This document shows positions 1-64,000 of a stretch of DNA of 64,000 nucleotides, one piece after another (within the stretch, counting starts at the first letter, position 1; the number at the start of each line of letters is the position of its first letter). A program made the translations under genes and the position numbers. This stretch comes from Scandinavium goeteborgense (lineage in GTDB: Bacteria > Pseudomonadota > Gammaproteobacteria > Enterobacterales > Enterobacteriaceae). Under the pieces are notes generated by a model that saw only the letters and a list, made by a program, of their open reading frames with translations, was not told the origin of the DNA and did no database searches. The DNA is taken from assembly GCF_003935895.2 (NCBI RefSeq), contig NZ_CP054058.1, positions 124,001 through 188,000 on the forward strand, written 5' to 3'.

Positions 1-162
1 TCCGCAGCGAACAGCCTGGAAGAACAAGCGATCAAGCTTGAGGAGTCGGTGTCCGTTTTCAGACTTTCCAGCGAACCGATGGCTAAGCCGCGCCGCGCAA
101 CGGCGGTCCTGGCAAAGCCGCTTTCGTCTGCCAAAGAAGCAGATAACTGGAGCGCGTTCTGA
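1..162 (+). CDS. Methyl-accepting chemotaxis protein, C-terminal fragment (cut by window start)
   Basis: Frame 1 is open from the first base to a TGA at 160-162, giving 53 residues. It begins with the end of the signalling coiled coil (AANSLEEQAIKLEESVSVFR), which closely resembles the ends of Tsr and Tar. A flexible linker rich in Ala, Pro and Lys follows, and the protein ends in NWSAF. Tsr and Tar end in NWETF, the pentapeptide that tethers CheR and CheB, so a variant tether is likely. The ligand domain lies outside the window, so the sensed compound cannot be told. The gene converges on avtA. Confidence 0.85.
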   Translation, partial: SAANSLEEQAIKLEESVSVFRLSSEPMAKPRRATAVLAKPLSSAKEADNWSAF

Positions 163-170
163 TTTTCCCG

Positions 171-220
171 CCCCTCCTGCGGGAGGGGTGAAGTGTTGGC
201 CCCGAGTTTTCAGGGCCAAC
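171..220. terminator. Two inverted repeats between convergent chemoreceptor gene and avtA
   Basis: A 7 bp stem (171-177 with 182-188, CCCCTCC/GGAGGGG) is followed by an 8 bp stem (195-202 with 213-220, GTTGGCCC/GGGCCAAC). They sit between two convergent stop codons, as terminators do. Neither has a clean T tract: the second is followed on the plus strand only by ATTATTT. Termination is inferred from position and fold. Confidence 0.4.
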
Positions 221-225
221 ATTAT

Positions 226-1482
226 TTAACAGCCGCTTTCCTGCCAGGCTTTTTCAATTTCCTCGGCAAGTATTTTGACCCCCGCTTCGATTTTCTCCGG
301 GTCCGGCACGTAGTTCATGCGCATACACTGGTGCGTGTGCGGCCACGGTTTATCGAGCCCAGGGAAGAAGAAGTCGCCAGGCACCATCAGTACGCCGCGC
401 TTTTTCAGGCGCTGGTACAGAATTTCAGTGGTTATCGGCAGGTCTTTAAACCACAGCCACAGGAAAATAGCGCCTTCTGGCTTGTGGATCAGGCAGCGTT
501 CTTCCGGCAAATAACGACGAATAGTGGCAATCGTTTCGTGAACGCGCTGGTAATAGAACGGTTTGATAACCGTTTCTGACAGGCGCAGCAGGTCTTTTCG
601 CTGGATCATTTCGCACATCATCGCCGGGCCAATACCGCCAGGGGAGAGGCTGATAATGCCGTTCATATTGCTGATTGCGCTGATGATTTTTTCATTGGCA
701 ATAATAATGCCGCAGCGACTGCCCGGCAGGCCGAGCTTCGACAGACTCATGCACAACACGATGTTCGGGTTCCACAGCGGACGCGCTTCGCTAAAGATAA
801 TGCCCGGGAACGGCACGCCGTAAGCGTTATCAATGACCAGAGGAATACCGTGCTGATTGGCCAGCGCATCGAGTTTCAGCAACTCTTCGTCGGTAATGAC
901 GTTGCCCGTTGGGTTAGTCGGGCGCGAAACGCAGATCATTCCGGTTTCGTCGGTGACGCGCAGATGCTCGAAGTCGACGTGATACTTGAACTGGCCTTCT
1001 GGCAGCAGCTCGATATTCGGACGCGCGGAGACAAACAGGTCTTCTTCAAGGCCTGAATCCGCATAACCGATATATTCCGGCGTCAGCGGGAACAGCACTT
1101 TGCGGGTGGTTCCATCGGCGCGGCGGCCTGCGAAAAGGTTAAACAAGTAGAAAAACGCGCTCTGACTGCCATTTGTCAGTGCAATATTCTGTGGTCCGAT
1201 ATCCCAGCCGAGCTCTTCACGCAGCATGGTCGACAGGGCGGCCAGCAGTTCGGTTTTGCCCTGCGGGCCGTCATAATTACACAGCGCTTCAGTCGCTTTG
1301 CCGCTTTCCAGCATGTCTGCCAGCAGATTCTGGAAGTAGTCGTTCATCTCCGGAATTTGCGCCGGGTTGCCGCCGCCGAGCATGATGGCGCCTGGCGTCC
1401 GCAGTCCATCGTTGAGATCTTCCATCAGGCGGGTGATACCGGAATGACGGGTGAATTTGTCGCCGAAAAGTGAAAAAGTCAT
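226..1482 (-). CDS. avtA: Valine-pyruvate aminotransferase AvtA
   Basis: This PLP-dependent fold-type I aminotransferase makes valine from 2-ketoisovalerate using alanine, in the cytoplasm. The 418-residue product matches E. coli AvtA (about 417) almost throughout. The PLP lysine is expected at Lys249 in SLSKLGLPGSR, preceded by the cofactor-binding segment around IDNAYGVPF (residues 217-225) and PTNPTGN (188-194). It lies downstream of malS on the same strand, with 156 bp between the coding regions, and converges on the chemoreceptor gene. A 7 bp stem at 1595-1601/1617-1623 sits in the gap to malS without a T tract. Confidence 0.97.
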   Translation of the reverse strand: MTFSLFGDKFTRHSGITRLMEDLNDGLRTPGAIMLGGGNPAQIPEMNDYFQNLLADMLESGKATEALCNYDGPQGKTELLAALSTMLREELGWDIGPQNIALTNGSQSAFFYLFNLFAGRRADGTTRKVLFPLTPEYIGYADSGLEEDLFVSARPNIELLPEGQFKYHVDFEHLRVTDETGMICVSRPTNPTGNVITDEELLKLDALANQHGIPLVIDNAYGVPFPGIIFSEARPLWNPNIVLCMSLSKLGLPGSRCGIIIANEKIISAISNMNGIISLSPGGIGPAMMCEMIQRKDLLRLSETVIKPFYYQRVHETIATIRRYLPEERCLIHKPEGAIFLWLWFKDLPITTEILYQRLKKRGVLMVPGDFFFPGLDKPWPHTHQCMRMNYVPDPEKIEAGVKILAEEIEKAWQESGC

Positions 1483-1638
1483 ATGCAGGTGTTCTGTAGG
1501 TCTTCTGGGGAGGGGCTAACCATAACCCCTGCGCCAGCGAGGTGCAAACCGGTGAAGCATTTCTGATTTGGTGATTTATTCTGCATTTAATGTTCGCGCC
1601 GGACGATCGCTCTGTTCGGCGCGCGGAGCATCATCCGG

Positions 1639-3669
1639 TCAGGGTTTTGCGGCCCACACCACCATCACTTTATCGCCGTCATGTTCGCGCACAAAACCGT
1701 AGCCTTGAGGCAAGGTGAGCGTGGTCTGGCTGCCCGCGCCAATCGCCGGATGGCGCGCGCGGAACTGGCCGAGTTTCTGCCAATGGGCGACGGTGGCGGC
1801 CTCTTTCCCGGAGACATCCTGCCAGTTCATGTCCGAACGCGTGCCCTGCAACGGGTCGGAGCCGGTCGGGCCAAACGGACGGGCGGATTCGTCACCGTAA
1901 AATATCTGTACTGCACCCGGCGCGAGCAACAACAGTTCCGCGCCCTCGCTGCCACCCTCGCGGAACAATCGCGTGTCGTGGGAAGAGAGATAGCTCAGTA
2001 CGTTGAAGTTCTGCAATTTGTCAGCCATTTGCTGCCAGGTGGTATCGATATTGGCCAGGCAATTCACCGCTTTCGCCGCCTGGTCCTGATAATCGAAATT
2101 AATCATCGCGTCGAAGCCGTGCTGATAATACGCACTCTGCATCACGCCGTGGCCCCAGGCTTCACCGGTCATCCAGAATTCGCCATCGCCAGGTGATTTC
2201 CCCGGATTGGCCTTCTTCCACGCTGCCAGCGCCTCGGTGGCCTGTGTTTTTAGCTGCTGCCACGCCGGAAGTTCGACGTGTTTGGCGGTATCAATTCGAA
2301 AACCGTCGATACCGTAATCGCGCACCCATTGGCTCAACCAGTGCGTCAGATAGTCGCGCGGCGTGTAACCCGCAATGGCAACGGCTTTGGTATCCGGTTT
2401 GTGCTGATAAAACACCGGCAGGCCAGAAACGGCGGTGGACTCGGTTTTGAGGTCCGGCAGGAAGGCCAGCGACATGGTTAAATCGTCGAAGCCGGGATTG
2501 TCGTAGTCGCCAATGTCGGTGCGGACCCACGGCTTGCCCCACCAGTTTGCCCACGCCGTTTTATCGCTAAAGTTGATGTAATCGTTAAAGCTATGCCAGG
2601 TCTGGCCGGGGCCGGGTTTCCAGTCGGTCCAGTGCTCGCCGAGGGTTTTCTTCAGCGCATCGCCCTGCAAATAGAGGGCGCCAAACTGGTATGCCTGCAT
2701 ATCGGCCAGTGTGGCATATCCGGTGTGGTTCATCACCACGTCAAACAGAATGCGGATGCCGCGCTTGTGCGCTTCGTCTATCAGATGACGCAGGTCGTCC
2801 TCGTTGCCCATGTTGGCGTCGAGTTTTGTCCAGTCTTGCGGGTAATAGCCGTGATAGGCGTAGTGCGGGAAATCCCCTTTGGTGCCGCCCCCGACCCAGC
2901 CGTGAATTTGCTCCAGCGGCGAGCTAATCCACAGCGCGTTGACCCCGAGCTGCTGGAGATAATCGAGTTTGCTGGCGAGCCCTTGCAAATCACCGCCGTG
3001 AAAGGTGCCGATCTCCTGCAAACCATCGCTGTGCCGGCCGTAACTATGGTCGTTATCCGGATTGCCGTTCACAAAGCGGTCGGTCAATACGAAATAGACC
3101 GTGGTGTTATGCCAGTCGAACGCGGCGGGTTGCTGAGTTTGCGCATTTTCAAGCAACAGCAGGCCGTTGCTGCCGTCGGCTGGCTGCATCGTGATTTTGC
3201 CTTCTTTCACCGTCGCGATTTTCCCACTGTAAAAATCGCGGACCGTGCTGCCTTCTGCGAAGATCTTGCTGACATTGAGCGTAAGCGGATTACCGTCCCA
3301 GCGCGGACATTGACGGACTTCCACATTGGCGGTGGCCGCAGCCTCGGTTTTGACGCTCAGCATCAGCGTTGGCGTGCCTGAGCGGGTATCCACCGCCAGC
3401 GTGTACTCGCCGTCGCGAAACAGTCGCCACTGCGGGGCATCGCCGTGGCAAGGCTCAAGCGACAGCATTTCATTTAATTTTATCGTCGAAGCGGGCTGCC
3501 AGCACTCTTGGTCAAGATGTAACGTCAACGGATGTGTACCCTTCGTCAGCGTTTTCTGACTGACAAACGTCCCACTGCCTTCAGGTTTGAATGCAGGGAA
3601 ATCCGGGGCGGTCCAGCCTGCGAGGGCGGCACCGGGCAGCAGAAGCAGTACAACAGCGGCAAGTTTCAT
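1639..3669 (-). CDS. malS: Periplasmic alpha-amylase MalS
   Basis: MalS hydrolyses maltodextrins in the periplasm so that the products can enter through the maltose transporter. The ATG at 3669 gives 676 residues, the E. coli length, and is preceded by AGGTGA; a GTG nine bases upstream is less likely. A signal peptide (MKLAAVVLLLLPGAALA) is followed by an N-terminal beta domain and a GH13 catalytic barrel. Visible GH13 motifs are DVVMNH near residue 310, FRIDTAKH with nucleophile Asp460, TGEAWG with acid/base Glu503, and LSSHDT with Asp565. MalT control is suggested by motifs in the upstream gap. Confidence 0.97.
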   Translation of the reverse strand: MKLAAVVLLLLPGAALAGWTAPDFPAFKPEGSGTFVSQKTLTKGTHPLTLHLDQECWQPASTIKLNEMLSLEPCHGDAPQWRLFRDGEYTLAVDTRSGTPTLMLSVKTEAAATANVEVRQCPRWDGNPLTLNVSKIFAEGSTVRDFYSGKIATVKEGKITMQPADGSNGLLLLENAQTQQPAAFDWHNTTVYFVLTDRFVNGNPDNDHSYGRHSDGLQEIGTFHGGDLQGLASKLDYLQQLGVNALWISSPLEQIHGWVGGGTKGDFPHYAYHGYYPQDWTKLDANMGNEDDLRHLIDEAHKRGIRILFDVVMNHTGYATLADMQAYQFGALYLQGDALKKTLGEHWTDWKPGPGQTWHSFNDYINFSDKTAWANWWGKPWVRTDIGDYDNPGFDDLTMSLAFLPDLKTESTAVSGLPVFYQHKPDTKAVAIAGYTPRDYLTHWLSQWVRDYGIDGFRIDTAKHVELPAWQQLKTQATEALAAWKKANPGKSPGDGEFWMTGEAWGHGVMQSAYYQHGFDAMINFDYQDQAAKAVNCLANIDTTWQQMADKLQNFNVLSYLSSHDTRLFREGGSEGAELLLLAPGAVQIFYGDESARPFGPTGSDPLQGTRSDMNWQDVSGKEAATVAHWQKLGQFRARHPAIGAGSQTTLTLPQGYGFVREHDGDKVMVVWAAKP

Positions 3670-3722
3670 CGCGTTCACCTGAAGTCAGTTTTAGTGCATT
3701 TTGCCAGCCGTCACGGCGTTAT

Positions 3723-3756
3723 CCCTCCTCCTTCATTGGCATTCCAGGGGAGGACG
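3723..3756. promoter_or_regulatory. Putative MalT boxes in the malS-bax divergent gap
   Basis: The 315 bp gap (3670-3984) holds two matches to the known MalT box GGGGAKGAGG: GGGGAGGACG on the plus strand at 3747-3756 and AAGGAGGAGG on the minus strand at 3724-3733, each 8 of 10. They lie 55-87 bp upstream of the malS start, and malS is a MalT-regulated gene in E. coli. Nothing else obvious is seen in the gap. Confidence 0.5.
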
Positions 3757-3984
3757 TCGCAGGGTGAGTGATCTGCCTCTAATGAGAACAGGAATTTCTG
3801 CGATTAAGCGTTGAATTTCAGGCTTATGAAGCGAAAGAATGCCCTTCGTGCAGAACCTCGTTTAGGATTTTGCTTATATCTTAGGATGCGCTGCCGGGGT
3901 ATTTTTGCTATCATTCGCGATTCATTTCGCAGTTATGTGAATAATTCAAGGCGTTGGAATGATTATTTCCGACCAGGAGACCTA

Positions 3985-4803
3985 ATGATATCGACTCCCA
4001 TTCGACGATATGGGGCCGCGATACTCATGTTACTCACCGGTTTATTTTCAGGTGGGGTGCTAGCAACAACGCACACAGCAACAACGAGTCACAAAGCCCC
4101 GGTAATAAAGACAAGTAGTAGTACCAAGGTAAGCAGTAAACAAGAGTATTCTCGCAATAGTGCAAAGAGTAGTTCACTTCCTGATTTGCGAAAATACCCT
4201 TCCGGAACACCTCGTAAAAAAGCGTTTCTCCGGACCGTAATGCCTTATATTACCAGTCAAAATGCAGCAATCACCGCCGATCGTAACTGGCTTGTTTCCA
4301 AGCAGTACGAGGGTCGTTGGTCGCCGACAGAGCGTTCGCGCCTGAAAGGTATCACTAAACGCTACAAAATCAGCTGGTCCGGGAATACGCGTAAAATTCC
4401 ATGGAACTCGCTGCTTGAGCGCGTAGACATCATTCCTGGCAGCATGGTTGCGACCATGGCCGCAGCAGAAAGTGGTTGGGGTACGTCGAAGCTCGCACGT
4501 AACAACAACAATCTGTTTGGCATGAAGTGTGGTCGTGGCAAATGCGCTGGCAAAGTGAAAGGCTACTCGCACTTTGACTCAGTCAAAGAGTCTGTAGATG
4601 CCTATGTGGTGAACCTGAACACGCATCCGGCTTATAAATCATTCCGTAAGTCCCGTGCGCAGCTGCGTAAAACGGACCAGGAAGTCACGGCCAGTGCGAT
4701 GATCCACAAGCTGAAAGGCTATTCGACTCGCGGGTCGAGCTACAATAACTTCTTGTTCAGTATGTACCAGGATAATCAGCGCCTGATTGCCGCTCATATG
4801 TAA
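3985..4803 (+). CDS. bax: Bax protein, glucosaminidase-domain (FlgJ-like) murein hydrolase homologue
   Basis: The product is 272 residues from the ATG at 3985, which has AGGAGA just upstream. The reading frame stays open to 3811, but the MISTPIRRYG start matches E. coli Bax (about 274). A hydrophobic export segment (AAILMLLTGLFSGGVLA) is followed by a Ser/Thr-rich stretch and then the glucosaminidase domain. The domain core is MVATMAAAESGWGTSKLA with the likely catalytic Glu, then NNNLFGMKC. It probably cleaves peptidoglycan. The physiological role is poorly known. It is divergent from malS and convergent with xylR. Confidence 0.93.
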   Translation: MISTPIRRYGAAILMLLTGLFSGGVLATTHTATTSHKAPVIKTSSSTKVSSKQEYSRNSAKSSSLPDLRKYPSGTPRKKAFLRTVMPYITSQNAAITADRNWLVSKQYEGRWSPTERSRLKGITKRYKISWSGNTRKIPWNSLLERVDIIPGSMVATMAAAESGWGTSKLARNNNNLFGMKCGRGKCAGKVKGYSHFDSVKESVDAYVVNLNTHPAYKSFRKSRAQLRKTDQEVTASAMIHKLKGYSTRGSSYNNFLFSMYQDNQRLIAAHM

Positions 4804-4825
4804 TCACGCTCTCCCTGATACCGCT

Positions 4826-4857
4826 AAAAAACGCCTTCCATCGGAAGGCGTTTTTGT
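4826..4857. terminator. Bidirectional terminator between bax and xylR
   Basis: A perfect 9 bp stem (ACGCCTTCC 4831-4839 with GGAAGGCGT 4843-4851) closes a three-base loop. It is flanked by an A run on the left and a T run on the right, so it can terminate both convergent genes. Confidence 0.92.
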
Positions 4858-4869
4858 TTTCTGCGCCAG

Positions 4870-6048
4870 CTACACCAGCGCTTCGCCGAAGCGTTCGCGA
4901 TACTCTTTCGGCGTGGTGTCGTATTCCTTTTTAAACACCGAATAGAAATATTGTAGCGACGGATAGCCGCACATCTGCGAGATCTCGTTGATGGATAAGG
5001 ACGTCGACACCAGCAGGCTGCGCGCTTTTTCCAGCTTCTCGCTGTGAATAACCGCGTGAATGGTTTCGCCCACTTCCTCTTTAAAGCGTTTCTCCAGATT
5101 GGAACGAGAAATCCCCACCGCATCCAACACCTGCTCAACTTTAATGCCCTTACAGGCGTTATTGCGGATGTAGTGCATTGCCTGAATCACCGCCGGGTCG
5201 TCGAGAGAACGGTAATCGGTGGAGCGCCGCTCGATCACACGCACCGGCGGCACCAGCAGGCGTTGCAGCGGCAGATCTTCGTTATCCAGCAGACGGTGCA
5301 GCAGTTTGGCGGCCTGATAGCCCATCTGGCGCGTGCCCTGCGCCACGGAGGAGAGCGCCACGCGCGACAGATAGCGCGTCAGCTCTTCGTTATCGATACC
5401 AATCACACACAGTTTTTCCGGCACCGGGATATGCAGATGTTCGCAGGCCTGTAAGATGTGCCGCGCGCGGGCGTCGGTTACGGCGATAATCCCGGTTTGC
5501 GGCGGCAGCGTTTGCAGCCAGTCGGCCAACCGATTTTGCGCGTGCTGCCAGTTATCCGGCGCGGTTTCCTGCCCCTGATACACTACGCCGCGGTATTTCT
5601 CTTTCGCCACAATCTGGCAAAACGCATGCTCGCGCTCAACTGCCCAGCGCTTGCCGCTGGAGGAGGGCAGGCCGTAAAAAGCAAAGCGATGAACGCCTTT
5701 TTCCTTCAGATGTAAAAACGCGCTTTCTACCAGGGCATGATTATCGGTCGCGATGTAGTGAACCGGAGGATAGTGCTCCGGACGATGATATGAGCCGCCG
5801 ACGCCGACGATAGGCACATCAACATCGCCGAGCAGGGCTTCGATTATTGGATCGTCAAAGTCGGCAATGACGCCGTCACCGAGACATTCCTTTATGTTTT
5901 CAATGCGAGCGCGAAAATCCTCTTCGATAAAAATATCCCATTCCGACTGGGACGCCTGCAAGTACTCGCCCACGCCTTCCACAACCTGACGGTCATAGGC
6001 TTTGTTGGCGTTGAATAACAGCGTGACCCGGTGGCGCTTTTCAAACAT
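4870..6048 (-). CDS. xylR: Xylose operon regulator XylR
   Basis: XylR is an AraC-family activator that binds D-xylose and turns on xylAB and xylFGH. The start at 6048 (MFEKRHRVTLLFN) gives 392 residues, exactly the E. coli length; an upstream extension to 6099 is not conserved. The N-terminal two thirds form a LacI/periplasmic-binding-like sugar domain and the last 100 residues form two AraC-type HTH motifs (VEQVLDAVGISRSNLEKRFK and INEISQMCGYPSLQYFYSVF). It follows xylH on the same strand with 71 bp between them, so it may be partly co-transcribed. Confidence 0.97.
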   Translation of the reverse strand: MFEKRHRVTLLFNANKAYDRQVVEGVGEYLQASQSEWDIFIEEDFRARIENIKECLGDGVIADFDDPIIEALLGDVDVPIVGVGGSYHRPEHYPPVHYIATDNHALVESAFLHLKEKGVHRFAFYGLPSSSGKRWAVEREHAFCQIVAKEKYRGVVYQGQETAPDNWQHAQNRLADWLQTLPPQTGIIAVTDARARHILQACEHLHIPVPEKLCVIGIDNEELTRYLSRVALSSVAQGTRQMGYQAAKLLHRLLDNEDLPLQRLLVPPVRVIERRSTDYRSLDDPAVIQAMHYIRNNACKGIKVEQVLDAVGISRSNLEKRFKEEVGETIHAVIHSEKLEKARSLLVSTSLSINEISQMCGYPSLQYFYSVFKKEYDTTPKEYRERFGEALV

Positions 6049-6119
6049 GTTTTGCTTTCCTGAAGAGACAAGGATGGCGAGACCCGAAAGTGTCGCCATC
6101 GTAGCGGAAGTTGCCGCGA

Positions 6120-7301
6120 TCAGGCCCGCCGCTTAGTGGCAGAATCCATCCACACCGCCAGCAGCAAAATGGCACCCTTAACGATATATTGCCAGAAAGT
6201 CGGCACGTCCATCATGCTCATTCCGTTATCCAGCGCCGACATGATAAACGCCCCCATGACTGCGCCGGCTACGCTGCCCACGCCGCCCGCGAGGCTGGTG
6301 CCGCCAATCACACAGGCGGCGATGGCATCGAGTTCGGCGATGTTCCCGGCGGACGGCGAACCGGCCCCCAGGCGCGAACTTAAGATAAGCCCGGCAATCG
6401 CCACCATCAGGCCGTTAATCGCGAATACCGCAAGTTTGGTGCGTTCCACGTTAATGCCCGACAGCCGGGCGGCTTCCAGATTACCGCCGATGGCATAAAT
6501 GCGACGGCCAAACGCCGTGCGGGTGGCCATAAACATGCCTGCCAGCAACAGCAGAGCGAGGATCAGCACCGGTGTTGGCACGCCGCGATAATCGTTCAGC
6601 ATCCAGACCGCGCCGAGGGCAATCACCGCAGTAATGGCCTGACGACCGACCACGCGCGTGGATGCCGGGTTGCTCAGCCCGAGCGCCTGGCGACGCATAC
6701 GCCCGCGCCACTGCCAGGCGACGAACACGAACAGGCCCAGCACGCCAATGACAAAACCAATACCGTCGGGCAGATAGCTCTGACCGATTTGCGACATCGC
6801 CGGGCTGGTGGGCGACACCGTGGTGCCGTTGGTAATGCCAATCAGGATGCCGCGAAACGCCAGCATCCCGGCCAGGGTCACTATAAACGACGGGACTTTC
6901 CGGTAGGCCACCCACCATCCGTTCCAGGCACCTAACACCAGTCCCAGCGCCAGTGTGACCACGATCGTCAACGGCAGCGGCCAGCCGAGCCAGACGTCGA
7001 AAATGGCCGCCACACCGCCCAGCAGACCCATCATCGAGCCGACCGACAAATCGATTTCTGCCGAGATAATGACGAACACCATCCCGACCGCCAGAATGCC
7101 GGTGATAGCGGTCTGGCGCAGCAGGTTCGAGACGTTACGCGCGCTGAGATACGATCCGTCAGTAGTCCAGGTGAAGAACAGCATGATCGCCACGATCGCC
7201 GCGATCATCACAAACACCTGCAAATTGAGTTTTTTTAGCCCGGCGAAGGCGGCGGGCCTTTGCGCGTCGAGCTTCAGTTCAGACGGCGTGTTTTTCGACA
7301 T
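6120..7301 (-). CDS. xylH: D-xylose ABC transporter permease XylH
   Basis: XylH is the membrane channel of the high-affinity xylose importer, a BPD_transp_2 family permease with about ten hydrophobic segments. The ATG at 7301 gives 393 residues as in E. coli, and GAGGAG lies eight bases upstream. A GTG at 7308-7310 is in frame but overlaps that ribosome site, so it is rejected as the start. The first 23 bases overlap the end of xylG, which indicates translational coupling. The segment [18 protein letters not shown] is the conserved ATPase-coupling region of this family. Confidence 0.97.
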
Positions 7302-8820
7302 GACGCTCACTCCTCAGGGCCGCTTCCATTACTTTTTCCTGCGTCAGTTGATGGTTGACCAGGTCCGCTTTCAGTTTGCCTTCGTGCATCACCAGCACGC
7401 GGTCGCTCAGGCCAAGCACTTCCGGCAGCTCGGAAGAGATGACAATGACCGCTATGCCCTGCTGCACCAGCTGATTAATCAGTTTGTAGATTTCGTATTT
7501 CGCGCCGATATCAATGCCGCGCGTGGGTTCATCGAGGATCAGAATGCGAGGGTTGAGCAGCAGGCAGCGGGCCAGAATTGCCTTTTGCTGATTGCCGCCG
7601 CTGAGCCTGCCAATGGCCAGTTCGGGCGATGAGGTTTTCACTTTCAGTCGGGCGATCGATTGCAGGATGCAGTTCTGCTCTGCGGCATCGTCCAGCGCGC
7701 TGAGCGGGCCGGTGAATTGGTCCAGCGCCGCCAGGGTGATATTTTTCCCGACCGCCATCACCGGCACTATGCCGTCTTTCTTGCGGTCTTCCGGAACCAT
7801 CGCGATGCCGTGGGCAATCGCCTGCTGGCAGTTCTCAATGTTCACCGCTTTACCATCGATAAACACGCTACCTTCCCAGCGTCCGTGCCAGACGCCAAAC
7901 AGGCACTGGACGGCTTCGGTGCGCCCGGCGCCGACCAGCCCCGCAATGCCGAGAATTTCTCCGCGTCGCAGAGAAAAGGAGATGTCATTCACCCGCTTGA
8001 TGTGACGATTAACCGGGTGCCAGGCGGTGAGGTGTTCTACGCGCAGGATTTCCTCGCCGGGCGTGTGCGGCTCGTTGGGATATAGAGCCGTCAGCTCGCG
8101 GCCCACCATCATGGTGATGATGTCGTCTTCGCTCATGCCGTTCGCGTCGCGAGTGCCGATGTGCTGCCCGTCGCGGATCACGCAAATGGTGTCGGAAATG
8201 GCCTTCACTTCGTTGAGCTTGTGCGAAATATAGATACAGGCGATGCCGTGATTTTGCAGGTCGCGAATGATGTTCAGCAGGATCGCCGTTTCCTGTTCAG
8301 TCAGCGAGGCGGTTGGTTCATCCAGAATCAGCAGGCGTACCTGCTTGTTCAGCGCTTTGGCGATTTCCACTAGTTGCTGTTGCCCGAGGCCTAAATCCCC
8401 GACGCGGGTGTCGGGCGAAATGGCGAGGCTCACCTGCGCGAGCAGTTTCTCGCAGCGCAGCGTCATCTGGTCGTAATCGAGAATGCCGTGGCGGGTGATT
8501 TCCGCGCCTAAGAAGATGTTTTCCAGCACCGTCAGATGCTTAACCAGCGCCAGTTCCTGGTGAATAATGGCGATGCCCCGGCGTTCGGTATCGCGAATAT
8601 GCGCGGCGTGCACCGGTTCTCCGGCAAAGACGATTTCACCGTCGTAGGTGCCGTGAGGGTATATTCCGCACAGGACTTTCATCAGCGTCGATTTGCCTGA
8701 GCCATTCTCACCGCACAGAGAAACCACTTCTCCGGCGTTCAACCGCAGGCTGACATTATCAACAGCCTTTACCGACCCGAAGGCTTTGGTAATACTCTTC
8801 ATTTCTAGTAAATAAGGCAT
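7279..8820 (-). CDS. xylG: D-xylose ABC transporter ATP-binding protein XylG
   Basis: XylG energises xylose import. It is a duplicated ABC ATPase of the sugar (RbsA/XylG/MglA) type with 513 residues, identical in length to E. coli. The first domain has Walker [10 protein letters not shown] at 37-45, signature [15 protein letters not shown] and Walker [11 protein letters not shown]. The second has a degenerate Walker A (GLVGAGRTE), signature [10 protein letters not shown] and [15 protein letters not shown] lies five bases before the ATG. The gene follows xylF after a 62 bp gap with a hairpin and overlaps xylH. Confidence 0.98.
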
Positions 8821-8844
8821 AGCGACTCCACGTAGCGTTCCACG

Positions 8845-8874
8845 TAAAAAGAAAATGCCCCTCGTGAAAGGGGC
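8845..8874 (-). terminator. Hairpin with T tract between xylF and xylG (probable attenuator)
   Basis: On the minus strand a 6 bp GC-rich stem (GCCCCT/AGGGGC, 8857-8862 with 8869-8874) is followed by ATTTTCTTTTT. This has the form of an intrinsic terminator inside the operon. Partial termination or 3' end protection here would make more XylF than XylGH, as expected for a periplasmic binding protein. Confidence 0.6.
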
Positions 8875-8882
8875 GCGCGGAA

Positions 8883-9875
8883 TTACAGTTCGCTCTTCTT
8901 GTGGAAGCCGTCTTTAACCACGGTCTGGTCGATATTGCTCTTATTGACTTCAATCGGCGTGAGCAGACGCGCAGGCACGTCTTTCAGCCCGTTATTGAGG
9001 GTAGTGTCGGATTTCGGCTGTTGACCGTTGCCGAGCTCAACCGCAATTTCAGCGGCGGTGTTGGCAAGTTGGGTGATAGGTTTATAAACCGTCATTGTTT
9101 GAGTGCCCGCGATAATGCGTTTCACGCCGGCGAGGTCAGCATCCTGACCGGAAATGGCGACTTTGCCCGCCAGCCCCTGTGCGCTCAGCGCCTGAATCGC
9201 GCCCCCTGCGGTGGCGTCATTCGAGGCCACCACGGCGTCAATTTTGTTATTGTTTGCGGTCAGCGCGTTTTCCATAATTTTCAGCGCATTTTCAGGCAGC
9301 CAACCGTCGGCCCATTGATCGCCCACCACTTTAATTTTGCCGTCGTCGATGAACGGTTTTAAGACTTTCATCTGCCCGGCGCGGAACAGTTTCGCGTTGT
9401 TATCCACCGGCGAACCGCCCATCAGGAAGTAGTTTCCGGTCGGCACTTTTTCGACCAGGCTCTGGGCCTGCATTTCACCCACTTTTTCATTATCAAAGGA
9501 AATATAGAAATCAATGTCGGCATTATTAATCATGCGGTCATAGGCCAGCACTTTAATGCCTTCTTGTTTCGCTTCTTTAATAACGTTACTTAACACTTGC
9601 CCGTTATAAGGAATAATAACAAGCACATCCACGCCGCGGTTGATCATATTTTCAATCTGCGACATTTGTGTTTCTTCATTACCGTTTGCGGACTGCACAA
9701 AGACTTTGGCGCCTAATGATTCGGCTTTATGCACAAATATATCGCGATCTTTTTGCCAGCGCTCCAGACGCAGATCGTCGATAGCCATTCCGATTTTTAC
9801 TTCTTTGGCGATGCCCGCGAAACTGGTCAACAGCAGCGAGGCACAAAGGGTGAGGCAAAGGTTCTTTATCTTCAT
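8883..9875 (-). CDS. xylF: D-xylose-binding periplasmic protein XylF
   Basis: XylF captures xylose in the periplasm and delivers it to XylGH. The start at 9875 (MKIKNLCLT) gives 330 residues as in E. coli; the adjacent ATG at 9878 is equally possible from the weak AAGG site. The signal peptide ends near [12 protein letters not shown]. The body is a type I sugar-binding protein (Peripla_BP_4) with [17 protein letters not shown] and [14 protein letters not shown] segments that line the ligand cleft in this family. It is the first gene of the leftward xylFGH unit, divergent from xylA. Confidence 0.97.
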
Positions 9876-10248
9876 CATCGTAGGGCCTTTTGTAGGTTTT
9901 GAAGGTGCTGAGATTGGCGATAAAAGAATCAAACACGACGGATACGCTGCAAATTTTTAGCACGGGTGGGATTAATGACAATTACAGATTTTTATCTTCT
10001 GGTTACGATATTTGGTTTATTTTCTAATTTATGACCGCGATCTGATTTTAAATCGTTTCAGCTATTTGTTGCATTGTTGTTCTGAAGCTGGGCCGAAAAA
10101 TGCTGCTGAAGCCTAATTATTTTGCGAGCCAGCGCACGTTTGTGGATTCTCTTAATCGCAGTGTGAAATAACGTAATTGAGCAACCGCGAAACAGGTAAC
10201 AGTATTACGCCACAACCTGGTATTCGCCGCGTCAAATGGAGTTCAATT
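9876..10248. promoter_or_regulatory. xylF-xylA divergent control region with CRP-like site at 10123-10138
   Basis: This 373 bp gap separates the two xylose units. A CRP-like dyad, TGCGA-6-GCACG, lies at 10123-10138 in a stretch (TTTTGCGAGCCAGCGCAC) that resembles the E. coli xylA control region as remembered. It is followed by GCAGTGTGAAATAACGTAAT, also like the E. coli xylA promoter. XylR direct repeats are expected here, but their exact limits cannot be fixed by eye. The xylA ribosome site TGGAG is at 10237-10241. Confidence 0.65.
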
Positions 10249-11571
10249 ATGCAAGCTTATTTCGACCAACTCGACAGAGTCCGTTACGAAGGCCCGAAAA
10301 CGCAAAATCCACTGGCCTTCCGCCACTACAACCCGGACGAGCTGGTGCTCGGCAAACGCATGGAAGACCACCTGCGCTTTGCGGCGTGCTACTGGCACAC
10401 CTTCTGCTGGAACGGTGCCGACATGTTCGGCGTGGGTTCGTTTGATCGCCCTTGGCAGCAGCCGGGTGAAGCGCTGGTGCTCGCCAAACGCAAAGCCGAC
10501 GTGGCGTTTGAATTTTTCCACAAGCTGAATGTGCCGTATTACTGCTTCCACGATGTGGACGTTTCCCCAGAAGGCGCGTCGCTGAAAGAGTACCTGAACA
10601 ACTTTGCGCAGATGGTCGATGTGCTGGCAGAAAAACAGCAGCAGACCGGCGTGAAACTGCTGTGGGGCACCGCAAACTGCTTCACCAACCCGCGCTACGG
10701 CGCAGGTGCGGCCACCAACCCGGACCCGGAAGTTTTCAGCTGGGCGGCCACACAGGTGGTGACCGCAATGAACGCCACGCATCAGCTGGGCGGCGAAAAC
10801 TACGTGCTGTGGGGCGGTCGCGAAGGGTATGAATCGTTGCTGAATACTGACCTGCGTCAGGAGCGTGAGCAGATTGGCCGCTTCATGCAGATGGTCGTTG
10901 AGCATAAACACAAAATCGGTTTCCGCGGCACCTTGCTTATCGAACCAAAACCGCAGGAGCCTACCAAGCATCAGTACGATTACGATGCCTCCACCGTGTA
11001 CGGCTTCCTCAAGCAGTTCGGTCTGGAAAAAGAGATCAAGCTGAACATCGAAGCCAACCACGCTACGCTGGCAGGTCATTCGTTCCACCATGAAATTGCG
11101 ACCGCTATCGCGCTGGGCCTGTTCGGTTCCGTCGATGCCAACCGCGGCGATCCGCAGCTTGGCTGGGATACCGATCAGTTCCCGAACAGCGTGGAAGAAA
11201 ACGCGCTGGTGATGTATGAAATTATTAAGGCAGGTGGTTTCACCACCGGTGGCCTGAACTTCGATGCCAAAGTGCGTCGTCAGAGCACCGATAAATATGA
11301 CTTGTTCTACGGTCACATTGGCGCGATGGACACCATGGCGCTGGCGCTGAAAGTCGCCGCACGCATGATTGAAGACGGCGAGCTGGATAAACGTGTGGCG
11401 CGTCGCTATGCGGGCTGGAATGGTGAGCTGGGGCAGCAGATCCTGAAAGGTCAGATGTCGCTGACCGACATTGCGAAGTACGCTGAACAGCATAACCTGG
11501 CGCCGCAGCATCAGAGTGGGCATCAGGAACTGCTGGAGAACCTGGTCAATTATTACCTGTTCGACAAGTAG
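10249..11571 (+). CDS. xylA: Xylose isomerase XylA
   Basis: XylA converts D-xylose to D-xylulose, the first cytoplasmic step. The ATG at 10249 gives 440 residues, the E. coli length, with TGGAG seven bases upstream; an in-frame extension to 10177 is not conserved. Catalytic His101 and Asp104 lie in [11 protein letters not shown]. Metal ligands are in [26 protein letters not shown] and the Asp-rich segment near FDAKVRR. It heads the xylAB unit, separated from xylB by an ERIC element. Confidence 0.98.
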
Positions 11572-11576
11572 TCATC

Positions 11577-11703
11577 TATACCCGTCATACTTCAAGCTGC
11601 ATCTTCATTGGCTGCGCTTGTTCACCCCAGTCACATAGTTATCTATGCTCCTGGGGTTTCACAAGCTTGCCGCTTCGATGCAACTCGAATTATTTAGGGT
11701 ATA
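11577..11703. repeat. ERIC element between xylA and xylB
   Basis: The 127 bp unit runs from TATACCCGTC to AGGGTATA, the terminal sequences of ERIC (intergenic repeat unit) elements. The centre carries CACCCCAGTCACATAG and TGCTCCTGGGG, the ERIC2 and ERIC1R core motifs. It lies wholly between the two genes, so it is part of the xylAB message and would fold into one long hairpin. Confidence 0.93.
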
Positions 11704-11764
11704 TAAAATTTGAAGCCCGGTTTATCTCGCGGTACCGGGCATTTTCACTCAAGGAATCGTCACT

Positions 11765-13219
11765 ATGTATATCGGCATCGATCTCGGCACGTCCGGGGTC
11801 AAAGTGATTCTGCTCAGCGAACAGGGCGACGTGCTGGCCTCGCACACTGAGAAACTGACCGTTTCGCGGCCACATCCGCTGTGGTCCGAGCAGGATCCTG
11901 AGAGCTGGTGGCGGGCGACGGACAGCGCGATGAAGGCGTTAGGTGCTCAGCATTCACTGGCTGAAGTGAAGGCGTTGGGCATCGCCGGACAAATGCACGG
12001 AGCTACGCTGCTTGATAAGCAGCAGCGGGTTCTGCGTCCGGCGATTTTATGGAATGACGGCCGCTGTGGTGAAGAATGTGCGTTGCTGGAGCGGGCAGTG
12101 CCGCGTTCGCGGGAAATTACTGGCAACCTGATGATGCCGGGTTTCACCGCGCCGAAGCTGCTGTGGGTCAAACGGCATGAGCCTGAAGTGTTTAGCCAGG
12201 TTGATAAAGTGCTGTTGCCAAAAGATTTTCTGCGTTTGCGTATGACCGGCGAGTTCGCCAGTGATATGTCGGACGCGGCGGGCACCCTGTGGATGGACGT
12301 GGCTCAGCGCGACTGGAGCGACGAATTACTTCAGGCCTGCGAGTTAAGCCGCGACAACATGCCGGCGCTGTTTGAAGGCAGTGAGATTACCGGCACGCTG
12401 CTGCCGTCGGTGGCGCAGGCGTGGAACATGCCCGCGGTGCGCGTGGTGGCCGGTGGCGGTGATAACGCGGCGGGCGCTGTGGGTGTGGGGATGGCCGATG
12501 CCGGTCAGGCGATGCTGTCGCTTGGCACATCAGGCGTTTATTTTGCCGTCAGTAACGGCTTCCTCAGTAAACCGGAAAGCGCGGTGCACAGTTTCTGTCA
12601 TGCGCTGCCGGGCCGTTGGCACTTGATGTCGGTGATGCTGAGCGCCGCATCCTGTCTCGACTGGGCAGCAAAACTGACGGGCCTGGGCGACGTTCCGGCT
12701 CTGCTGGCGGCGGCGCAAACGGCGGATAAAAACGCCGATCCGGTGTGGTTCCTCCCGTACCTCTCCGGGGAGCGGACTCCGCATAACAACCCGAATGCCA
12801 AAGGCGTCTTTTTCGGCCTGACACACCAGCATGGCCCCGCCGAACTGGCGCTGGCGGTGCTGGAAGGCGTGGGCTTTGCGTTGGCTGACGGAATGGACGT
12901 GGTGCATGGCTGCGGCATCACGCCGAAAAGCGTGACCCTGATTGGCGGTGGCGCGCGCAGCCCTTACTGGCGACAAATGCTGGCGGATATCAGCGGCATC
13001 GCCCTTGAGTATCGTACCGGCGGTGACGTCGGCCCGGCGTTGGGTGCGGCCCGTCTGGCGCAGCTGGCGATGCACCCAGATATTCCGGTGACGGAGCTCT
13101 TGCCGCAGCTGGCACTTGAGCAAACGCACCAGCCGGACGCCGCTAAAAACGCCGCGTATGCCCCACGTCGTGACGTTTTCCGCCGCCTGTATCAGCAGTT
13201 AAAACCGCTGATGTCCTGA
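11765..13219 (+). CDS. xylB: Xylulokinase XylB
   Basis: XylB phosphorylates D-xylulose to xylulose 5-phosphate, which feeds the pentose phosphate pathway. It is a FGGY-family kinase with 484 residues, the E. coli length. The N-terminal phosphate loop is IGIDLGTSGVKV, substrate contacts are in GQMHGATLLD, the catalytic Asp region is VAGGGDNAAGAVGVG, and the C-terminal ATP region is LIGGGARSPYWRQMLAD. AAGGAA precedes the ATG. An ERIC unit in the 193 bp gap from xylA could change the ratio of the two products. Confidence 0.98.
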   Translation: MYIGIDLGTSGVKVILLSEQGDVLASHTEKLTVSRPHPLWSEQDPESWWRATDSAMKALGAQHSLAEVKALGIAGQMHGATLLDKQQRVLRPAILWNDGRCGEECALLERAVPRSREITGNLMMPGFTAPKLLWVKRHEPEVFSQVDKVLLPKDFLRLRMTGEFASDMSDAAGTLWMDVAQRDWSDELLQACELSRDNMPALFEGSEITGTLLPSVAQAWNMPAVRVVAGGGDNAAGAVGVGMADAGQAMLSLGTSGVYFAVSNGFLSKPESAVHSFCHALPGRWHLMSVMLSAASCLDWAAKLTGLGDVPALLAAAQTADKNADPVWFLPYLSGERTPHNNPNAKGVFFGLTHQHGPAELALAVLEGVGFALADGMDVVHGCGITPKSVTLIGGGARSPYWRQMLADISGIALEYRTGGDVGPALGAARLAQLAMHPDIPVTELLPQLALEQTHQPDAAKNAAYAPRRDVFRRLYQQLKPLMS

Positions 13220-13258
13220 ATGCGCGGTTAGCTGTCCTTTTTTGACCTTAGCAAGACC

Positions 13259-13299
13259 CCTTTTCGTGGTCACAATGGTTTCACACCGACACGAAAAGG
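13259..13299 (+). promoter_or_regulatory. 10 bp inverted repeat covering the ribosome-binding site of the cysteine hydrolase gene
   Basis: CCTTTTCGTG at 13259-13268 and CACGAAAAGG at 13290-13299 are perfect inverted copies separated by 21 bases. The right arm includes most of the AGGAG ribosome site (13297-13301) of the gene starting at 13309. It could be an operator for the neighbouring regulator or an RNA stem that hides the ribosome site. Confidence 0.5.
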
Positions 13300-13308
13300 A
13301 GTCTCACT

Positions 13309-13848
13309 ATGTCCCGCACCGCTCTGATTAACATCGATACCCAGCAGTCTTTCGAACAGCGTAATTTTTGGCAGACCGCCGATTTACCGGCGTTTCAGAC
13401 CGCGATGCTGGGGCTGATTTCGGGCTGCCAGCAGCATAACATCCCGGTAGTCGACATTTTCCACGTCGACGACCAGGGGCCGTTTTCTCTCGAGAGCGGA
13501 TTCGTCAAACCCATGTCCTTTTTGAGCCATCAGCCGGAAGTCGTTTTTCACAAGCACGTCCATAACGCGTTTACCGACACTGGCCTCGACTTCTGGCTGC
13601 GCAGCCGCGATATCAATCACCTGATTATCTGCGGGCTGCGTACCGAACAGTGCTGCGAAACCACCACGCGCGTGGCGTCCGATCTCGGTTATCAGGTGAC
13701 GTTTGTCACCGAGGCCACGCTGACCTTTCCGATGACGCATAAAGGCGTTACGCTGGATGTTGAGACGCTGCGCCACCGCACGGAAACCGTGCTGGAAGGG
13801 CGTTTTGCCACTGTCAAAACTGTAACGGAGACCCTTGAATCGCTATGA
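13309..13848 (+). CDS. Isochorismatase/nicotinamidase-family cysteine hydrolase
   Basis: The 179-residue product has the cysteine hydrolase layout: Asp10 in LINIDTQQSF, a central HKHVHNAFTDTGLDFWL segment with the usual Lys, and the nucleophile Cys region LIICGLRTEQCCETTTR. Family members hydrolyse amide or vinyl ether bonds in small molecules; the substrate cannot be told. The stop overlaps the start of the next gene by ATGA, so the two are translationally coupled. The pair sits between xylB and wecH, where E. coli K-12 has yiaA and yiaB, so it is a local replacement or insertion. Confidence 0.85.
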   Translation: MSRTALINIDTQQSFEQRNFWQTADLPAFQTAMLGLISGCQQHNIPVVDIFHVDDQGPFSLESGFVKPMSFLSHQPEVVFHKHVHNAFTDTGLDFWLRSRDINHLIICGLRTEQCCETTTRVASDLGYQVTFVTEATLTFPMTHKGVTLDVETLRHRTETVLEGRFATVKTVTETLESL

Positions 13849-14801
13849 CTACCGATGTCTGGTTCGTGATGCTGCCCGGCGTGCTGTCGCTTGATATGAC
13901 CGGCCCGGCAGAGACCTTTGTGCTGGCGGGCGATGCGTTTCGTCTGCATTACATCGGGCCAGACGCGCAGGTGCCGACCTCTATCGGCATGACGATGGGC
14001 AACATTCAGCCGCTACCGGATACGCTTCCGGCGGGAAGCCTGCTGGTGCTGCCCGGCGTATGCGATTCAAACCATTACTTTTCCACTCCGCAGGCGGAAC
14101 GGGTTCGCCGCTGGCTGACGCGCCAACAGCCCTTGCTGCACGCCGGGAAAATCACCCTGATGTGCGTATGTTCCGGTTCGCTGCTGGCGGCGAAAGCAGG
14201 GCTGCTGCACGGCGTACAGTGCACCACGCACCATGACGTGATTACGCGATTGAAGGCCGCCGCACCGGGGGCCATGGTCAAAGAGAACCGGATTTTTATT
14301 GAAGATAAAGGCATCTGGACCAGCGCCGGGATCACGTCCGGTATTGACCTGGCCCTGCATCTGATTAACCGGCTGTATGGCCCAGAGCGGGCGATGGCGG
14401 TGGCGCGAGAAATGGTGGTGTGGTTCCGCCGTTCCGGCGACGACCCGCAGCTTTCACCCTGGCTGCGCTATCGCAACCATCTGCATCCGGCGATCCATCG
14501 CGCGCAGGATGCACTGACTGCGGCTCCGCAGCACGCCTGGGCGCTGGTGGATATTGCCGCGCGGGCGCACGTCACTCCGCGCCATCTGACGCGGTTGTTC
14601 AAACAGCATCTGGGTGTCAGCGTGCGGGATTATCTCGAACAGCTTAGGCTGGCACTGGCAGAGCAGCGGTTGTTGCAGGGAAGTGGTGTCGAGCAGGCGG
14701 CACAGGCGGCGGGCTTTACCTCTGCCCGCCAGCTGCACCGCGCCCGTCAGCGGGCGTTAGCTGACCAGGCGTCGGGTGTCGATTCGCTGCACCAGCATTG
14801 A
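13845..14801 (+). CDS. GlxA-type transcriptional regulator (DJ-1/PfpI plus AraC HTH)
   Basis: The 318-residue protein has a DJ-1/PfpI-like domain (residues 1 to about 190) with the Cys elbow [15 protein letters not shown], then an AraC-family DNA-binding domain with two HTH motifs ([20 protein letters not shown] and [19 protein letters not shown]). This is the GlxA/FtrA architecture. It is coupled to the cysteine hydrolase by a 4 bp overlap and probably controls that gene or its substrate response. Its 3' end overlaps the 3' end of convergent wecH by 45 bp. Confidence 0.88.
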
Positions 14802-15752
14802 AAGCAGCAGGCTGCCCGCCAGCGTCGCACAGAAAATCCACACGATATCCAGTATTGGCCAGCTTTTAAGCTCCAGACCCCTGGCGCGCAGCGCGTGAAT
14901 GATCAGTGCATGAAAACCGTAAATCCCCAATGAATGCTGCGAGATGGTGCGTAATCCTGGCAGTTCGCGGCCATTTAGCGTGTTTTTCACCAACGTGAGC
15001 AGCGTAACGGCGCAGATAAACACCATCGGCCCGGCGTACAGATACCAGGTGTCGGCGAAGTTGCCGCGCCATTTCAGCTCGTGCAGGGTTCCGTGCGAGA
15101 TGACCCACACCGACGCGGCGAACAACGCGGCACACAGAAACGTCAGCGGTTTTTTGTCGGTGTCCATCATGCCCAACGCGCGGCCCAGCAGGCCGTACAG
15201 CACGTAATAAAACGTGTCGCCATCGATGTATAAATTTACCGGCAGCCATTGAAAACCCCCGGTTTTCAGCGGCACGGTATTGGGGTTCGCCACGATGCCG
15301 AGCACAATCATCAGCGCCAGCAACATCCAGCCATTGACACTTTTGACCTGAATCAGCGGCGAAAGCAGGTAAATCACGAAAATCGCGAAGAAAAACCACA
15401 GGTGATAGAACACTGGCTTTTGCAGCAAATATTTCAGCGACAGCTCAGCATTGATGTGGGTAAACAACAGGATATACGCCAGCGCCACCGCGCTGTAGAA
15501 CAGCAAACACAGGCCGATGCGCAGGAAATGACGCGGCTCAGCGCTGCGCTCACCAAAAAACAGATAGCCGGAAATCATGAAAAACAGCGGGACGCTGACC
15601 CGAGAAGCGGAGTTCAACAGGTTGGCGATATCCCAGTTGAGCGGGCTAATACTGTGGGCGTTGGTGATATACCAGGTCGTGGTGTGGATCATCACCACCA
15701 TCAGGCAGGCAATCCCTCGCAGGTTGGTAATCCAGCTAATCATTCCCGACAT
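14757..15752 (-). CDS. wecH: O-acetyltransferase WecH (YiaH)
   Basis: This is an acyltransferase-3 family membrane protein of 331 residues, the E. coli length, with about ten hydrophobic segments. E. coli WecH adds O-acetyl groups to enterobacterial common antigen. The family motif region is seen at the N-terminus ([22 protein letters not shown], with the conserved His) and in [19 protein letters not shown]. Its last 45 bases overlap the convergent regulator gene, a tight fit that may follow the local insertion. Confidence 0.93.
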
Positions 15753-15938
15753 CAGTTCCTCAAAAATAGGGTGATAAAAAAGTCTGACCTGTGATTGTAG
15801 CCGCTGTTGCCAGGGAAAAATCCGAGTTTACCGCCGTTGGCGAGTAGATAACGGAACGTATTCGCACAATGCGCGGTCAGAAAAAACAACTAGTCTTAAA
15901 ATGACAATAACAGGCAAAGAATAAGGCCGTAATTAAAA

Positions 15939-16241
15939 ATGATGATCAAGTCTTTCATGCCCTTGCTGATGATCACGATGCTGGCAGGGTGCAGTACGCA
16001 ACAGGCACCTGAACAAAAAGCGCAGCGCGCAAAAGTGGACCCGACAAGCTCGCTCAATATGGAGCACTTGTGTAAGGGTAAAGCGGCGGAGCGGTACAAT
16101 ACTGGTGCAGAGAGCGTGGACGTTACGGGGTTCGAGCAGTTCCAGGGCAGCTACGAGCTGCGAGGCTTTACGCCACATAAAGAGAGTTTCGTCTGTTCTT
16201 TCGATGCAGACGGCCAGTTTTTACACCTTTCGATGCGCTGA
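15939..16241 (+). CDS. ysaB: Small lipoprotein YsaB
   Basis: The product has 100 residues with a lipoprotein signal (MPLLMITMLAGC lipobox, LAGC with lipidated Cys20). The mature part has conserved Cys residues in MEHLCKGKAAERYN and SFVCSFDADG. It matches E. coli YsaB in length and in position immediately upstream of glyQ. Function is unknown. ATGATG allows a start at 15939 or 15942. Confidence 0.88.
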   Translation: MMIKSFMPLLMITMLAGCSTQQAPEQKAQRAKVDPTSSLNMEHLCKGKAAERYNTGAESVDVTGFEQFQGSYELRGFTPHKESFVCSFDADGQFLHLSMR

Positions 16242-16389
16242 GTGGCGGCGATGGCGGGAGGAAAAGTCTCACGTTTCCCCAATATTCCCTCAATTTTCCG
16301 CAAACAACGTCCATTCATACTGTATATCTCGCATCCAGCGGGTATACTTGACCCTTCCTTAAATCCACACGTATCCAGCACGAAAAATT

Positions 16390-17301
16390 ATGCAAAAGTT
16401 TGATACCAGGACTTTCCAGGGCCTGATCCTGACCTTACAGGATTACTGGGCTCGTCAGGGCTGCACCATTGTTCAACCACTGGACATGGAAGTAGGCGCT
16501 GGCACCTCCCATCCGATGACCTGTCTGCGCGCGCTGGGCCCAGAGCCGATGGCCACTGCGTATGTGCAGCCGTCCCGCCGCCCGACCGACGGTCGCTATG
16601 GCGAAAACCCGAACCGCTTACAGCACTATTACCAGTTCCAGGTGGTGATTAAGCCATCGCCGGACAACATTCAGGAGCTGTACCTCGGGTCTCTGAAAGA
16701 GCTGGGTATGGACCCGACCATTCACGACATTCGTTTCGTGGAAGACAACTGGGAAAACCCAACGCTGGGTGCCTGGGGTCTCGGTTGGGAAGTGTGGCTG
16801 AACGGCATGGAAGTGACGCAGTTCACGTACTTCCAGCAGGTTGGCGGTCTCGAGTGTAAGCCGGTTACCGGCGAAATCACCTACGGTCTGGAACGTCTGG
16901 CCATGTACATTCAGGGCGTAGACAGCGTTTACGACCTGGTCTGGAGCGACGGCCCGCTGGGTAAAACCACCTACGGCGACGTGTTCCATCAGAACGAAGT
17001 GGAGCAATCCACTTACAACTTCGAATACGCGGATGTCGACTTCCTGTTCTCCTGCTTCGAGCAGTATGAGAAAGAAGCGCAACAGCTGCTGGCGCTGGAA
17101 AACCCGCTGCCACTGCCTGCCTACGAGCGTATTCTGAAGGCCGCTCACAGCTTTAACCTGCTTGATGCGCGTAAAGCCATCTCCGTCACCGAGCGTCAGC
17201 GCTACATTCTGCGCATTCGCACCTTGACCAAAGCGGTGGCTGAAGCCTATTACGCTTCCCGTGAAGCCCTTGGCTTCCCGCTGTGCAACAAGAATAAATA
17301 A
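16390..17301 (+). CDS. glyQ: Glycine-tRNA ligase alpha subunit GlyQ
   Basis: GlyQ is the catalytic subunit of the alpha2-beta2 class II glycyl-tRNA synthetase. The 303 residues equal the E. coli length and show class II features: motif 1-like [19 protein letters not shown], motif 2-like [19 protein letters not shown], and the motif 3 region [11 protein letters not shown]. glyS follows after 9 bp with its ribosome site GAGG in the gap, so the subunits are made together. Confidence 0.98.
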
Positions 17302-17310
17302 GAGGCGGCC

Positions 17311-19380
17311 ATGTCTGAAAAAACTTTCCTGGTGGAAATCGGCACCGAAGAGCTGCCACCAAAAGCCCTGCGCAGCCTGGCGGAATCTTTTGCTGCGAAC
17401 GTTACTGCGGAACTCGATAACGCAGGCCTGGCTCACGGCAACGTTGAGTGGTTTGCGGCCCCGCGTCGTCTGGCGCTGAAAGTTGCCGCGCTGGCGGAAT
17501 CTCAGCCCGATCGCGAAGTCGAAAAACGTGGCCCGGCCGTGTCTGCTGCATTCGATGCAGAAGGCAAACCGAGCAAAGCGGCTGAAGGCTGGGCGCGTGG
17601 CTGCGGTATCACCGTTGACCAGGCCGAGCGCATGGTCACCGATAAAGGTGAATGGCTGCTGTACCGTGCGCATGTGAAAGGCGAAAGCGCCGAAGCACTG
17701 CTGCCGAACATGATTGTCTCGTCACTGGGCAAACTGCCGATCCCGAAACTGATGCGCTGGGGCGCGTCCGACGTGCAGTTCGTGCGTCCGGTTCACACCG
17801 TGACCCTGCTGCTCGGCGATAAAGTCGTACCTGCGAAAATCCTGGGTATCGATTCCGATCGAGTTATCCGCGGTCACCGCTTTATGGGCGAGCCAGAATT
17901 CACCATCGACAACGCCGATCAGTACCCGCAGATCCTGCTGGAACGCGGCAAAGTGATGGCGGATTACGAGCAGCGTAAAGCCAAAATCAAAGCGGATGCT
18001 GAAGAAGCGGCGCGCCAGATTGGCGGTAACGCTGACCTGAGCGAAAGCCTGCTGGAAGAAGTCACCTCGCTGGTCGAATGGCCGGTAGTACTGACGGCGA
18101 AATTCGAAGAGAAATTCCTCGCCGTTCCGGCTGAAGCGCTGGTGTACACCATGAAGGGTGACCAGAAGTACTTCCCGGTCTATGGCAACGACGGCAAGCT
18201 ACTGCCGAACTTCATTTTCGTCACCAACATCGAATCGAAAGATCCGGTGCAGATTATTTCCGGTAACGAGAAAGTGGTTCGTCCGCGTCTGGCGGATGCG
18301 GAATTCTTCTTCAACTCCGACCGTAAAAAGCGTCTGGAAGATCATCTGCCGCGTCTGCAGACCGTGCTGTTCCAGCAACAGCTGGGCACGCTGCGTGACA
18401 AAACTGACCGTATTCAGGCCCTGGCGGGCTGGATTGCGGGCCAGATTGGCGCTGACGTTAACCACGCGACCCGCGCGGGCCTGTTGTCCAAGTGCGACCT
18501 GATGACCAACATGGTGTTCGAGTTTACCGACACCCAGGGCATCATGGGCATGCACTATGCGCGTCACGACGGCGAAGCCGAAGACGTAGCCGTTGCGTTG
18601 AACGAGCAGTATCAGCCGCGTTTTGCGGGCGATGATCTGCCGTCTAACCCGGTAGCGTGCGCGGTGGCGATTGCCGATAAGATGGATACCCTCGCAGGTA
18701 TCTTCGGTATCGGCCAGCATCCAAAAGGCGACAAAGATCCGTTCGCCCTGCGTCGTGCTGCGCTGGGCGTGCTGCGTATCATCGTTGAGAAGAACCTCAA
18801 CCTTGATCTGCAAACGCTGACCGAAGAAGCGGTGCGTCTGTACGGTGACAAGCTGACCAACGCCAAGGTTGTCGATGAAGTGATCGACTTCATGCTCGGC
18901 CGTTTCCGCGCCTGGTATCAGGACGAAGGTTACACTGTCGACACCATTCAGGCGGTGCTGGCGCGTCGTCCGACCCGTCCGGCTGATTTCGATGCTCGCA
19001 TGAAAGCCGTGTCGCACTTCCGTTCTCTGGACGAAGCCGCTGCGCTGGCTGCTGCTAACAAGCGTGTCTCCAACATTCTGGCGAAGTCTGACGAAACGCT
19101 GAACGACGTGGTTCACGCTTCAGTGCTGAAAGACGCGGCGGAAATCAAGCTGGCGACGCATCTGGTCGTTCTGCGCGACAAACTGCAACCGTTCTTCGAT
19201 GAAGGTCGTTACCAGGATGCGCTGATTGAACTGGCTTCCCTGCGCGAACCGGTGGACGAGTTCTTCGAGAACGTGATGGTCAACGCCGACGAGAAAGACG
19301 TGCGTATCAACCGTCTGACGCTGCTCAGCAAGCTGCGCGAACTGTTCCTGCAGGTAGCGGATATTTCCCTGCTGCAGTAA
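17311..19380 (+). CDS. glyS: Glycine-tRNA ligase beta subunit GlyS
   Basis: GlyS is the large subunit that binds tRNA-Gly and is needed for charging. It has 689 residues, as in E. coli, beginning [20 protein letters not shown], the standard start of the family. A central HD-like region (around [14 protein letters not shown]) and a C-terminal anticodon-binding-like helical domain ([17 protein letters not shown]) are recognisable. It ends just before a strong terminator. Confidence 0.98.
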
Positions 19381-19399
19381 TCGGTTATACGTCTAAAGC

Positions 19400-19425
19400 A
19401 ACCCGCCGAAAGGCGGGTTTTTTTT
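19400..19425 (+). terminator. glyQS intrinsic terminator
   Basis: AACCCGCC (19400-19407), a GAAA loop, GGCGGGTT (19412-19419) and a run of eight T. A textbook Rho-independent terminator 20 bp after the glyS stop. Confidence 0.95.
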
Positions 19426-19441
19426 GCTGATAAAGTTCTAA

Positions 19442-19476
19442 AGCGCCCGGCGGCGCTACGCTTGCCAGGCCTACGT
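19442..19476. repeat. REP palindrome downstream of glyS
   Basis: GCGCCCGGCGGCGCTACG with CTTGCCAGGCCTACG has the form of an enterobacterial REP unit, an imperfect GC-rich stem ending in CCTACG. Only one copy is seen, so it is not a full BIME. Confidence 0.7.
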
Positions 19477-19521
19477 TCCGTCCAGTGCCTTGATGTTGTC
19501 GGCCCTATACGCGTCTGCGCG

Positions 19522-19980
19522 TTAGTACGCTCCCTCCAGAGAAACGATCCCGTCCTCCGTTTTCAGCCAACGCGGCGCTTTCAGCGTTCCGGCGAAATAG
19601 AACACCAGTTGATACAGTAAATCACGGATTGTCCGTTCGGTTTTCGTCGCCAGCGAACCGCTCAGCAATAGCTGGGTTAAAGCCTGACAGTAATCGCCTA
19701 GCTGGTCGGCTTCCATTTCCAGCGTCGGAAGGTCAGCAGGTATCTCCTCAACGGTCAGGCTGGCGACCAGATACGTCGGGATGGGCTCGAGCAGCGTGGG
19801 TTGCAGCAGGTCGAGACAGGCCGACAGTCGGCCGCACAGCGCCATTTTCTGCGCCGGATCGTCGCATTCCACTATTACTTCCACGAAACGTTCGCAGTTG
19901 TCTGCCAGTTCGGTGAAATCGGTTGTAGATGTAAACGGCACGGTAAACAGCATGCCGTCGAGAGTTGGGGTTATCGCCAT
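19522..19980 (-). CDS. Uncharacterised acidic protein, 152 residues
   Basis: I do not recognise this protein. From the ATG at 19980, with GGAGG eight bases upstream, it has 152 residues. It is acidic and mostly helical, with no signal peptide or membrane span, and two Cys-containing stretches (TELADNCERFVEVIVECDD and ALCGRLSACLDLLQP). The frame stays open upstream to 20103, but those codons lie in a heavily base-paired leader, so the ATG beside GGAGG is preferred. It is transcribed against glyS and shares the accessory interval with ccdAB. Confidence 0.6.
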   Translation of the reverse strand: MAITPTLDGMLFTVPFTSTTDFTELADNCERFVEVIVECDDPAQKMALCGRLSACLDLLQPTLLEPIPTYLVASLTVEEIPADLPTLEMEADQLGDYCQALTQLLLSGSLATKTERTIRDLLYQLVFYFAGTLKAPRWLKTEDGIVSLEGAY

Positions 19981-19988
19981 AGTGGCAG

Positions 19989-20256
19989 CCTCCGATGAGT
20001 GTTTTATTATCCCCACCGGAAAGGTCAATTCCCTGGTGGCGGACTGAGCGAAGTTGACCTTACCGGCCTCATCGGATACCGGCGCACCCGAAGGTGCCCT
20101 CACTCAGCCCACCATTGAGGTGTAGCAGAGCTCACGACATAACAGCTATGTCGCCGATGATGTTGGCAGGAGGTCAATCCCGACACCTGATGTGCAGGTG
20201 CGAAGCGACAATACTGCTGACCGAAATCGGCGACAACGTTTTTCCACTGTATAAGT
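19989..20256 (-). promoter_or_regulatory. Structured leader RNA of the 152-residue gene, with alternative stems
   Basis: Read leftward, the leader holds in order an outer stem pairing 20226-20234 with 20150-20158 (9 bp) enclosing 20218-20222/20172-20176 and hairpin 20195-20200/20184-20189; a 7 bp hairpin 20147-20153/20135-20141; a GCACC-TTCG-GGTGC hairpin at 20084-20097; and a 9 bp stem 20068-20076/19991-19999 enclosing a 12 of 13 bp stem 20054-20066/20016-20028. The first two stems share 20150-20153, so they exclude each other. The last stem covers part of the GGAGG ribosome site. The TTCG loop favours RNA on this strand. Confidence 0.55.
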
Positions 20257-20262
20257 GTGGAT

Positions 20263-20290
20263 ATTATCATTTCCTGAAGCATGCCCGCAA
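20263..20290 (-). promoter_or_regulatory. Candidate promoter for the structured leader
   Basis: On the minus strand, TTGCGG (20285-20290) and GATAAT (20263-20268, 5 of 6 to the consensus -10) are 16 bp apart. Transcription would start near 20256 and give a leader of about 275 bases before the ATG at 19980. Confidence 0.4.
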
Positions 20291-20388
20291 AACACTGCCA
20301 GCACGCATATTTCAGACAAATGTTATGGCACGAAAGTAAGAGTGTGGCTTATGTCTCAAAGAGATACACCTTCTTAAAGGTACTTAAC

Positions 20389-20451
20389 ATGCGTAGATAT
20401 CGTGGCGTAATTACGGCAGCGGTTACCGCTCTGAGCCTGTCTCATCAGTAA
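20389..20451 (+). CDS. Possible 20-residue leader peptide or gene remnant
   Basis: An ATG at 20389 opens a short frame, MRRYRGVITAAVTALSLSHQ, ending in TAA. AAAGG is eight bases upstream. The peptide looks like the start of an export signal that stops early. A hairpin with a TTCG loop (20453-20472) follows, without a T tract. It could be a leader peptide or the broken start of a lost exported protein. Confidence 0.2.
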   Translation: MRRYRGVITAAVTALSLSHQ

Positions 20452-20613
20452 TGAATCGTCTTCGGGCGATTCGTTACCCCGGGTATTTTCTGAAGCGTGT
20501 TCGCAAAACTCACCTTTAAACTATCGTCTGTGTTGTTATTGCGTGACGGCAAACTTTGGGTTTGCTACTACAAGAACCGGATATGAGACCAACGCACTCT
20601 GGCAGATACTGAA

Positions 20614-20669
20614 TTGCCATCTGTGTGAATTTTGCGCATACTAATGACATGTGCATTTTACACGTGTAA
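20614..20669 (+). promoter_or_regulatory. Promoter and palindromic operator of ccdAB
   Basis: TTGCCA (20614-20619) and CATACT (20637-20642) are 17 bp apart. Downstream lies a perfect 12 bp palindrome TTACACGTGTAA (20658-20669) ending 12 bp before the ccdA start. CcdA-type ribbon-helix-helix antitoxins repress their own operon through palindromes in this position, so autoregulation is likely. Confidence 0.6.
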
Positions 20670-20681
20670 TTGAGGCCTTTT

Positions 20682-20921
20682 ATGCCAGGTATGAGTGTTC
20701 GACATAAAAAAACAGTCAGCGTGACCCTGGAGCCAGCATTACTTCAGCAGGCCCGAGAGGCCGGTATCAACCTGTCGGCAGTCCTGACTGCGGCACTGCA
20801 ACAGGAGATAAGTGCTTCTGGGGCTGAACGTTGGAAACAAGAAAACAGAGCTGGCCTGCAGGAACTCAATCGTATAACCGATGAACAGGGCTTACTGTCG
20901 GATGATTACAGGACGTTTTAA
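20682..20921 (+). CDS. ccdA: Type II antitoxin, CcdA family
   Basis: The 79-residue product begins with a ribbon-helix-helix DNA-binding segment (KKTVSVTLEPALLQQAREAG then INLSAVLTAALQQEI) and ends with a toxin-binding tail (AERWKQENRAGLQELNRITD). The AERWKxEN motif is characteristic of CcdA. GAGG lies six bases before the ATG at 20682; a TTG at 20670 is not needed. It neutralises the CcdB encoded 2 bp downstream and probably represses the operon. Confidence 0.88.
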   Translation: MPGMSVRHKKTVSVTLEPALLQQAREAGINLSAVLTAALQQEISASGAERWKQENRAGLQELNRITDEQGLLSDDYRTF

Positions 20922-20923
20922 TC

Positions 20924-21232
20924 ATGCAATATGTCGTCTACCGTAATAATGGAAATAGTCAGGTATACCCTTTTTTGCTGGATGTTCAGAGCGACATCAT
21001 CGAGGAACTCACTACCCGAGTCGTTATCCCCTTGTATCCGCTGAGCCGACTCACGACGAAACCGGTCAGACGCCTGACACCGATCCTGAACATTGAAGGT
21101 AATGATTATCTGGTGATGACCCACGAAATGGCCAGTATCCGTCTGACCCAGATAGGTGATGAGGTGATGAATGCGCGACCCTACCGGCAGACCATCAAAA
21201 ATGCGCTGGATTTCATCTTTGACGGCTTCTGA
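20924..21232 (+). CDS. ccdB: Type II toxin, CcdB family (gyrase poison)
   Basis: The 102-residue protein matches CcdB along its length: MQYVVYRN start, LLDVQSDIIEEL, RVVIPLYPLSR, LVMTHEMASI and a C-terminal helix IKNALDFIF. CcdB of plasmid F traps the GyrA-DNA complex and ends in Trp-Gly-Ile, which is needed for killing. Here the last three residues are Asp-Gly-Phe. Some chromosomal and Vibrio homologues also lack the Trp, so loss of toxicity cannot be assumed. Confidence 0.9.
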   Translation: MQYVVYRNNGNSQVYPFLLDVQSDIIEELTTRVVIPLYPLSRLTTKPVRRLTPILNIEGNDYLVMTHEMASIRLTQIGDEVMNARPYRQTIKNALDFIFDGF

Positions 21233-21428
21233 GCATTTATCAAAACAGAATTTACTGGCCAACATTTAGCCTTGAAACCCCGCCCAAATTACGGGTATCC
21301 TGTCTCTCGACTTTTCTCTTCTCTCTGGAGCGCATCCCGAAAATGAACAATCACGACTGATGAATTCGGCCCTGGCATAACGCAATCGCGTTGGCGGGGA
21401 TGGTTTTTGATTTCATTCAGGAGTGCTT

Positions 21429-23051
21429 ATGGCTCATTTTTGTGCGCAATCCCCTGCGTTTATTTTGCATCAAGTCACCTGTCAATTTGCGACGGGCGAT
21501 ATTCTTTTTGGTCCTGTTGATCTCTCGCTTGAGCGTTCGCTTTGCGGCTTAGTTGGGCGCAACGGCAGCGGAAAAACTCGCCTGTTGCAGCTGCTTGCAG
21601 GCGCCGAAAAGCCTGCCCACGGGCATATCGAAAATTTTTCGACGGTGGCTTATGTCGCTCAGCAACCGCTGCTTTCTGCGCAAAGTACGCTGGCTGATTT
21701 ACTCGGCCTGACGGAGATATTTTCCGCGCTGCGTCGGGTAAACAACGGTGAGATGCAGCCCGAAGATAGCGATATCCTCGACGGTCACTGGGATATCACC
21801 GAACGCCTGAGTACGGCGTTTGCAGCGTTGTCGCTACCCGAGTTTGATGCTTATCGTCCGGCTTCTTCATTGAGCGGCGGCGAACGCGTGAAGGCGTTGC
21901 TGTGCGCCGCGTTTCTTTCCGGGGCTGATTTTCTGCTGCTCGACGAACCGACTAACCATCTGGATAGTGCCGGGCGGGTGTGGTTTTATCAGCAGCTTGC
22001 ACAGTGGCGCGGCGGGGCGCTGATTGCCAGCCACGATCGCGACTTACTGGCGCAGGTGCCGCATATTCTCGAGCTCTCCGCCGGGAATTTGCGCCATTAC
22101 GGCGGTAATTTTGATGTGTACCAGCAGCAGCGAGAGGCCGAACAGCAGGCGGCCCGTTCGGCGCTCGAACATGCGGCAACCGAGCGGCGACGTACCCGCG
22201 CCCGGTTGCAAAAGGAGCACGATAACAGCCAGCGACGCTCTGCGCAGACCCTTCGCACCGTGGATTCCCTGAACATCGCCTCGTTTGAGCGCGTGGCCTA
22301 TAAAGGCGCGGCCAAAGCCCGGCCCGGCACTTTGCGCCGTCAGCATCATGAACAGAACGAAGCGTTGAACGCGGCGGTTAACCATGCGCGTGAACGCGTG
22401 GAGGATGAAACGCCGGTGATGATGACGCTGCCGGGCAACCAGGTTGCAGCGGGCAAACAGGTTCTGGAGGTTAACGATCTGGTCCTGGCGCACTCCCCAA
22501 TTGCGCCGCTGAACTGGCGCATGGATGGCCCCATGCGCGTGGCGCTGCGTGGGCCAAACGGCTGCGGGAAAACCACGCTGTTGAAAACGCTTCTCGGGCT
22601 GGAAGTGCCGGTGAGCGGTAGCTGTCATCTATCGGTAAATGCGGCCTGGCTCGATCAGCATCTGAGTCAGTTCAGCCTGTCGCTGTCGGTGATGGAGCAT
22701 CTGAGTCTGGCGGATACGCCGCTGGAAGAAGGGGTGCTGCGCAGCCGCCTGGCGCAGCTGCAGTTGACCGCGGATAAAGTGGGTTTGCCGCTGTCATCAT
22801 TGAGCGGGGGCGAACGCCTGAAGGCCGCGCTGGCCAGCGTGCTCTGGCGGCGGGAAGCGACCCAGCTGTTGCTCCTGGATGAGCCGACCAATCACCTGGA
22901 TCTGGCCTCGACGCAGGCGATAGAAGCCGCGCTGGCGAACTTCCCCGGCGCGATGCTGGTGGTCTCTCATGACGAGGCTTTTTTACGCGGGCTGAAATTG
23001 ACGCACACACTCGAATGGCAGGCGACGGGCTGGGTATTCACGGCGCGGTGA
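21429..23051 (+). CDS. ABC-F family ATPase
   Basis: The 540-residue protein has two ABC ATPase domains and no membrane segments, the ABC-F layout. Domain 1 has Walker A GRNGSGKT (43-50), signature LSGGERVKALL and Walker B FLLLDEPTNHLD. A charged, Arg-rich linker follows, then domain 2 with GPNGCGKTTLLK, LSGGERLKAAL and LLLLDEPTNHLD. ABC-F proteins act on the ribosome as translation factors or antibiotic-protection factors; which applies here is unknown. The ATG at 21429 has AGGAG five bases upstream. In E. coli this interval holds hokA and cspA instead. Confidence 0.9.
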   Translation: MAHFCAQSPAFILHQVTCQFATGDILFGPVDLSLERSLCGLVGRNGSGKTRLLQLLAGAEKPAHGHIENFSTVAYVAQQPLLSAQSTLADLLGLTEIFSALRRVNNGEMQPEDSDILDGHWDITERLSTAFAALSLPEFDAYRPASSLSGGERVKALLCAAFLSGADFLLLDEPTNHLDSAGRVWFYQQLAQWRGGALIASHDRDLLAQVPHILELSAGNLRHYGGNFDVYQQQREAEQQAARSALEHAATERRRTRARLQKEHDNSQRRSAQTLRTVDSLNIASFERVAYKGAAKARPGTLRRQHHEQNEALNAAVNHARERVEDETPVMMTLPGNQVAAGKQVLEVNDLVLAHSPIAPLNWRMDGPMRVALRGPNGCGKTTLLKTLLGLEVPVSGSCHLSVNAAWLDQHLSQFSLSLSVMEHLSLADTPLEEGVLRSRLAQLQLTADKVGLPLSSLSGGERLKAALASVLWRREATQLLLLDEPTNHLDLASTQAIEAALANFPGAMLVVSHDEAFLRGLKLTHTLEWQATGWVFTAR

Positions 23052-23054
23052 TCA

Positions 23055-23076
23055 AAAACCCCCGCAGTTGCGGGGG
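23055..23076 (-). terminator. Terminator of yiaG, shared with convergent ABC-F gene
   Basis: A perfect 7 bp stem, CCCCCGC (23059-23065) with GCGGGGG (23070-23076), is followed on the minus strand by TTTTT. It lies 3 bp after the ABC-F stop and 14 bp after the yiaG stop. On the plus strand it lacks a T tract. Confidence 0.85.
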
Positions 23077-23089
23077 TCAGTTAACACCG

Positions 23090-23380
23090 TTATTTCATAA
23101 GCTGTCTGGTCAATCGGGGATCAGCCTGGATCAGACGCATCAACTTTAGCTCGGCAGGTGAGGGTTTTTCTCGTCTCGATTCCCACTCATGTACCATTGC
23201 TACGCTGACGCCCATCGCGCGGGCAAAATCATCGATCTTCAAACCGGAGCCTTTACGCAGTTGCTCAAACTCAGTAAAGGCTGTGGGCTTTTGGGTCAGG
23301 GTCATTCTCTGTGAATCATCTTTGAAAACAATTTGTTCAAGACTGCTCAGCAGTTCGTACATAGGGTCTTTATTTGTCAT
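23090..23380 (-). CDS. yiaG: HTH-type regulator YiaG
   Basis: This 96-residue protein matches E. coli YiaG in length. It has a Cro/C1-type helix-turn-helix in the second half (LKIDDFARAMGVSVAMVHEW, then ESRREKPSPAELKLMRL). The layout resembles the HigA/MqsA-type DNA-binding domains of antitoxin-like proteins, but no partner toxin is adjacent. The targets are unknown. It converges with the ABC-F gene, and an ERIC element begins about 12 bp upstream of its start. Confidence 0.92.
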   Translation of the reverse strand: MTNKDPMYELLSSLEQIVFKDDSQRMTLTQKPTAFTEFEQLRKGSGLKIDDFARAMGVSVAMVHEWESRREKPSPAELKLMRLIQADPRLTRQLMK

Positions 23381-23392
23381 TGATAACTCCTC

Positions 23393-23518
23393 TTTACCCT
23401 TCAGACTTCAAGCTGTAGGTGCGTTGACGCCATCTGCTCACCCCAGCCACTTACTGGAGTAAGCGCCTGGGAGTTCTCAGGTTGTCGCCTGCCTGCAACT
23501 CGAATTATTTAGGGTATA
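23393..23518. repeat. ERIC element upstream of yiaG
   Basis: About 126 bp from TTTACCCTTC to GAATTATTTAGGGTATA, with the central TCACCCCAGCCACTTACT and CGCCTGGGAG cores of ERIC elements. It lies just before the yiaG start and probably within its leader. The remaining 23519-23722 shows no gene or clear site. Confidence 0.9.
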
Positions 23519-23722
23519 CATCTCACAGTGGGCACGTGAACAACAAAGAGCTTATTAAGGATAGTCAGTAAAAAGGGTGAGGGGTGGTCACGGGGGTGAT
23601 TATTTGTGCGGTATCTTTTGCGTGACCCGATTCAGCCTTTCGTAGGGGTCGACTAATTATTTGATAAAGATACGGGAAAGTTGTTCAGCGCAATTTTTGT
23701 AAATCGTAAGTAAAAATGTGGC

Positions 23723-23750
23723 AAACGGCGGGCGCTGACACCCGCCGTTT
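23723..23750 (-). terminator. Terminator of the AAHS-type MFS gene
   Basis: A 10 bp perfect stem, AAACGGCGGG (23723-23732) with CCCGCCGTTT (23741-23750), is followed on the minus strand by GCCACATTTTT. It begins 5 bp after the MFS stop. Confidence 0.8.
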
Positions 23751-23755
23751 ACCCG

Positions 23756-25123
23756 TCAGGCCTTTTGTGTCGCCTTGCCAACCGATGCGGCAGTGTTTTC
23801 AACCGGGCGATCGGTTTTGGTCATGGCGTATTTCACCATCAGCGCGGTGGCGGAGAGCAGCGCCGGGATCGCCAGCAGCATGAAGATGGTTTCAAACGAT
23901 AGTTGCGCCTGCATCAGGAACACGCCGCTGAACGCCCCCAGAATGCCGCCGAAACGTCCAATGCCCAGCATCCACGCCACGCCCGTGGCCCGGCCCTGCG
24001 TCGGATAGAACCCAGCCGCCAGGGCAGGCATGGAAGACTGCGCCCCGTTCATGATGCTGCCTGCGATGAATACCATTACGCCCATCAGCACCAGGCTGCT
24101 GGTGGAGAACCCGACCAGGCAGACGAACACGCCGGTCAGCAACCAGCCCACCGCGACCACTTTGTTCGGGTTAAATTTGTCCATTAGCGCCCCGAGTATC
24201 AGCACGCCAATTCCGCCGCCGAGTGGGAACAGGGCAGTAATGATGGAAGCCTGACTCATACTGGCGCCCGTTTCACGGATAAGCAGCGGCAGCCAGCTGG
24301 TCAGTAAATAGAAAATCAGCAAGCCCATGAAGTAGGTCAGGCACAGCATCACCGTGCCGAGCGCGTAGCGGGGCGAGAAAATGACCCCCAGCGCCGATTT
24401 ATCCTGTACCCCGCCCGCTTCGTGCAGCACAAAGCGCGTGTCGGCGGCGATCGGCGCAATACGACGCAGAATGGTCGCCACCTGCTGCTGCGATTTGTTT
24501 TTCGCCACCAGATAACGCGCCGATTCCGGCAGCAGGAAAATCAGCACAACGGCCAACACCAGCGGCATCACCCCGCCGAGGATCAGCACGCTTTGCCATC
24601 CGTACTGCGGAATTAACCACGCGGAGATAAACCCGCCGAGCGAGGAGCCAATCGGGAAGCCGACGAACATCAGGTTCACCAACAGGGACCGACGCCGTTC
24701 CGGGGCATATTCGCTCATCAGCGTGGCGGCGTTGGGCATTGCGGCACCGAGGCCAAGCCCGGTGAGGAAGCGCAGCAGCGTCAGCTGGTTGAGGCTAGTG
24801 GCCGCGGCGGTCATCAGGCTAAAACCCCCGAAGACCACAATGGAGAGGATCAGCACTTTTTTACGGCCAATGCGATCCGCCATCGGACCTGCGGTCAGTG
24901 CGCCGACGGCAAGCCCGACCAGCGCGGCGCTCATCACTGGGCCTAACGCAGATTTTTGTACGCCCCATTCCTGCACGAGGTCAGAGGCGATAAAGCCGAT
25001 AATAGCGGTGTCAAAACCGTCCATCGCTACGGTAATGAAACACAGCACGAGGATCATCCACTGGAATTTGGTGAAGGGATTCTCGTTAATAAAGGCCTGG
25101 ATATCGGTTGTTGTCTTTTTCAT
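23756..25123 (-). CDS. MFS transporter, aromatic acid:H+ symporter (AAHS) type
   Basis: The 455-residue protein has 12 hydrophobic segments and the MFS motif GPMADRIGRKKVL after helix 2. The start FQWMILVLCFITVAMDGFDTAIIGFIA, with the DGFDT motif in helix 1, is typical of the AAHS group (PcaK, BenK, MhpT). The substrate is probably an aromatic or similar carboxylate, but no catabolic genes adjoin it, so this is inference from family. AGGAA precedes the ATG. It stands alone, divergent from yiaF. Confidence 0.85.
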   Translation of the reverse strand: MKKTTTDIQAFINENPFTKFQWMILVLCFITVAMDGFDTAIIGFIASDLVQEWGVQKSALGPVMSAALVGLAVGALTAGPMADRIGRKKVLILSIVVFGGFSLMTAAATSLNQLTLLRFLTGLGLGAAMPNAATLMSEYAPERRRSLLVNLMFVGFPIGSSLGGFISAWLIPQYGWQSVLILGGVMPLVLAVVLIFLLPESARYLVAKNKSQQQVATILRRIAPIAADTRFVLHEAGGVQDKSALGVIFSPRYALGTVMLCLTYFMGLLIFYLLTSWLPLLIRETGASMSQASIITALFPLGGGIGVLILGALMDKFNPNKVVAVGWLLTGVFVCLVGFSTSSLVLMGVMVFIAGSIMNGAQSSMPALAAGFYPTQGRATGVAWMLGIGRFGGILGAFSGVFLMQAQLSFETIFMLLAIPALLSATALMVKYAMTKTDRPVENTAASVGKATQKA

Positions 25124-25514
25124 ATCGCGATTCCTGGGAGGTAAGTTGTGCGATTATCGAACGTAAATCCGTTAATCGTTCATCAATAAAACCATCAGGA
25201 CGCTTTTTCGACAACGTGCTGGCCGGGGGAAGCGTGCGATTATCGTCCGGTGGGCTGACATCAGCGCCAGTGAGCTTAATAAATCCTTATTGATTCATTA
25301 CGTTATAGTCATTGATGAGGGAGCCGGCAATATCATTAATTGTGATGCGGGCAACAAATTATTAACATTACGTCGTAAGTGAGGAAAGCGTGCGACTTTT
25401 CCCAACGCGAATGAAGGAAAGGGTATCCTGCAAGGCTTGTGTCGACTATCCTTGTCAGCGTCAGGCACGTGTGTGTGCCAGTTTGCGCTTTTTTTTGGCT
25501 GAAGGAGTATGAAA
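25124..25514. promoter_or_regulatory. Divergent MFS-yiaF gap with a 12 bp direct repeat
   Basis: In this 391 bp gap the 12-mer GTGCGATTATCG occurs at 25148-25159 and again at 25234-25245, 86 bp apart on the same face spacing of about eight helical turns. A GAACG/CGTTC inverted pair adjoins the first copy. Such spaced identical sites suggest binding of an unknown regulator upstream of the transporter. The yiaF ribosome site AAGGAG is at 25502-25507. Confidence 0.4.
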
Positions 25515-26225
25515 ATGGCGACAGGAAAGTCCTGCTCTCGCTGGTTTGCGTCTATTGCGGCGTTATTGATGGTAGTTAGCCTGAGTGGGTGTTTCGATAA
25601 AGAAGGCGATCAACGCAAAGCGTTCATCGACTTCCTGCAAAATTCCGTGATGCGTAGCGGCGAACGTCTGCCAACGCTGACCACCGATCAGAAAAAACAA
25701 TTTGGTCCGTTCGTTTCCGATTACGCCGTGATTTACGGTTATTCTCAGCAGGTGAGCCAGGCGATGGATGCCGGTCTGCGTCCGGTTGTGGACAGCGTGA
25801 ATGCGATTCGTGTGCCACAGGATTACATGACTCAGCGCGAACCGCTTCGTCAGGCTAATGGCGCGCTTGGCGTGTTGAGCCAGCAGCTGGAAAACGCCAA
25901 AATGCAGGCGGATGGTGCGCATTCAGCACTGAAACAGGCTGACGATCTGAAGCCGGTTTACGACCAGGTTTACAACAAAGTCGTGACCCTGCCAGCGAAC
26001 GCAATTCAGCCGCTGATCCCTGCCGCACAGATCTTCACCCAGCAGCTGGTGCAGATTGGTGATTTCGTGGCACAGCAAAATACGCAGGTAAGCTTCGTGG
26101 CGAACGGAATTCAGTTCCCGACGTCTCAGCAGGCGAGCCAGTACAATACGCTGATTGGCCCTCTGGCCGCTCAGCACCAGGCGTTTAATCAGGCCTGGAG
26201 CGCGGCGGTTAACGCCACGCGTTAA
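25515..26225 (+). CDS. yiaF: DUF3053 lipoprotein YiaF
   Basis: The product has 236 residues from the ATG at 25515, the E. coli length. AAGGAG lies seven bases upstream of this ATG but only one base from the alternative ATG at 25509, so 25515 is preferred. A lipoprotein signal ends in VVSLSGC. The mature part is helical and Gln/Ala-rich (QQLENAKMQADGAHSAL). The function of DUF3053 proteins is unknown. It converges on ghrB. Confidence 0.93.
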   Translation: MATGKSCSRWFASIAALLMVVSLSGCFDKEGDQRKAFIDFLQNSVMRSGERLPTLTTDQKKQFGPFVSDYAVIYGYSQQVSQAMDAGLRPVVDSVNAIRVPQDYMTQREPLRQANGALGVLSQQLENAKMQADGAHSALKQADDLKPVYDQVYNKVVTLPANAIQPLIPAAQIFTQQLVQIGDFVAQQNTQVSFVANGIQFPTSQQASQYNTLIGPLAAQHQAFNQAWSAAVNATR

Positions 26226-26234
26226 GCATTAAAG

Positions 26235-26257
26235 CCGGGTGGCGTCCTGTCACCCGG
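26235..26257. terminator. Terminator between yiaF and ghrB
   Basis: CCGGGTG (26235-26241) pairs with CACCCGG (26251-26257), followed by TCTCTTTCTC on the plus strand. It lies between two convergent stop codons. The T tract is interrupted, so it is of moderate strength. Confidence 0.65.
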
Positions 26258-26265
26258 TCTCTTTC

Positions 26266-27237
26266 TCATTTCACCTGCGGGTTCACGCAGTTCTTCTCAA
26301 TCTTTCCGTTTAACGCATCAATCAGGTTATCAACTGCCGTGGCCGCCATGTTGTAGCGTGTCTCATGGGTGGCAGAACCGATGTGCGGCAGCGCCACGAC
26401 GTTCGGCAGCGTGAGCAATTCTGACGACATCGGCAGCGGCTCCTGCTCGAACACATCCAGACCCGCCGCATGAATTTCTCCTGCTTTTAACGCAGCGATT
26501 AACGCGTTTTCATCCACCACCTGACCACGTCCGGCGTTAATGAAAATGGCCGATGACTTCATTTTGGCAAACTCGGCGGCACCGAACAGATGACGGGTTT
26601 CATCGGTCAGCGGCAGGATAGAACAGACAAAATCGGCTTCCTGAAGCAGGGTGCCGAGGTCGCAATGGCGCGCGTTAAAGCGCTCCTCTGCCTCTTTATG
26701 CTGACGGCGAGCGTTGTACAACACCGGCATCCCGAAACCGAAATGCGCACGCTGTGCCAGCGCTAAGCCGATGCGGCCCATCCCGACGATACCGATGGTT
26801 TTGTGGTGCACGTCGGTGCCAAACCAGTCCGGGCCAATGCCTTTGGTCCATTCGCCCGCTTTCACGCGTTCGGCCACTTCAAGCACCCGGCGCGCGCTAC
26901 TCAGGATCAACGCCATCAGCGTATCGGCCACGGTTTCCGTCAGGGCGGTCGGGGTGTGCATCAGCAAGACGCGGCGGGCGTTCAACGCATCGACGTCGAA
27001 ATTGTCGTATCCGACGGAAATGGTCGAGGTAGCACGCAGGGCAGGCATGTTATCCAGCAGCGCCGCATCGACCTTTTCGCTTGAGCCAAGCAGGCCCACG
27101 GCATTTTTGAACGCGTCGGCATTTTTCTGAACGGTATCCGCGTCCAGATTCGGCACTTTTGTGACTGAAAAATGCGCCTCAAGGCGGCGTTGTAAATCGT
27201 CAGGTAATGATTTGTAGAGAATGACGGACGGTTTCAT
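26266..27237 (-). CDS. ghrB: Glyoxylate/hydroxypyruvate and 2-ketogluconate reductase GhrB
   Basis: GhrB is an NADPH-dependent D-isomer-specific 2-hydroxyacid dehydrogenase of 323 residues (E. coli about 324). The Rossmann fingerprint [16 protein letters not shown] is in the middle, and the catalytic Arg, Glu and His are in [20 protein letters not shown] and LPHIGSAT. It is the last gene of the kguE-kguK-kguT-ghrB unit, the position of kguD in Pseudomonas. This points to reduction of 2-ketogluconate, or its 6-phosphate, to gluconate as its main job here. Confidence 0.95.
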
Positions 27238-27258
27238 TCCTTGCTCCAGATAAAGGGT

Positions 27259-28539
27259 TTAGGCGTGGCGTGCGCCGACGGGAAGCTTTTGATTATTAGC
27301 AGGCTTAACAATTAAAGTCAGCCACACTGAGACGAAAAGTGCCACCCCCATAAATATGTAGGAGGCAGACGGCGAGCCGGTGGCGCCGTTGAGGTAGCCG
27401 ACAAACCACGAGCCGAAGAACGAGCCGAGCGCCCCCATGCTGTTGATCAGCGCCATCGCGCCACCGGCTACATTACGCGGCAGCATCTCCGGCACTATGG
27501 CGAAGAACGGCCCGTACGGCGCGTACATCGCGGCACCGGCAATCACCAGCAGGCTGTAGGACATCCAGAAGTGATCGGCCCCGACAGCCCAGGAACCGAT
27601 AAACGCCAGGCCGCCAATCAGCAGCAATGGCCAGACGAACAGCTTACGGTTTTGCATCTTATCGGAGGCCCAGGAGGCGAGGATCATGGCGATGGTGGCG
27701 GCCAGATACGGCACCGCCGACAGCCAGCCGACTTCCACCATCCCTAAATTTTCACCGCCGCTGCGGATAATGGACGGCAGCCACAGCACGAAGCCGTAAA
27801 CCCCGATGCTCCAGGCGAAATATTGCAGGCACAGCAGAATCACGTTCCGCGAGCGGAAGGCTTCGCCGTAGTTACGCACCGCTTTGATGCCCTGCTGTTC
27901 CTGATTGAGCTGCTCCTGCAACGCAGATTTCTCTGTCTCGGAAAGCCAGCCCACCTGCGCAGGTTTGTCTTTCACCAGCACCCACCAACAGAAAGCCCAA
28001 ATCACCGCCGGGATACCTTCAAAGATAAACATCTCGCGCCAGCCGAAGGACTGAATCAGATAGCCCGACACCACCGACATCCACAGCACCGTCACCGGGT
28101 TGCCGAGGATCAGGAAAGTATTGGCGCGTGAGCGTTCTGATTTGGTGAACCAGTTGCTGATGTAAATCAGCATCGCCGGCATCACCGCGGCTTCGACCAC
28201 GCCCAGAATAAAGCGGATCGCCGCCAGCATCGGGATATTGCTGACCATCCCGGTCAACGAAGCGCAGCCGCCCCACAGGATCAGGCACACAAAAATCAGT
28301 TTGCGCACGCTGCGGCGTTCGGCATACATCGCGCCGGGGATCTGGAAGAAGAAATAGCCGAGGAAAAACAGTGCGCCGAGCAGCGAAGAAACGCCTTTGG
28401 TGATGCCGAGGTCGTCGTTGATCCCCGCGGCTGAGGCGAATGAGAAGTTGGCGCGGTCGAGATACGCCAGGCTGTAGGTGATAAATACGATGGGCATGAT
28501 GTACAGCCAGCGCTTCATGGCAGAATTTGAACGGTTCAT
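27259..28539 (-). CDS. kguT: 2-ketogluconate MFS transporter (KguT type)
   Basis: The 426-residue protein is an MFS carrier of the anion:cation symporter family (12 hydrophobic segments; YLDRANFSFASAAGIN in helix 1 and YAERRSVRKLI after helix 2). The family moves hexonates, glucarate and related sugar acids. Its place between a ketogluconokinase-like gene and ghrB makes 2-ketogluconate the likely substrate. A 104 bp gap separates it from kguK, long enough for an internal promoter, though none is clear. Confidence 0.82.
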   Translation of the reverse strand: MNRSNSAMKRWLYIMPIVFITYSLAYLDRANFSFASAAGINDDLGITKGVSSLLGALFFLGYFFFQIPGAMYAERRSVRKLIFVCLILWGGCASLTGMVSNIPMLAAIRFILGVVEAAVMPAMLIYISNWFTKSERSRANTFLILGNPVTVLWMSVVSGYLIQSFGWREMFIFEGIPAVIWAFCWWVLVKDKPAQVGWLSETEKSALQEQLNQEQQGIKAVRNYGEAFRSRNVILLCLQYFAWSIGVYGFVLWLPSIIRSGGENLGMVEVGWLSAVPYLAATIAMILASWASDKMQNRKLFVWPLLLIGGLAFIGSWAVGADHFWMSYSLLVIAGAAMYAPYGPFFAIVPEMLPRNVAGGAMALINSMGALGSFFGSWFVGYLNGATGSPSASYIFMGVALFVSVWLTLIVKPANNQKLPVGARHA

Positions 28540-28643
28540 AAGCGTGCCTCTGTTACTGAGGAAATGGCTACCGCGGTATGTAGGGTACAGGGTAGCGTTG
28601 TTTGGGTGTTTCGGTTGCTGCCGTCCGGTGTGTGATAAAGGGA

Positions 28644-29588
28644 TTACCCGGCCTCGCCGAGCGCTTCCCGGGTGGGTAATCCTTCGCTGTCGCCCTGGAC
28701 CTGAATCGCCAGCGAGCCAATTTTGTTACCGCGCGCCACCGCCTGCGGCAGAGTTTTGCCTTCGAGCAAGGCGCTGATGGTGCCAACCGCGAAGCCATCG
28801 CCTGCGCCTACGGTATCGACGACGTTCTCCACTTTTTCGGCGGTGACGCTGCCGTGTTCGCCATCCGCGCTCTGGAACCATGCGCCGTCGGCCCCGGTTT
28901 TAATCACCACCGCTTTTACGCCGCGGCTCAGGTAAAAATCAGCAATGCCTTCCGGCGTGCGCTGTCCGGTCAAAATAAAGCCCTCTTTCAGCCCCGGCAG
29001 CACCCAGTCGGCCTGACAGGCGAGATGATTCAGTTTCTCGACCATTTCCGCTTCGCTTTTCCACAGCACCGGGCGCAGGTTGGGATCAAAAGAGAGTGTT
29101 TTCCCGGCGCGTTTCATGCTATTCGCGGCGTGATTGAGCAGCTCGTAGGCGCTGTCAGATAACGCCGCCGCCACGCCGCTGAGGTGCAAATGACGGGCCG
29201 ACAGAAAGTGTGCGGAATCGAAATCATCTTTGCTGAGATGGCTGGCAGCGGAGCCTTTGCGGAAGTATTCCACAATGGGATCGGTTCCATTTTCGACTTT
29301 AGATTTCAGCTGAAAACCCGTCGGATAACGCCCGTCGACGGTGACACCCGCACGAACGATGCCTTCCTGTTTGAGCGAGTCCAGCACGAACTCGCCGAAG
29401 CTGTCATCGCCCACCCGGCTGACCCAGCTGACGCTCAGTCCGAGACGCGCCAGGCCGGTGGCGACGTTTAGCTCTGCTCCGGCCACGCGTTTGATAAACG
29501 ACTCTACCTGGCTAAGCGGCCCAGTTTTCTGGGCGACAAACATCGCCATAGCTTCACCGATAGTGATCACATCCAGTGTCTGATTCAT
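28644..29588 (-). CDS. kguK: 2-ketogluconokinase (PfkB/ribokinase family)
   Basis: This 314-residue PfkB-family sugar kinase begins LDVITIGEAMAMFVAQ and contains GGG-like substrate contacts (KRVAGAELNVATGLARLG). It ends with the ATP and catalytic-base signature NVVDTVGAGDGFAVG, whose Asp activates the sugar hydroxyl. KDG kinases share this fold, but the operon position between kguE and kguT supports 2-ketogluconate. It starts 2 bp after the kguE stop with GAGGAA overlapping that stop, so translation is coupled. Confidence 0.82.
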   Translation of the reverse strand: MNQTLDVITIGEAMAMFVAQKTGPLSQVESFIKRVAGAELNVATGLARLGLSVSWVSRVGDDSFGEFVLDSLKQEGIVRAGVTVDGRYPTGFQLKSKVENGTDPIVEYFRKGSAASHLSKDDFDSAHFLSARHLHLSGVAAALSDSAYELLNHAANSMKRAGKTLSFDPNLRPVLWKSEAEMVEKLNHLACQADWVLPGLKEGFILTGQRTPEGIADFYLSRGVKAVVIKTGADGAWFQSADGEHGSVTAEKVENVVDTVGAGDGFAVGTISALLEGKTLPQAVARGNKIGSLAIQVQGDSEGLPTREALGEAG

Positions 29589-29590
29589 GC

Positions 29591-30337
29591 TTATTCCTCG
29601 CGTAACCAGCGGACATAGCGTCGGGTAACGACCACCAGGTCGTCGCCTTCGAGTGGAAATTCGATCCCGCGCGGGACGTCGTCAGGCAGGGCGTTGAGCA
29701 AGGCGGCCCAGCGCGGGTTATCGTCCGGCGTTATCGCCCGCCAGCCGTCATGATGCGGTTCGGCGGCTTTGACGTGAACGTATCCCACGCTCGGGGCCAG
29801 CAAGTGTGCGGCCTGTTCCGGGGAATCGCCCAACCACAGCCAGTTGCCCATATCAAACGTCAGACGAATCGGTAATGAATGTACGCGAACGGCGGCCTGG
29901 AAGCGCTGCATCGGGGCCAGTTTGCCGCAGTCGGTCTGGTCATTTTCAATCACCAGCGCCACCGGGCTGTCGGCCAGAATAGCGCGCAGCGTGTCCAGCG
30001 CGGAAGGCTGCGTGAAATGACCTAAAGAGAGTTTCAGCCAGGCGGCGTTCAGGGCCTGGGTTTCCAAAAGCAATGCGCGGAGATTGGGGTTCAGGCTGCC
30101 GTCGGTTTCAAACAGCCCTTCCGGCGCGGAATAGCAGGCCATCAGGTTATGCTGAGAGATGTCAGCCGCCAGTTGAGGCAGGGCGTCGATCTCCTGCGGG
30201 GCAAACAGTTCACGGCGGATTTCGACGCCGTCGGCGCCTGCTGCCGCAATGATGGACAGCACGCCGCGCTGCCCTCCGAGGGCCATCACGCGGTCGCGGC
30301 CATAGGCGGCGGTTACGACGATGATTTTTCTTGCCAT
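29591..30337 (-). CDS. kguE: TIM-barrel epimerase/isomerase-like protein KguE
   Basis: The 248-residue protein is a xylose isomerase-like TIM barrel (AP endonuclease 2 superfamily). Metal-ligand-type acidic residues are visible in ADGVEIRRELF, ALVIENDQTD, RLTFDMGNWLW and RGIEFPLEGDD, with a His in GYVHVKAAEPHHDG. In Pseudomonas kguE is the first gene of the ketogluconate operon, and its reaction is not firmly established. GGAG precedes the ATG. It is first in the unit here too, 50 bp after the palindromic operator. Confidence 0.78.
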   Translation of the reverse strand: MARKIIVVTAAYGRDRVMALGGQRGVLSIIAAAGADGVEIRRELFAPQEIDALPQLAADISQHNLMACYSAPEGLFETDGSLNPNLRALLLETQALNAAWLKLSLGHFTQPSALDTLRAILADSPVALVIENDQTDCGKLAPMQRFQAAVRVHSLPIRLTFDMGNWLWLGDSPEQAAHLLAPSVGYVHVKAAEPHHDGWRAITPDDNPRWAALLNALPDDVPRGIEFPLEGDDLVVVTRRYVRWLREE

Positions 30338-30386
30338 TCGGGACTCCAGAGCGAAATAAGAGTGGGTTTCTCTGTATTACGCTAGA

Positions 30387-30400
30387 TGGAACCGGTTCCA
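30387..30400. promoter_or_regulatory. Palindromic LacI/PtxS-type operator before kguE
   Basis: TGGAACCGGTTCCA is a perfect 14 bp palindrome with a central CCGG. It is close to TGAAACCGGTTTCA, the operator remembered for Pseudomonas PtxS, the 2-ketogluconate-responsive repressor. It lies between the regulator gene and kguE, 50 bp before the kguE start. Confidence 0.8.
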
Positions 30401-30446
30401 AAGAAAAGGCAGCGTGGTCTATTTTATGATCGTCATCACAGGAGAA

Positions 30447-31463
30447 TTAGCGGCTGGTGGATCCCCGGACGATCAGTTCGCCGGAGAAAACCTGTTCGCG
30501 GATCGGGTCACTGCTGCCTTCGATCCGGCGCACCACCTGCTCTACGGCGGCATAGCCGATTTTCCAGGTAGGTTGTTTGAGGGTGGTAATGCCGACACCC
30601 GCCAGCTCTGCCCATTCGAGTTCGTCAAAACCGAGCAGGCCGATGTCGCTGCCCCAGTGCAGGCCCAGGCGTTTGAGCGACCGCGCCACCTGCAGCGTCA
30701 GCGCGCCGTTGGCGGAAATTACCGCTTTGCGCATTCCGCGATGGGTGGCGTGGAACTGGCGCAGGGCGTTATCGATGAGCGCGCCGTCGTTCAGCGGCAC
30801 TTCGGCGTTTTCGGCGCTGATGCCCGGATAGCGGGCCAGCGTGTTGCGATAGGCGGTCAGGCGTTCGCGTCGGGTATTGACGCTTCCGAGCGGTTCGCTG
30901 AGAAACAGCAGGGCTTCAAACCCCTGATCGACAAGGTGCTCGGTGGCGGTAGTGGCGGCCTGGGTGTTATCCAGCCCGACCACATCGCAGGCAAAATCGG
31001 GAATTTTTCGGTCGATAAGCACCATCGGCAAAGCCGACTGTTGCAGGCGACTCAAGCCTTCTTCGTGCATCCCCACGGCATTCACCACAATGCCTTCCAC
31101 CTGATAACTGCGCAGCAAATCGAGATAGTGCCGTTCCTGATCCACTTCGTTATTGGTGTTACAGACCAGCGGCGTAAACCCCTGTTCGCGGCAGGCGGCT
31201 TCAATCCCGCTAAGGACGTTAACGGAATAGGGATTGGTGATGTCGGCGATGATCAGGCCGATAAGACGCGTGCGGCCATGCTTCAGGCCACGCGCCATCA
31301 GGCTTGGACGGTAGTCGAGTTCGGCAATGGCGTGTTCGATTCGCGCCAGAAGGGCGTCTGAAAGCAGATGCTTTTCGCCGTTAAGATAACGCGAAACGCT
31401 GGTCTTTCCCGTTTTTGCTGCTTTCGCCACGTCGCTGATGGTGGCTCGCGCCTTGTTCGCCAT
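30447..31463 (-). CDS. LacI-family regulator of ketogluconate genes (PtxS/GntR-like)
   Basis: The start at 31463 (MANKARATISDVA) gives 338 residues. The frame is open further upstream, but the LacI-type HTH begins immediately at ATISDVAKAAKTGKTSVSRY with the hinge helix SLMARGLKHGRT. A periplasmic-binding-like effector domain follows (LIGLIIADITNPYSVNVLSG to IGLLGFDELEWAELAGVG). Its position directly upstream of kguE and the PtxS-like operator indicate that it represses the kgu genes and responds to 2-ketogluconate or a derivative. Confidence 0.87.
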   Translation of the reverse strand: MANKARATISDVAKAAKTGKTSVSRYLNGEKHLLSDALLARIEHAIAELDYRPSLMARGLKHGRTRLIGLIIADITNPYSVNVLSGIEAACREQGFTPLVCNTNNEVDQERHYLDLLRSYQVEGIVVNAVGMHEEGLSRLQQSALPMVLIDRKIPDFACDVVGLDNTQAATTATEHLVDQGFEALLFLSEPLGSVNTRRERLTAYRNTLARYPGISAENAEVPLNDGALIDNALRQFHATHRGMRKAVISANGALTLQVARSLKRLGLHWGSDIGLLGFDELEWAELAGVGITTLKQPTWKIGYAAVEQVVRRIEGSSDPIREQVFSGELIVRGSTSR

Positions 31464-31598
31464 GAGGGCTTCCTTCACCTGAATGTGTGAACACCTTAGC
31501 GCGAAAAAAAGCGATGGCAAGCCGTTAATGGCAGAGTTGGCGGGCGTTTACGTCGCAAGCGTGGGCCGGGGGTGGCGAAACCCTCCCCGGCACATCGA

Positions 31599-32261
31599 TT
31601 ACTGCAGCGGACTGAGGGTGATTTCTACGCGGCGGTTCTGCGCTTTCCCTTCGGCGGTGCTGTTGCTGGCGATAGGATTCGCTGGTCCCATTCCGCTGGT
31701 GCGGATACGGTTCGCGGTAACGCCCTGGGTGATAAGGGAGCTGGCCACTGAATCGGCACGCTGCTGAGACAGGCGCAAGTTCAGGTCCTGACCGCCGGTG
31801 CTGTCGGTGTAGCCAACCACGTTAACCGCGGTTTTTTCGTACTCTTTCAGTACCATCGCCACGCCAGTCAGGGTGTTGGCCCCGGCCGGTTTGAGGTTGG
31901 CGCTGCTGCTGTCAAAGGTCACGTTGCTCGGCATGTTCAGCACGATGTTGTCACCGTTACGGGTGACGCTGACGCCTGTGCCCTGCATTTTCTGGCGCAG
32001 TTTAGCTTCCTGAACATCCATGTAATAACCTGCGCCACCGCCAACGGCTGCACCTGCTGCGGCACCAATCAGCGCGCCTTTACCACGGTCTTTCTTCGAG
32101 GAAGAAAGCATGCCGATACCTGCCCCCGCCAGTGCGCCAATACCTGCGCCGATGCCGGACTTACCGGCTTCACGTTCGCCGGTGTAAGGGTTGGTGGTAC
32201 AGCCTGAAAGGGCCAGCGCGCCGCTTACCATAGCGGCAATCATGATTACGCGTTTTTTCAT
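31599..32261 (-). CDS. yiaD: OmpA-family outer membrane lipoprotein YiaD
   Basis: The product has 220 residues (E. coli 219). A lipoprotein signal ends in LALSGC, a Gly-rich Gly-zipper segment (SGIGAGIGALAGAGIGML and GALIGAAAGAAVGGGAGYYM) follows, and the C-terminal half is an OmpA-like peptidoglycan-binding domain with VTFDSSSANL, VVGYTDSTG and NLRLSQQRADSV. It probably anchors the outer membrane to murein. E. coli yiaD was found as a multicopy suppressor linked to outer-membrane assembly. Confidence 0.95.
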   Translation of the reverse strand: MKKRVIMIAAMVSGALALSGCTTNPYTGEREAGKSGIGAGIGALAGAGIGMLSSSKKDRGKGALIGAAAGAAVGGGAGYYMDVQEAKLRQKMQGTGVSVTRNGDNIVLNMPSNVTFDSSSANLKPAGANTLTGVAMVLKEYEKTAVNVVGYTDSTGGQDLNLRLSQQRADSVASSLITQGVTANRIRTSGMGPANPIASNSTAEGKAQNRRVEITLSPLQ

Positions 32262-32429
32262 CTTATTTCCTTAATCCTTTTTATTCTTTGCCACGGCGTC
32301 CGCGGCGGTTGATTATGACGCGTGTTTGCTGGGAAAATTCCAGGAGCAATCTTTAATTTTGTAAATAAATTGAACACTGATGAAAAAATCAGCGTCGTAA
32401 CACCTGCATCCGCTAATCAGGAGCCTGTT

Positions 32430-34763
32430 TTGGCCAACTCATCTGCAACAAAAACCATTCTGACCGCCGCCCACTGGGGGCCCATGCTGGTCGAAACCGA
32501 TGGCGATACCGTGCTGACATCTCGCGGTGCGCTTTCAGGAACCTTTGAGAACTCGCTGCAAAGCGCGGTGCGCGACCAGGTGCACAGCAAAACACGGGTG
32601 CGTTATCCAATGGTGCGTAAAGGTTTTTTGGCCTCGCCGAACAGTCCACAAGGCGTGCGCGGGCAGGATGAGTTTGTTCGGGTTAGCTGGGATGAGGCGC
32701 TGGATCTTATTCATGCTCAGCATCAACGTATTCGCGAGACACACGGCCCGGCGTCGATTTTCGCCGGCTCCTACGGCTGGCGCTCTAACGGCGTGCTGCA
32801 CAAAGCGGCGACGCTGTTACAGCGCTATATGAGCCTGGCGGGCGGTTATACCGGGCATCTGGGGGATTATTCCACCGGCGCAGCGCAGGCGATTATGCCG
32901 TACGTGGTCGGTGGCAATGAGGTGTATCAGCAGCAGACCAGCTGGCCGCTGATTCTGGAACATACCGACGTGGTGGTGCTGTGGAGTGCGAATCCGCTGA
33001 ACACCCTGAAAATTGCCTGGAACGCCTCCGACGAGCAGGGCATGACCTTCTTCGACAAGCTGCGTAACAGCGGCAAGCGACTGATTTGCATCGATCCGAT
33101 GCGTTCGGAAACTGTCGATTTCTTCGGGGAATCGATGGAGTGGCTGGCCCCGCACATGGGCACCGACGTGGCGCTGATGCTTGGCATTGCCCATACGCTG
33201 GTGGAAAACAACTGGCACGATACGACGTTCCTGGCGCGCTGCACCACCGGCTACGCCCAGTTTGCCGAGTATCTGACCGGCGAGCGCGACGGCGTGGCGA
33301 AAACCGCCGAATGGGCGGCTGATATTTGCGGCATTGATGCGGAGAAAATCCGTGAACTGGCTGAGATATTCCATCAAAACAGCACCATGTTGATGTCCGG
33401 CTGGGGGATGCAGCGCCAGCAGTTTGGCGAGCAGAAGCACTGGATGCTGGTCACGCTGGCCGCCATGCTCGGCCAGATTGGCACGCCGGGCGGTGGTTTC
33501 GGTCTCTCTTATCACTTCTCCAACGGCGGGAACCCAACCCGACGCGCGGCGGTACTGGCCTCGATGCAGGGCAGCGTCGCCAACGGCACTGATGCGGTGG
33601 ATAAAATTCCGGTGGCGCGCATTGTCGAAGCGCTGGAAAACCCCGGTGCGCCGTATCAGCACAACGGCATGGACCGACACTTCCCGGATATCCGTTTTGT
33701 CTGGTGGGCGGGCGGCGCCAACTTTACCCATCACCAGGATACCAATCGCCTGATTCGCGCCTGGCAGAAGCCGGAACTGGTCGTTATCTCTGAGTGTTTC
33801 TGGACCGCCGCTGCACGCCATGCGGACATCGTGCTACCGGCGACGACCTCGTTCGAGCGTAACGATTTGACCATGACCGGGGATTACAGCAACCAGCATC
33901 TGGTGCCGATGAAACGCGTGGTCGCGCCACGCGATGAGGCGCGGGACGACTGGGAAGTGTTTGCCGAACTGAGTGAACGCTGGGAAGCGGGCGGCTGGGA
34001 ACGCTTCACCGAAGGCAAAAGCGACCTGGAATGGCTGGAAACCTTTTACGAGATTGCCGGGCAGCGCGGCGCGAGCCAGCAGGTAACGCTTCCTCCGTTC
34101 CAGCAATTCTGGGAAGCCAATCAGCTGATTGAGATGCCGGAGAGCGAGCAGAATGCGAAGTTCATCCGGTTCGCCGCCTTCCGCGAAGACCCGCAGGCCA
34201 ATCCGTTAAAAACCGACAGCGGAAAAATTGAAATTTATTCCCAGCGGATCGCCGGTTTCAATTATGCCGATTGCCCGGGGCACCCGACCTGGCTTGAGCC
34301 GGACGAGTGGCACGGTAATGCGCAGGCAGGGCAGCTACAGTTGTTGTCGGCGCATCCGGCGCACCGTTTGCACAGTCAGTTGAATCACACGCGGCTGCGC
34401 GAGAAATACGCGGTGGCGGGGCGTGAGCCGTTGACGCTGCATCCTGATGATGCGAAAGCGCGGGGTATTGCCGACGGTGACCTGGTGCGCGTGTGGAACG
34501 GGCGAGGACAGGTGCTGGCGGGCGCGGTCGTGACCGAGGGTATTCGTCCGGGCATTATCTGTCTGCACGAAGGGGCGTGGCCGGATCTCGATAATCAGGC
34601 CGGGGGCATCTGTAAGAATGGCGCGGTAAACGTGCTGACCAAAGATCTCCCAAGTTCGAAGCTCGGCAACGGTTGTGCGGGAAATACCGCGCTGGCGTGG
34701 CTGGAGAAATACCACGGGCCAGCGCCTACGCTTACAGCATTCGATCCGCCTGCCAACGCATAA
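32430..34763 (+). CDS. bisC: Biotin sulfoxide reductase BisC (TTG start)
   Basis: BisC is a cytoplasmic molybdopterin oxidoreductase of the DMSO reductase family that reduces biotin sulfoxide and methionine sulfoxide. The TTG at 32430 has AGGAG six bases upstream and gives 777 residues, the E. coli length; no ATG fits. The Mo-ligand Ser is expected in [11 protein letters not shown]. Other cofactor regions are [36 protein letters not shown] and the C-terminal [11 protein letters not shown]. No Tat signal is present. Its 3' end overlaps convergent yiaC by 32 bp. Confidence 0.95.
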
Positions 34764-35172
34764 TCCAGGTCGGCTGTTGGGTTTCATCCTGCCATGCGCT
34801 GTCCTGAATACGGAACCCCAGCGCATGGTAGAAATTCACCGCCCGGCTGTTCTTCTGGTACACCTCGAGGCTTAATTCCGGGTAGCGGTCGCAGACAAAC
34901 GCGAGCAGCACCCGGCCAATGCCGCGCCCGATACAGGCGGGTGCGACAAACAGCGCGCCGACAAAGCGCTGGTCCATCACGCTGATAAACCCCTGCACCA
35001 CGCCGTCTTCTTCCCACACCCACGTATGCGCCGCGGGCAGGTATACGTCACGCACCAGCGGCTCGCTCTCATGCCAGTAGCTTTCCTCAATAAACGGATG
35101 CGCGAAAATAGTGCTCTCCAGCCACAGCGTCAGCAGGGGCTGGCGGTCGCTACTTTGCCATTTGCGGATCAT
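34732..35172 (-). CDS. yiaC: GNAT N-acetyltransferase YiaC
   Basis: The ATG at 35172, with GGAGG five bases upstream, gives 146 residues as in E. coli; a longer frame to 35265 lies inside tag. It has the GNAT fold with the acetyl-CoA loop [15 protein letters not shown] (the Q/RxxGxG/A motif) and the C-terminal [11 protein letters not shown] strand. E. coli YiaC is a protein lysine acetyltransferase. Its start overlaps the end of tag by 23 bp and its end overlaps bisC by 32 bp. Confidence 0.93.
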
Positions 35173-35731
35173 CGTCGCCTCCAGGATGGCAGAAGCACGC
35201 GGTGACATGGTCGTTGACCAGCCCGCAGGCCTGCATAAAGGAGTAGCAGATGGTGGTGCCGACAAACTTAAAGCCGCGCTTTTTCAGCGCTTTTGCCAGC
35301 GCATCCGACGCCGGTGTGCTGGTGGGGATCTCGGCCAGCGTCGCGGGGTGCATGACCTGCGGATGGTTATCGACAAACGACCAGACGAAATCCGCGAACG
35401 GTTCACCGTTGGCTTCCATCGCCAGAAAGGCACGCGCGTTGCCGATGATGGCCTGAATTTTTCCCCGGTGGCGAATGATGCCCGCGTTCAGCACCAGTTT
35501 TTCGACATCGGCTTCATCCATGGCCGCCACTTTTATCGGGTCGAAGTGGTGAAATGCGTCACGATAGTTTTCCCGTTTTTTCAGCACCGTTATCCAGGAC
35601 AGCCCGGCCTGCTGGCCCTCAAGGCAGATCATTTCAAACAGCTTTTGGTTATCCCGCTGGGCCACGCCCCATTCGCTATCGTGATAGGCAATGTAAAGCG
35701 GGTCCTGACTTACCCAACCGCAACGTTCCAT
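35150..35731 (-). CDS. tag: DNA-3-methyladenine glycosylase I (Tag)
   Basis: Tag removes 3-methyladenine from DNA as the first step of base excision repair. The start MERCGWVSQDPLYIAYHD at 35731 gives 193 residues (E. coli 187). The Cys and His zinc ligands are seen at the N-terminus (ERCGW) and C-terminus (VTACFCHPG), and the helix-hairpin-helix-like region is around GIIRHRGKIQAIIGNA. It is co-transcribed with yiaC, with the two coding regions overlapping by 23 bp. Confidence 0.95.
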   Translation of the reverse strand: MERCGWVSQDPLYIAYHDSEWGVAQRDNQKLFEMICLEGQQAGLSWITVLKKRENYRDAFHHFDPIKVAAMDEADVEKLVLNAGIIRHRGKIQAIIGNARAFLAMEANGEPFADFVWSFVDNHPQVMHPATLAEIPTSTPASDALAKALKKRGFKFVGTTICYSFMQACGLVNDHVTACFCHPGGDDDPQMAK

Positions 35732-35874
35732 CTCACTCTCCCACTTTTTTGATGTCGATGAAGAAATGTTCAACCTGCCTTGACGGCAGAAATAAAAAGA
35801 CAATATTTAGTAATACGCACTCGCGTAAAAAAATCATAACAACAATGCCGGATTCGGCTCTTTCGGAGTCGCCA

Positions 35875-36585
35875 ATGAATAGTAAAAGATGCAATGGCTA
35901 CCGGGGTGGTATCTACCCGGCATCTGTTTTTGTGTGGATGTCACTTGCGACATCAGCTTTTGCCTGGCAACAGGAATATATCGTTACTGACCCACAAAGT
36001 AATATGCCGGAACGCTATACCTGGGATAGCGATCACCAACCGCGTTATGACGACATTCTGGCGGAACGCATCAGCGCGGCGCAAGTTCAGCCGGGTATGG
36101 CGATGAATCAGCCGGATGATACCCCGCTGGATGCGACTCGCACGCTGAGCATGGTCTGGAATATTCCGTTATCCGCTCTGTTCACGACCGGGCCGGTGGC
36201 GAGCTGGCATTATGATGGGTCTGCTACTTCGACCTGGAATGAATTTGGCGACAGCGGGACCAGCACCACCGCGCTGACCGACCCGATGTGGCACGCCAGC
36301 AGCAGCACGCTGGGCTGGCGTCTCGATTCGCAGCCGCTGTGGGGCGTGCATCCGTGGGCGCAAATCAGCTACAACCAGCAGTTTGGCGATAATCAATGGA
36401 AGTCGCAGTCGGGCCTGAACCGCACCCCGACATCCACGCAAGACGGGAACTGGGTCGACGTCACCGTGGGGGCCGATATGCTGCTTAATCAGCACGTGGC
36501 GGCGTATGCGTCGCTCTCCCAGGCCGATAATATGAGTGAAGGCGCCAACTATCTCTACATCATGGGATTGAGCGCCCGTTTTTAA
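35875..36585 (+). CDS. yhjY: Autotransporter-like outer membrane protein YhjY
   Basis: From the ATG at 35875, with GGAG six bases upstream, the product has 236 residues (E. coli YhjY about 234). A signal peptide ends in LATSAFA. The rest resembles the terminal part of an autotransporter/esterase beta barrel: alternating aromatic strands (HPWAQISYNQQFGDNQW, WVDVTVGADMLL, YASLSQADNM) and a C-terminal Phe, the outer-membrane insertion signal. No passenger domain is present. Function is unknown. It is divergent from tag and upstream of yhjX, as in E. coli. Confidence 0.85.
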   Translation: MNSKRCNGYRGGIYPASVFVWMSLATSAFAWQQEYIVTDPQSNMPERYTWDSDHQPRYDDILAERISAAQVQPGMAMNQPDDTPLDATRTLSMVWNIPLSALFTTGPVASWHYDGSATSTWNEFGDSGTSTTALTDPMWHASSSTLGWRLDSQPLWGVHPWAQISYNQQFGDNQWKSQSGLNRTPTSTQDGNWVDVTVGADMLLNQHVAAYASLSQADNMSEGANYLYIMGLSARF

Positions 36586-36692
36586 CAAATTATTATCGCC
36601 ATAAATACATCTTCAATTCCATTTCGTTACAGTAATGTCGCGCTCTGCCGTGATAGTTAACACTAACTTTTTCCTCGTTTTTATTTTGGCAA

Positions 36693-36723
36693 TGTCATTC
36701 ATTCCCCTCTCAATGCATTTCAT
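36693..36723 (+). promoter_or_regulatory. Candidate YpdB (PyrR) binding site upstream of yhjX
   Basis: TGTCATTCAT (36693-36702), 11 bases, then TGCATTTCAT (36714-36723) fits the known tandem YpdB motif GGCATTTCAT-N11-GGCATTTCAT (6 and 9 of 10). E. coli yhjX is the main target of the pyruvate-sensing YpdA/YpdB system. The spacing is exact; the first half is weak. Confidence 0.5.
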
Positions 36724-36816
36724 TCCGCACTGACGGCAGTTCATGCTTTTTTTACCCCGCCTGAAATGCACTTCGTTATTTTAGCTGCAGTTAATTTTGA
36801 TAAGGCCTATACGCCC

Positions 36817-38019
36817 ATGAATACTGCAATCCGCCCTTCTACCCGTTGGCTGACGCTGGTCGGCACCATCATCACTCAATTCGCACTTGGCTCGGTGTAT
36901 ACCTGGAGCCTGTTTAACGGTGCGCTGTCCGCCAAGCTGGATGAGCCTATCAGCCAGGTCGCGTTTTCCTTTGGTCTGTTGAGCCTCGGTCTGGCGATTT
37001 CCTCCTCCGTGGCCGGTAAACTGCAAGAGCGTTTTGGCGTGAAGCGCGTCACCATGGCCTCCGGGATCCTGCTCGGCTTAGGCTTCTTCCTCACTGCACA
37101 TGCTAACAATCTGATGATGCTGTGGCTGAGCGCCGGGGTGCTGGTCGGTCTGGCGGACGGGGCGGGTTATCTGCTGACGCTGTCCAACTGCGTGAAATGG
37201 TTCCCGGAGCGTAAAGGGCTGATTTCCGCGTTTTCCATTGGCGCGTATGGCCTGGGTAGCCTGGGCTTCAAATTCATCGACAGCCAGCTGCTGGCGAGCG
37301 TTGGCCTGGAAAAAACCTTCATCATCTGGGGCGCAATTGTGCTGGTGATGATTGTATTCGGTGCAACGCTGATGAAAGATGCGCCGCTGCAGGAAGTTAA
37401 AACCACCAACGGCGTGGTAGAGAACGATTTCAGCCTCGCGCAGTCAATGCGTAAACCACAGTACTGGATGCTGGCGGTGATGTTCCTGACAGCCTGCATG
37501 AGCGGTCTGTATGTGATTGGTGTGGCGAAAGATATTGCCCAGGGCATGGTGCATCTGGACGTGATGACGGCGGCGAACGCGGTCACCGTGATTTCCATCG
37601 CCAACCTGAGCGGTCGTCTGGTGCTCGGTATTCTGTCTGACAAAATTGCCCGTATCCGTGTGATCACTATCGGTCAGGTGATTTCCCTGGTCGGCATGGC
37701 GGCGTTGCTGTTCGCTCCTCTGGACGCAACGACCTTCTTCGCCGCGATTGCCTGTGTGGCCTTCAACTTCGGCGGCACCATCACCGTATTCCCATCGCTG
37801 GTGAGTGAGTTCTTCGGCCTGAATAATCTGGCGAAAAACTACGGTGTGATTTATCTCGGCTTCGGGATCGGCAGCATCTGTGGTTCGATCATTGCGTCAC
37901 TGTTCGGCGGTTTCTACGTGACCTTCTGCGTCATCTTCGCACTGCTGATTCTGTCTCTGGCGCTGTCGACCACTATTCGCCAGCCTAATCGTGAAGTGTT
38001 TGAAGAGGCTCATGCCTGA
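36817..38019 (+). CDS. yhjX: MFS transporter YhjX (OFA family, pyruvate-induced)
   Basis: The ATG at 36817 gives 400 residues (E. coli 402); the upstream extension to 36766 is not conserved. The protein has 12 hydrophobic segments and resembles oxalate:formate antiporters (FALGSVYTWSLFNGAL in helix 1, GKLQERFGVKRV after helix 2). In E. coli it is induced by pyruvate through YpdAB and is implicated in pyruvate movement. The upstream tandem motif supports the same control here. Confidence 0.93.
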   Translation: MNTAIRPSTRWLTLVGTIITQFALGSVYTWSLFNGALSAKLDEPISQVAFSFGLLSLGLAISSSVAGKLQERFGVKRVTMASGILLGLGFFLTAHANNLMMLWLSAGVLVGLADGAGYLLTLSNCVKWFPERKGLISAFSIGAYGLGSLGFKFIDSQLLASVGLEKTFIIWGAIVLVMIVFGATLMKDAPLQEVKTTNGVVENDFSLAQSMRKPQYWMLAVMFLTACMSGLYVIGVAKDIAQGMVHLDVMTAANAVTVISIANLSGRLVLGILSDKIARIRVITIGQVISLVGMAALLFAPLDATTFFAAIACVAFNFGGTITVFPSLVSEFFGLNNLAKNYGVIYLGFGIGSICGSIIASLFGGFYVTFCVIFALLILSLALSTTIRQPNREVFEEAHA

Positions 38020-38265
38020 TATTGAAGGGCATAACTCCAGTCGGTAACACATTCCTGCCATAAATCTTTCGATCCGGGCTATTATTTTTGTAAATATTGC
38101 CCGGATCACACTTCCTGATGACACTTTTCTCCCGCGCTATGGTCTACTCACTGCGCTTATAGACGTTTCTTATAACTGTTCCTTACGCGATTCCTTAATC
38201 TCCTTACTATCACGCCGATAGCTAAGTCGGTTTTTTGTGCCCCTTCTCCCAGGGTTTTTGCTCGT

Positions 38266-39948
38266 ATGAATTATATTAAATCTTTAACGCAACAACGGCT
38301 GTGCCTGTTCCTTGCGGTCTACATCGGCCTGTTCCTGAACGGGGCGGTGCTGGTTCGTCGTCTGCTGGGCTACTTCGAAGATTTCTCGGCAACAAACGGC
38401 ATTTTTGCCGTCATTGAACTCTTTGGCTCGGTGCTAGTGACGTTCTGCTTGCTGCGCTTGCTGTCCCTTTTTGGCCGCCGACCGTGGCAAGTCCTTACTT
38501 CGCTGGTGGTGATCATTTCCGCTGCCGCCAGTTATTACATGACCTTTATGAACGTGGTCATTGGCTACGGGATCGTGGCCTCGGTGATGACCACCGACGT
38601 TGACCTGTCCAAAGAAGTGATGGGTCGTGGCCTGATGATGTGGACCGTGCTGGCAAGCTTGCCGCCGCTGTTCTTCATCTGGAGTAACCGCTGCCGCTAT
38701 ACGCTGCAACGCCAATTACGTACCCGCGGTCAGCGCGTGCGCAATATCGGCGTGGTGCTGATGGCCGGGCTACTGGTCTGGGCGCCGATTCGTTTGATGG
38801 ATCGCCATCAAAAACAGGTCGAGAAAACGTCTCAGGGTGATGCGCCGAGCTACGGTGGCGTCATTGCCAATTCCTATCTGCCATCCAACTGGGTGTCGGC
38901 TCTCGGGCTGTATGCCTGGGCGCAGGTCGATGAATCATCCGACAGTCGCTCCTTGATTAACCCGGCGAAAAAATTTACCTATGTGGCACCGGGTAAAGAG
39001 CTGGATGACACCTACGTGGTGTTCATCATCGGCGAAACCACTCGCTGGGATCACATGGGCATTCTGGGCTATGACCGGGATACCACACCGAAGCTGGCTC
39101 AGGAGAAAAACCTGGTCGCTTATCGCGGCACGTCCTGCGACACCGCGACCAAGCTGTCATTGCGCTGCATGTTTGTACGCCAGGGTGGGGCAGAGGATAA
39201 CCCTCAGCGTACCCTGAAAGAGCAGAACGTGTTTGCAGTGTTGAAACAGTTGGGCTTTAGCTCAGACCTGTTCGCCATGCAGAGTGAGATGTGGTTCTAC
39301 AGCAATACCATGGCCGACAATATTGCTTATCGTGAGCAGATCGGCGCCGAGCCGCGTAACCGCGGTAAAGACGTGGCAGACAAACTGCTGTTGCCGGAAA
39401 TTGCGCAGTCGCTGGAAAAACACCCTGACGGCAAGCACTTGATCATCCTGCACACCAAAGGGTCGCACTGGAGCTACTACCAGCGTTACACCCGCGATTT
39501 CGCTAAATGGCAGCCGGAGTGTGTGGGCATCAATGATTACTGCAGCAAGACAGAGCTGATCAACGCGTATGATAACTCGGTGCTGTATGTCGATACCTTT
39601 ATCAGTGACGTGCTGGATCAGCTGCGCGACAAGAAAGCCATCGTCTTCTATGCCGCCGACCACGGTGAGTCGATCAACGAGAGAGAGCACCTGCACGGTA
39701 CGCCGCGCAAGCTGGCTCCGCCTGAGCAGTTCCGTGTGCCAATGTTGGTGTGGATGTCCGATAAGTATCTGGAAAACCCAGCGCATGAGCAGGCGTTTAA
39801 GCAGTTGAAGAAAGAAGCTGACATGAAGGTGCCGCGTCGTCACGTGGAGCTGTATGACACCATCATGGGTTGCCTCGGATACACTTCGCCAGACGGCGGG
39901 ATTAACGAGAATAACAACTGGTGTCACGTCCCGGCTAAAAGCCAGTAA
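38266..39948 (+). CDS. eptB: Kdo2-lipid A phosphoethanolamine transferase EptB
   Basis: EptB adds phosphoethanolamine to the outer Kdo of lipopolysaccharide in the inner membrane. The 560 residues (E. coli about 563) start with five hydrophobic segments, followed by a periplasmic sulfatase-like domain. Metal and nucleophile motifs are visible: FIIGETTRWDHMGILGYDR, the Thr nucleophile in CDTATKLSLRCMF, LHTKGSHWSYYQRY and FYAADHGESINE. In E. coli its message is repressed by the sRNA MgrR; the pairing site was not located here. Confidence 0.95.
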   Translation: MNYIKSLTQQRLCLFLAVYIGLFLNGAVLVRRLLGYFEDFSATNGIFAVIELFGSVLVTFCLLRLLSLFGRRPWQVLTSLVVIISAAASYYMTFMNVVIGYGIVASVMTTDVDLSKEVMGRGLMMWTVLASLPPLFFIWSNRCRYTLQRQLRTRGQRVRNIGVVLMAGLLVWAPIRLMDRHQKQVEKTSQGDAPSYGGVIANSYLPSNWVSALGLYAWAQVDESSDSRSLINPAKKFTYVAPGKELDDTYVVFIIGETTRWDHMGILGYDRDTTPKLAQEKNLVAYRGTSCDTATKLSLRCMFVRQGGAEDNPQRTLKEQNVFAVLKQLGFSSDLFAMQSEMWFYSNTMADNIAYREQIGAEPRNRGKDVADKLLLPEIAQSLEKHPDGKHLIILHTKGSHWSYYQRYTRDFAKWQPECVGINDYCSKTELINAYDNSVLYVDTFISDVLDQLRDKKAIVFYAADHGESINEREHLHGTPRKLAPPEQFRVPMLVWMSDKYLENPAHEQAFKQLKKEADMKVPRRHVELYDTIMGCLGYTSPDGGINENNNWCHVPAKSQ

Positions 39949-39997
39949 CACGACGGCGAGTTTCTCGCCGATCAACAAGGCTTTTGCTGAAAAGGGA

Positions 39998-40026
39998 TTG
40001 ACGGGGTCGAATCGCAGCAGTAACAT
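39998..40026 (+). promoter_or_regulatory. Promoter of the tRNA-Pro gene
   Basis: TTGACG (39998-40003) and TAACAT (40021-40026) are 17 bp apart, and the mature tRNA starts 11 bp later. The GC-rich discriminator after the -10 (TCGGCCCGC) is the form found in stringently controlled stable RNA promoters. Confidence 0.75.
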
Positions 40027-40037
40027 TCGGCCCGCAT

Positions 40038-40114
40038 CGGCGAGTAGCGCAGCTTGGTAGCGCAACTGGTTTGGGACCAGTGGGTCGGAGGTTCGAATCC
40101 TCTCTCGCCGACCA
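40038..40114 (+). tRNA. tRNA-Pro, anticodon UGG
   Basis: This is a 77-base cloverleaf with encoded CCA. The acceptor stem is CGGCGAG/CTCGCCG. The anticodon stem ACTGG/CCAGT holds the loop TTTGGGA, so the anticodon is TGG. The T arm is GGAGGTTCGAATCCTC. As remembered, the sequence is that of E. coli proM (UGG), yet the locus between eptB and dppA is that of proK, which has anticodon CGG in K-12. Confidence 0.97.
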
Positions 40115-40122
40115 CATTCGAA

Positions 40123-40150
40123 AAGCCCGCTTTTTAAGCGGGCTTTTTTA
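40123..40150 (+). terminator. tRNA-Pro terminator
   Basis: AAGCCCGCTT (40123-40132), loop TTT, AAGCGGGCTT (40136-40145) and a run of T. Strong intrinsic terminator 9 bp after the tRNA. Confidence 0.95.
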
Positions 40151-40154
40151 CGTC

Positions 40155-40278
40155 TGTAGCCCGCAGGGCGAAGCCACGCAGTGGCAAGTCATCCTCTTTC
40201 GCCCGGTGGCGCTGCGCTGACCGGGCCTACGGGAGCAATGGGTTGTAGGCCCGCGCAAGCGAAGCGCCGCCGGGCAAT
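40155..40278. repeat. BIME: REP palindromes between tRNA-Pro and the NTF2-like gene
   Basis: Two REP units face each other: CGCCCGGTGGCGCTGCGC at 40200 onward, ending CGGGCCTACGG, and TGTAGGCCCGCGCAAGCG at 40244 onward, ending CCGCCGGGCA. A degenerate unit (TGTAGCCCGCAGGGCGAAGC) starts at 40155. This is the standard convergent arrangement of a BIME. Confidence 0.85.
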
Positions 40279-40281
40279 GAT

Positions 40282-40674
40282 TTACCCCAACAACTCCGTC
40301 CCATACGAATTATCAATCGTGCATAGCCAGCGCCCGTTATCTTCCTGGCGGAATACATAGGTCGCGCGGCGGGTAATGTCGACAGGAGTTGCGTCGCCGC
40401 CTGGAAAACGCAGTTTAGTTTCCATAATCACCAGCGCATTTCCTGCCCCCTCGATGACCTGCATGTCGCCCTGTTCAACGACCAGCTGACCCTGAAAATA
40501 GTCGGAGATCGCCATAAAGGCTTTGCGGATGTTGTCTTTGCCCTGCACAGTCATGCCAGGTTTTACCACCAGGGCGGCATCTTCTGCGTAATACGCCATT
40601 AGCGCGTCGTAATCTTTTGCCGATATTGCCTTATCGCATGCTTCGATAATCTGGCGCAGTGGGTGTGAAGTCAT
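40282..40674 (-). CDS. NTF2-like (SnoaL/DUF4440-type) small protein
   Basis: The 130-residue product has the NTF2-like cone fold pattern: an N-terminal helix (LRQIIEACDKAISAKDYDAL), MAYYAEDAALVV, a Gly loop, and C-terminal strands TRRATYVFRQEDNGRWLCTID. Proteins of this group (SgcJ/EcaC, YybH) include ketosteroid isomerase-like enzymes and binding proteins; no substrate can be named. It lies between the tRNA-Pro BIME and dppA and has no counterpart at this place in E. coli K-12 that I recall. Confidence 0.75.
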   Translation of the reverse strand: MTSHPLRQIIEACDKAISAKDYDALMAYYAEDAALVVKPGMTVQGKDNIRKAFMAISDYFQGQLVVEQGDMQVIEGAGNALVIMETKLRFPGGDATPVDITRRATYVFRQEDNGRWLCTIDNSYGTELLG

Positions 40675-41289
40675 GTTATATATTCCTTTGCCGTTTCTGA
40701 ATGTACCTGCTCATCATCTGTGATCCCCATAACCACCAAAAATCCTCGCCATCCTCACTTCACATCGTCAGTTAACTATTTTGTGACATATTCCATTGTA
40801 TTTTTTTATATTTGGTTAGCCATTTTCTTGCGTTTCTTATGGATAACATCAGCATTTTCACCTGTGCGTTTTAACGTTCACGCTATTAATCGCTCAGATT
40901 ATCGCCATTGAGGAAGAAATTTTTAGCAATTCGCACAATTGTTAATCACTGGTTATTGCAAGGTGAGAAGATGATTGTGCTGCTGTTAAGTGCGTAGCAT
41001 AAATTTCCCTGCTGAAAATACCCTGCCGGAGTTTTTTTAATCTTTGTCTGAGGATTCTCACCGTTGATGTAAATCCCGGTTACCTGTATTGACGTTTGCA
41101 CATTCTGTTGACAGATTGTAGGGCATGAGGGGCATTTCAGGGAGAATCTGCGCTGCTACTCAGTCGCTCTTCTGAAAGGAATCTCCAACCCTTTTAACGC
41201 CTTCGGGCACTACCGAACAGACCGGTTAAAAAACAAAAAAAGGTCTGGCGGAAAACACAACAAACAAACATCACATTTGGAGCAGAATA
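40675..41289 (+). promoter_or_regulatory. dppA upstream region with GcvB-type sRNA target at 41255-41270
   Basis: This 615 bp gap holds no convincing gene. A short hydrophobic frame at 40720-40911 with a GTG start is not supported. Near the end the C/A-rich stretch ACACAACAAACAAACA (41255-41270) is complementary to the GU-rich R1 segment of GcvB, which represses dppA in E. coli. It lies 9 bases before the ribosome site GGAG (41279-41282). TTGACA occurs at 41108-41113, but no good -10 follows it. Confidence 0.6.
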
Positions 41290-42897
41290 ATGAGTATTTC
41301 CTTGAAAAAGTCAGGGATGCTGAAGCTTGGTCTTAGCCTTGTGGCCTTGACTGTGGCGGCAAGCGTACAGGCCAAAACCCTGGTTTACTGTTCTGAAGGC
41401 TCGCCGGAAGGCTTTAACCCACAGCTGTTCACCTCTGGTACGACTTACGACGCAAGCTCTGTACCTATCTACAACCGTCTGGTTGAATTCAAAACCGGGA
41501 CCACGGAAATTATTCCGGGTCTGGCAGAGAAATGGGATGTCAGCGCCGACGGCAAAACCTACACCTTCCACCTGCGCTCTGGCGTGAAGTGGCAGGACAA
41601 CAAAGATTTCAAACCGACGCGTGACTTAAATGCCGATGACGTCGTGTTCTCCTTCGATCGTCAGAAAAACGACAAAAACCCGTACCACAAAGTCTCTGGC
41701 GGCAGCTACGAATACTTTGAAGGCATGGGCCTGCCGGACCTGATCAGCGAAGTGAAGAAAGTGGACGATAATACCGTTCAGTTCGTGCTGACTCGCCCGG
41801 AAGCGCCGTTCCTCGCCGACCTGGCGATGGACTTCGCGTCTATCCTGTCAAAAGAATATGCTGACAACATGCTGAAAGCCGGTACGCCGGAGAAAATCGA
41901 CCTGAACCCAATCGGTACCGGTCCATTCCAGCTGCTGCAGTACCAGAAAGACTCCCGTATTCTGTACAAAGCCTTCCCGGGCTACTGGGGTACCAAACCG
42001 CAGATCGACCGCCTGGTGTTCTCTATCACCCCAGATGCGTCCGTCCGTTATGCCAAACTGCAGAAAAACGAATGCCAGGTAATGCCGTACCCGAACCCGG
42101 CTGACATCGCTCGCATGAAGCAGGATAAAAACATCAACCTGCTGTCGCAGGCTGGCCTGAACGTGGGTTACCTCTCTTTCAACACCGAGAAGAAACCGCT
42201 GGATGACGTGAAAGTTCGTCAGGCGCTGACTTACGCGGTGAACAAAGAAGCGATCATCAAAGCCGTTTATCAGGGCGCAGGCGTTGCGGCCAAGAACCTG
42301 ATCCCACCAACCATGTGGGGCTATAACGACGACGTGAAGGATTACACCTACGATCCGGAAAAAGCTAAAGCGCTGCTGAAAGAGTCTGGCCACGCTGACG
42401 GTTTCAGCATTGACCTGTGGGCGATGCCGGTTCAGCGTCCTTACAACCCGAACGCTCGCCGCATGGCTGAGATGATTCAGGCTGACTGGGCGAAAGTGGG
42501 CGTGAAAGCCAACATCGTGACCTACGAGTGGGGCGAGTACCTGAAACGCGCCAAAGCGGGTGAGCATCAGACCGTGATGATGGGCTGGACCGGCGACAAT
42601 GGGGACCCGGACAACTTCTTCGCGACCCTGTTCAGCTGCACCGCGGCGAAAGACGGTTCTAACTACTCTCGCTGGTGCTACAAGCCGTTTGAAGACCTTA
42701 TTCAGCCTGCACGTGCTGCGGAAGATCACAACAAGCGTATTGAACTGTACAAACAGGCTCAGGTAGTGATGCATGACCAGGCTCCGGCGCTGATCATCGC
42801 TCACTCCACCGTGTACGAGCCAGTGCGTAAAGAAGTCAAAGGCTATGTGGTTGATCCATTAGGTAAGCACCACTTCGAAAACGTCTCCATCGAATAA
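41290..42897 (+). CDS. dppA: Dipeptide-binding periplasmic protein DppA
   Basis: DppA binds dipeptides in the periplasm for import by DppBCDF, and also delivers haem in E. coli. The 535 residues equal the E. coli length. The signal peptide ends in VAASVQA before KTLVYCSEGSPEGFNP. The body is an SBP_bac_5 family lobe pair. GGAG is seven bases before the ATG, and a GcvB-type sRNA site lies just upstream. It is separated from dppB by a BIME, so it can be made in excess. Confidence 0.98.
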   Translation: MSISLKKSGMLKLGLSLVALTVAASVQAKTLVYCSEGSPEGFNPQLFTSGTTYDASSVPIYNRLVEFKTGTTEIIPGLAEKWDVSADGKTYTFHLRSGVKWQDNKDFKPTRDLNADDVVFSFDRQKNDKNPYHKVSGGSYEYFEGMGLPDLISEVKKVDDNTVQFVLTRPEAPFLADLAMDFASILSKEYADNMLKAGTPEKIDLNPIGTGPFQLLQYQKDSRILYKAFPGYWGTKPQIDRLVFSITPDASVRYAKLQKNECQVMPYPNPADIARMKQDKNINLLSQAGLNVGYLSFNTEKKPLDDVKVRQALTYAVNKEAIIKAVYQGAGVAAKNLIPPTMWGYNDDVKDYTYDPEKAKALLKESGHADGFSIDLWAMPVQRPYNPNARRMAEMIQADWAKVGVKANIVTYEWGEYLKRAKAGEHQTVMMGWTGDNGDPDNFFATLFSCTAAKDGSNYSRWCYKPFEDLIQPARAAEDHNKRIELYKQAQVVMHDQAPALIIAHSTVYEPVRKEVKGYVVDPLGKHHFENVSIE

Positions 42898-42929
42898 TTA
42901 AAAATGTAAGGGGTACGCGAGTGCCCCTC

Positions 42930-43001
42930 TATGCCCGGCGACGCTGTGCTTGCGCGGGCCTACGAAATTGTAGGTCGGGTCAGCGCAGCGCCACCCGGCA
43001 G
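42930..43001. repeat. BIME between dppA and dppB
   Basis: Two REP units in opposite orientation: TGCCCGGCGACGCTGTGC ending CGGGCCTACG, then TGTAGGTCGGGTCAGCGC ending CCACCCGGCA. They sit inside the operon after the binding-protein gene, where REP hairpins stabilise the upstream message. A small GGGG/CCCC stem at about 42910-42927 precedes them. Confidence 0.88.
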
Positions 43002-43060
43002 TTGTGAGCAATACAGACGGGCTGTCGCCAGGCAGAACGTCATGAGAGAGAATCCGGGTT

Positions 43061-44080
43061 ATGTTGCAGTTCATCCTCCGACGTCTGGGATTAGTCATCC
43101 CGACCTTTATCGGTATTACCCTGCTGACCTTTGCCTTTGTCCATATGATCCCCGGTGACCCGGTGATGATAATGGCCGGTGAGCGTGGTATTTCCCCTGA
43201 GCGTCACGCACAGCTTCTGGCTGCCATGGGCCTTGATAAGCCAATGTGGCAACAGTATCTCCACTATATCTGGGGCGTTCTTCACGGCGATTTAGGGATC
43301 TCGCTGAAGAGCCGTCTGCCGGTATGGGAAGAATTCGTCCCGCGCTTTAAAGCCACGCTGGAACTCGGCGTCTGCGCAATGATGTTTGCCGTTGCGGTGG
43401 GCATTCCCGTCGGCGTACTGGCTGCGGTTAAGCGCGGTTCCATCTTCGATCACACCGCCGTTGGCCTCGCGTTGACCGGTTACTCAATGCCGATTTTCTG
43501 GTGGGGCATGATGCTCATCATGCTGGTGTCGGTCCAGTGGAACCTGGCCCCGGTCTCCGGGCGTATCAGCGATTCGGTGTTCCTCGACGACACGCTGCCG
43601 TTAACCGGCTTCATGTTGATTGATACCGCCATCTGGGGCGAACCGGGCAACTTTATCGATGCTCTGGCGCACATGGTGCTGCCTGCGGTGGTGCTCGGCA
43701 CCATTCCTCTGGCGGTTATCGTGCGTATGACCCGTTCGGCGATGCTGGAAGTGCTCGGCGAAGACTATATCCGTACCGCGCGTGCGAAGGGCCTGACCCG
43801 GATGCGCGTCATCATTGTGCACGCGCTGCGTAACGCGATGCTGCCGGTGGTGACTGTTATCGGTCTGCAGGTCGGCACGCTGCTGGCGGGTGCGATTCTA
43901 ACCGAAACGATCTTCTCCTGGCCGGGCCTCGGGCGCTGGCTGATTGATGCCCTGCAGCGCCGTGATTATCCGGTTGTGCAAGGCGGCGTCCTGCTGGTTG
44001 CGACGATGATTATCCTCGTGAACCTGCTGGTCGACCTGCTGTACGGCGTGGTGAACCCGCGTATTCGTCATAGGAAGTAA
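43061..44080 (+). CDS. dppB: Dipeptide ABC transporter permease DppB
   Basis: DppB is one of two membrane subunits of the dipeptide importer. The 339 residues match E. coli. It has six hydrophobic segments, the typical N-terminus MLQFILRRLGLVIPTFIGIT, and the EAA-type coupling loop EVLGEDYIRTARAKGLTRMR. The gene starts 163 bp after dppA, beyond the BIME, and is followed by dppC after 9 bp. Confidence 0.97.
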   Translation: MLQFILRRLGLVIPTFIGITLLTFAFVHMIPGDPVMIMAGERGISPERHAQLLAAMGLDKPMWQQYLHYIWGVLHGDLGISLKSRLPVWEEFVPRFKATLELGVCAMMFAVAVGIPVGVLAAVKRGSIFDHTAVGLALTGYSMPIFWWGMMLIMLVSVQWNLAPVSGRISDSVFLDDTLPLTGFMLIDTAIWGEPGNFIDALAHMVLPAVVLGTIPLAVIVRMTRSAMLEVLGEDYIRTARAKGLTRMRVIIVHALRNAMLPVVTVIGLQVGTLLAGAILTETIFSWPGLGRWLIDALQRRDYPVVQGGVLLVATMIILVNLLVDLLYGVVNPRIRHRK

Positions 44081-44089
44081 GGGGCCATC

Positions 44090-44989
44090 ATGTCACAAGT
44101 CACTGAGAATAAAGTTGCTGCACCGGTGCCAATGACCCCGCTGCAGGAGTTCTGGCACTATTTCAAACGTAATAAAGGCGCGGTTGTCGGCCTGGTGTAT
44201 GTGGTAGTGGTGATGATCATCGCTATTTTCGCCAACGTCCTCTCGCCGTATAACCCGGCGGAGCAGTTCCGTGATTCGCTGCTGGCGCCGCCGTTCTGGC
44301 AGGAAGGCGGTACGCTGTCGCACCTGCTCGGGACTGACGACGTCGGTCGCGACGTGCTGTCACGCTTAATGTACGGCGCGCGTCTGTCGTTGCTGGTGGG
44401 TTGTCTGGTGGTGGTACTGTCGCTGGTTATGGGCGTCGTGCTCGGGCTGGTAGCGGGCTATTTCGGCGGCTTCATCGATAACATCATCATGCGTATCGTC
44501 GACATCATGCTGGCTCTGCCAAGCCTGCTGCTGGCGCTGGTGCTGGTGGCGATATTTGGGCCGTCCATCGGCAACGCCGCATTGGCGCTGACCTTTGTGG
44601 CCCTGCCTCACTACGTGCGATTAACCCGTGCGGCGGTGATGGTGGAGGTCCATCGCGATTACGTGACCGCCTCTCGCGTGGCGGGTGCGGGCGCAATGCG
44701 TCAGATGTTCGTCAATATTTTCCCAAACTGCCTTGCGCCGCTGATTGTTCAGGCGTCGCTCGGTTTCTCGAACGCCATTCTCGATATGGCCGCTCTTGGC
44801 TTCCTTGGCATGGGTGCGCAGCCGCCAACACCGGAGTGGGGCACCATGCTCTCCGACGTGTTGCAGTTCGCGCAGAGCGCCTGGTGGGTCGTGACCTTCC
44901 CGGGTCTGGCGATCCTGCTTACGGTGCTGGCATTTAACCTGATGGGCGACGGTCTGCGTGACGCGCTGGATCCCAAACTGAAGCAGTAA
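44090..44989 (+). CDS. dppC: Dipeptide ABC transporter permease DppC
   Basis: DppC is the second membrane subunit. The 299 residues (E. coli 300) carry a cytoplasmic N-terminal extension, six hydrophobic segments and the coupling loop [40 protein letters not shown] is the conserved OppC-type segment. The spacing of 9-10 bp to both neighbours indicates a single message. Confidence 0.97.
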
Positions 44990-44999
44990 GAGGCACGAG

Positions 45000-45983
45000 A
45001 TGGCGTTATTAAATGTAGATAAATTATCGGTGCACTTCGGCGACGAAGGCACCCCGTTTCGTGCCGTGGACCGCATCAGCTATAGCGTAAACCAGGGCGA
45101 AGTGGTCGGCATTGTTGGGGAATCCGGTTCCGGTAAATCCGTCAGCTCGCTGGCAATCATGGGACTGATTGATTACCCCGGCCGCGTGATGGCGGAAAAA
45201 CTGGAGTTTAACGGTCGCGATCTGAAGCGCATTTCCGAAAAAGAACGCCGCCAGCTGGTGGGCGCGGAAGTGGCAATGATTTTCCAGGATCCGATGACCA
45301 GCCTGAACCCGTGCTACACCGTCGGTTTCCAGATTATGGAAGCGATTAAGGTGCATCAGGGCGGTAATAAGAAAACGCGTCGTCAGCGGGCTATCGACCT
45401 GCTGAATCTGGTCGGTATTCCCGATCCGGCCTCGCGTCTCGACGTATACCCGCATCAGCTTTCCGGCGGGATGAGCCAGCGCGTAATGATTGCGATGGCG
45501 ATTGCCTGTCGGCCGAAGCTGCTGATTGCCGATGAACCGACCACCGCGCTGGATGTCACCATTCAGGCACAAATCATCGAGCTGCTGCTGGAGTTGCAGC
45601 AAAAAGAGAACATGGCGCTGGTGCTGATTACGCACGACCTGGCGCTGGTGGCAGAAGCGGCACACAAAATCATCGTGATGTACGCAGGCCAGGTGGTGGA
45701 GACCGGGGCCGCGCAGGATATTTTCCGCGCGCCGCGTCACCCCTACACTCAGGCGCTGCTGCGTGCGCTGCCGGAGTTTGCGCAGGATAAAGCGCGTCTG
45801 GCCTCGTTGCCGGGTGTCGTGCCGGGCAAGTATGACCGCCCGAACGGCTGTCTGCTCAACCCGCGCTGCCCGTACGCCACCGACAGATGTCGTGCTGAAG
45901 AACCGGAACTGAATGCCGTCGACGGCGGCCGTCAGTCCAAATGCCATTACCCCCTCGATGATGCCGGGAGGCCAACATTATGA
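45000..45983 (+). CDS. dppD: Dipeptide ABC transporter ATPase DppD
   Basis: DppD is one of the two ATPases that power dipeptide uptake. The 327 residues match E. coli. Walker A is GESGSGKS, the signature is [14 protein letters not shown] and Walker B is [12 protein letters not shown]. The C-terminal oligopeptide-transporter extension carries closely spaced Cys residues ([15 protein letters not shown]), the type that binds an iron-sulfur cluster in this subfamily. It overlaps dppF by ATGA. Confidence 0.97.
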
Positions 45984-46990
45984 GTACGCCTGAGGCCACC
46001 TCGAAGCCACTGTTGCATGCTATCGACTTGAAAAAACACTACCCGGTGAAGAAGGGCATTTTTGCCCCGGAGCGCCTGGTAAAAGCGTTAGACGGCGTCT
46101 CATTCACCCTCGAACGCGGCAAAACGCTGGCGGTGGTGGGCGAATCCGGCTGTGGGAAATCCACACTTGGCCGTCTGCTGACGATGATTGAAATCCCGAC
46201 CGGGGGCGAGCTTTATTATCAGGGGCAGGATCTGCTCAAGCACGATCCGGTTGCGCAGAAGCTGCGTCGACAGAAGATCCAAATCGTGTTCCAGAACCCG
46301 TACGGATCCCTGAACCCGCGGAAGAAAGTCAGCCAGATCCTCGAAGAGCCGTTGCAGATAAACACCACGCTGAACAAGGCGGAACGCAAGGCGAAAGTGC
46401 TGGAAATGATGGCTAAAGTCGGCCTGAAAACCGAGCATTACGACCGCTATCCGCACATGTTCTCCGGCGGTCAGCGCCAGCGTATTGCCATTGCTCGCGG
46501 CCTGATGCTGGACCCGGATGTGGTGATTGCCGATGAACCGGTTTCCGCGCTCGACGTCTCCGTGCGAGCGCAGGTGTTGAACCTGATGATGGACTTGCAG
46601 CAGGACATGGGGCTGTCGTACGTGTTCATTTCTCACGACCTGTCGGTGGTGGAACACATCGCTGACGAAGTGATGGTGATGTACCTCGGCCGCTGTGTGG
46701 AGAAGGGCAGCAAGGAGCAGATTTTCAGTAATCCGCGCCACCCGTATACGCAGGCGCTGTTGTCGGCGACGCCGCGTCTGAACCCGGATGACCGTCGCGA
46801 GCGTATCAAGCTGACCGGCGAACTGCCGAGCCCGCTGAATCCGCCGCCGGGTTGTGCCTTTAATGCCCGCTGCAGTCGTCGCTTTGGCCCTTGCACCCAG
46901 TTGCAGCCTCAGCTTAAAGACTACGGTGGACAACTGGTGGCGTGCTTTGCCGTTGACCAGGATGAAAACGGTGAAAAACCACTGGCCTGA
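45980..46990 (+). CDS. dppF: Dipeptide ABC transporter ATPase DppF
   Basis: DppF pairs with DppD. The 336 residues (E. coli 334) show Walker [10 protein letters not shown], signature [14 protein letters not shown] and Walker [13 protein letters not shown]. The C-terminal extension again has a Cys cluster ([15 protein letters not shown]). It is the last gene of dppABCDF and starts inside the dppD stop. Its natural terminator, 20 bp downstream, is split by the IS4-family insertion. Confidence 0.97.
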
Positions 46991-47009
46991 TTGACTCGCC
47001 TGAAGGCAT

Positions 47010-47030
47010 AAAAAAACCCGCTCAATGAGC
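47010..47030 (+). terminator. dpp/bcsG shared terminator, left part, split by the IS
   Basis: Removing the IS restores an A run, CCCGCTC, AAT, GAGCGGG and a T run: a bidirectional terminator for dppF and bcsG. The left piece keeps the A run, CCCGCTC (47017-47023) and GAGC (47027-47030). The right piece at 48445-48464 keeps GAGCGGG (48452-48458) and six T. The duplicated core GCTCAATGAGC (47020-47030 and 48445-48455) is the 11 bp target duplication. Confidence 0.93.
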
Positions 47031-47079
47031 TAATGCCGATCAGTTAAGGATCGGTTGACCGATCCGGTGGTTGTGCAAG

Positions 47080-47114
47080 AATCCGTAATCTCTCCAGGGA
47101 TTACGGATTTTTTT
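47080..47114 (+). terminator. IS left-end terminator directly before the transposase ATG
   Basis: AATCCGTAATC (47080-47090) pairs perfectly with GATTACGGATT (47099-47109), and the T run reaches 47114, one base before the transposase ATG. It would stop transcripts entering the element from dpp and so keep transposase expression low. Confidence 0.88.
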
Positions 47115-48431
47115 ATGTTACTCAGCCAGGCCTTAGATACCGTCCATAAATTTTCTCCGCAGGAGTTTGCTGCCCTTGCAGACCTGCTTTCTCCTGAACT
47201 GATTGATGAATGCCTGGCTGACACCGGCGTCGTCACTCTGCGTAAGCGTCGCCTCTCCATGGAGATGATGGTCTGGGCGGTTACCGGCATGGCCCTGTTC
47301 CGCTCCCACTCCATGACCCAGCTGGTCTCACATATGGACATTCTTCTGCCGGGTAACCGGCCCTTCGTTGCACCCAGTGCCGTTGTTCAGGCCCGCCAGC
47401 GGCTCGGCGAGGATGTCATCCGTCTGATGTTCGAAAAAACACGTCAGCTCTGGTTTGAAAAAACACCCCTGTCTCACTGGAACGGCCTGACGCTAATGGC
47501 CGTGGACGGTACGTTGTGGCGTGCACCTGATACCCCAGAAAATGACGCAGCCTTCGGCCGTACTGCCAATGTGAACAAGCAGTCCGAATGGCCACAACTG
47601 CGCATGGTCTGCCAGATGGAAGTCACCAGCCATCTGCTGTCTGCGGTGGCCTTCGACAGCGTCTCTGAAACCGGTGAAACTGACCTTGCGGCACAGCTTA
47701 TTGACCGGACGCCGGACCACTCACTGACCATCATGGATAAGGGCTTCTATGCCCTGGGCCTGCTGCATCGCTGGCAGTCATCAGGCACGGAAAGGCACTG
47801 GATGCTGCCCTTACGCAAAGGCGCGCAGTATGAGGAGGTGAGAAACCTGGGCGCAGGGCAGAAACTGGTGAGAATAACGCTGTCGCCGCAGGCGAAAAAG
47901 AAATGGCAGGATGCACCGGAAACCCTGACAGCAAGACTGGTCAGCAAGGAAGTGAACGGCAAGACGGTGCAGATACTGACGTCGATGTGCGACCCGCTCA
48001 GATACCCGAAAGCCGATATCGTGGACCTTTACAGCCAGCGGTGGGAGATAGAGCACGGGTTCAGGGAGATGAAGCAGCATCTGCTGAATAATGAACTGAC
48101 GCTGCGGAGTAAAAAGCCTGCGCTGGTGCGTCAGGAGCTGTGGGGCGTGGTGCTGGCGTATAATCTGTTGCGCTTCATGATGGGGCAGATGGCGTACAGT
48201 CTGAAAGGCGTGGAGCCATATCAGATGGGCTTTAAACAGTCAGCGTTATATCTGTGCAGCCACCTGCGTTTACTGCCGGGAGTGGCGCCGGGGAAACTCC
48301 CCAAGGTCATGGCCGAAATACTGAGTATGGCCTCAAGCTTCGTGCTACCAGGGCGAAGAGCACGGCATTACCCGAGAGCTGTAAAAAAGAGGCCGCAACG
48401 TTATCCGTTGCGGCCTCCTTCAAAAGCTTAA
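47115..48431 (+). CDS. IS4-family transposase
   Basis: The ATG at 47115 gives 438 residues (IS4 transposase 442). The DDE catalytic set is visible: Asp in [10 protein letters not shown], Asp in [12 protein letters not shown], and Glu in the YREK signature [15 protein letters not shown] (Y-2-R-3-E-6-K). [13 protein letters not shown] and [21 protein letters not shown] match IS4 closely. The ATG follows the T tract of a terminator and has no strong ribosome site, so translation is probably weak. The 3' end of the gene encodes the right-end terminator. Confidence 0.95.
48383..48417 (-). terminator. IS right-end terminator facing incoming leftward transcription
   Basis: GAGGCCGCAACG (48389-48400) pairs with CGTTGCGGCCTC (48406-48417), a 12 bp perfect stem. 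On the minus strand it is followed by TTTTTT (complement of 48383-48388). It would end bcsEFG transcripts that enter the element, and lies inside the transposase coding region. Confidence 0.88.
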
Positions 48432-48475
48432 CTGACAAGCATTAGCTCAATGAGCGGGTTTTTTGTGGCTGGCGA

Positions 48476-50155
48476 TTACTGCGGGTAAGGAACCCAGTCG
48501 CCGCCGTTGAGTTTCACGTACGGTTTATTCTGGTACTGAATCACGACGGCGTTGGAGTTCTCTGACACCGGTGCCGTCTGCGGCAGACCTTTGGTCAATT
48601 CTTCCCAGTTCACGCTGTCTGCGGTGAACATCTTGCCGTCGACGGCGCGGGACACCAGTTCAGATACCGCCAGCAGGCTGCTTGGCTGATCGATTTCAAT
48701 CGGTGCGCCTTCATGCGGTGCCTTCATACCGAAGAATTTCACCGCTGTCGGGACGTTGGTGATGTTCGGGCTTGGGATATCACGCAGACCAGACACCTGC
48801 ATTTTATCGCCTTTCAGCGCGCCACCGTGCTCAGGCACGATAACGACCATCACTTTACGACCCGATTTTTCCAGCTCGGTAAAGAAAGTATCCAGCTCAT
48901 CAAACATCGTCTGCGCACGGACTTTGTAGTCAGCCGTTTTGCTCTGACCCGGGAAGTGGTTCCCGTCGTGCAGTGGCAGGATGTTATAGAACGTCGCCGT
49001 TCGCGTACCCGGTTCTTTCAGCTCGCTTTCATTCCAGCGGTGAAGCTGGTCGAGTTCGTCGTAGACCGGCGAACCGTCAAACGCCACCAGGCTCTGCTTC
49101 AGACCTTTTTGGTCCATCAGTGGCGCCTGGATATCACCGTAGTTACGCATCTCTTTCAGGAAGTCGCCGAACACGCCGTTGTGACCCAGCATCAGCTGCG
49201 TTTTGAAGCCCAGCGCCGCCAGGTTATCAAACAGGTAGCATTGCTTGCCCGCCGGAGAGTAGAGATTGGTGTGCGATGGCTGACCGCAGCTGGCGCGCAG
49301 CAGACGAATCGCCGCCGGGCCGCTGTAAGAGGTGGCAGAGTTAAAGTGTTTGAACACGATATCAAAGTGCGACCACAGCGGATGCTGCATCAAGCCCGCG
49401 GCTTCAATGTCATCCCATGAGAGGGAACAGATATTGATAACCAATAGTTCGAACGGCTGTGCATCTGCCGGCAGTGACGTAGGGAACGTAGTCTGACGCT
49501 TCTGCTCCGCAGCGTAGAAGCTGGAAAGCCAGGCGTTCAGGTTCGCTGACGTCGGCGGTGCGGTTTGTGCCGGAATATCGCCGACAACAGGTTTCGCATC
49601 GGCCGTGGCGACGGTTGCCGCCGCGGTGCCGCCGGTGGTGGTGACCGTACCGGTCGCCTGACCGCCAGGGAACAGCGAGAAGTTCGGGCCGACAACGGTA
49701 ATGAGGTTCAGCCACACCATGATGACCACGGTGAAGACCGTGATGCGCAGCCATTGGGTCAAGAACATCCAGGCAACCAGCAGGACGAAGAACAGACCGA
49801 CCATCTGCCAGTTAATAAAGCGCGTCACCAGGTCGATAACGTAGCCCATGCTGAAGCCCGCCACTTCCGAGCCCTGGCTAATGATACTTTCCGGGCCAGG
49901 CAGCCAGGTATCGTGCCAGAACAGCGCAAAACCTATCGGGATGGCAATCCAGTGGCGGATTTTGTGCAGTTTGCGGTTCGGAATGGGCAGCAGCAGAAAG
50001 GCCATAAAGACCAGGTTCTGCATGGCGTGGAAATTAAGATATCCCGCCCACAGCAGGCCAAACTTCGCCAAAAAGTAGAAGTTCCATCCAGAAAGGCCGC
50101 GCCAGTATTGCCAGAATGGCGATGAGGAGACGGCGGTTTGAGTAGGGTTAGTCAT
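48476..50155 (-). CDS. bcsG: Cellulose phosphoethanolamine transferase BcsG
   Basis: BcsG decorates cellulose with phosphoethanolamine in the periplasm. The 559 residues equal the E. coli length. Several membrane segments (to about residue 170) precede an alkaline phosphatase-like domain; an Ala/Thr-rich linker lies between. The expected Ser nucleophile lies in [21 protein letters not shown]-type sequence, and metal ligands lie in [10 protein letters not shown] and [11 protein letters not shown]. The start overlaps the end of bcsF by 8 bp. Its terminator is split by the IS element. Confidence 0.96.
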
Positions 50156-50345
50156 CGTTTTGCTTTGCCTTGACGAAATCTGACCGGCGTAGTGTGCCTA
50201 CCGGTTTTACATGACGGGGTCTAAAAAACATCAACCTGAAGGTTGTTTCAATGCGGCGCAGAAAATGGCGCGCTATGTATCCCAGCGGGAAAAAAATCAG
50301 TGCGCACAGCACAACCAGCTGAATAATATCGCTAATTGACATCAT
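50148..50345 (-). CDS. bcsF: Cellulose operon membrane protein BcsF
   Basis: BcsF is a 65-residue single-span inner membrane protein (E. coli 63). The hydrophobic segment is [19 protein letters not shown], followed by a basic cytoplasmic tail ([13 protein letters not shown]). In E. coli it recruits the c-di-GMP-binding BcsE to the synthase and works with BcsG. It overlaps bcsE by one base (TAATG) and bcsG by 8 bp, so the three are translated together. Confidence 0.95.
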
Positions 50346-51919
50346 TAAGGCTGTTCTCCTTGTGCGTCGGTAAGACGAAGAGGTTCAGGATAACGACGCC
50401 AGCTGCGCCCGTCGTGGACAGCGTTTACCTTCGGCGCTTTGTCAGTGCTCATCGGTAATGGCGCATTCCAGCGATCGGCGGTGACGGCCCGCATTTCCAC
50501 GATTTCCGCCGTAATCTGCTTATCTTCATACCAAATCATGCGGTTCGAGAAGATATCGGCCGTCGGTAACGGGAAGATGTGGTTCAGCGCCGTGTCCAAA
50601 TCGTTGATGCGACAGAAAGTCAGGAACATCACCAGACGGTTATCGCCAATGGTCATGATATCGCCGAGGCGGTTCGGGCGGCACAGCGTTAACGCTTGTT
50701 CCACACGCAGGCCCGGCACCGGTCGCAGCGCCACCATCACGCCTTTATTATCGGCAGGCAGCAGCGGGTTGTTCATAATATTGTGTACCGCGTTGCAGAA
50801 GATATCCCACTTCTGATAGCCACGCAGTTTCAGCGGCTGGGTCATCGACAGCAACGTGCTGATTTCGTCCGGTACGTGACGCTGGAACTGCTGTTTCTGC
50901 ACGCTTTCAATCAGCGTCAGGCAGCGGGATAGCGGCGTATTCCACGGTACAACCAAATTCGCGCCGCAGCCGAGCAGCAGACGTTCATCCGTTGCACGCA
51001 GGCTGGCGGTGATTTCGCGCACCACAATTTTCATCGCGCTGCCGCGTTGGCGACGCAGCGAGTGGATGTCATGGGCGAGCTGTTCAATCTGGCTGGTTTG
51101 TTCGACGGTGAAAATCACAGTGGCAGCCTGAGCCGTACGCGCGGCATTAAACACCGCATCGTTGGTGTCAAACATCGACCAGTATTCTGACAGCGGCGGG
51201 GCACCTTCGAGGGCACTTTTGGTGCTCAGCACATCTTTTTCATCGCTGCGCGGTTGAACCACGGTTTCTTCACGCTCGGCCAGTTTCCAGGTTTTACCGA
51301 TATAGTTAACCTGAAGCTGTTGGCGTGCGCTGACGCCTTTTTCGTTGGCCCAAAACGCAATATCGAACAGATGACTATCGCCCTGGAAACGAAGACTGGC
51401 TAAACCGGAGAGCGAACGATACTCGGCCAGTAATAGCGAAAGCTGAGTGTCAGTATTGTTACCTGGATTTAGGATAAGTAAGGTGCAACGATAGTATTTA
51501 GCCCAGCTCTGGGCGTTATTCAGCCATTTCTTGATGCGTTCTGGTGGAATATTCTGCCAGATATTATCTGAACACAGCAGGATAAATATATGGTTTGCAG
51601 GATCAATAGAACAAAGTAGATCCCGGCGCAGCGAGTATAGACCACTTTCATTTTTTGGCATGTTGAAAAGGCGTATTTTTTCAGGACCGTGAGATCCATT
51701 TAATTTTACTATCTTCTGCGGTTTCTCTCCCATGGTAATCGCGGCGACTTTTGCATCAGAATTCTGCGCAGCAATCGTCTGATTCATCAGGCTCACGGCG
51801 TCTTCGCGACGTTCAACGTTGATCCACCAAACACCACCCAGAGGCATATGGCTAACTTCGTCCCATAAGGACTGGATTCCAAGTGAAAATACAGGGTCCA
51901 CGGTGTCCCTCGTGTGCAA
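50345..51919 (-). CDS. bcsE: c-di-GMP-binding cellulose biosynthesis protein BcsE
   Basis: BcsE is a cytoplasmic protein that binds c-di-GMP and boosts cellulose output. The 524 residues (E. coli 523) comprise a degenerate N-terminal ATPase/REC-like part and a C-terminal GIL (GGDEF I-site-like) domain. The GIL domain is recognisable by the RxGD motif in [17 protein letters not shown]. It is the first gene of the leftward bcsEFG unit and is divergent from bcsR, with a 199 bp gap as a shared control region. Confidence 0.95.
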
Positions 51920-52064
51920 GTTTGACTGTTAATGAGTTTACTAGCAAAACTCTCAGATTAAACCTAACATTGAAATTAAAGAGTAACAGATTTAGCATGT
52001 GAACGAATTTTCTGTTCGGGCATAGTGTATCTAACTGATGAACTCGTGTTTTAGTTTCTTGAGC

Positions 52065-52123
52065 CGAAGAAATGTCCGATACGTTTATCCACGAAATGTC
52101 CGATAAAGGTTCGAAGAAATGTC
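52065..52123 (+). repeat. Three repeated start-codon contexts before bcsR
   Basis: GAAATGTCCGATA occurs at 52069-52081 and 52093-52105, and CGAAGAAATGTC at 52065-52076 and 52112-52123. Each copy contains an ATG (52072, 52096, 52119). The first two ATGs share a frame that reads 40 codons to a stop at about 52194, out of frame with and overlapping bcsR, which begins at the third. Confidence 0.7.
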
Positions 52124-52307
52124 TGAAAATGAAAACCGGACAGCGTCAGAAACAACGCCTGGTTACACCTTCCAAAATGATTTTTTGGCTTTAAGTCGGG
52201 CATTCTCTTTGCCCGAAATAGATTATACCGATATTTCCCAACGCGAGCATCTTGCCGCCGCATTAAAGCGTTGGCCATTACTGGCCGAGTTGGCGGAACA
52301 TAAATAA
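52119..52307 (+). CDS. bcsR: Cellulose biosynthesis regulator BcsR
   Basis: BcsR is a 62-residue soluble protein, the E. coli length (YhjR). It is acidic at the N-terminus and ends in a helix rich in Leu and Ala (HLAAALKRWPLLAELAEHK). In E. coli it forms a complex with BcsQ that binds the synthase and is needed for its assembly and activity. It begins the bcsRQABZC unit, 10 bp before bcsQ. The start at 52119 is fixed by the conserved N-terminus. Confidence 0.93.
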   Translation: MSENENRTASETTPGYTFQNDFLALSRAFSLPEIDYTDISQREHLAAALKRWPLLAELAEHK

Positions 52308-52317
52308 GGAAGCCTGA

Positions 52318-53070
52318 ATGGCCATTTTGGGATTACAGGGCCTGCGAGGCGGCACGGGAACGACGTCTCTGACTGCCGCGCTGGGCTGGGCATTACAGTC
52401 TCTGGGCGAGAAAGTCATCATTGTCGATGCATGCCCGGATAACATGCTGCGCTACTTTTTCAACGACAACATTGCACATCGCGATGGCTGGGCGCGTGCC
52501 CTTTTAGATGGCAAAGATTGGCGTGATGCCGGTCTTCGGTACACTTCTCAGGTCGATTTTCTCCCGTTTGGTCAGCTTTCTGTAACAGAACGTGTAAATG
52601 TACAGGTCTTGACACCGGTACTCAATCAGGCTGTGGACATTGTTCAGGCCCTCGATCAGAAGCGTCCGCACCATTGGGTGCTTATCGATTTACCCCATGA
52701 TGTTCAGCCGTGGATGCAGCCGCTGATTGAAGCCTGCAACCATATGCTGACGGTGGTGAATCCGGATGCCAATGCGCATATCCGTCTGCATCAGCAGGTT
52801 CTGCCAAAACACGGCCATATCTTGATCAATGATTTACGCATTGGCAGCCATGTTCAGGATGATATTTATCGAGTCTGGTTACAGAGTCAGCCGCGTATGC
52901 TGCCAGTGATTATCCACCGTGACGAATCCGTGGCAGAGTGCCTGGCCGCCAAGCAACCGCTCGGCGAATACCGAAGCGATTCGTTGGCGGCAGAAGAGGT
53001 CGTCACCCTCGCAAACTGGTGTCTGATGCATTACGCCGGGATCAGCCCGGGCGTGGAGCAGCCATCATGA
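52318..53070 (+). CDS. bcsQ: Cellulose synthase-associated ATPase BcsQ (MinD-like)
   Basis: BcsQ is a ParA/MinD-type ATPase that with BcsR organises the synthase, often at the pole. The 250 residues match E. coli. The P loop is RGGTGTTS (residues 10-17), without the signature Lys of standard MinD, and the second motif is IIVDACPDNML. In K-12 MG1655 bcsQ carries a stop at codon 6; here codon 6 is Leu, so cellulose is not blocked for that reason. The last codon overlaps the bcsA start (ATGA). Confidence 0.95.
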   Translation: MAILGLQGLRGGTGTTSLTAALGWALQSLGEKVIIVDACPDNMLRYFFNDNIAHRDGWARALLDGKDWRDAGLRYTSQVDFLPFGQLSVTERVNVQVLTPVLNQAVDIVQALDQKRPHHWVLIDLPHDVQPWMQPLIEACNHMLTVVNPDANAHIRLHQQVLPKHGHILINDLRIGSHVQDDIYRVWLQSQPRMLPVIIHRDESVAECLAAKQPLGEYRSDSLAAEEVVTLANWCLMHYAGISPGVEQPS

Positions 53071-55685
53071 TACGTCTTACCGCCCTTTTGCTGGCACCGG
53101 AAGCGGGGGCGCGTCTGCGTGCGCGATATCTGGATTATCGTCATCATCAAGCGTCATGGCTGGGTGCTTCCCTGGGGTGCATCTGGGTCGCCCTCGCCTG
53201 GCTGTTTATCCCGCTGGAACACCCACGCTGGCAGCGTATTCGCGCCAACTACAGCGAACTGTATCCGCATATCAATGCGCACCGTCCGCGTCCGCTCGAC
53301 CCTGTCCGCTATGTCCTGCAAAGCCTGTGGCTGGTGTTGACGCTGCCTGTTGCCGAGAAAAAAAGCTTCAACTGGAATGGGCTGAAAGCCATGTCCGGCG
53401 CACGCGGTCGTTATCACAAGTGGATGGACGAACTGCCTGAAAGAATGAGCACCCAGACGGCGCATCTGGACCACAAAAAAGAGCTGCGCCACATCAACCC
53501 GAAAGTGCGAAAACTCATTCTCGGCACTGTCGTGGCCTGTTCGCTTCTGCTGGCGCTTGTTTGCGTCACACAGCCGTTTAACCCCATGTCGCAGTTTATC
53601 TTCCTGCTGCTGTTGTGGGGCATTGCGCTCATTGTCCGCCGGATGCCGGGGCGTTTCTCCGCGTTGATGCTGGTGGTGCTGTCGCTGACGGTGTCTTGTC
53701 GTTACATCTGGTGGCGTTATACCTCCACGCTGAACTGGGATGACCCGGTGAGCCTGGTGTGCGGTCTGACGTTGCTATTTGCAGAAACCTACGCCTGGGT
53801 CGTACTGGTGCTCGGTTACTTCCAGGTCATTTGGCCGCTTAACCGCCAGCCGGTGCCACTGCCGAAAGACATGGCCCTGTGGCCGTCTGTCGACATCTTT
53901 GTCCCGACCTACAACGAAGACCTGAGCGTAGTGAAAAACACCGTTTATGCGTCGTTGGGTATCGACTGGCCGAAAGACAAGCTCAAAATCTGGATTCTGG
54001 ATGATGGCGGTCGCGATGAGTTCCGCCAGTTCGCCAAAGATGTCGGTGTGGAGTATGTCGCGCGAACCACTCATGAACATGCGAAAGCGGGTAACATCAA
54101 CAACGCACTGAAGCTGGCGAAAGGGGATTTGGTCTCTATCTTCGACTGTGACCACGTGCCGACGCGCTCCTTCCTGCAAATGACGGTGGGCTGGTTCCTT
54201 AAAGATAAAAAGCTCGGCGTGATGCAGACCCCGCACCACTTCTTCTCTCCCGATCCGTTCGAACGTAACCTCGGTCGTTTCCGTAAGACCCCGAACGAAG
54301 GCACGCTGTTCTACGGCCTGGTGCAGGACGGGAACGATATGTGGGATGCGACGTTCTTCTGTGGTTCCTGTGCGGTGATCCGCCGTGGGCCGCTGGATGA
54401 AGTCGGTGGGATTGCGGTTGAAACGGTCACTGAAGATGCGCACACCTCGCTGCGTCTGCACCGTCGGGGCTACACCTCGGCCTACATGCGTATTCCGCAG
54501 GCCGCCGGCCTGGCGACGGAAAGCCTGTCAGCGCACATTGGCCAGCGTATTCGCTGGGCGCGCGGGATGGTGCAAATTTTCCGTATGGATAACCCGCTGT
54601 TTGGCAAAGGGCTGAAGTGGTCGCAGCGTATCTGTTACGCCAACGCCATGCTGCACTTCTTATCCGGCGTACCGCGGCTTATCTTCCTGTCGGCACCGTT
54701 AGCGTTCCTGCTGCTGCACGCTTACATCATTTACGCTCCGGCGCTGATGATTGCGCTGTTCGTTCTGCCGCATATGGTTCACGCCAGCCTGACCAACTCA
54801 AAGATTCAGGGTAAATATCGCCATTCGTTCTGGAGTGAAATCTATGAAACGGTGCTGGCCTGGTATATCGCCCCGCCAACCATCGTGGCGCTGATCAACC
54901 CGAAAATCGGTACTTTCAACGTGACGGCGAAAGGCGGTCTGGTGAAAGAAGAGTACGTCGACTGGGTGATTTCACGTCCGTACTTGTACCTGGTGATTCT
55001 GAACCTGGTGGGGATTGCCGTCGGTATCTGGCGTCATTTCACCGGCCCGGCGAATGAAATCCTGACCGTGTGGGTCAGTATCGTCTGGGTGTTCTACAAC
55101 CTGATTATTCTGGGCGGGGCCGTGGCCGTGTCTGTTGAGAGTAAACAGGTGCGCCGTTCCCACCGCGTTGAGATGAAAATGCCTGCGGCGATTGCCCGCG
55201 ATGATGGGCACCTCTTCTCCTGTACGCTGCACGACTTCTCTGACGGCGGCGTAGGGCTGAAAATCAACGGCGATGGACAAGTGCTGGAAGGTCAAAAGGT
55301 CAATCTGCTGCTCAAACGTGGTCAGCAAGAATTTGCCTTCCCGATGCTGGTGGCCCGCGTAATGGGCAGTGAAATCGGCCTGCAACTGTTGCCGATGCCG
55401 ACTCGCCAGCACATCGATTTTGTACAGTGTACGTTTGCGCGCGCCGATACCTGGGCGCTGTGGCAAGACAGCTTCCCGGAAGATAAACCGCTGGAAAGTA
55501 TGCTGGACATTTTTAAACTGGGGTTCCGTGGCTATCGCCATCTGGCGGAGTTCGCGCCGCCTTCGGTGAAATTTATTTTCCGATCGCTCCTCTCACTGGT
55601 TGCCTGGATTGTCTCCTTCATACCGCGTCGCCCTGAGCGCAACGTGGGTGAGATTCTCCCTGAACCGGCAATGGCTCAACAATGA
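53067..55685 (+). CDS. bcsA: Cellulose synthase catalytic subunit BcsA
   Basis: BcsA polymerises UDP-glucose into cellulose and pushes the chain across the inner membrane. The ATG at 53067 gives 872 residues, the E. coli length. It has N-terminal membrane segments, then a GT2 domain with DDG (312-314), DCD (360-362), TED (455-457) and QRIRW (493-497). More membrane segments follow, then a PilZ domain with RRSHR and DFSDGG, the c-di-GMP-binding motifs. All catalytic and activator residues are present. Confidence 0.98.
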   Translation: MIRLTALLLAPEAGARLRARYLDYRHHQASWLGASLGCIWVALAWLFIPLEHPRWQRIRANYSELYPHINAHRPRPLDPVRYVLQSLWLVLTLPVAEKKSFNWNGLKAMSGARGRYHKWMDELPERMSTQTAHLDHKKELRHINPKVRKLILGTVVACSLLLALVCVTQPFNPMSQFIFLLLLWGIALIVRRMPGRFSALMLVVLSLTVSCRYIWWRYTSTLNWDDPVSLVCGLTLLFAETYAWVVLVLGYFQVIWPLNRQPVPLPKDMALWPSVDIFVPTYNEDLSVVKNTVYASLGIDWPKDKLKIWILDDGGRDEFRQFAKDVGVEYVARTTHEHAKAGNINNALKLAKGDLVSIFDCDHVPTRSFLQMTVGWFLKDKKLGVMQTPHHFFSPDPFERNLGRFRKTPNEGTLFYGLVQDGNDMWDATFFCGSCAVIRRGPLDEVGGIAVETVTEDAHTSLRLHRRGYTSAYMRIPQAAGLATESLSAHIGQRIRWARGMVQIFRMDNPLFGKGLKWSQRICYANAMLHFLSGVPRLIFLSAPLAFLLLHAYIIYAPALMIALFVLPHMVHASLTNSKIQGKYRHSFWSEIYETVLAWYIAPPTIVALINPKIGTFNVTAKGGLVKEEYVDWVISRPYLYLVILNLVGIAVGIWRHFTGPANEILTVWVSIVWVFYNLIILGGAVAVSVESKQVRRSHRVEMKMPAAIARDDGHLFSCTLHDFSDGGVGLKINGDGQVLEGQKVNLLLKRGQQEFAFPMLVARVMGSEIGLQLLPMPTRQHIDFVQCTFARADTWALWQDSFPEDKPLESMLDIFKLGFRGYRHLAEFAPPSVKFIFRSLLSLVAWIVSFIPRRPERNVGEILPEPAMAQQ

Positions 55686-55695
55686 TGACTATACG

Positions 55696-58194
55696 ATGAA
55701 AAGAAAACTTTCCTGGATGTGCGCAGCGGCTGTGGGCATGAGCGCTTTTATTCCACAGATAACTTACTCAGAAACCACGGTGCCAATGGCTGCACCGGAA
55801 CAGGGTGCCCTGGACCCCGCCGACGCAGCGGTACCGGAACAGGTTGCCCTGGTCACCGCCGCTGCGACGACTGCTGCACCGGAACAGGGTGCCCCGACCG
55901 CCGCTGAAGCTGCGCCTGCTGCACCGGGTGATACCGGAACGACGACTGCGGCCCCGGTTCCGGATACGGCTGCACCTGGCATGGTTGATCCAACGGTCAC
56001 GGACCCTGCGGCGGTGAATGCGGCTGAAGGGACGATGCCTGTGGTGGTAGAACAATCACCGACCCGCGACGTGAAGCTCAGCTTTGCTCAGATTGCGCCT
56101 GCCCCAGGCAGCATGTCGCTGCGCGGCGCGAACCCGACCGGTTCTGTGCAGTTTGGTACGCGCAGTGATGAAGTCGTTTCCAAAGGTGTGCTGAATCTGG
56201 TGTACACGCCGTCACCTGCGCTGCTGCCGGTTCAGTCTCAGCTGAAGGTTTATCTTAACGATGAGCTGATGGGCGTTCTGCCGGTGACGAAAGAACAATT
56301 GGGCAAAAAAGTGATGGCCCAGGTCCCGGTTGACCCGCTGTACATCACCGATTTGAACAACGTGCGTCTGGAATTTGTCGGCCACTACCGCGATGTCTGT
56401 GAAAACACCGGCAGCACCACGCTGTGGCTGGACGTGGCGCGTAATACGTCACTGGATCTGACCCTGCAAAAGCTGAACGTGAAAAAAGATCTGTCGCACT
56501 TCCCGGTGCCGTTCTTTGACCCTCGCGATAATCGTCAGCTGAATTTACCGATCGTCTTTGCCGGCGCGCCGGACATCACTCAGCAGAAATCTGCGGCGAT
56601 CGTAGCATCCTGGTTTGGTTCGCTCGCGGGCTGGCGTGGACAGCATTTCCCGGTGTTGTACAACACCGTGCCAGATCGTAACGCCATCGTGTTTGCGACC
56701 AACGATAAGCGCCCGGATTTCCTGCGCGACTATCCGTTAGTACAGGCACCGACCATCAGCATGATCGACAACCCGAACGACCCGTATCTGAAAATGCTGG
56801 TGGTGTTCGGTCGTGACGATAAAGACCTGTTGAAAGCGGCGGAAGGCATTGCCGCCGGTAGCATCTTGTTCCGTGGCGACTCCGTCACCGTGGACGAGGT
56901 GAAATCGCTGCTGGCACGTAAGCCGTACGATGCGCCGAACTGGGTGCATACCGATCGTCCGGTGACCTTTGGCGAGCTGAAAACGTACGAGCAGCAGCTG
57001 CAGTCCACGGGTCTTGAGCCCGCGTCGATTAACCTGTCGCTGAACTTGCCACCTGATCTGTATCTGCTGCGCAGCAACGGCATCGACATGGACCTGAAAT
57101 ACCGTTACACCATGCCAGCCATGAAAGACAGCTCGCGTATGGACATCAACCTCAACAACCAGTTCTTGCAATCGTACAGCCTGAGCAGCACCCAGGATAC
57201 GAAGAGCCTGATGCTGCGCCTGCCGATTATTCAGGGTCTGCTTGACGGTAAAAATGAGGTGTCGATTCCGGCGCTGCGTCTGGGTGCCACTAACCAGCTG
57301 CGCTTTGACTTCCAGTACACCAACCCAATGCCGGGCGGTACTATTGAGAACTGCGTGACCTTCCAGCCAATCAAGAACAATGTGGTGATTGGCGACGATT
57401 CGACGATTGATTTCTCCAACTACTATCACTTCATTACGATGCCGGATCTGCGCGCGTTTGCCAATGCGGGCTTCCCGTTCAGCCGCATGGCGGATCTCTC
57501 CGATACGCTGATTGTGATGCCGAAAGAAGCGACCAAGGATCAGGTCAGCACGCTGCTGGATTCTATCGCCACTATCGGCGGTCAGGTCGGCCTGACCGGT
57601 GCTAACCTGAAACTGACCAACGATCCGAGCGAGATGCAGAAGCAGGATGCGGACATCCTGTTGATTGGCGCCATTCCTGAAAAACTGAAGGATGACCAGC
57701 ATATCGACATGCTGGTGGATGCGACCAAGAGCTGGGTGAAGACGCCGGTGCGTCACAACGAACTGTCTTCTGTGAAGCTCGATGACGGTGAACGTCAGCC
57801 GATGGCACAGGCGACTGTTGGGTCTAAAGGCCCGATGGCAGCCATTATTGGCTTCCAGTCTCCGTACCACGATCAGCGTAGTGTGATTGCCCTGATGGCC
57901 GATAGCTCACGTGGCTCTGAGCTACTGAACCAGGCGCTGAACGACAGCGGTAAACGTGCCGCGATGTTTGGTTCCGTCTCGGTTATCCGTGAATCTGGCG
58001 TTAACAGCCTGCGCGTGGGCGACGTGTATTTCGTCGGCCATCTGCCATGGTACGAGCGCGTGTGGTTCGCACTGTCTAACCACCCCATTCTGCTGTCGGT
58101 TCTGGCGGCACTGAGCGTGGTTCTGTTGGCATGGGTGTTGTGGCGTCTGCTGCGCATCATTAGCCGCCGCCGTCTGGATCCGGATGATGAGTAA
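55696..58194 (+). CDS. bcsB: Cellulose synthase regulatory subunit BcsB
   Basis: BcsB is the periplasmic partner of BcsA, anchored by one C-terminal helix (ILLSVLAALSVVLLAWVLWRLL). The start MKRKLSWMCAAAVG at 55696 gives 832 residues, against about 779 in E. coli. The extra length lies just after the signal peptide, in an Ala/Pro/Thr/Glu-rich stretch (residues about 30-115) with repeated PEQGA/PEQVA units. From SPTRDVKLSFAQIAP onward the carbohydrate-binding and flavodoxin-like domains are collinear with E. coli. It follows bcsA after 10 bp. Confidence 0.96.
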   Translation: MKRKLSWMCAAAVGMSAFIPQITYSETTVPMAAPEQGALDPADAAVPEQVALVTAAATTAAPEQGAPTAAEAAPAAPGDTGTTTAAPVPDTAAPGMVDPTVTDPAAVNAAEGTMPVVVEQSPTRDVKLSFAQIAPAPGSMSLRGANPTGSVQFGTRSDEVVSKGVLNLVYTPSPALLPVQSQLKVYLNDELMGVLPVTKEQLGKKVMAQVPVDPLYITDLNNVRLEFVGHYRDVCENTGSTTLWLDVARNTSLDLTLQKLNVKKDLSHFPVPFFDPRDNRQLNLPIVFAGAPDITQQKSAAIVASWFGSLAGWRGQHFPVLYNTVPDRNAIVFATNDKRPDFLRDYPLVQAPTISMIDNPNDPYLKMLVVFGRDDKDLLKAAEGIAAGSILFRGDSVTVDEVKSLLARKPYDAPNWVHTDRPVTFGELKTYEQQLQSTGLEPASINLSLNLPPDLYLLRSNGIDMDLKYRYTMPAMKDSSRMDINLNNQFLQSYSLSSTQDTKSLMLRLPIIQGLLDGKNEVSIPALRLGATNQLRFDFQYTNPMPGGTIENCVTFQPIKNNVVIGDDSTIDFSNYYHFITMPDLRAFANAGFPFSRMADLSDTLIVMPKEATKDQVSTLLDSIATIGGQVGLTGANLKLTNDPSEMQKQDADILLIGAIPEKLKDDQHIDMLVDATKSWVKTPVRHNELSSVKLDDGERQPMAQATVGSKGPMAAIIGFQSPYHDQRSVIALMADSSRGSELLNQALNDSGKRAAMFGSVSVIRESGVNSLRVGDVYFVGHLPWYERVWFALSNHPILLSVLAALSVVLLAWVLWRLLRIISRRRLDPDDE
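55789..55908 (+). repeat. Imperfect tandem repeat in bcsB (PEQGA units)
   Basis: Three related units begin with GCTGCACCGGAACAGG or GCGGTACCGGAACAGG: 55789-55827 (39 bp), 55828-55872 (45 bp) and 55873 to about 55908. Unit lengths are multiples of three, so the frame holds. They code for the Pro/Ala-rich linker after the signal peptide. Confidence 0.75.
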
Positions 58195-58197
58195 ACG

Positions 58198-59307
58198 ATG
58201 ATGAAAGGTGTACGCCGGGGTTGCCTGGCGCTACTGACGCTGGTCACGATGCAGGCCTCAGCCGCCTGCACGTGGCCTGCGTGGGAGCAGTTCAAAAAAG
58301 ATTATATCAGCGACGGCGGTCGGGTTATCGACCCGAGCGACGCCCGTAAAATTACCACCTCTGAAGGGCAGAGCTATGCGCTGTTCTTCGCCCTGGCGGC
58401 CAATGACCGTGCGGCGTTTGCGTCGTTGTTCCACTGGACGCAGGACAACCTGGCCTCGGGCGATATCAAAGCGCAGTTGCCGGGCTGGCTGTGGGGCAAG
58501 AAAGAGGACAACAGCTGGAGCGTGCTCGACACCAACTCCGCCTCCGATGCCGATGTCTGGATAGCCTGGTCACTGTTGGAAGCCGGACGTTTGTGGAAAA
58601 TGCCGGAGTACAGCGACGCCGGAAAAGCGCTGCTGTCGAAAATTGCCAGCGATGAAGTGGTCAAAGTGCCGGGGCTCGGCTCTATGCTGCTGCCGGGCAG
58701 AGTCGGCTTTGTCGACGATGCAGGCTGGCGCTTTAACCCAAGTTATCTCCCGCCGCAGTTAGCGAGTTACTTCGTGCGTTTTGGCGCACCGTGGAACGCG
58801 CTCCAAGCCACCAACCTGCGTCTGCTGCTGGAAACCGCGCCAAAGGGCTACTCGCCAAACTGGGTGCGTTTCAACAAGAAAAATGGCTGGCAGCTCAAGC
58901 AGGATAAATCGCTGCTGGGCAGCTATGACGCCATCCGCGTTTATATGTGGACCGGCATGCTGAACGACGCCGATCCGCAAAAAGCCCGCTTGCTGGCGAA
59001 GTTTAAGCCCATGGCCACACAAACTGAAAAGACGGGTCTACCGCCTGAAAAAATCGATATTGCCACCGGGAAGGTGGACGGTAATGGGCCGGTGGGCTTC
59101 TCTGCGACGCTGTTACCGTTCCTGCAAAATCGTGATGCACAGGCCGTTCAACGCCAGCGCGTCGCCGATAACTTCCCAGGCAACGATGCTTATTACAGCT
59201 ATGTTCTGACCCTGTTCGGGCAAGGATGGGATCAACACCGTTTCCGGTTTACTGCTCGCGGTGAACTTTTACCAGACTGGGGCCAGGAATGCGCAAATTC
59301 TCACTAA
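58198..59307 (+). CDS. bcsZ: Periplasmic endo-1,4-beta-glucanase BcsZ
   Basis: BcsZ is a GH8 cellulase that trims nascent cellulose in the periplasm and affects its yield. The 369 residues (E. coli 368) begin with a signal peptide ([15 protein letters not shown]). The acid Glu is at about residue 56 in [12 protein letters not shown]. Conserved aromatic and Asp positions follow in [21 protein letters not shown] and in [10 protein letters not shown], which holds the likely base Asp. The ATG at 58198 or 58201 can be used. Its 3' end overlaps bcsC by 19 bp. Confidence 0.96.
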
Positions 59308-62300
59308 GCTTACTCAGCCTCTCGCTAGGGATGACGCTACTCCCTTTAGCGCATGCTGCGCCCACCGCCGCGCAGCAACAATTATTGAACCAGGTGCGCC
59401 TCGGGGAATCCGCGAAGCGTGACGATTTGGTTCGCCAGTCGCTGTACCGCCTCGAACTGATAGCCCCGGACGATCCACAGGTGATTGCCGCGCGTATGCG
59501 TTATCTGCTGCGTCAGGGCGATACCGCCGGCGCGCAGAAACAGCTCGACCGCATGAAAAACCTGGCACCGGATTCCGATGCCTTTAAAGCCTCGCAAAGT
59601 GAAATGCAGCTCTCCACCGGCAAAGGCCGTCAGGCGTTGCAGGAAGCACGTTTGCAGGTGACGACCGGCCACATTCAGGAAGGTCTCAAGCAGTATGACG
59701 CGCTGTTCAACGGCACGCCGCCGGATGGCGAGTTAGCGGTGGAATACTGGACGGCGGTCGCGAGGCTGCCGGACCGTCATAAAGAAGCGATGGGCAAACT
59801 GCAGTCGCTGAACGCGAAAAACCCGGGCAACGTCCAGCTGCAAACCACCTTCGCCAAACTGCTGTTTGACGATAACCGCAGCGCGGAAGGCTATGCGGTG
59901 CTGGAACAGATGGCGAAATCCAATGCCGGGCGCGGGACTGCCCAGCAAATGTGGTACGACCAAATTAAAGATGAGCCGGTCAACGAAGACAGCGTGAAAA
60001 ATCTTCAGCGCTTCCTGGCCGTATTCACCACCGGTGAGTTGTCTGATGAAGCGCGTACAAAGCTGGCTGATAACCAGACCAAGCTCGCCGATCCGGCGTT
60101 CCGCGCGCAAGCGGAACAGCAGGCAAAAGAAGCTGAAATCGCCAAAGTTGAAGACAGTAAGCCCGGGACCTGGGAAATTGTCTGGCCGTTGATCCGTAAG
60201 GGCGATGCGGCCCTGAAAGCTAAAAATCTCGATCAGGCCGCACGTTTTTACCAGCAGGCACAGCGGGTGGATAACACCAACAGCTATGCCGTGTTGGGGC
60301 TGGGTGACGTGGCTATCGCCCGGAACGACACCGCTGCCGCGGAGCGCTATTACCAGCAGGCGCTGCGTCTGGACAGAGGCAACAGCAACGCCGTGCGCGG
60401 GCTGGCCAATATTTATCGGGCGCAGTCGCCAGAGAAAGCGACGGCGTTCATTAACACGCTGTCGGCCAGCCAGCGTCGTAGCATCGATGATATCGAACGC
60501 AGCCTGACCAACGATCGTCTGTCACAGCAGGCTGAAACGCTTGAAAATCAGGGCCGTTGGGCGCAGGCCGCAGAAGTGCAGCGTCGCCGACTGGCGCTCG
60601 ATCCGGACAGCGTGTGGATAACGTATCGTCTGGCGAAGGATCTCTCCAGCGCCGGACAGCGCCCGGAAGCCGATCGTTTGATGCAGGATTTGGCTCGCAA
60701 AAAATCGGGCGATCCAGAGCAGGTTTACGCTTACGGGCTGTACCTTTCCGGCAACGGTCAGGATATGGCAGCGCTCTCGCACATCAATACGCTGCCGAAA
60801 AGCCAGTGGAATGACAATATTCAGGAACTGTCGGATCGTCTGCAGTTCGATCAGGTGATGCAGAAAGCGAACCTGATGCGCGATAACGGTCAGGAAGATC
60901 AGGCGGTTGCCTTGCTGAAACAGCAAACGCCGTCGGCGCGGATTAACATGACGCTGGCCGACTGGGCGCAGCAGCGTGGTGATACCGGCACGGCCATCAC
61001 CGAATACAACGCCGCGCTGACGAAAGAAGCCAACAATAACGATGCGCGTCTGGGTCTGGCGGAAGTGTACGCCGCAGAGGGCAACGATTCCGCCGCGCGC
61101 GAACAGGTGAAGAAGCTGAAAGCGCCAGCGGCAGGCGAAGCGCCGTCGCTCAATACCCAGCGTCGTCTCGCGCTGGTGGATTCCTCCCTCGGCGATACCG
61201 CTCAGGCACAGCAGATTTTCAACACCATCGTGCCGCAGGCTAAAGCTCAGCCTGCGTCGATGGATACCGCGCTGGTTCTGCGTGATAACTCGCGTTTCCA
61301 GGTGCAGAACGGCGATCCCCAGCAGGCGCTCGAGAGTTACAAAGATGCGATGGTGGCAGCAGGCATTACGACGACCCGCCCGCAGGATAACGACAGCTTT
61401 ACCCGCCTGACCCGTAACGATGAAAAAGACGACTGGTTGAAGCGCGGAGTGCGCAGCGATGCGGCGGACCTTTATCGTCAGCAGGACGTCAACGTCACGC
61501 TGGAGCACAACTACTGGGGCTCCAGCGGTACCGGCGGTTATTCCGACCTCAAAGCGCAAACCACCATGCTTCAGGTGGACGCGCCGTTGGCTGACGGGCG
61601 GATGTTCTTCCGCAGTGATTACGTCAGCATGAACGCCGGGAAATTCTCGACCGACAGCGACGGTGGCTATTCGCCGAATTGGGGCACCTGCGGCGAACAA
61701 ACCTGCTTCGGCGGAGATAAGAGCCAAAAAGACAGCGGCGCCAGCGTGGCCGTTGGCTGGCGGAACGACACCTGGGATGTGGATATCGGCACCACGCCGA
61801 TGGGCTTCAACGTCGTCGATGTGGTCGGCGGCCTGAGCTACAGCAACAGTGTCGGCTCGGTCGGGTATACCGTTGAAGGCCACCGTCGTCCGATTTCCAG
61901 CTCTCTGCTGGCGTTTGGCGGGCAGAAAGACCCGAACACCGGCACCACCTGGGGCGGCGTTCGCGCCGACGGCGGCGGGATCAGCCTGAGCTATGACAAA
62001 GGCGATGCCAATGGCGTTTGGGCCTCTTTGAGCGCGGACTCACTGACCGGTAAAAACGTCGATGACAACTGGCGTGCGCGTTGGATGGCCGGGTATTACT
62101 ACAAGCTTATCAATGAGAACAACCGTCGTGTGACCGTGGGCCTGAACAACATGGTCTGGCACTACGACAAAGATCTCAGCGGCTATTCGCTTGGGCAGGG
62201 CGGCTACTACAGTCCGCAAAAGTACCTGTCGTTTGCCGTGCCAATTAACTGGCGTCAGCGTACGGATAACTGGTCCTGGGAACTGGGTGGATCGGTCTCG

Positions 62301-62603
62301 TGGTCGCACTCGAAGAACAACAACCAGGCGCGTTATCCGAAGCAGAATCTGTTGCCAATCAACTACCCGAATGCAGGGCAAATCGACGACGGCAGCAGCA
62401 GCAGCGGTTTTGGTTACACTGCGCACGCGCTTATCGAACGCCGTGTCAGTTCGAACTGGTATGTCGGGGCCTCAATCGATATTCAGCAGGCGAAGGATTA
62501 CACCCCAAGCCACGCGCTGCTGTACGTTCGTTACTCCGCCGCGGGCTGGCAGGGTGACATGGATCTGCCTCCTCAGCCGCTGGTTCCTTACGCCGACTGG
62601 TAA
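59289..62603 (+). CDS. bcsC: Cellulose export outer membrane protein BcsC (short TPR region)
   Basis: BcsC guides cellulose through the periplasm with TPR helices and exports it through a 16-strand barrel. It has a signal peptide ([13 protein letters not shown]), a TPR scaffold (for example [26 protein letters not shown]) and a barrel from about residue 790 to the end ([12 protein letters not shown]). It has 1104 residues, against about 1157 in E. coli. The difference lies in one block between [11 protein letters not shown] and [10 protein letters not shown], where about 53 residues of TPR are missing. Confidence 0.96.
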
Positions 62604-62670
62604 CAGATTCGCCTTAAATGCGTTTTCTGCCATCCCGATGAGCAGACTCTTAGCGTATAATGTGCCGAAA

Positions 62671-62735
62671 ATCACTTAATGCCGGGCTCAATTGTGCTAA
62701 CCCGGCATTAAGTGATACGCCTAAGGGCGTGGTTT
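62671..62735 (+). terminator. Long inverted repeat and terminator between bcsC and pdeK
   Basis: ATCACTTAATGCCGGG (62671-62686) pairs perfectly with CCCGGCATTAAGTGAT (62701-62716), 16 bp with a 14-base loop. It is followed at once by ACGCC/GGCGT (62717-62721 with 62726-62730), then GG and TTTTT. The second hairpin has the form of an intrinsic terminator for the bcs operon. It ends only 20 bp before the pdeK start. Confidence 0.75.
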
Positions 62736-62754
62736 TTCTCTGGGGAGAGTTCCT

Positions 62755-64000
62755 TTGCGCGTTAGCCGCTCACTCACAATTAAACAAATGGCCATGGTGG
62801 CCGTCGTCACCATGGTGTTTGTGTTCGTCTTTTGTTCCATTTTGATGTTCCACTTTACGCAACAAAACCGTTTTGCCACCGCCACTCAGCTTGAGAGCGT
62901 GGCCCGCGCTGTGCGTGAACCGCTGTCGGCGGCGATCCTGAAAGGGGATATTCCGGAAGCCGAAACCATCCTCGGGCGCATTCAGCCTGCCGGAATTGTC
63001 AGCCGGGCCGATGTGGTGTTGCCTAATCAATTCCAGGCCCTGCGCATGCGTTTTATCGAAGAACGCCCGGTGCCGGTGATGATCACCCGGATGTTCGAGC
63101 TGCCGGTGCAGATTTCATTGCCTGTATATTCCATGGAACGCCCGGCTAACCCGCAGCCGCTGGCGTATCTGGTGCTGCAATCGGATTCCTATCGCACCTA
63201 CAAGTTCATCATGAGCACGCTTGCGACGTTAGTGACTGCTTACTTACTTTTGGTGCTGATCCTGACGGTGTCTATCACCTGGAGCATCAACCGACTGATT
63301 GTGCGTCCGCTGCGCGCCTTGGCCCGCGAATTAAACGATATTGCGCCGCAGGACCGGGTGGGCCATCAGTTTGCGCTGCCGCGCCTGCATCACGACGATG
63401 AAATCGGCATGCTGGTGCGCAATTATAACCGCAATCAGCAAATCATCCTGCGTCAGCATGATGAACTCAGTAGCCACTCCACGCGTTTCCCGGTTTCAGA
63501 CCTGCCAAACAAGGCGTTTTTACTGGCGCTGCTGGAACAGACCGTGGCGCACAACAAAACCACTGCGCTGATGGTCGTAGCCTGCGAAACCCTACAGGAC
63601 ACCGCTGGCGTGCTGCAGGAGAACCAGCGCGAGATGCTGCTGCTGACCCTGGCGGAAAAACTCAAATCGGTGATTTCCCCGCGCATGGTGCTGGCCCAGG
63701 TCAGCGCCTATGACTTTGCTATTCTGGCGCACGGCGTGAAAGAGCCGTGGCATGCGATCACATTAGGTCAGCAAGTACTCACTATCATTAATGAGCGATT
63801 GCCGTTGCAGGGCATTCAGCTGCGTCCCAGCGCCAGCATTGGGATTGCGATGTTCCACGGCGATCTGAGCGGCGAACAGTTCTACCGTCGCGCGGTGTCA
63901 GCGGCCTTTACCGCGCGCCGTAAAGGCAAAAATCAGATTGAGTTCTTCGACCCCGAGCAAATGGAAAAAGCGCAGCAGCGGCTGACAGAAGAGAGCGATA
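62755..64000 (+). CDS. pdeK: Cyclic-di-GMP phosphodiesterase PdeK/YhjK (HAMP, degenerate GGDEF), 3' part cut off
   Basis: The frame is open from a TTG at 62755, with GGAGAG five bases upstream, to the window end: 415 codons. The product starts [20 protein letters not shown], a first membrane helix. A periplasmic part ([14 protein letters not shown]-like, [14 protein letters not shown]), a second helix ([20 protein letters not shown]), a HAMP domain ([13 protein letters not shown]) and a GGDEF-like domain follow. The GGDEF motif is replaced by [10 protein letters not shown], so cyclase activity is not expected. The EAL domain lies beyond the window. Its position by bcs matches E. coli yhjK. 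Confidence 0.92.

Follow-up and report, generated by a model that had tools for sequence, protein, structure and literature searches.

What does the long, highly structured leader in front of a 152-residue gene on the chromosome of Scandinavium goeteborgense do, and to which class of RNA does it belong? Throughout, the window is the whole stretch analysed, 64,000 nucleotides of contig NZ_CP054058.1, and the leader and the gene lie on its minus strand. The preliminary description proposed two nested stem-loop elements and a pair of mutually exclusive stems, and suggested a riboswitch, an attenuator or an immunity-type leader. Its claim of strong structure was borne out: the 276 nt between 20256 and 19981 have a folding energy of -115 kcal/mol (z -4.67), which 0 of 200 dinucleotide shuffles equalled. 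The leader is genuine, and at its core is an RNA already described, the C4 antisense RNA of Rfam. C4 and CI RNAs serve phages and satellites as immunity RNAs; phage P1 and satellite P4 silence themselves with RNAs of this kind.

The C4 model (RF01695) matched positions 20119-20032 (minus strand) along all of its 87 positions, scoring 76.3 bits against a curated cut-off of 45 (E 3.8e-13). Two families, C4 and a tRNA, exceeded their Rfam cut-offs in the 64-kb window, and six C4 matches above the cut-off were found in the genome as a whole. Across 64 sequences (63 distinct rows), changes on both sides were observed in 21 of the 27 pairs of stems P1-P3, a count that none of 500 shuffles reached, and 99.1% of the stem cells were paired, against 32-45% in slid versions. 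The check for compensatory changes that had been proposed for the leader was thus passed for C4, and not for the competing stems. The second of the two nested elements is this C4 RNA, and the TTCG hairpin, present as described, is its stem P2 (20099-20084). A GGT near 20113, within GGTGG, is a putative RNase P type start, and by analogy RNase P would make the C4 5' end there.

Two sites of the C4 RNA are antisense to the leader itself. The seed AAGGTCAA (20054-20061) complements both the upstream box seqA, GGGATTGACCTCC (20169-20181, 7 nt), and the downstream box seqC, GAATTGACCTTTCC (20018-20031, 8 nt), while the loop of stem P3, TCCGATGAG (20068-20076), is complementary over 9 nt to the ribosome site CTCATCGGAGG (19989-19999), which precedes the start codon at 19980. 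C4 membership is also indicated by these two antisense sites, which match a target close to the ribosome site over 7-9 nt each. Both boxes are of the TTGACC type. The GGTCA/TTGACC repeats of the preliminary description are thus present, but GGTCAA is not the arm of a local hairpin; it is antisense to the two boxes. The GGAGG ribosome site does lie partly inside a stem in the minimum-energy fold, as had been proposed. The pattern of seqC and ribosome site occurred once in the window and in 0 of 100 shuffles.

Pairing between C4 RNAs and their own boxes was compared with that between swapped partners, using perfect 7-mers as the criterion. The sample comprised 82 of 99 C4 matches from 60 genomes, the source genome included; 3 of the 17 matches left out were below the cut-off. 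Own partners paired at seqC in 69 of 82 loci (523 of 6642 swapped combinations), at seqA in 69 of 82 (674 of 6642) and at the ribosome site in 60 of 82 (393 of 6642), so that swapped partners paired at single boxes at a rate of 6-10% in this set. The difference was largest for seqC and ribosome site jointly, with 55 of 82 own against 58 of 6642 swapped; pairing at neither of these two was found in 8 of 82 loci. A second set comprised 62 loci of named collections, some of them shared with the first set; here the three own-partner counts were 61, 60 and 54 of 62, and the swapped counts were 721, 794 and 655 of 3782 (19%, 21% and 17%). A swap test on duplex energy was weaker: the mean was -25.9 kcal/mol for own and -20.4 kcal/mol for swapped partners, the own duplex was stronger than all 40 swapped partners in 18 of 82 loci, and for the window locus 1 of 40 swapped partners was equally strong. 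At the level of predicted base pairing, two-site recognition of the leader by C4 is shown by this covariation.

When the leaders of 36 C4-led loci were aligned at seqA, the consensus showed a -35/-10 pair, a GCACCTGC...GCAGGTGC-like hairpin and then seqA. The conserved promoter in the window consists of TTGTCG at 20236-20231 and, 17 nt from it, TATTGT at 20213-20208. Because of these elements, transcription is predicted to start near 20201 and not near 20256, where the preliminary description had proposed to map the 5' end; the match to the isrK model begins at the same point, 20201. This bears directly on the two stems that were said to compete. The 7-bp hairpin (20153-20147/20141-20135) and the 9-bp outer stem (20234-20226/20158-20150) can both be drawn and share 20153-20150, but the outer stem overlaps the conserved -35 element and probably falls outside the transcript. 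If the start lies near 20201 the outer stem is absent from the RNA, and the competition as described is impossible. Furthermore, no riboswitch family matched at E up to 1 over 19400-21300, and the repeats are accounted for by C4. An attenuator or riboswitch built from two nested elements and mutually exclusive stems is hence hardly credible, even though its stems can be drawn and the fold beats shuffles.

The first part of the leader is of the isrK/seqA type. The isrK model (RF01394) matched 20201-20137 with 26.1 bits (E 0.0041, cut-off 50), and the model for C4 target sites, c4-a1b1 (RF03163), matched 20214-20163 with 34.9 bits (cut-off 46.7). The consensus of the 36 leaders has a T-run terminator, TTTTTT, behind seqA, whereas the window leader lacks this T-run; with a score below the cut-off and no intrinsic terminator of this kind, it does not qualify as an isrK member. 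Since the seqA-type and isrK scores are below their cut-offs and the T-run is missing, early termination at the window locus may be weakened or of another type.

We read the locus, with a probability of about 0.85, as a stand-alone one-gene chromosomal cassette controlled by a C4 antisense RNA of the P1 c4 / P4 CI type. The suggestion of an immunity-type leader as in P4-like satellites is upheld by the C4 score above the cut-off and by the two-site pairing pattern. From the promoter at 20236-20208, a leader would be transcribed that carries seqA, the C4 RNA, seqC and the ribosome site of a single gene. C4 would be released by RNase P and other enzymes, as extrapolated from P1 and P4, and the free RNA would pair with the leader, its 3' seed on seqA and seqC and its P3 loop on the ribosome site. 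Such pairing would stop transcription early and block translation, and the 152-residue protein would normally be off. Expression would follow dilution, titration or bypass of C4, for instance through a seqA-type RNA resembling isrK. The probable ancestor of the cassette is the immunity region of a satellite or prophage, the rest of which is not seen around it.

The 152-residue protein (19980-19522) is predicted to form a four-helix bundle (AlphaFold2 pLDDT 86.8, pTM 0.81). It matched no family above the cut-off in Pfam, PHROGs, NCBIfam, PADLOC or PDB sequences, and fold searches with the predicted structure returned generic helical bundles, with no function named. The gene is not the orphan that had been supposed. 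Seven family matches were found in its own genome, and matches occurred in 14 of 60 genomes, the source genome included (60 matches, up to 14 in a single genome, fragments included in both counts). Two peptide patterns gave a lower bound of at least 68 family loci in named genomes. All but a few of the records are named as Enterobacterales, and some labels look wrong (e.g. Chryseobacterium). The protein is a member of a sizeable unlabelled family of gut bacteria and their relatives.

The association of this family with C4 is widespread. For 38 of the 60 family matches, fragments included, the 400 nt upstream contained a C4 match on the same strand, and a C4 above the cut-off was found upstream of 61 of the 68 loci in named genomes, with isrK above the cut-off in 48 of 68. 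The seven loci without a C4 above the cut-off were L155, L159, L197, L183, L192, L204 and L205. Decayed C4 sequences were present in L197 and L183, L192 is the broken copy of genome G005 considered below, and covariance and profile searches found no C4 upstream in L204 and L205.

Several other RNAs and annotations were observed at family loci. In L155 and L159, sRNA-Xcc1 (RF02221) scored above the cut-off at 3838-3922, in the usual place of C4 before the family gene; it did so likewise in L026 at 1975-2059 (minus strand), and in L166 at 3572-3656 it lay upstream of a C4. Apparently L026 and L155 are one locus, and sRNA-Xcc1 may act like C4. In 18 of 68 loci (e.g. L150, 6220-6349) EFASI RNA (RF02957) was found downstream, at about 0.7-2 kb from the family gene; in the loci viewed it was at or just before a recombinase-like frame, and the one such frame scanned (L149) was Integrase_1. 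Among 5426 complete E. coli genomes, 2250 matched some part of 20290-19522 and 99 matched over at least 80%. Annotated names under the E. coli matches include 'ash family protein', overlapping the C4 part, and this annotation may in part be translated antisense RNA.

On one side the cassette is flanked by glyS (by eye), on the other by a CcdA/CcdB-type pair and an ABC ATPase gene. The pair lies at 20670-21232 on the plus strand; its second frame matched Pfam CcdB (4.4e-36), and its first frame was taken as CcdA-like only from its position and by eye. No integrase, AlpA or primase-type genes were seen among the open reading frames of 12000-30000 by eye or among four neighbours by Pfam. The satellite or prophage context that had been anticipated was not recognised beside the cassette, and the locus does not qualify as a P4-like satellite or PICI. 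Another C4 locus of the same genome (L001) does have a primase-like frame (by eye). At the corresponding glyS site, G001 carries a C4 and a 75% identical protein, with the seed GTTCCAA replacing AGGTCAA and boxes that match, and G003 carries a 61% identical protein with the seed AGGTCAA. At the G005 site the gene is broken, no C4 was detected at E 0.5, and a target-type match scored 41.5 bits. No cassette was found within about 1.5 kb of the site in G002, G004, G006 and G007, or at the site in five more distant genomes looked at. A ccdB-type gene without the cassette was present at the G006 site.

The lack of recognised integrase, AlpA or primase genes beside the cassette, the leader without the family terminator and the broken, C4-less G005 copy at the same site would all suit a dead remnant of a P4-like satellite, in which leader and gene persist by chance and are inert. 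We consider this very unlikely. The seed, the loop and all three boxes still match, three further C4-led family members in the same genome each have their own seed, and the G005 copy itself exemplifies what decay looks like. Moreover, dN/dS was 0.05-0.26 in 11 pairs (dS exceeded 1 in four of them, and those ratios are rough). For two relatives at the same site it was 0.13 (the G001 copy) and 0.17, with dS exceeding 1 in both. By these substitution ratios, the 152-residue protein is under purifying selection.

Among the matches listed, the genes behind other C4 RNAs looked, by eye, kil/Icd-like, Ner-like, Rha/antirepressor-like or SymE-like. A kil-type gene and a cassette gene look alike over their first codons and then diverge (by eye), which would suit an exchange of the gene behind a single leader. 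SymE-like genes (by eye) stand behind the C4 RNAs L047, L049 and L052 of G009; SymE is a gene controlled by the SymR antisense RNA. Single genomes had up to sixteen C4 matches (G028, two of them below the cut-off), with nine each in G009 and G032, and the protein search of 60 genomes found no family member in either of these two. A pentapeptide-repeat gene that looks to be of the Qnr type (by eye) was seen near another C4 cassette of the source genome (L005, 2624-3091, reverse complement).

The kil/Icd-like and SymE-like genes behind other C4 RNAs raise the question of whether the locus resembles a type I toxin-antitoxin module, with a toxic protein and C4 as the antitoxin. The G005 copy, which has lost its C4 and has a broken gene, would fit such a module, and weak SymR matches were found upstream of two C4-less family members (31.1 and 29.9 bits), but these are far below the cut-off of 61. 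Searches of Pfam, PHROGs and NCBIfam assigned the product to no toxin family. Furthermore, intact family genes are kept without C4 in L016, L017 and L098, which argues against acute toxicity. We regard the RNA-antitoxin explanation as somewhat unlikely. Our guess at the function, within the reading as a C4-controlled cassette, is a damage- or phage-responsive growth inhibitor, because kil/Icd-like and SymE-like genes occupy the same slot behind other C4 RNAs and because a sibling branch of the family has a LexA-type box.

Each of the seven genomes of the genus searched contained this C4-less sibling branch. A LexA-type box lies about 44 nt before the start in L018, L045, L099, L104, L105, L223 and L224. 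Five sibling members were among the 53 proteins of a half-site scan, and all five had CTGT-N8-ACAG, with no more than one mismatch, beginning 42-44 nt before the start; three other loci had distant matches, at -193 or -224. Against a LexA 20-mer consensus, all seven sibling members had 2-5 mismatches at the same place, and 4 of 2000 single-sequence shuffles were as good. Since the members are related, the box is one conserved site and not seven events. By the presence of a LexA-type box at the promoter, the sibling branch is a putative member of the SOS regulon and the window gene is not: the half-site scan found no such box at the window gene, and there was none in the window at 3 mismatches.

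The nearest upstream genes of the cassettes were compared with defence systems. From 65 loci with a usable upstream gene, grouped into 54 clusters, 30 were drawn at random. Seven of the 30 matched PADLOC at 1e-10, a raw, uncorrected rate, and the matches were AbiEi, a type I methyltransferase, PDC-S06 (twice), PDC-S21, Avs2 and Old. The other 23 had no PADLOC match; several of them resemble housekeeping genes. Outside this count, L107 follows an RT_UG5-nitrilase gene, and a DarT1/NADAR pair lies downstream of L149.

C4-type RNA gives immunity in P1 and P4, according to the excerpts of PMC12197685 and PMC10111431, and the host might keep the cassette for a trans-acting C4 that silences incoming satellites or phages with the same boxes, the protein being secondary. 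Some PADLOC neighbours, at the raw rate just given, and a partial sharing of seeds fit this idea; TTCCTAC, for example, is common to 5 of 37 cassettes and 3 of 8 loci of the kil type. A cassette C4 matched a kil-type locus at two sites in 2 pairs, one of them outside the seed proper, and the 15 viral stretches with the box pair of the window had no convincing C4 (profile, best E 0.3) and are probably chance. Such a role is quite unlikely in our estimation.

We tentatively propose, at less than even odds, a broader interpretation, in which bacteria have adopted a phage immunity RNA as a general gene switch. Mobile Enterobacterales cassettes, each C4 with its own matched seed and loop, would silence stress- or phage-responsive helical-bundle proteins, often beside anti-phage defence genes, and a settled branch would have passed to LexA. 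C4 RNAs accompany one uncharacterised protein family again and again, and their seeds change in step with the targets. Matched antisense switches of this kind are a natural set for studying how two-site RNA recognition evolves, in a protein family that is seemingly kept off mostly by RNA and in one branch by LexA.

Among known systems, the closest in layout is the P4 immunity region (seqA, CI RNA, seqC, kil/eta). In the excerpts of PMC10111431 and PMC4825925, the P4 scheme has the order seqA, CI RNA, seqC, gene, so that promoter, seqA, antisense RNA, seqC and gene follow one another as in the window, and there too the seed is complementary to both boxes. Unlike P4, the window cassette is without recognised satellite genes and the gene behind it is of another family; the second open reading frame behind satellite C4 RNAs gave no match to the 152-residue protein. 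With P1/P7 c4 (RF01695) and its a/b targets (RF03163) the cassette shares the C4 fold, above the cut-off. The available parts of PMC5320573 describe pairing of P1 c4 with the ribosome site, and together with those of PMC12197685 they place one antisense site on the ribosome site and the other on an adjacent box, as here. In contrast to P1 c4, which controls ant, the target in the window is a single helical-bundle gene, and the a1b1 model is below its cut-off. The Gifsy-1 IsrK locus of Salmonella (isrK-orf45-anrP) has an isrK-type leader in common with the cassette, although in the window the isrK match is below the cut-off, the terminator is missing and the gene differs from anrP; an excerpt of PMC4825925 compares IsrK with the seqA of P4 and provides an experimental switch. 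Finally, the dispersed C4-like 'Group 1' sRNAs of Acinetobacter baumannii, which have differing a' sites in the portion of PMC5320573 available, resemble the present case in that several C4-type RNAs occur in one genome. That portion describes them as sRNAs, whereas the C4 RNAs considered here are linked to a protein family with matching boxes.
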